Shown one piece after another: positions 1-20,263 of a stretch of 20,263 nt of DNA. A program made the position numbers and the translations under genes. The DNA comes from a virus. The notes under the pieces are model-generated. The model saw only the letters and a program-made list of their open reading frames with translations. It was not told the origin of the DNA and made no database searches. The number at the start of each line of letters is the position of its first letter. Position 1 is the stretch's first letter. The DNA lies in IMG/VR virus record IMGVR_UViG_3300010389_000179, positions 1-20,263 of that record; one strand, 5' to 3'.

Positions 1-795
1 AGAGAAGTTAGTCCCCGTCATACTTGCCACATCAGCTGATCGTGTGACGGTTGAGGAGGTTGTGGGGATGTAGGAGGTTGCAAACTCACCAGTTTCTGTT
101 TGCAATCCCCAGCAGTAAATACCATCTGTTCCGTTCATAGCAGGAAGAGTAATGCCTCCAGATGAATTGAACAACTGAATATTTAATGTCCCGTCGTTGC
201 CATTAGACGATTTAAGAGCAATTCTATACCAACCATTGCCGCAGGGTTTGACTTCATACCACCCCGCGTTTACTGAGCTAATGATGCTCCCATCGGTCAA
301 ATCAACCACCAATCTGGCATCGGACGATCCGTCATAATTGTTCATCCAAAGTCCCGCATAATTCCAGCCATTAGCTTTTAAAAATACGCTCGCCGATACT
401 GGATTAGTTGGTGAAGCTATTCCATATAAATAAGTATAAGTAGCACCAGAGTTTGGAACTACACTAGTAGCTGTGGTTGTACCGTCTGGAGCCACTGCTG
501 CATTAGCAGTGATTGTTTCGTTCCCGCTTGTAAATGCTGCCGCCTGACTAATATCTCCACTATTAAGTACAACATTCGTCCTACTCTCCTCAATCAACAA
601 CCCCAGGCTGTTCCCATCGCTGTCGTGATCAAACCGTGCCTCATCTTGTGCAGCCGTGCGGATAATGCCGCTTTCGTCGGTATACGTTGCCGTGGACCCA
701 CGGGTAAAAGTAATCCGTGAGTCCAGTTTTTTGCTGTTGGCAAAGTCCAGGTTGAGCGACGGTTCAACAGCTGGGTAAAGATGTCGAATCGTCAT
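1..795 (-). CDS. Putative fibre/adhesin protein, N-terminal part (runs off the window edge)
   Basis: The frame is open from an ATG at 795 to the window edge, giving 265 codons with no stop, so the gene is partial at its C-terminus. Residues 1-72 match the start of the neighbouring 834-aa protein almost position for position: LYP, LDSR.TFTRGSTATY, EARFDHD and SLGLL. This module recurs at the start of many phage structural proteins. Residues ~75-250 look like a beta-sandwich carbohydrate-binding module, with an NGWYRI strand, CWGLQ.E.G and TSYIPT. They end in STVTRSADVAS, as in the paralogue. The start overlaps the upstream stop codon as ATGA, and a GGAG Shine-Dalgarno lies 7 nt upstream. I infer a secondary fibre or host-surface-binding protein attached to the virion through the shared N-terminus. 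The C-terminal, specificity-bearing part is outside the window. Confidence 0.85.
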   Translation of the reverse strand, partial: MTIRHLYPAVEPSLNLDFANSKKLDSRITFTRGSTATYTDESGIIRTAAQDEARFDHDSDGNSLGLLIEESRTNVVLNSGDISQAAAFTSGNETITANAAVAPDGTTTATSVVPNSGATYTYLYGIASPTNPVSASVFLKANGWNYAGLWMNNYDGSSDARLVVDLTDGSIISSVNAGWYEVKPCGNGWYRIALKSSNGNDGTLNIQLFNSSGGITLPAMNGTDGIYCWGLQTETGEFATSYIPTTSSTVTRSADVASMTGTNFS

Positions 796-3296
796 TGTGC
801 GACTCCGTTAAGGGTGATCGTCCAACCACGGGACTTGAGGTTGGTTACAGCGGTGGTGATGTTAGGTGTACCAGAACCTGCGTTGTAGTCAATGGTGATG
901 TCTACAGAGGCAGGAGCAGATTGACCAGAGGTGTCGATGCTGTTAAGGATGTTTTCGACGGAGGTAGCGGTGAGGGAGGTGCAGGCGTTCCAAGTGCCAA
1001 CAAAGCAGTTATTTACTGGTGTACCAGTCCAAGAATCGAAGAAGTTAGCTGGGAAGCTGGTAAGGCTGGTGCAGTAGTACCAAGCATAGGTAAAGTTTGT
1101 TCCACTAGACGTATCAATTAATGGGAAGCTAGTAAGGCTGGAGCAGCTTTGCCAAGCCTGAGAAAAATTAGTCCCACTAGACGTATTAATTAACGGGAAG
1201 CTAGTTAGGCTGTTGCAGCCGAACCAAGCAGTGTAAAAATTAGTCCCACTAGACGTATCAATTAAGGGGAAACTAGTCAGGCTGTTGCAGCCGTACCAAG
1301 CAACAGAAAAATTAGTCCCACTAGACGTATCAATTAAAGGGAAACTAGTCAGGCTGGAGCAGTTACGCCAAGCATTGCTAAAGCTAGTCCCACTAGAAGT
1401 ATCAATCAAGGGGAAGCTAGTAAGGCCGGTGCAGTTGTACCAAGCCTCAGTAAAATTAGTCCCACTTGAAGTATCAATCAACGGGAAGCTAGTTAGGCTG
1501 GAGCATTGGAACCAAGTTCGGTAAAAATTAGTTCCACTTGAAGTATCAAGCAGGGGGAAGCTGGTAAGACTGTTGCAGTTGTGCCAAGCTCGGAAAAAAT
1601 TAGTTCCACTAGACGTATCCAACAAGGGGAAACTGGTCAGGCCGGTGCAGTTGTACCAAGTGCTATCAAAAGTCGCAACGTTAGATGTATTGAGTAGTGG
1701 AAAACTTGTTAATCCAGAACACCCCAACCAACTAGATTGCAGAGTAGTGGCACTGGAAATATCAATTAAAGGAAAACTAGTCAAACCACTACAGTTATAC
1801 CAAGCATCTCGAAAATTAGTCCCACTAGACGTATCAATTAAGGGGAAGCTAGTAAGGCTGTTGCAGCCGGTCCAAGCACTTTGGAAGTTAGTACCACTAG
1901 ACGTATCAATCAACGGAAAAGACTTCAAATTTACGCAACCATTCCATGCAAGGTAAAGACTTGCGCCACCTGTTGCATCAACTGTTGCATCAAAAGATTC
2001 AAGATTGCTGCAACCCCAAAAACTTCTATCTCCGTCTATTACCATACTTTCTGGAGCAGGACCAACCGCTACAACCTTATTCTTGTGCGTTGCGTTGTTA
2101 TTGATGTAGGGACGGAAATAAGTACCGCTATCCAACCTGAAACCAACCTCGTGATACCCGCCACCATCAGTAAAGGTGTGGTCACTGGTGGTCAAGGTTT
2201 CAACCGTTCCATCACCCCAGTCAACCGTTACCTGACCATCAGTAACAAAGCTAGGAAGACCAAAGCTGCTACCAAGGATCCGCCACCGCCAGAACTCATC
2301 GGTCTTGCCGACACTGGCGTTGATTTGGGTTTGAGTCAGGTCTTGGCTGTAGACAGCCGTGCGTTTAATCGGCGTTTCACCGGCGCCAACCAGCGACAAC
2401 GTGGAGCCACCAGCCGCTGAACCAAAGGGTTCGTTGAGGATGGTGAAGCTATCGGTGTCGTAGATGCTGGAGTTGGTGAGGTTTGCTACGTCTGCTGAGC
2501 GGGTGACGGTTGAGCCATCAGTCGGAATATACGAACTGGGGTATGCGAGACCAAGCTCACACTGAAATCCCCACCAATGAAAGGTATATCCAAGTGGTTT
2601 ATTTGCAGCTGGGTAAATTCCACCTGGGGCTCCAATGGTCCATGCGCTTGCTGTTGTGTTTTGAGTAACAAACCAGACACGATAAATACCTCCTCCAAGG
2701 TAATAACTACCATGTGACACTGGTGTGTACATATCATGCCCCACCCATTGAGTTCCGGTAGATATTGTTTTGTCTGCATTTATTGTGACTATGCCACGGG
2801 TGTAATTGGATCCAGCACTGCCTAAGGCAATAAACATATCGCCAGTGCTAGAATTTTGTGCATCAACATAAAGTGAGTAGCACACATAACCATCAACTGG
2901 AATTGTAAAATACGATCCAGGACCGCTTTGACGTATAGTGTTTGTTGCGCTTGTAGTTGTAAGTGTTACGAATTGTCCTGAACCAGTAGGTGATGGACCA
3001 CCGGTTCCGTAGCTTACGTTTACGTCCAAAGATAGTGTCCATGAAGTATATGCTTCAGACCTTGTATGACTATTGGTGCTTGATGTTTCCACCAACAATC
3101 CAAGACTCTCACCAGTCGTTGGATCGTGGTCAAACCGTGCTTCGTGTGCTGCAGCAGTTTTAATCAGTCCATCGCTGCCAACGTAAGTGGCGGTGGACCC
3201 GCGTGTGAAAGTTACACGAGAGTCCAGACGCTTTTGCCGAGCGAAGTTAAGGTCCAGCGCAGGGCGTTGGGTGGGGTAAAGCTGTGAGATTGCCAT
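792..3296 (-). CDS. BspA-like leucine-rich-repeat fibre/adhesin protein (834 aa)
   Basis: Residues 1-75 are the phage module shared with the next gene (FTRGSTATY, EARFDHD, SLGLLVE). Residues ~76-258 resemble a carbohydrate-binding beta-sandwich (GIYRVWF, WWGFQCELG, SSYIPT). Residues ~330-430 contain VTVDWGDGT (357-364), typical of the PKD-like or leader segment ahead of BspA/DUF285 repeats. Residues 455-742 are twelve tandem 24-residue repeats with consensus xxLTSFPLIDTSSGTNFxxAWxxC, flanked by one degenerate unit on each side. The tail is a closing cap of about 90 residues. No signal peptide is present. The ATG forms a TAATG overlap with the preceding stop and has GGAGG 7 nt upstream, so the start is secure. 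I infer a virion-borne adhesin that displays a repeat solenoid for binding host surface ligands. The BspA-family assignment is by repeat pattern. The function is not proven. Confidence 0.85.
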   Translation of the reverse strand: MAISQLYPTQRPALDLNFARQKRLDSRVTFTRGSTATYVGSDGLIKTAAAHEARFDHDPTTGESLGLLVETSSTNSHTRSEAYTSWTLSLDVNVSYGTGGPSPTGSGQFVTLTTTSATNTIRQSGPGSYFTIPVDGYVCYSLYVDAQNSSTGDMFIALGSAGSNYTRGIVTINADKTISTGTQWVGHDMYTPVSHGSYYLGGGIYRVWFVTQNTTASAWTIGAPGGIYPAANKPLGYTFHWWGFQCELGLAYPSSYIPTDGSTVTRSADVANLTNSSIYDTDSFTILNEPFGSAAGGSTLSLVGAGETPIKRTAVYSQDLTQTQINASVGKTDEFWRWRILGSSFGLPSFVTDGQVTVDWGDGTVETLTTSDHTFTDGGGYHEVGFRLDSGTYFRPYINNNATHKNKVVAVGPAPESMVIDGDRSFWGCSNLESFDATVDATGGASLYLAWNGCVNLKSFPLIDTSSGTNFQSAWTGCNSLTSFPLIDTSSGTNFRDAWYNCSGLTSFPLIDISSATTLQSSWLGCSGLTSFPLLNTSNVATFDSTWYNCTGLTSFPLLDTSSGTNFFRAWHNCNSLTSFPLLDTSSGTNFYRTWFQCSSLTSFPLIDTSSGTNFTEAWYNCTGLTSFPLIDTSSGTSFSNAWRNCSSLTSFPLIDTSSGTNFSVAWYGCNSLTSFPLIDTSSGTNFYTAWFGCNSLTSFPLINTSSGTNFSQAWQSCSSLTSFPLIDTSSGTNFTYAWYYCTSLTSFPANFFDSWTGTPVNNCFVGTWNACTSLTATSVENILNSIDTSGQSAPASVDITIDYNAGSGTPNITTAVTNLKSRGWTITLNGVAQ
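803..806 (-). promoter_or_regulatory. Ribosome binding site of the partial fibre gene
   Basis: GGAG on the minus strand, 7 nt before the ATG at 795 and inside the end of the upstream gene. It supports this start. Confidence 0.6.
1071..1934 (-). repeat. Twelve tandem 72-bp coding repeats (24-aa BspA/DUF285-like units)
   Basis: Twelve consecutive in-frame units of exactly 72 bp encode xxLTSFPLIDTSSGTNFxxAWxxC. Most units share long identical stretches, for example the plus-strand string ccactagacgtatcaatta. Variation clusters at unit positions 1-2, 18-19 and 22-23. The third and fourth units (residues 503-550) are the most diverged and read DISSATT and NTSNVAT. There is no insertion or deletion in any unit. 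Confidence 0.95.
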
Positions 3297-3586
3297 TAGT
3301 TAACCTCCGGTTTGGTAGGCCAAACAGGGTTGGCAGGGTCAGTAGTGTTTGCAGGAAGGTCGCGCAGTGCTTGACGGTAAGTCCTCATTTCATCGGTGAG
3401 GGTTGCGTCAGCAAGGGCGAGATAGTCGGTTTCGGCGAGAAGTTGGTTCCGCTTAAAGCGGATACTTTCCATGAGCTGAGCTGGTCGGGCATCAATACCA
3501 GCTTGGTACTCAGCTTCTTCTTCAGTAGTGAACGGGACGTAAGTAATTTCTTCCGTAATGCCATTAACAATTTTGTGGTTGTTCAT
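3296..3586 (-). CDS. Phage tail assembly chaperone-like protein (96 aa)
   Basis: This small acidic protein lies directly downstream of the tail fibre. Residues ~40-95 carry the pattern IRFKRNQLLAETDYLALAD, then an MRTYRQALRDLP motif, then PVWPTKP. This is the signature I associate with the phage tail-assembly-chaperone-like family (Phage_tail_APC type), common next to fibre genes in marine phages. The N-terminus (NGITEEITYVPFTTEEEAEY) is also typical of that group. The start overlaps the tail-fibre stop as TAATG, and the stop overlaps the next start in the same way, which indicates coupled translation with both fibre genes. A role in fibre folding or attachment is likely but inferred from context. 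Confidence 0.75.
   Translation of the reverse strand: MNNHKIVNGITEEITYVPFTTEEEAEYQAGIDARPAQLMESIRFKRNQLLAETDYLALADATLTDEMRTYRQALRDLPANTTDPANPVWPTKPEVN
3304..3308 (-). promoter_or_regulatory. Strong ribosome binding site of the repeat-adhesin gene
   Basis: GGAGG on the minus strand, 7 nt ahead of the ATG at 3296 and within the last codons of the upstream small gene. It is one of only two near-consensus Shine-Dalgarno sites in the window. Confidence 0.7.
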
Positions 3587-6500
3587 TAGACGTACCCCAC
3601 TCGGATGAAACCGGAATCATAGGTGTTGCTATTTGGTGAAAAACTTACTCGGTCAATAAAATCAGTGCCGTTGTAGAAACAACCACCAACGTTTGTATAA
3701 TTATTACCGCCATGATCACTAAGTGTCCACGAACCAATCCACCAATTACCATTGCCGCCCACTCTTGACATTTCAAATGTTCCGTTGTAAATAGCGTTAT
3801 TACCACTAAAAGCGCTGTGAATCAAACTGATCCTGTTGTCGCTGTGGTTGTCCTCGAAATTGTTGCCATAACTAAGCGCCCACCTGTAATTAAGAGTAGT
3901 CACAATACTTCCATTTCCAAATCGAAGGAGAACTTGAGATCCACCATTATTTAACGCAGAAACTTCTCCAATAGCAATTTTAATGTATTGAGCGGTAGTA
4001 GGAATACCAGTTACAGTGACACCAGTTGTCCCGTCAACTTCAACAGGAGCTAACCAAGTGAACCCAGCAGCAACAGTCGCCCACTGCGGAGCACTGCCAG
4101 AACCTTGGCTTTGCAGAAACTGACCGCTAGTGCCGTAGTTTGCACCGCTTAGACCAAGGTTACCGTTAAGGGTAAGAGCATCAACACTGACACTCGCCGG
4201 ATCTTGGAACGCCATGCCGCCAAGCATTCCGTTAAGCGGAACCTCGTTAGCAGCAGTACCAATATCGTGTTGAGTGACAATCGGAACTTGACTGAGATTA
4301 AACTCAGTAACTTGAATCAGACCAGCGCCATTGGCGTCAAGGTCGATGTCACCGTCAGTAGTAGAGGTGTTGATTGCAAACGTTTGAACGTCTAGGTCAC
4401 CACCAAGTTGAGGGGTGGTGTCAGTAATTAGATCAGCAGAAGCTGCTGCCCAAACGTTATCACCACGGAGAAAATTACCAGAACCCGGTGTACCAGTTGC
4501 CGACAGTTCAGCAATACCAATGGCATCATCTGCCATCTTAGCATTAGTGATCGTGTCGTTATCAATAGTCCAAGTAGTACCATTACCAGAAACAGTAATG
4601 TCACCCTTATCACCATCAATTACACCATCAATCTTACTCCAGGCACCACCGACATAACCTTCAAACTCATCACGAGTAGTGTTATAGCGGAAGTAACCAT
4701 TAGTAGGTGAACCGTCACGTTGAGCATCAGTACCAAGAGGAATAACAGCAGAACCATTACTACCAGTCTTAATAACTGCATTAGAAGCAGCAGAAGGAAT
4801 GGTTACAGAACCAGTCTGTTGATCAACACTAAAGGTGTTACCAACTTTAAACTTACCTTTATGGTCAGTAATAGCTGCCCAAATCTTACCGTTGTTAAGT
4901 TCAATGGTTTGTTTGGTTTCATCCGGCACACCACCGTTTTCAGGCAGTGCTCGGTAGTCAGTACCACTACCAACATATTCCATCGTGTGACCGCTAGAAG
5001 CAATCATAGAACGAAGGAAGAAGCTAACAGCAGCACCACTGCTTACAGCACCATCAAGACCAAGGTTATTGGTAAAGTCAGTAGGATCAGGACGAATAAT
5101 TGTTACATCCCACCCAGCACCGTTAGCAACAGCACTCAGGACAGGATAGGTATTACCACCAATATCCACAAGCATGTTGTCTTGAGGACGGGTAGCAGAA
5201 CCATGCCACGGAGAACCAGCAGAAGGTGCACCAATGGTAAAGCTGATGTCACCGTCGTTAGCAGTTGCAGTCGTTGTTGCAGTAAAGATAGCGTTAGTAG
5301 AACGACCATCAGCAATCAACGAATGGCTACCAAAGTCAGACGTAGAAGCAGCAAGGTTAGCTTGACCACCATTCTTAGTCTTCAGATGGTAATGACCAAA
5401 GAAAGAATAAGAGCTAGTAGCTTGGCAATAACCATTATTGGTAACAAAGATACCAGGACCGTTAAGCGCAGTGTGGGTGTAGCTATCGCACACCATAGAC
5501 CGCAACGGAGAGTTGCTAGCAGGGGTGTTACCATCAATTAAGATACCACCACCAGTCGGTGCGGAATCAAGGTCACCAGCAGCGCCTTCACCCGGAGTAT
5601 GTGGGGTAAAGGTTACGTTGTTGATCTGGGAGTCGGAGAAGTTAGTACAGTTTTGGATGTACGGAGACTTCTTAATACTTGCACCAGGATAGAACGCAAA
5701 GTTCCAACCTTGGTTAGTAGGCAGACCGTAGGTAGCGTCGGTATCAAGTGAGTTACCACCACGAGTACCGCTAGCCTTCATACCAGTCAAGGTAAGACCG
5801 TAGAAATAAGTACCGCTGTTAACACGGAACATCGTGCTAAGCTCATTAGGCTCAGGCACATCTACGTCATATCCAGCTTGATCAGCAGTAGGAATAGCAG
5901 GGTGAATAATGCAGTTCCTTAGGGATTGACCAACGATAGAAATGTCATTCTTTTCAATGTCAATCGGGAACTCTTCACCGTAGATACCAGGCGCAACAAG
6001 AACGATGCTGCCGTCACCATCAGGATCAGCGTTAATATCTTCAATAGCTGCTTTAATGGTACGCTTAGGGTTACTGATACGGTGACCAGCAAGGGTATCA
6101 TCACCGTTAACAGAGTCAACGTAGATAACCTTAGTCAGTTCGGTAAACGCACCACCAGAAGCAACAGCTACCCAAGCACTACCATTCCAAATCGAAACAG
6201 TCTTGTCAGCATCATTTTGAAGCCAGGTTTTACCTACTTCCCAGTCTGATCCGGTTGGTGTAGCGACCTGAACAAGAGTGTCAAATCGCTTAGCAGCAGC
6301 ATAAGTCGTAGGCAGCTGATTATCACTATCCCAAGAAGGAGACCCAGCATTTTGCTCAGCATACGTGACAATATCTGCATCTTTGATCTTGCTAAAATCA
6401 ATTGTGTTGTCAGCGAGACCAAGGGTAATGGTACCGTCACCATCGTCAGTTACGGTAATACCAGTACCATCAGTACCAATGTCGTTGGTTATAGCGTCGT

Positions 6501-7059
6501 CAATCTTTGCAGTAACACGGTTTTCAATCGAAGCCGTGGTTGCAATCTGACTGTCAACAGCGTTCCAAGTTTCGTTGCTGTGGATAGTTTCAGTTTCGTC
6601 ATCCCAGCTGTTAGCTTCAAAATATTGTTTGTTAACAGCATCTTTAGCGTTAACAGGATCAGCCATTTCGGTGATCCGGTTGTCATTCATATCGACGTTG
6701 GTATCAAACTCACCGTCGGTTTTAGTTACATACTGGTCTTCAATTTCCTGTGCAGAGTACAAGACCTGCAGGAAGTCATCATTAAGATCCTGAGCACGGA
6801 TGGCAGAGCCCGCAAAAAATTCGTTGCGGACTCCACTGTCAATATCCGTATCCCTAAAAATTCGTACGTTATTAGTACCACTCGGGGGAGCAGTAGTAAA
6901 CGTAATTTCAGTTAGAGTTGAAAACGTGTAATCAGTGTCTTGAGTTTTTAAGGTACCTCCGACAGAAACTTTGACGTCGGATTCCTCTAGATATTCAAAT
7001 GGGATTGTAAAGGTGAGGTCGGAACCGTCACCGTTGTAAAATACTTCAGTTGTAGCCAT
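3586..7059 (-). CDS. Tail fibre protein, T7 gp17-like N-terminus (1157 aa)
   Basis: Residues 1-~150 match the T7 gp17 N-terminal anchor domain that attaches fibres to the tail: VFYNGDGSDLTFTIPFEYL, then V.IFRDTDI, then F.AGSAIRAQDLN.DF.Q.L...QE. Residues ~150-300 look like a linker/shaft. From ~309 a pectate-lyase-like right-handed beta-helix begins (VIYVDSVNGDDTLAGH, PKRTIKAAIEDIN, VLVAPGIYGEEFPI) and runs to about 600. Further on are trimeric shaft-like repeats (YFRYNTTRDEFEGYVGGAW; GTSGQFLQSQG near 976). Residues ~998-1157 form a beta-rich tip rich in Asn, Gly and aromatics, likely the receptor-binding end. It is about twice the length of T7 gp17 (553 aa). A promoter-like motif lies in the 30-nt gap before the start. 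There is no clear Shine-Dalgarno. Confidence 0.9.
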   Translation of the reverse strand: MATTEVFYNGDGSDLTFTIPFEYLEESDVKVSVGGTLKTQDTDYTFSTLTEITFTTAPPSGTNNVRIFRDTDIDSGVRNEFFAGSAIRAQDLNDDFLQVLYSAQEIEDQYVTKTDGEFDTNVDMNDNRITEMADPVNAKDAVNKQYFEANSWDDETETIHSNETWNAVDSQIATTASIENRVTAKIDDAITNDIGTDGTGITVTDDGDGTITLGLADNTIDFSKIKDADIVTYAEQNAGSPSWDSDNQLPTTYAAAKRFDTLVQVATPTGSDWEVGKTWLQNDADKTVSIWNGSAWVAVASGGAFTELTKVIYVDSVNGDDTLAGHRISNPKRTIKAAIEDINADPDGDGSIVLVAPGIYGEEFPIDIEKNDISIVGQSLRNCIIHPAIPTADQAGYDVDVPEPNELSTMFRVNSGTYFYGLTLTGMKASGTRGGNSLDTDATYGLPTNQGWNFAFYPGASIKKSPYIQNCTNFSDSQINNVTFTPHTPGEGAAGDLDSAPTGGGILIDGNTPASNSPLRSMVCDSYTHTALNGPGIFVTNNGYCQATSSYSFFGHYHLKTKNGGQANLAASTSDFGSHSLIADGRSTNAIFTATTTATANDGDISFTIGAPSAGSPWHGSATRPQDNMLVDIGGNTYPVLSAVANGAGWDVTIIRPDPTDFTNNLGLDGAVSSGAAVSFFLRSMIASSGHTMEYVGSGTDYRALPENGGVPDETKQTIELNNGKIWAAITDHKGKFKVGNTFSVDQQTGSVTIPSAASNAVIKTGSNGSAVIPLGTDAQRDGSPTNGYFRYNTTRDEFEGYVGGAWSKIDGVIDGDKGDITVSGNGTTWTIDNDTITNAKMADDAIGIAELSATGTPGSGNFLRGDNVWAAASADLITDTTPQLGGDLDVQTFAINTSTTDGDIDLDANGAGLIQVTEFNLSQVPIVTQHDIGTAANEVPLNGMLGGMAFQDPASVSVDALTLNGNLGLSGANYGTSGQFLQSQGSGSAPQWATVAAGFTWLAPVEVDGTTGVTVTGIPTTAQYIKIAIGEVSALNNGGSQVLLRFGNGSIVTTLNYRWALSYGNNFEDNHSDNRISLIHSAFSGNNAIYNGTFEMSRVGGNGNWWIGSWTLSDHGGNNYTNVGGCFYNGTDFIDRVSFSPNSNTYDSGFIRVGYV

Positions 7060-7079
7060 TACACATTTTAATGTTTAGG

Positions 7080-7088
7080 TTACGGGTG
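7080..7088 (-). promoter_or_regulatory. Possible phage RNA polymerase promoter element before the tail fibre
   Basis: The only gap between the gp16-like gene and the tail fibre (30 nt) contains CACCCGTAA on the minus strand. From memory, this equals the 3' nine bases of the promoter reported for cyanophage Syn5 RNA polymerase (ATTGGGCACCCGTAA). The upstream six bases do not match. T7 also has a promoter (phi17) here. The match is suggestive only. Confidence 0.3.
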
Positions 7089-7089
7089 G

Positions 7090-10000
7090 TTATTTGTTGG
7101 TCATAGTCTGGACGTCAAACCTAGGGGCTTGACCCATCTTCTGATCAACTACGTTTCTACCAGCTTGGTAGATACGGGTTTGCAGATCGTCTTGCATTTC
7201 AAGAGGCAGTCGCAGTTCAGCAAGTTTCTTAGCTTCACGTGCAGCTGCATCAATGTTAATGTAAAGATTATCGAAGATCTTTTCATCAATATCTTTACCA
7301 TCTTTCATACGCAAACCATGGATGGTATCACGCCACTCATCAGCGTCGTAGATATCCATAAGTCGGGCAATCTCATCTTTGAAATAACCATCCTTACCCA
7401 TGATCTCAAATAGCTTGGCTTTTTCCTCAGCAGTGTACTTAACACCGTTCTCTGCTACGTTGAACACAGGACGGGTGTCGTACTCAATCTTCATCAAGAA
7501 ATCAGCTTCAGGACGCTCACGACCTTCGTAAATTTTCATAGGCATAACCGCATTCCAACCACGAACAAACGGGTTTTCTGCGTAGCCTACCTTATTACCG
7601 TACAGCCAGTCATGCAGCTCTGGCAGCGCACCTTCTGGGTCAACAAGATCAGCCACACCATTCTTGTTACGAATGTGAGCAGCCAGTTCGTTTTCAACAA
7701 CTTTCAGTGCAGGTGTTATGACACGACCCAAGTCACGCCGTACACCATGCAACGGTGCAAGCGGGCTCAAGAAGTTACCAGCCCACCGGGTTTGTGCACC
7801 CTGGTCACCACGCATCACGTCAAACATGGGTTCCATACCAGCAAACATATCCCGGCTGGTCAAAGACGCTGCAAGGATAAACCATGCTTTGTTAAGGAAC
7901 AGGTCGGGTTCAGAGATGCTAGTAAAGTTATCCATAACGTCAACAGTAAATGCCATCCAGTCACCGACCGGACCAAGCCAGTCGTAGCTGTGCCAGTTAC
8001 CGTCATCATCCATGTAAGTTTTCTTTTGATAACCTAGTTCTTGACGAACACGTTGACGATTAGGATCAAAGTGACCGTTACCACGGATTCTGCCAGCATT
8101 CCACAAACCAAAGGCACTCATAATAGCAGCAACGCCGATAGCTTTTTTACCACGCAGTTCTGCACGCAAACCGTCAAACTCAGCCTGGGTAGGCTTAAGA
8201 CCACGAGGAGTCATCAGTTTGTCCAGCTCATCGGCAGTAAACCCTTCCATCGGTGTGTTCAATACAATCTTTTTGTAGTCATCCATAAACATGGTGACAG
8301 GACTGTAAGTACCGAAGGTAGACACAACGTTGGCACTGGTCTTAGGGAACAGTACAAACGGTTTCATCCAAGGGTTAGCTTTGATAAGATTGGTAAACGA
8401 CCGGACACGTGGAGTGTCAAGGTTCAGCGCAATCTCACTGGTAGCGTAATCAACGTAGTCATTTTTAATCAGACCCTTGCTGTTAAACATAGAGTCGTAG
8501 TATTCCTTTGCCTTAGCTGCAAACTGTTCTTTGGTAGGTTTAGTGATACCTTCGTCAATGAACTCGTCGTATGCCAGCATGCGTGCACGACCGTTAGCCA
8601 TGACAGCACGGGTAAAGCCGTCAAACGCAGACATAGCATTGGCACCAAACCTAAGGATAGGATTGTTACCCAGATCTTGTAAGGTCTCTGCAATTTCTAG
8701 CAGAGCTGCAGGTCCGTCTTCACCACGCTCAGACGCTGCATTAGCAAACGAACGAAGCAGTTCCATTGATTCTTCGTTACGTACAGCCAGGTCGTCACGG
8801 ACCATATAGCTGACGCTGTTAGGATCTTTGGATGCCATGGTAAATACCTTACCCATGTGCTTAGTTCCTTTCATAAAGGAGTCTAGCACAGAGCTGTAGG
8901 CAACCCAACCACGCTTCATTTGACGTGCATCTAGACCGATTGCAGCACCACCAATGTGGGCAACAGGCTTGGCAATCATACCACCAACGTTACCGAACAA
9001 TGCCTTAGCAGGTGTAGAGGCAGATGTCAGGATAGAGTTATAGTAGTTAGAATATAGACCTTGGACAATAGCGTTAGGAATATCAGGACGCTTGTCATAT
9101 ACTGCTTTTTGAATAGCAGGAAGGCTTTCTTTGATATACTCGTTGAGTTTACCCATGGTGTTAATGTCACCATCAGAGAACTCATAAGCCAGCCGCAGCG
9201 GATCAAAGAACTCAGGACGCTCATCAGCAACAGCTTTCAAAGTTTGAATGAAAGCCAGTGCTTCGTCGGCAGCCTCTTGCTGCATATCGTCTGCTGTTTT
9301 AGCAGCCTCTCGGGCAGCGTCAGCAACAGCTTCAGGGCTATTAGGATTACGTTTCCAAGTGTTAAGAAAGTTCAGCTTTTGACCACGCATCTTCTTAGCA
9401 AGACCAGTCTCCATGACGAGATAAGTCAGACGGTCAAAGATACGCTCTTGAGCCTGTTGGACTGCAAGAGTGCCTTCCATGTTACGTGCCTGCTCAGCAA
9501 TGTCAGAAACCTGACCAGCCAAAGAATTAACAAGATATGCACGTGCCTTTTCAGCATCCATGTTGACATACTCATCAAGATATTTCTTGATAGCTTTCAT
9601 GCCAGCATTAACGCCTTCATCAGTCAGTACAGCGGTCTTTTTACCGAGCCTAGTGTACTCTTCTTTGAACTCATTCATCATGAGTCTGAGCCAACCAGGA
9701 TCAGCTTGTGGGTCAGTCAGCAGTTCAGCAATACGTGTGCCCGCAGCGTCGATCTCCTCAAAACCAATCTTAGCACCGTCAGGCAGAAAAGCATCATACT
9801 CACCGGCTTTACGAATCTGTTCTTGGACTGCTTCAATGATGGTACGCTTAGGCAGTTGGTCTGCTTCTAAGCCATACTTAAGTGCAGCTTCAGACACCAT
9901 GCTACGGAGCCTGCCGTGAACAGTACCAGCGTTGTTCTGAATACGCACCTGGTCTACAGCAGCCCCTACAACACCCATGTCATCCACGCTACGCACTCCC

Positions 10001-11058
10001 ACCTCATCAGGATGGAAAACGTCATGTACGCCCTTTGTAGCGTCTTCTGGCATAGGGTTCTTAGTCAGGGCAAGCTGACCAATTTCGTCCAATGCTTGCT
10101 CAGTTTTAGCTGTAGCAGCATCCATGTTAGCCATGAACTCTTGTGGATCAGTTTCTTCTGCACGGGCAAATGCCTTAGCAGCAGACTCATCCTTAAAGAC
10201 GTAATCGGTAACAGAACGGGTACCACGGATAGCCCGACCTAATTTAACAAAGGCTTCAAGAAAACTAGATCCCATGCCAAGCATGATACCTTCGTTTCTA
10301 TTCTTTTCTGCCCAGACGTCAGGTGATTCACCGTCAAGGGTTGCCCAGTCGCTAGGAATCCAACGATAAGTTTGAGGCCAACTCTTTTTAAAATAACCAG
10401 CAAGGTTATCGTCAACAGCGTTTAGCTTGTTAGTAGAGTCAACGTAGGCACCGACACCAGTGTCAACACCTAGCTCTGCCATCCACTTACCAGCACGTGA
10501 AGTGCTAGGAAAACGCTTAGCAACAGCAGCAGCAGGACCACGAGAGGTAGCTGCACCAACACCCATTTTAGCTCCTTTACGGAGCATCAGGAACGGAAGG
10601 ATCATAGAGCTGAGATCACGGATGCTTTGAGCAACACCGTTCTCATACTGAGGTGCTTTACGAAGGTTAACGCCAGGAAGCTTGTTGATCTCATCTGCAA
10701 AGTAATCGTTCAGACCTCTTCCCGGAGCACCAAGAATGTCCAGCGTGGTGTCAATAAAACCTACAGACTCATTCTTACCGCTTTCAGTGCGAGGATCCTT
10801 AAGGTACATATCCTCACGCATCTTCTCTTGCTCGGTAGGACCGGCAGGTTCAGTTTGCGTAAGTTGTGGGGGAGGTTCATCTTGTACTTGAACTTCTGGA
10901 TACAGCTTAGAAAGTGCATCAGAAATCTTAGCAGCGTCAAACCCTTGAGATTCTTCGAGTTGTTCAGGATCAACCTCTGTAGTTTCAGACTGTAGAGCCT
11001 GTTGCAGACCTTGTTGCAGGTCCGGCATTGTAATTTCTTCTAAGGGATCAAATTCCAT
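7090..11058 (-). CDS. Internal virion core protein, T7 gp16-like (1322 aa)
   Basis: Size (T7 gp16 is 1318 aa) and position (after the gp15-like gene, before the tail fibre) identify it as the large internal core protein, which in T7 is ejected and helps pull DNA into the cell. The first ~100 residues are acidic, Gln/Glu-rich and probably disordered. The rest is mostly helical, with Ala/Glu/Lys-rich stretches. Two hydrophobic segments stand out: around residue 150 (SSMILPFLMLRKGAKMGVGAA) and around 976 (AIGVAAIMSAFGLW). These could contact membrane during ejection. I see no lytic transglycosylase motif at the N-terminus, unlike T7 gp16. The start forms a TAATG overlap with the upstream stop, and a GAGG lies about 11 nt upstream. 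The assignment rests on synteny and size more than on motifs. Confidence 0.8.
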   Translation of the reverse strand: MEFDPLEEITMPDLQQGLQQALQSETTEVDPEQLEESQGFDAAKISDALSKLYPEVQVQDEPPPQLTQTEPAGPTEQEKMREDMYLKDPRTESGKNESVGFIDTTLDILGAPGRGLNDYFADEINKLPGVNLRKAPQYENGVAQSIRDLSSMILPFLMLRKGAKMGVGAATSRGPAAAVAKRFPSTSRAGKWMAELGVDTGVGAYVDSTNKLNAVDDNLAGYFKKSWPQTYRWIPSDWATLDGESPDVWAEKNRNEGIMLGMGSSFLEAFVKLGRAIRGTRSVTDYVFKDESAAKAFARAEETDPQEFMANMDAATAKTEQALDEIGQLALTKNPMPEDATKGVHDVFHPDEVGVRSVDDMGVVGAAVDQVRIQNNAGTVHGRLRSMVSEAALKYGLEADQLPKRTIIEAVQEQIRKAGEYDAFLPDGAKIGFEEIDAAGTRIAELLTDPQADPGWLRLMMNEFKEEYTRLGKKTAVLTDEGVNAGMKAIKKYLDEYVNMDAEKARAYLVNSLAGQVSDIAEQARNMEGTLAVQQAQERIFDRLTYLVMETGLAKKMRGQKLNFLNTWKRNPNSPEAVADAAREAAKTADDMQQEAADEALAFIQTLKAVADERPEFFDPLRLAYEFSDGDINTMGKLNEYIKESLPAIQKAVYDKRPDIPNAIVQGLYSNYYNSILTSASTPAKALFGNVGGMIAKPVAHIGGAAIGLDARQMKRGWVAYSSVLDSFMKGTKHMGKVFTMASKDPNSVSYMVRDDLAVRNEESMELLRSFANAASERGEDGPAALLEIAETLQDLGNNPILRFGANAMSAFDGFTRAVMANGRARMLAYDEFIDEGITKPTKEQFAAKAKEYYDSMFNSKGLIKNDYVDYATSEIALNLDTPRVRSFTNLIKANPWMKPFVLFPKTSANVVSTFGTYSPVTMFMDDYKKIVLNTPMEGFTADELDKLMTPRGLKPTQAEFDGLRAELRGKKAIGVAAIMSAFGLWNAGRIRGNGHFDPNRQRVRQELGYQKKTYMDDDGNWHSYDWLGPVGDWMAFTVDVMDNFTSISEPDLFLNKAWFILAASLTSRDMFAGMEPMFDVMRGDQGAQTRWAGNFLSPLAPLHGVRRDLGRVITPALKVVENELAAHIRNKNGVADLVDPEGALPELHDWLYGNKVGYAENPFVRGWNAVMPMKIYEGRERPEADFLMKIEYDTRPVFNVAENGVKYTAEEKAKLFEIMGKDGYFKDEIARLMDIYDADEWRDTIHGLRMKDGKDIDEKIFDNLYINIDAAAREAKKLAELRLPLEMQDDLQTRIYQAGRNVVDQKMGQAPRFDVQTMTNK

Positions 11059-13772
11059 TATCGAATGAACCTCAAGTAGTTACGGTTAATAGTTCCGGTA
11101 TACGCGCCCCTACCTGTTTGACCAGCATAATGATAGAAATTACCACGTGGATCAAACATCGGATCGTTGTCAGGATCACGATTCCTCAGTTGAGATTGAC
11201 CTTTGAAATCAGTCCGCCCTTCCAAAACCATGAGCATTCGAGCAATCTTTTTTTGCCCTTCAGGAGACGACAGTTTTTTAATCAACGCATCTTCATACCT
11301 AGCAGTCCTGTCACTGACAACAGCTGCATATTGACCAGGGCGACGGGCAATTTCATGCAGTGTCTTGCCAAACCGTCCATCAGACAAACGGTTAATAGCA
11401 GAAGCAGCCACAGCATACTCGTCATCGGTACCTCTTGCAGCTTCACCGGAAACAATAAAGGCAAGTTCACGGAAATCAGAAGCAGTCAAACCCTGCAGAC
11501 CTTGGGGCTCACCACCTGGGAATACAGGCGCAACTGCAGGCATACCAGCACGGGTAGGCATTTGAGCAACTGGACCGTATTGACGGGTATCAGTGTACAA
11601 GTCACCGCCGATGCTTTGGATATGTTTTAGCCAACGGTTTTGTGAAGTCTTAGAGGCAGCACGTTGAAGGAAAGCTGGGGACTGCGGGACTTCACCTGGT
11701 TTAAGAATACCAAGACCCTGACCAGCAGCGATAGCAAGTTGCATAGGTTTAGTGATAATTCTACCAACAGAATCGTTGATAAGTTTCGAAGCACGCACTA
11801 ACTCAGGATCAACAACACCGTTGTTTTGCCAGTTCGAAAGTATGTCACGTGTGCGTTCAGTAGTAAGTCCTAGTAATTGAGGTGTTTTAGCCACCTCAGT
11901 CAGGACACCTTGAGAGGTTTTAGCGTTAGCAGTCAGATTTGAAATATTGTTTTGGAACGATACTTCCTTTGCATCTGCTGCGTAAACTGGGAAGTTAGGG
12001 AAACTACCATTCTTCGGGTTTACATAGTATTGATGTTTCTCGTTTTTACTGTCCTTATCCCACTGTGACAAGGCAGCATCTCTGGCTTGGTCAGCAATGG
12101 CTTTAGGTGTCAGTTTTTGTTCAGGACTCAGTGCTTCGTTTTTCTCGATCAGCTCTGCGTACTTAGAATCAAAAATACGTTGGTAGTGTGCATTGACTTG
12201 TACTGCTTGACCCATGAGGTTACCCAAGGGGTCAACCATGGTCTTACGTACTGACGTACCGATAGTGGATTTAATCTCTTTAGAGTTAACAGTATACTCA
12301 GGTGACTTAACACGATCGACTTGCTTGTCTACCTTTTCACGGTACTCAGGACCGACCACAGGATGCGTGTAGTACTCAGCACTCTTACTGGCGTTACCGG
12401 TTGCCAAAGCGATCTCCGCATTGTTACGGAGTTCGTTCATCTCGTCAGCTCCATACGAAGCTACCCTTTGACCTTCATCAAGCAGCGTCATCAAATCCTT
12501 TTCAGGGATACCAAGCTCTGCTGCTTTCTGACGTACAACACCTTTAAACTCAACATACTCAGCAACAGTCTTAGGTTGCTCCAAGCTCTCTTTGTTAAAA
12601 GAAGCAATAGAGAAAACAAGATCCTGTTTGTCCCCTTTCAGTTTGTTAGCCAGGTATGTACGACGCTTGTCACGATAGGTACGCATCAGCAAAGCGGCTT
12701 GACGCGGAGCACGTTGCATAAAAGTCTGACCATCTTCGGTCTGAGCCTTCATGATAAACTCACCAATCGGAAACTCAGCACCGTTTTCAGCGGCGGTACC
12801 GATGTCACTAATCAGTCTGGCAAAAAACTCTTTTGGTGTATTAAGAAGGTTGATGCCTTTCTTATCGTACATGCTTGCAGCATTAGTTTGAAACTTACCT
12901 AAGGATTGAAGATCACCTTTTGCAAAGTCTTCAAACATAGCAGTGTAGCCAGCGTTGAACCGTTTGGTCCCGTCGTTAGCCCTAGTTTCACGCGAGTATG
13001 TTCTAGTGATTTTGGCGTCGGTTGTAAAACCAAGAGCCATTTCATCTTGAATCAGATCGTTGTTAGTATCTGCCAAAAGCTCATGCCCCATAAACGCTGT
13101 GCGTAGGTGAGACATAATTTGTTTGTGCTGGAAGTCAGGCAGATTCTTTTGGTTGATAGCAACCTTGACCATACCACCCTGACCATCCTCCACCATCACT
13201 TCAGTGTCGTTTGTTTCAAGTTGTGTTGTCATCCATTCAGGATACACATTTTGGAACATGTGACGGGCAGTACGTCGGCGTAAAGCAATCTCTCCGTGAT
13301 TAGAGAAATTAAGGATACCACGAACAGTGTCGTAGTTATTGGTTTGAGCAGCTACCTCGGCAGCAGCGCCTTGGATCTGACCATCCCGTGCTTTTTCGTT
13401 CTGCTCGATCGCCATCAACTCCCCATTTTGAGGAATGAGACCTTGTTGTAGCATCTGATAATATCTATCATCAGCACGTGCCAGTTGAATAGCAACGTCT
13501 ACTTCTTGAACAGCAGAAAGAGTTTTAACAGTCTCAGGCAGTAGCTCAGCAAACTGACCAATGACTTCACTTGTCGAAAGTTTCTTAGGCTGTTGACCAT
13601 ACAAAGCTTCAGCATTAAGCTGTCCGCTCTGTTCTAAGTTAGCAAAGCTACGTTGAATAGCTCCAAGATTTTGTTGCAGAGATGGGTTAGGATCAGGAAG
13701 CTGAAGTGGATCGAACTCTTTAGATCGAGCAGCTGACTGAAACTGAACCTCTGAAAGTTCCGGTAGTTTCAT
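11058..13772 (-). CDS. Internal virion protein, T7 gp15-like, with C-terminal SleB-type cell wall hydrolase (904 aa)
   Basis: It occupies the T7 gene 15 position (T7 gp15 is 747 aa). Residues 1-~750 are helical and charged, as expected for a core-stack protein. Residues 761-904 form a distinct domain resembling the SleB/Hydrolase_2 cell wall hydrolase family. It has DFRELAFIVSGEAARG with the probable catalytic Glu at 777, AVAASAINRLSDGRF, then IARRPGQYAAV, and an aromatic NFYHYAGQ near the end. It would cut peptidoglycan (glycan strand) locally as the channel crosses the cell wall. A Pro-rich linker (residues ~735-760) separates the two parts, consistent with a fused enzyme domain. The gene starts 16 nt after the gp14-like stop, with no clear Shine-Dalgarno. 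Confidence 0.85.
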   Translation of the reverse strand: MKLPELSEVQFQSAARSKEFDPLQLPDPNPSLQQNLGAIQRSFANLEQSGQLNAEALYGQQPKKLSTSEVIGQFAELLPETVKTLSAVQEVDVAIQLARADDRYYQMLQQGLIPQNGELMAIEQNEKARDGQIQGAAAEVAAQTNNYDTVRGILNFSNHGEIALRRRTARHMFQNVYPEWMTTQLETNDTEVMVEDGQGGMVKVAINQKNLPDFQHKQIMSHLRTAFMGHELLADTNNDLIQDEMALGFTTDAKITRTYSRETRANDGTKRFNAGYTAMFEDFAKGDLQSLGKFQTNAASMYDKKGINLLNTPKEFFARLISDIGTAAENGAEFPIGEFIMKAQTEDGQTFMQRAPRQAALLMRTYRDKRRTYLANKLKGDKQDLVFSIASFNKESLEQPKTVAEYVEFKGVVRQKAAELGIPEKDLMTLLDEGQRVASYGADEMNELRNNAEIALATGNASKSAEYYTHPVVGPEYREKVDKQVDRVKSPEYTVNSKEIKSTIGTSVRKTMVDPLGNLMGQAVQVNAHYQRIFDSKYAELIEKNEALSPEQKLTPKAIADQARDAALSQWDKDSKNEKHQYYVNPKNGSFPNFPVYAADAKEVSFQNNISNLTANAKTSQGVLTEVAKTPQLLGLTTERTRDILSNWQNNGVVDPELVRASKLINDSVGRIITKPMQLAIAAGQGLGILKPGEVPQSPAFLQRAASKTSQNRWLKHIQSIGGDLYTDTRQYGPVAQMPTRAGMPAVAPVFPGGEPQGLQGLTASDFRELAFIVSGEAARGTDDEYAVAASAINRLSDGRFGKTLHEIARRPGQYAAVVSDRTARYEDALIKKLSSPEGQKKIARMLMVLEGRTDFKGQSQLRNRDPDNDPMFDPRGNFYHYAGQTGRGAYTGTINRNYLRFIR

Positions 13773-13788
13773 AGTTTATCCCGTAGGA

Positions 13789-14505
13789 CTATTCTTTTAC
13801 GATTTTCATTTTACGGAAAGCAGAGTCAGGGTTAAACGCAGTATCAAACTGTTTATACATACTGAGACCAGATTGAATACCACCCATAACCTTCATTGCA
13901 GTGTTGAAGAAACCACCGCCTTGGTTTTGAGTATAAGGAGGGATGTATCCACGTGGAGCCATCTCAGAGATAGGACCACCATCAATGATCGGTGCACTTG
14001 CAGAAACGTTAGCTTGAGCCAACGAACCACTGATACCACCAACATCACGTCCGTACTGGCGTTGTGCACTGACGACACTTTCAATAAACTTAGCGTTGTT
14101 ACGACCGTAGTCGCCTAATGTTTTGATAGCCTTAGCCCGATCTGCGCTCCTCCCGTAGGATTCAGTAGCAGCAGCGTAGCCCTCAGCTTCCATAAGTTGA
14201 CGCATCATACCTTCCTTTTGGAAAGCAAATGCCATCATCTGTTCACCAAATTTAGCTTGTTCAGTTTGAAACGAAGCGTTTGCTGCTGCAAAGTTTTCGT
14301 CAAACTGTTTGTAAACTTGCTCTACCTTGCGGTCAAAAGCCCGCTGACGGTATGCATTCATTATCTCAGTTTTACGCTGAGACAAAAGATTGTTGTAAGC
14401 TGCTGCGCCAATCTGTGCAGAACGATCTTGTACAGGTTTGCTACCGAACATCGACGCAACACCTTGAACAATGCCCAGTCCGGCGCTTATTGCTCCGATT
14501 GCCAT
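13789..14505 (-). CDS. Internal virion protein, T7 gp14-like (238 aa)
   Basis: Position and size fit T7 gp14 (196 aa), the internal protein that inserts in the host outer membrane on ejection. The N-terminus (AIGAISAGLGIVQGVASMFG) is a small-residue, Gly/Ala-rich hydrophobic segment. It is followed by a long helical stretch (residues ~25-150: EIMNAYRQRAFDRKVEQVYKQF and onward) and a Gly/Pro-rich C-terminal part (GGPISEMAPRGYIPPY, then GGGFFNTAMKVMGGIQSG). The ATG lies 19 nt inside the end of the 145-aa gene, so the two overlap. I infer a role as channel component by analogy with T7. Sequence motifs alone would not prove it. Confidence 0.8.
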   Translation of the reverse strand: MAIGAISAGLGIVQGVASMFGSKPVQDRSAQIGAAAYNNLLSQRKTEIMNAYRQRAFDRKVEQVYKQFDENFAAANASFQTEQAKFGEQMMAFAFQKEGMMRQLMEAEGYAAATESYGRSADRAKAIKTLGDYGRNNAKFIESVVSAQRQYGRDVGGISGSLAQANVSASAPIIDGGPISEMAPRGYIPPYTQNQGGGFFNTAMKVMGGIQSGLSMYKQFDTAFNPDSAFRKMKIVKE

Positions 14506-14924
14506 AATGGTTTAGTCCAATAAAATTCTCTTAGATTTGTGCTGACATACCAGTCAGGATGCCATCGTCGCCACCTTGAAAACGTTTTCCATTGTTTTTC
14601 TGGATCGGCGCTAGTACAATCAATGAAGATCGTATCTCCTGCTGGTATCAGCCACCGCAATCTAAGGACTTCATTGAACCCACGTGGGATTGTTTTGAAG
14701 CCCTCAGTACCGGTCATAATCCTATTCAGACTACGATAGCGTCGATTACGTTTACCGTGATACCAGTCGTTTATCTGTCGTCGTGATTTACCTACAGCAA
14801 ACCCGACTCTCCAGAGCACACCACCACTTGCAGAAGATTGCCAGGGTTCTAGAAACACTTTACATATATGCTTACCAACTGTGATAGTCGATGTAAGCAA
14901 ACGGCGGCGTGGTCTGTAGGTCAT
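14487..14924 (-). CDS. Conserved-position small protein in T7 gene 13 slot, function unknown (145 aa)
   Basis: I do not recognise this protein. It is basic and strikingly Trp/Arg-rich, with 10 Trp in 145 residues. The C-terminal half carries DTIFIDCTSADPEKQWKTF and a cluster SRWRRWHPDWYVS. T7 has a protein of similar size (gp13, 138 aa) at exactly this place between tail tube B and gp14, but I see no convincing similarity to it. The start overlaps the TTB stop as ATGA, and the end overlaps the gp14-like gene by 19 nt. It is thus embedded in a coupled structural operon and is very likely translated. A virion-assembly role is inferred from position only. Confidence 0.75.
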   Translation of the reverse strand: MTYRPRRRLLTSTITVGKHICKVFLEPWQSSASGGVLWRVGFAVGKSRRQINDWYHGKRNRRYRSLNRIMTGTEGFKTIPRGFNEVLRLRWLIPAGDTIFIDCTSADPEKQWKTFSRWRRWHPDWYVSTNLREFYWTKPLWQSEQ

Positions 14925-17866
14925 GAGCGGCGGTAGAATCGACGGTTGTAGTTACCTTCCCAAACGATGTTTAGCAGACTGATTGGGAAAGGAGTATCTC
15001 CAATGATTTTGATGTTAACGTTTTCGTTCCGTTGATAAATAGGAACGTCGTGTAAAGCAGAAGCAGAAAGGTTGACGTTGTTCAATACGTAGGTATTAGG
15101 CAGCGTAACGTTAATAATGTTAGTCCACTCATCCTTACCTGTGATATCAACCTTGTAGGTGATAGGACCGCTAAGACCTGTAGAGACCTTAAGACGGTGT
15201 AGGATTAGATCAGAGGTAACGTCAGATACACTGCTTCGACCTTCAACCTGTGTAGGATACAGAGTAGGTAGCTCCAACTCCATGTCGTACACATATCCAA
15301 TAATCAAGTCACGTCCACGGTAGTCACCGTTTAGCAGCACTTGATTGCTGGATATATCAGAGTCTTCAAAGTAAAACACCGAACCTTCGGACTCGCTGGT
15401 AGCAGAAATTGTATCACCGATATAAGTACCGATAGCCACAACTGCTAGCTTCTTACCAGTGATGTGATCAAAAGGCAAGTTAACAGTGGTCTTTTTAGTT
15501 GAAGTGCTGTAAGTTCTGTATGGGTTGACATTGAACATATCCAGACACACGTCTGTTTTCTCACCCGTAGGCAGAGTCAGGTAACCAGATTCACTGGCTT
15601 GTGTCAGGTCATAGGACGTCAGGTACACGTTACTGCCAGAGCTAGTAACAGCGTAAAAGGTAGTCTTATCGAAGAATTGTAAACGCAGATCACCAGTCAG
15701 TTGCCATTTGTACCAGGTCTGCACCCGGTTCTCACCTTGCATAAAGAACCTGTGCTGGTACACGGTGTTTGAACCTGATTTACCAAGAGACACAATAGAC
15801 ATAGCCGGTGAGGCTGTCATTGAATCGATATCACTTGGCACATACTCAGGCACGTTTGTAGTAGCCTCATCAATCGTAGCAGCTGCTTCTTTCTGCACGT
15901 TAAGCATCAAAAAGAGTTTACTGTATAGATTAGATTTACTAATAAATGCCTGAGTTGTGCCTACTGCTACGGCATCGATCTCTGCATCACACTCAAAAGT
16001 GCTGATGGTGTTGATCTTAGTTGTAGTAGGGCTGAGGATATCAGCATCAGTAGACAGGACAAACTGTTCGTTAGGACCAAACACCAGCAAACCAATGCTA
16101 GTAGCCAGCGTATAGTTCAGTGTAACAGGTCTGACAGAGGTAGCCTGAAGGTCAATAGGATCGTCAGGCGCAACGACTTGAGAGCTATTAGCAAAGAAGT
16201 TAAAGTAGTCACCAGCACGGCTCATGATCACTGCTTCGTTAGACAGCAGACCAAGGCGGTTACGGTAGAAGAACATGTTGCTGATCTTCTTACCGATAAA
16301 ACTGGGGATAGGGTTAGTAGTGTCATCACCAACTAAACGGTCATCCCAAGTCACAGGTTCATACTTAAACACACCGTTTGCTTGACGAATCAACTGATGA
16401 GGCATGGTAGTCTCATCAATCTCAAATTCTAAACTAGGACCAATGGTCTCTTCCCATACACCAGGACCACGGGCTGCACTGTTAGTAGTCTGGAACTCAA
16501 CGTAGATATCATCTGCAGTTACATCTCCACTGTTCGTCACACGAACTCTGTAACCATTCTCACATTGGTTAGGAAGACGAGATGCAAGGTTGATCTGATC
16601 TTGGAAAGCAAAGATACCTTCCTCTTGAGAAGAACCTGCAGTGCTGATAGTAAAGGAACTGGTACCAGTAATGTAGATACCGGGTCCAACTTGGGTGGCA
16701 GTAAACCCACTCAAAGCGTTGATTGAAGACGTTAAGGAAGCTGCAATAGTACCAGCGTCAGTAGTAGCACCTGCAACTGTATCAGGTGTACTGTGAGTTA
16801 CGGTACTGCTGTTAAGGGTAACTGAATAGTCAGCGTTATACGCAACAACTCTAACTACAACAAATGCAACGTCAGGCACAGCTGCAGACGTAGTAGTCTT
16901 CATCGCTGTTGTCTTGTTTTTATTCAAGACAAAGGTATAGTCATTGATCGTGAGGATTTCAATGTCGTCAGGAGCAGCGTCTTTCAGGTAAGCATCTGGA
17001 GGGATGTTGGATGAACCAATATTACAAGCAGTTACTTCACTGTCGTAGTCACCTTTCTCAGTTGACTCAGTGCTAACAGCGTTGTCGTATGCAGTCTGAG
17101 CCGTACCCATGTTGGTGTTAGCAGTGCTCAGCTGGGTAGAGTTGTAAGCAGCAGCTACCTCTTTCTCTACTTCGTAGACACGGTAGCCATCACGTTTGAA
17201 CCAAGGGTACTCATCTGTACGCTGATTGCCCAGGCTGTAACCAGAAGGCATAGCAGCACCTGCAGCGATCGAGCCAGCGTTAGTACCGTCATCTTTGACA
17301 ATACGTTGACCGTTATCGATACGCTCTAGTACACCAGACTTCAACGACTCTTCGTAGTAACCATTCTTGTAGGTTACATCTACGTCAAACAGGTTAACTT
17401 TAGTAGTAGTCTGTCCGTCGTTAGTTTTGGTGTATGTTGCTTGCTTGGAATTTAGATCATTTAGTTTAGTATCTGTATCATCTTGGGCTGTGTTGTATAC
17501 ATCTAAATCTGATTTAAGATTTGTAATGTTACAACCACTAGGCTGTCCAGTAGCAGCAGTGGTACCCATGTCCACAGCACGAGGCTGTCCATCAATCAAA
17601 CTCCAAATACGGAACTGTCCGTCAGTGGTGTCGTATTGACAGACATACTTTTCTTCTTCATCCCGAAGGATCGGAAACCAACGTCCACGAGCTTCGGCAT
17701 TGTAAAGTTCTGCTTCAAATTTACCACCAGGTCGCTTAAGCAAACCAAGTGCATAGTCAGGGAATACGTTGGTAGCCTGTCTAACCTGCCCAGGAAACTT
17801 AAGTTTGTCCGGTTGTTGGGACACACCTAGGAGCAGGTTAGGGATCCTTTGGGAAATAGTGCTCAT
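14921..17866 (-). CDS. Tail tubular protein B (nozzle), T7 gp12-like (981 aa)
   Basis: The N-terminus SQRIPNLLLGVSQQPDKLKF and the following ATNVFPDYALGLLKRPGG are classic for T7-type tail nozzle proteins, which form the hexameric tip of the short tail. The downstream core is recognisable in YTFVLNKNK (310-318), FFYRNRLGLLSNEAVIMSRAGDYFNFF and FGPNEQF. It is longer than T7 gp12 (794 aa). Residues ~110-290 are extra and include two helical, coiled-coil-like stretches (~117-145 and ~236-280). The start overlaps the TTA stop as ATGA. There is no Shine-Dalgarno, so translation is probably coupled to TTA. The assignment is firm. Confidence 0.95.
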   Translation of the reverse strand: MSTISQRIPNLLLGVSQQPDKLKFPGQVRQATNVFPDYALGLLKRPGGKFEAELYNAEARGRWFPILRDEEEKYVCQYDTTDGQFRIWSLIDGQPRAVDMGTTAATGQPSGCNITNLKSDLDVYNTAQDDTDTKLNDLNSKQATYTKTNDGQTTTKVNLFDVDVTYKNGYYEESLKSGVLERIDNGQRIVKDDGTNAGSIAAGAAMPSGYSLGNQRTDEYPWFKRDGYRVYEVEKEVAAAYNSTQLSTANTNMGTAQTAYDNAVSTESTEKGDYDSEVTACNIGSSNIPPDAYLKDAAPDDIEILTINDYTFVLNKNKTTAMKTTTSAAVPDVAFVVVRVVAYNADYSVTLNSSTVTHSTPDTVAGATTDAGTIAASLTSSINALSGFTATQVGPGIYITGTSSFTISTAGSSQEEGIFAFQDQINLASRLPNQCENGYRVRVTNSGDVTADDIYVEFQTTNSAARGPGVWEETIGPSLEFEIDETTMPHQLIRQANGVFKYEPVTWDDRLVGDDTTNPIPSFIGKKISNMFFYRNRLGLLSNEAVIMSRAGDYFNFFANSSQVVAPDDPIDLQATSVRPVTLNYTLATSIGLLVFGPNEQFVLSTDADILSPTTTKINTISTFECDAEIDAVAVGTTQAFISKSNLYSKLFLMLNVQKEAAATIDEATTNVPEYVPSDIDSMTASPAMSIVSLGKSGSNTVYQHRFFMQGENRVQTWYKWQLTGDLRLQFFDKTTFYAVTSSGSNVYLTSYDLTQASESGYLTLPTGEKTDVCLDMFNVNPYRTYSTSTKKTTVNLPFDHITGKKLAVVAIGTYIGDTISATSESEGSVFYFEDSDISSNQVLLNGDYRGRDLIIGYVYDMELELPTLYPTQVEGRSSVSDVTSDLILHRLKVSTGLSGPITYKVDITGKDEWTNIINVTLPNTYVLNNVNLSASALHDVPIYQRNENVNIKIIGDTPFPISLLNIVWEGNYNRRFYRRS

Positions 17867-18477
17867 CGTGCAAGCGCGTTATACGGTTGATAATTGTTGT
17901 AATAGTTTTCTCCGTCACGCCAACCAAAGATGGTGTAATCACCTTGGTTGCAATCATACTCGATTGCAGTGGCACGGGTCATCATTTCTTGTTCTTGCAG
18001 TAGTTGGGAAAGCTGAGCTTCACCCACTGTTTTAATTGCAGACATCCTTGCAGCACGAGCCGTGATGTAATCTTGGATAGCTGGAGGGACGTCATCAAAT
18101 GGATACAACCACACGATATCAGCTTTGATATCTTTCTTGAACTTGTAGGTGTGGTTGAGGCGGTCGTAGAGTTTGTTCCCACGTCGTACTACATCGTAGT
18201 CATCCAGATGCTCTTGTTGATTGGTATCAACTTGCAACGCATTGGTAGGATAAAGAATTTCTTCAGTTGTAGAATCAGGCTTAAGGGTGTATCCTCGTTC
18301 CTGATTAAACATCCATCCTTCAGATTGAACTTGTTTGTTGACTTCACGAATGGTCGTCAAGACAATAGCAACTTCAGGGTTCTGAAGATCTAGCGTGGTG
18401 ACAGGAGCCTGTCCCACGGAGCTTAGGATTTGATTAACAGCATCCAGTTCGGTGGACGCAGCAAAGGTGACAGGCAT
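17863..18477 (-). CDS. Tail tubular protein A (gatekeeper), T7 gp11-like (204 aa)
   Basis: The opening residues TELDAVNQILSSVGQAPV are the hallmark of T7-type tail tubular protein A, the dodecameric ring joining portal and nozzle. Other family features are EGWMFNQERGYTL, then PTNALQVD, DVVRRGNKLYDR and the C-terminal DYITARAA segment. Length fits T7 gp11 (196 aa). The frame stays open upstream to 18582, but that longer start would run through the terminator and the capsid end and adds a non-family segment. I therefore chose the ATG at 18477. It begins just after the terminator T-tract with no visible Shine-Dalgarno. It therefore depends on read-through or a pyrimidine-rich leader. Confidence 0.95.
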   Translation of the reverse strand: MPVTFAASTELDAVNQILSSVGQAPVTTLDLQNPEVAIVLTTIREVNKQVQSEGWMFNQERGYTLKPDSTTEEILYPTNALQVDTNQQEHLDDYDVVRRGNKLYDRLNHTYKFKKDIKADIVWLYPFDDVPPAIQDYITARAARMSAIKTVGEAQLSQLLQEQEMMTRATAIEYDCNQGDYTIFGWRDGENYYNNYQPYNALAR

Positions 18478-18490
18478 AGTAGTAATAGAT

Positions 18491-18518
18491 AAAAAAAAGG
18501 GGCACCCGAAGGTACCCC
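18491..18518 (-). terminator. Intrinsic terminator after the capsid gene
   Basis: On the minus strand GGGGTACC-TTCG-GGTGCCCC forms an 8-bp stem (one G-U pair) closed by a C(UUCG)G tetraloop, followed directly by eight T. It lies 20 nt after the capsid stop codon and before tail tubular protein A, the position of the T-phi terminator in T7. It is expected to raise capsid mRNA relative to downstream genes by partial termination. A run of four A precedes the stem, giving weak bidirectional character. Confidence 0.93.
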
Positions 18519-18538
18519 AAAATGAGATCAAAAAAAGA

Positions 18539-19684
18539 TCAGAAGGCAGCGTTGCCGGTAGAACCAGGAGCAGCGCCGGCAATCAGCTCGACACAAGCAG
18601 CAGGGTTCAGGTAGTCAGCGCCCATGGCGAGACGACCCAGGATCACGTCGCCCTGGTAGATCACGGACACGTCACCGCTGGTGACTTGAACCTGAGGACC
18701 GATAGCTTCCACGCAAGCAGCACCTTCACGCTGGAAGATGAGGCCGCAGCTGTTAGCAAATTCGGTCTCTTCACCGTACTCGTTGTTGATACCGGTAACG
18801 TCGTTAGCGGCGTCTTCAACGGAGGGAGACACGAAGGAGCCGGTGTTGCCAGGATCGGTAACACCAGGGTTGGTAGCAGATCCAGTACCATACTTGGTAC
18901 CATACTTGCTGAAGAACGGAATGTTCATCGACTTGTAGATCTTGATACCAGCGATCTCAACGATACCTTGACCCTTCTGACGAGCCATACCTTGCTCATC
19001 GCGGTTGATCAGACCGGAGTCGCCAACCTTTTGAATCAGCTCATAGTACTGGCGAGGGTTCAGAACACCCACGCGACCTTCGGAGCTGACGCCTTTCTCG
19101 TCCATAGCAGCAGCTGCGTCATAGAAAGCAGCAACCAGCTTGTCAGAATCATAGGCATCAGAAGCGTTAGCGGTAGCACCAACGCGGATCTGAGTACCAC
19201 CGGGCTCAACGAAGTTGGACTTGGTGATAGGAGATGCAGCACGTGCACCGCGAGCGATAGCACGGAAGATCAGACGGTCATACTTCTCTGCGAGAGCGTA
19301 GCCGATCTTACGGCTGATCTCAGAACGCAGGTCGTAATGTGCGAGGGTCTCGTCCAGGTCGTAGACGAATGCGCTGGAGATCAGCAGGTCGTCAACGGTG
19401 ACGGTCTTCTCGGCCACCGGAGGTGCACCGTCGCTGTTGCCAAGGATGGCGTTACCAGGAGTATGGTACTCAGCGGTGGTACGACCGGTGTAGATGAACT
19501 GCATAGACTTACCGTTGGTAAGCGTACGCTTGGTCACCAGGTCACGAGCGATAGCGTTGTACTCGAAACCTTTGAACATCTCACCGCTAAAAAGCTTGAG
19601 ATACAGAGCGCGGGCGTCACCCGCGGAGTTAGCCTGACCAGGACGAGTCAGACTCGTGGTCAGAGTAGAAGATTGATGTGCCAT
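18539..19684 (-). CDS. Major capsid protein, T7 gp10-like (381 aa)
   Basis: It forms the icosahedral head. Family features include the N-arm and DARALYLKLFSGEMFKGFEYN, then R.L..GKSMQFIYTGRT, then VDDLLISSAFVYDLDETLAHYD (E-loop and spine helix region), and RVGVLNPRQYYELI. The C-terminal part ends in DVSVIYQGDVILGRLAMGADYLNPAACVEL. Length is close to T7 gp10A (345 aa). The gene is locally more GC-rich and regular in codon use than its neighbours, consistent with high expression. The ATG at 19684 is preceded by ACTCCTTAAAA rather than a Shine-Dalgarno. The leader upstream is highly structured. Confidence 0.96.
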   Translation of the reverse strand: MAHQSSTLTTSLTRPGQANSAGDARALYLKLFSGEMFKGFEYNAIARDLVTKRTLTNGKSMQFIYTGRTTAEYHTPGNAILGNSDGAPPVAEKTVTVDDLLISSAFVYDLDETLAHYDLRSEISRKIGYALAEKYDRLIFRAIARGARAASPITKSNFVEPGGTQIRVGATANASDAYDSDKLVAAFYDAAAAMDEKGVSSEGRVGVLNPRQYYELIQKVGDSGLINRDEQGMARQKGQGIVEIAGIKIYKSMNIPFFSKYGTKYGTGSATNPGVTDPGNTGSFVSPSVEDAANDVTGINNEYGEETEFANSCGLIFQREGAACVEAIGPQVQVTSGDVSVIYQGDVILGRLAMGADYLNPAACVELIAGAAPGSTGNAAF

Positions 19685-19715
19685 TTTTAAGGAGTAAAGT
19701 TAATGAGACTTGCTC

Positions 19716-19727
19716 CCAAACGTTTGG
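19716..19727. repeat. Perfect 12-bp palindrome in the capsid leader
   Basis: CCAAACGTTTGG, 32 nt before the capsid start. It could be a protein-binding site or a small RNA hairpin. No known operator is recognised. Confidence 0.6.
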
Positions 19728-19763
19728 AAATTTTTTGTTCAGTTTTTATTGTGGTCTATCCCA

Positions 19764-19775
19764 CCGTCTAGACGG
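19764..19775. repeat. Second perfect 12-bp palindrome in the capsid leader
   Basis: CCGTCTAGACGG, 36 nt from the first palindrome and unrelated to it in sequence. Function unknown. Confidence 0.6.
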
Positions 19776-19808
19776 CAAAGGGTATCCTCGTAAGGGCCAA
19801 TGCCAAGA

Positions 19809-19841
19809 GGAGCCGGGTCCGACTCTGAGGTGCCCGACTCC
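19809..19841 (-). promoter_or_regulatory. Strong hairpin at the start of the capsid leader
   Basis: On the minus strand GGAGTCGGG pairs with CCCGGCTCC (9 bp, one U-G) around a 15-nt loop. It begins 5 nt after the stop of the 50-aa gene. There is no T-tract, so it is not a standard terminator. It may be an mRNA 5' stabiliser, an RNase III processing site or part of a promoter region. The direct repeat GAGTCGG occurs twice within it. Confidence 0.6.
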
Positions 19842-19846
19842 CAATA

Positions 19847-19999
19847 TTACAGAAGACCTTTCAGGCACTTCTTTTGTTTACGACACTCAGGCTTTTGATC
19901 ACCACAGTGTCCGCAACGCTTGAACACTTGTTCACCCGAAGACGGATGGTAAGGGACGGGCGTTGCCTTTGCGTTTGAAGATTGATGTTTTCTAGGCAT
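19847..19999 (-). CDS. Small Cys4 (zinc-knuckle-like) protein (50 aa)
   Basis: An ATG at 19999 opens a 50-codon frame ending in TAA. It starts MPRKHQSSNAK, has a Pro/Ser middle (PVPYHPSSGEQ), then a compact cysteine cluster CGHCGDQKPEC.....C (Cys 29, 32, 39, 45; spacing C-x2-C-x6-C-x5-C) in a Lys/Arg-rich context. The four cysteines in a basic tail suggest zinc binding and perhaps nucleic acid contact. No named family is recognised. It starts 3 nt after the stop of the 32-aa gene, without its own Shine-Dalgarno, which fits coupled translation. Its place directly before the capsid gene suggests a late function. A conflicting 77-aa frame on the same strand has no comparable features. Confidence 0.65.
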   Translation of the reverse strand: MPRKHQSSNAKATPVPYHPSSGEQVFKRCGHCGDQKPECRKQKKCLKGLL

Positions 20000-20002
20000 T
20001 GA

Positions 20003-20101
20003 TCATTTTTTATTATATGCCACACCGCGATACTTGAGCTTAGCGTTCCGGTTGCGTTCTTCACGCTCACGAAGACGTGCCATAAGTTCAACATCAGACA
20101 T
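20003..20101 (-). CDS. Tiny protein with DUF4278-like YRGVAY end (32 aa)
   Basis: The ATG at 20101 has GGAGG 8 nt upstream, the best ribosome binding site in the window. It encodes MSDVELMARLREREERN followed by RNAKLKYRGVAYNKK. The first half is a charged amphipathic helix. The last part resembles the start of DUF4278 proteins (LTYRGV.Y), small proteins common in cyanobacteria and their phages. That similarity is from memory and short. It forms a two-gene unit with the Cys4 gene. Function is unknown. Confidence 0.65.
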   Translation of the reverse strand: MSDVELMARLREREERNRNAKLKYRGVAYNKK

Positions 20102-20108
20102 GGTGTTT

Positions 20109-20123
20109 ACCTCCAAAGGAGAT
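20109..20123 (-). promoter_or_regulatory. Shine-Dalgarno hairpin of the 32-aa gene
   Basis: On the minus strand ATCTCC-TTT-GGAGGT can fold into a 6-bp stem (one U-G) that contains the GGAGG site (20110-20114). This would partly hide the ribosome binding site. Confidence 0.55.
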
Positions 20124-20149
20124 CCTGAGTCCCCGTTCCATGACTCAGG
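20124..20149 (-). promoter_or_regulatory. 8-bp hairpin abutting the Shine-Dalgarno hairpin
   Basis: CCTGAGTC and GACTCAGG form a perfect stem around a 10-nt loop. Its base touches the base of the next hairpin with no spacer, so the two helices could stack coaxially. No T-tract follows. Confidence 0.6.
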
Positions 20150-20186
20150 TAGCATGCGTCCCAAAGGGATGAACGGACGGGATTTA

Positions 20187-20230
20187 ATTAAAAGAAACAG
20201 TTACTTCTTTTAATAAGCCATTTGCTTATT
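20187..20230 (-). promoter_or_regulatory. Two overlapping AT-rich hairpins after the upstream gene
   Basis: On the minus strand AATAAGC-AAATG-GCTTATT (7 bp, 20212-20230) is followed by ATTAAAAGAA and TTCTTTTAAT (10 bp, 20187-20214). They share three bases, so they exclude one another at the junction. They may be a weak terminator or processing site after the scaffolding gene. There is no clean T-tract. Confidence 0.4.
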
Positions 20231-20235
20231 TAAAG

Positions 20236-20263
20236 TTAACCGATAGCAGGAGCAGTCAGAGCC
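20236..20263 (-). CDS. C-terminal end of an upstream gene, probably the scaffolding protein
   Basis: One minus-strand frame reads ALTAPAIG and stops at TAA (20236-20238). Only eight codons are visible, so the frame and identity are uncertain. In T7 the scaffolding protein gene lies directly before the capsid gene, which makes it the likely candidate. Confidence 0.35.

Follow-up and report, generated by a model that had tools for sequence, protein, structure and literature searches.

The folds usually named for phage receptor-binding proteins are β-helices, jelly rolls and C-type lectins, and what determines the range of Synechococcus or Prochlorococcus hosts open to a marine podovirus is, to our knowledge, poorly known. 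A literature search returned no study of a leucine-rich repeat (LRR) receptor binder in phages. Repeats of the kind described below occur in Vibrio phage pir03 (ORF200/287), Aeromonas phage D3 and Synechococcus phage ACG-2014f, in proteins named BspA, PARCEL or 26-residue repeat, and in Klebsiella P2-like gpI, which carries the same sort of name and has Phe-type units fused to a P2 gpI domain. In the TpLRR pattern, Ala-Phe stands before xxC (PMC2843621). Among virion proteins, the head fibres of the Rhodobacter gene transfer agent (RcGTA) attach to their base via a Leu-Gly anchor peptide and enable host capsule binding (PMC7296036), and E217 gp45 belongs to the baseplate, where it holds the tail fibre (PMC10329688). 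Genetic engineering has been described for T7-like cyanophages (PMC8776855).

Here we analyzed a repeat-protein gene in a stretch of viral DNA of 20,263 nucleotides (the window). The major capsid protein encoded in the window is 99.7% identical to those of the Synechococcus phages S-RIP2 and KBS-P-1A (Sednavirus, Autographiviridae), and positions 5980-20191 share 94.8% DNA identity with S-RIP2 (blastn). The window belongs to a Sednavirus-like T7 cyanophage, and the host of this marine source phage is probably the cyanobacterium Synechococcus. On the fibre side of a boundary zone the identity to S-RIP2 is gone, except for a 77-bp stretch in the fibre chaperone. As S-RIP2 identity is lost towards the fibre end, the distal fibre and the later genes, including the repeat gene, are a replaced cassette, which sits on an almost constant phage backbone. 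In gene order, the fibre (PF03906) precedes its assembly chaperone (PF16778), which is followed by the repeat protein and by a paralogue that has the same N-terminal module:

4796-5980, no strand assigned: zone of identity loss relative to S-RIP2, from 95% to 73% to none (cassette exchange boundary; blastn against L001)
3586-7059, minus strand: T7-type tail fibre, 1157 aa (PF03906, 96.3 bits at residues 4-150)
3296-3586, minus strand: tail fibre assembly chaperone (Phage_tail_APC), 96 aa (PF16778, 63.7 bits against a cut-off of 26.6)
792-3296, minus strand: putative repeat adhesin gene, an open frame of 834 aa (phrog_34853 and phrog_5939 matches)
1-795, minus strand: paralogue with the same N-terminal module as the repeat protein, 265 aa seen, cut by the window end (NF048003, 133 bits; phrog_5939, 5.6e-72)

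The match of the 834-aa protein to phrog_34853 (unknown function) has a value of 6e-68, and that to phrog_5939 (tail protein) one of 4e-48. The protein can be divided into the following parts:

2472-3296, minus strand: N-terminal virion module (GTA head-spike-fibre type, jelly-roll-like), residues 1-275 (NF048003, profile matches)
2037-2294, minus strand: VDWGDGT (PKD-like) domain, residues ~335-420 (motif at 358-364; pLDDT ~70-83)
1929-2036, minus strand: N-terminal cap with a degenerate unit, residues 421-456 (kept in the closest relatives L032, L141 and L118)
1065-1928, minus strand: twelve 24-aa Trp-type leucine-rich repeats, residues 457-744 (model pLDDT ~90)
975-1064, minus strand: C-terminal capping unit, 30 aa (LTSFPANFFDSWTGTPVNNCFVGTWNACTS), residues 745-774 (kept in relatives differing in copy number)
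795-974, minus strand: C-terminal domain, residues 775-834, helix-strand-helix-strand (structure model; near-identical in relatives)

The degenerate unit, 25 aa long (residues 432-456), directly precedes the array. The VDWGDGT segment described in an earlier sequence-only reading of this DNA was thus recovered within the repeat protein; PKD_4/PKD domains were called in relatives, with no call in the window protein itself.

Counted from Leu, all twelve array units are exactly 24 aa (72 nt) long, running from window position 1928 down to 1065. The sequence-only reading had placed the right array at 1071-1934, in a phase that starts two residues earlier. Tandem Repeats Finder independently reported a 72-nt period at 1051-1660 (score 616), which excludes a chance origin of the repeats. 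The earlier description as twelve exact units is accurate for count and length, but not for sequence, since the pattern xxLTSFPLIDTSSGTNFxxAWxxC is fully matched in only 5 of the 12 units (2, 7, 9, 10 and 12), and units 3 and 4 depart strongly from it. The units have a period in common, not a sequence. Trp19 and Cys22 are invariant in all twelve. The single Cys per unit, which had been noted beside the Trp, is standard in DUF285/BspA repeats; the substitution by Trp is genuine, although the exact exchange is Ala/Thr-Trp for Met-Phe. No inverted repeat of at least 8 nt within 72 nt was found as PARCEL-type dyad symmetry in the coding DNA, a result below that of synonymous shuffles. On the plus strand, open frames antisense to the array are present at window positions 1573-1956 and 1285-1524, as reported for PARCEL coding regions, and are probably a by-product of the codon pattern.

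To the earlier proposal that the repeats are BspA/DUF285-like belonged a direct search against PF03382 and LRR profiles. This search was negative: in Pfam, DUF285 (PF03382) and LRR_5 were unmatched by the window protein and by its repeat region, and an NCBIfam search of the protein left the repeats unrecognised, so that relatives were needed as a bridge. The phage protein L037 scores 219 bits to DUF285 (PF03382) and shares 51% identity with the window array across 309 residues; its units have 24 residues as in the window array, with Met-Phe where the window has Ala-Trp. In the control for this alignment (z 8.5), none of 5000 permutations attained the observed score and there was no competing phase. 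Likewise, the S-CBWM1 relative scored 26.7 bits in the DUF285/LRR_5 test, above the cut-off of 25. The lack of a Pfam match for the window protein would be expected of a convergent low-complexity Ser/Thr repeat without BspA kinship. However, this reading is largely refuted, and we regard it as highly improbable, in view of the direct bridge through L037, the permutation control and a confident LRR model.

With tandem units within the range of 23-26 residues, the [WF]xxCxxL register and DUF285 homology, the array is BspA-like in the broad sense. It scores below the Pfam gathering cut-off and lacks Met-Phe or Ala-Phe before xxC (Trp in 12/12), and because both features were tested and are absent, we keep it out of strict DUF285/TpLRR. 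The array is a Trp-type variant of the known BspA-like LRR kind. Among 1091 distinct units of relatives, AW/TW is found in 887 and MF in 132, proportions that are biased because the search patterns favoured Trp units. In this set, position 18 is Ala, Thr or Ser beside Trp19 and mostly Met beside Phe19. Of the 942 Trp19 units listed, 931 have Phe4; of the 147 listed with Phe19, position 4 is Ile, Val, Leu or Met in 143. The coupling of residues 4 and 19 is upheld within three proteins that mix Trp and Phe units. The coupled changes at positions 4, 18 and 19 suggest a repacking of the solenoid core.

The AlphaFold model of the repeat protein shows a leucine-rich-repeat coil with a pLDDT of ~90 over residues 480-790, and the best solved structural match of the array model is the BspA-type structure 4fs7 (Z 22.8, 3.5 Å over 359 residues). 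The predicted fold is an LRR solenoid, and the non-solenoid outcome that would have spoken against the sequence-only reading was not seen; together with the L037 bridge and the shared register, the match to 4fs7 bears out the BspA/DUF285-like nature of the repeats. Matches in BFVD include many phage proteins named BspA or 26-residue repeat, with S-SKS1 in second place. The N-terminus of the full-length model is unusable (pLDDT <50). A separate model of the N-terminal module is also poor (pLDDT 54); it reaches Z 14-15 to Pa193/E217 baseplate chains, in agreement with the sequence match, and aligns with carbohydrate-binding jelly rolls as well.

The phage origin of the N-terminal module had been read correctly. 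NF048003 matches residues 68-268 with 72.3 bits against a curated cut-off of 36, which identifies a head-spike-fibre module. A profile of 16 N-terminal sequences searched against the PDB matched the RcGTA head-spike fibre Rcc01080 (E 6.6e-55), E217 gp45 (2e-24), tail fibre gp17 (2.6e-14) and also Pa193 gp46. This homology is the strongest evidence here, though not proof, that the repeat protein would be part of the particle. By homology and context, the features of export and cell-surface anchoring appear to be absent: the N-terminus is a virion module and the gene lies among virion genes. Among the papers found, none reports proteomics or binding results on any member of the repeat-protein family. 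The designation as a podovirus fibre protein can be kept in so far as the protein is of fibre type and encoded after a T7-type fibre and chaperone, but it is distinct from that fibre, as a separate putative adhesin next to it.

A viral contig scan with the single window sequence found no relatives, and a three-sequence profile (window and the Synechococcus phages S-CBWM1 and S-SKS1) found at least 308 viral contig stretches that encode them. Cultured relatives are S-CBWM1, S-SKS1 and Nonlabens phage P12024S. BspA-named phage proteins are, moreover, already in databases, although our search turned up no experimental work on any of them, and the expectation that phage use of a BspA scaffold would be unusual was wrong on frequency. 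Among the relatives, the array is fused to many different N-terminal modules. The repeat gene occupies three recurring positions: in T7-like phages it comes after the tail fibre, other podovirus-like contigs have it close to the portal gene, and the third position is a T4-like site. The gene follows the fibre in L008, L018, L032, L044, L118 and L141. In the T4-like cyanophage relatives it is found between portal and prohead protease, away from tail genes. Neighbour genes of the relatives with a named-family match belong to tail fibre and baseplate families.

Several relatives have an unusual architecture. L008 (3375-6512) has a head-spike-fibre-like N-terminal module twice in succession in one protein. 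In L014 (4659-8258), a single protein of 1200 aa has N-terminal module plus array twice and includes units that do not differ over 72 nt, which is a recent internal duplication. In L055, 62 repeat signatures, with Trp and Phe units mixed, lie in an open frame of at least 2229 aa. In L077 (2-1102 and 1945-3078), a Trp-type repeat gene lies immediately upstream of a major capsid gene of T7-like type that is 85% identical to S-RIP2; the open frame seems to include the end of a second copy of the module. The T4-like L004 (5845-6906), L010, L015 and L071 start with MSYPFLGLGF or MTHPFLGLGF, recalling the RcGTA Leu-Gly anchor peptide, and by analogy these proteins may be head fibres.

The T4-like position between portal and prohead protease and the L077 gene beside the major capsid gene indicate that the protein may be located on the head of the particle. 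The main rival explanation is that the protein is a head (capsid) fibre for general sticking to surfaces or polysaccharide, like the RcGTA head spikes, without a host-range role. The best match of the N-terminal module to the RcGTA head-spike fibre agrees with this, as do the PFLGLGF starts of some short relatives, which resemble the anchor peptide described for RcGTA (PMC7296036). However, the gene follows the tail fibre in the window and in its nearest relatives, and also the chaperone in the window and L032, and the module likewise matches the baseplate protein gp45 of E217 and tail fibre gp17. We consider such a head fibre unlikely.

A scan of 84,980 bacterial and archaeal genomes gave nine loci only, several of which are phage contigs and others large proteins on cellular-looking contigs; the contrast with the viral scan is only indicative, since the two scans used different peptide patterns. 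A phage-only distribution of the Trp type was rejected, as cellular-looking contigs account for at least four of the nine genome-scan matches; the proteins encoded there are large, and some have secretory-type starts. L089 (3012-8405) and L090 (3-6485) encode very large proteins with secretory-looking starts, a WGDG-type domain and 26-52 Trp-type units, on cellular contigs labelled as Kuenenia and Planctomycetota MAGs. The module may have come from such cellular genes or passed into them.

We next consider how the units vary. Across the twelve window units, pN/pS was 1.09 at positions 16, 17, 20, 21 and 23, which were chosen after inspecting the data, and 0.15 at all others. Among 488 unique Trp units of relatives, positions 16, 17 and 20 are the most variable and position 21 is among the next. 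Unit copy number in relatives ranges from 4 to 62. In the closest relatives (L032, L141, L118 and L008) both caps are nearly constant, and there are 3-12 internal units without one-to-one correspondence. In each of the 17 arrays tested, synonymous identity within the array exceeds that between arrays; units identical over 72 nt occur in L014 and L025. The constant caps, free unit number, synonymous agreement and identical units demonstrate turnover by duplication, loss and homogenisation.

A pN/pS near one at the variable positions is as compatible with relaxed constraint as with diversifying selection, and neutrality is what would be predicted for a passive spacer or stalk, in which the copy number sets length and stiffness and the surface residues vary for want of constraint. 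The freedom of copy number (4-62) is in line with this idea. Yet the array is C-terminal in the window and its nearest relatives, with only a 60-residue domain after it, and so does not lie between an anchor and a large tip; many of the residues at the variable positions are, moreover, aromatic or polar (Y, R, Q, N), as is common in binding sites. Taken together, a mere spacer appears improbable. Confinement of the variation to few codons in each unit of a receptor-type phage protein would also suit a diversity-generating retroelement like the one that diversifies Mtd of a Bordetella phage. We consider this very unlikely, as a search for reverse transcriptase (RVT_1) found none in 47 related records, most of which are fragments, and variable codons are present in every unit without an adenine-template pattern.

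Our preferred reading, which we consider likely, is that the product of the repeat gene serves the adsorption of a T7-like cyanophage, as an LRR solenoid on a virion-type module that diversifies by unit turnover. Since the differences between repeats are concentrated at a few positions, the repeats are most likely the fast-changing part that grips the host. The N-terminal head-spike-fibre/gp45-type module would tie the protein to the particle, where its most likely place is the tail, beside the fibre, and the PKD-like WGDG domain would link it to a stiff BspA-type LRR solenoid closed by conserved caps. The residues around Trp (16, 17, 20, 21 and 23) that differ between units would be exposed and probably form the face that contacts a ligand on the cell surface. 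As 72-nt units are duplicated, lost and homogenised while the caps stay constant, this contact surface could change quickly, and it may be transferable as a module between virion proteins.

The module, with its constant caps and few variable positions per unit, is a specific candidate for a host-range determinant that can be typed from metagenomes and counted for copy number. If a receptor-binding role is true, leucine-rich repeats would be added to the β-helices, jelly rolls and C-type lectins of phage receptor binding. More tentatively, in a reading that we consider less likely than not, such proteins might form a widespread class of phage LRR receptor binders, with diversification like that of lamprey variable lymphocyte receptors (a recombining array enclosed by constant caps), variable residues that set host recognition, and a plug-in exchange between tail and head proteins of unrelated marine phages.

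Compared with BspA-type LRRs (DUF285 PF03382, LRR_5 PF13306 and PARCEL), the window array is alike in unit length (24 versus 23-26), in the invariant Cys three residues before the next Leu, in the DTS...TNF/M segment, in the solenoid fold, and in its variable hydrophilic positions and variable copy number. In contrast to those repeats, it has Ala/Thr-Trp for Met-Phe or Ala-Phe and Phe for Ile/Val at position 4, it is below Pfam recognition, and the protein carries a virion module where BspA-type proteins have an export signal or cell anchor. It also differs from the PARCEL repeats (Roske 2010, PMC2996958) in that its coding DNA is without palindromes. In S-SKS1 and S-CBWM1, proteins that are unnamed or bear a generic name have the WGDG domain, Trp-type units and the C-terminal domain in common with the window protein; like the phage proteins named BspA or PARCEL, they differ from it in N-terminal module and genome position. 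RcGTA Rcc01080 and E217 gp45 have an N-terminal module homologous by sequence to that of the window, and no repeat array of the window kind was matched in them. With the variable lymphocyte receptors of lamprey and hagfish, no kinship beyond the LRR fold is claimed; the window variability is outside the LTSF strand segment, and somatic assembly is unsupported. The likeness is one of outline, with conserved caps enclosing a variable number of diversified LRR units.
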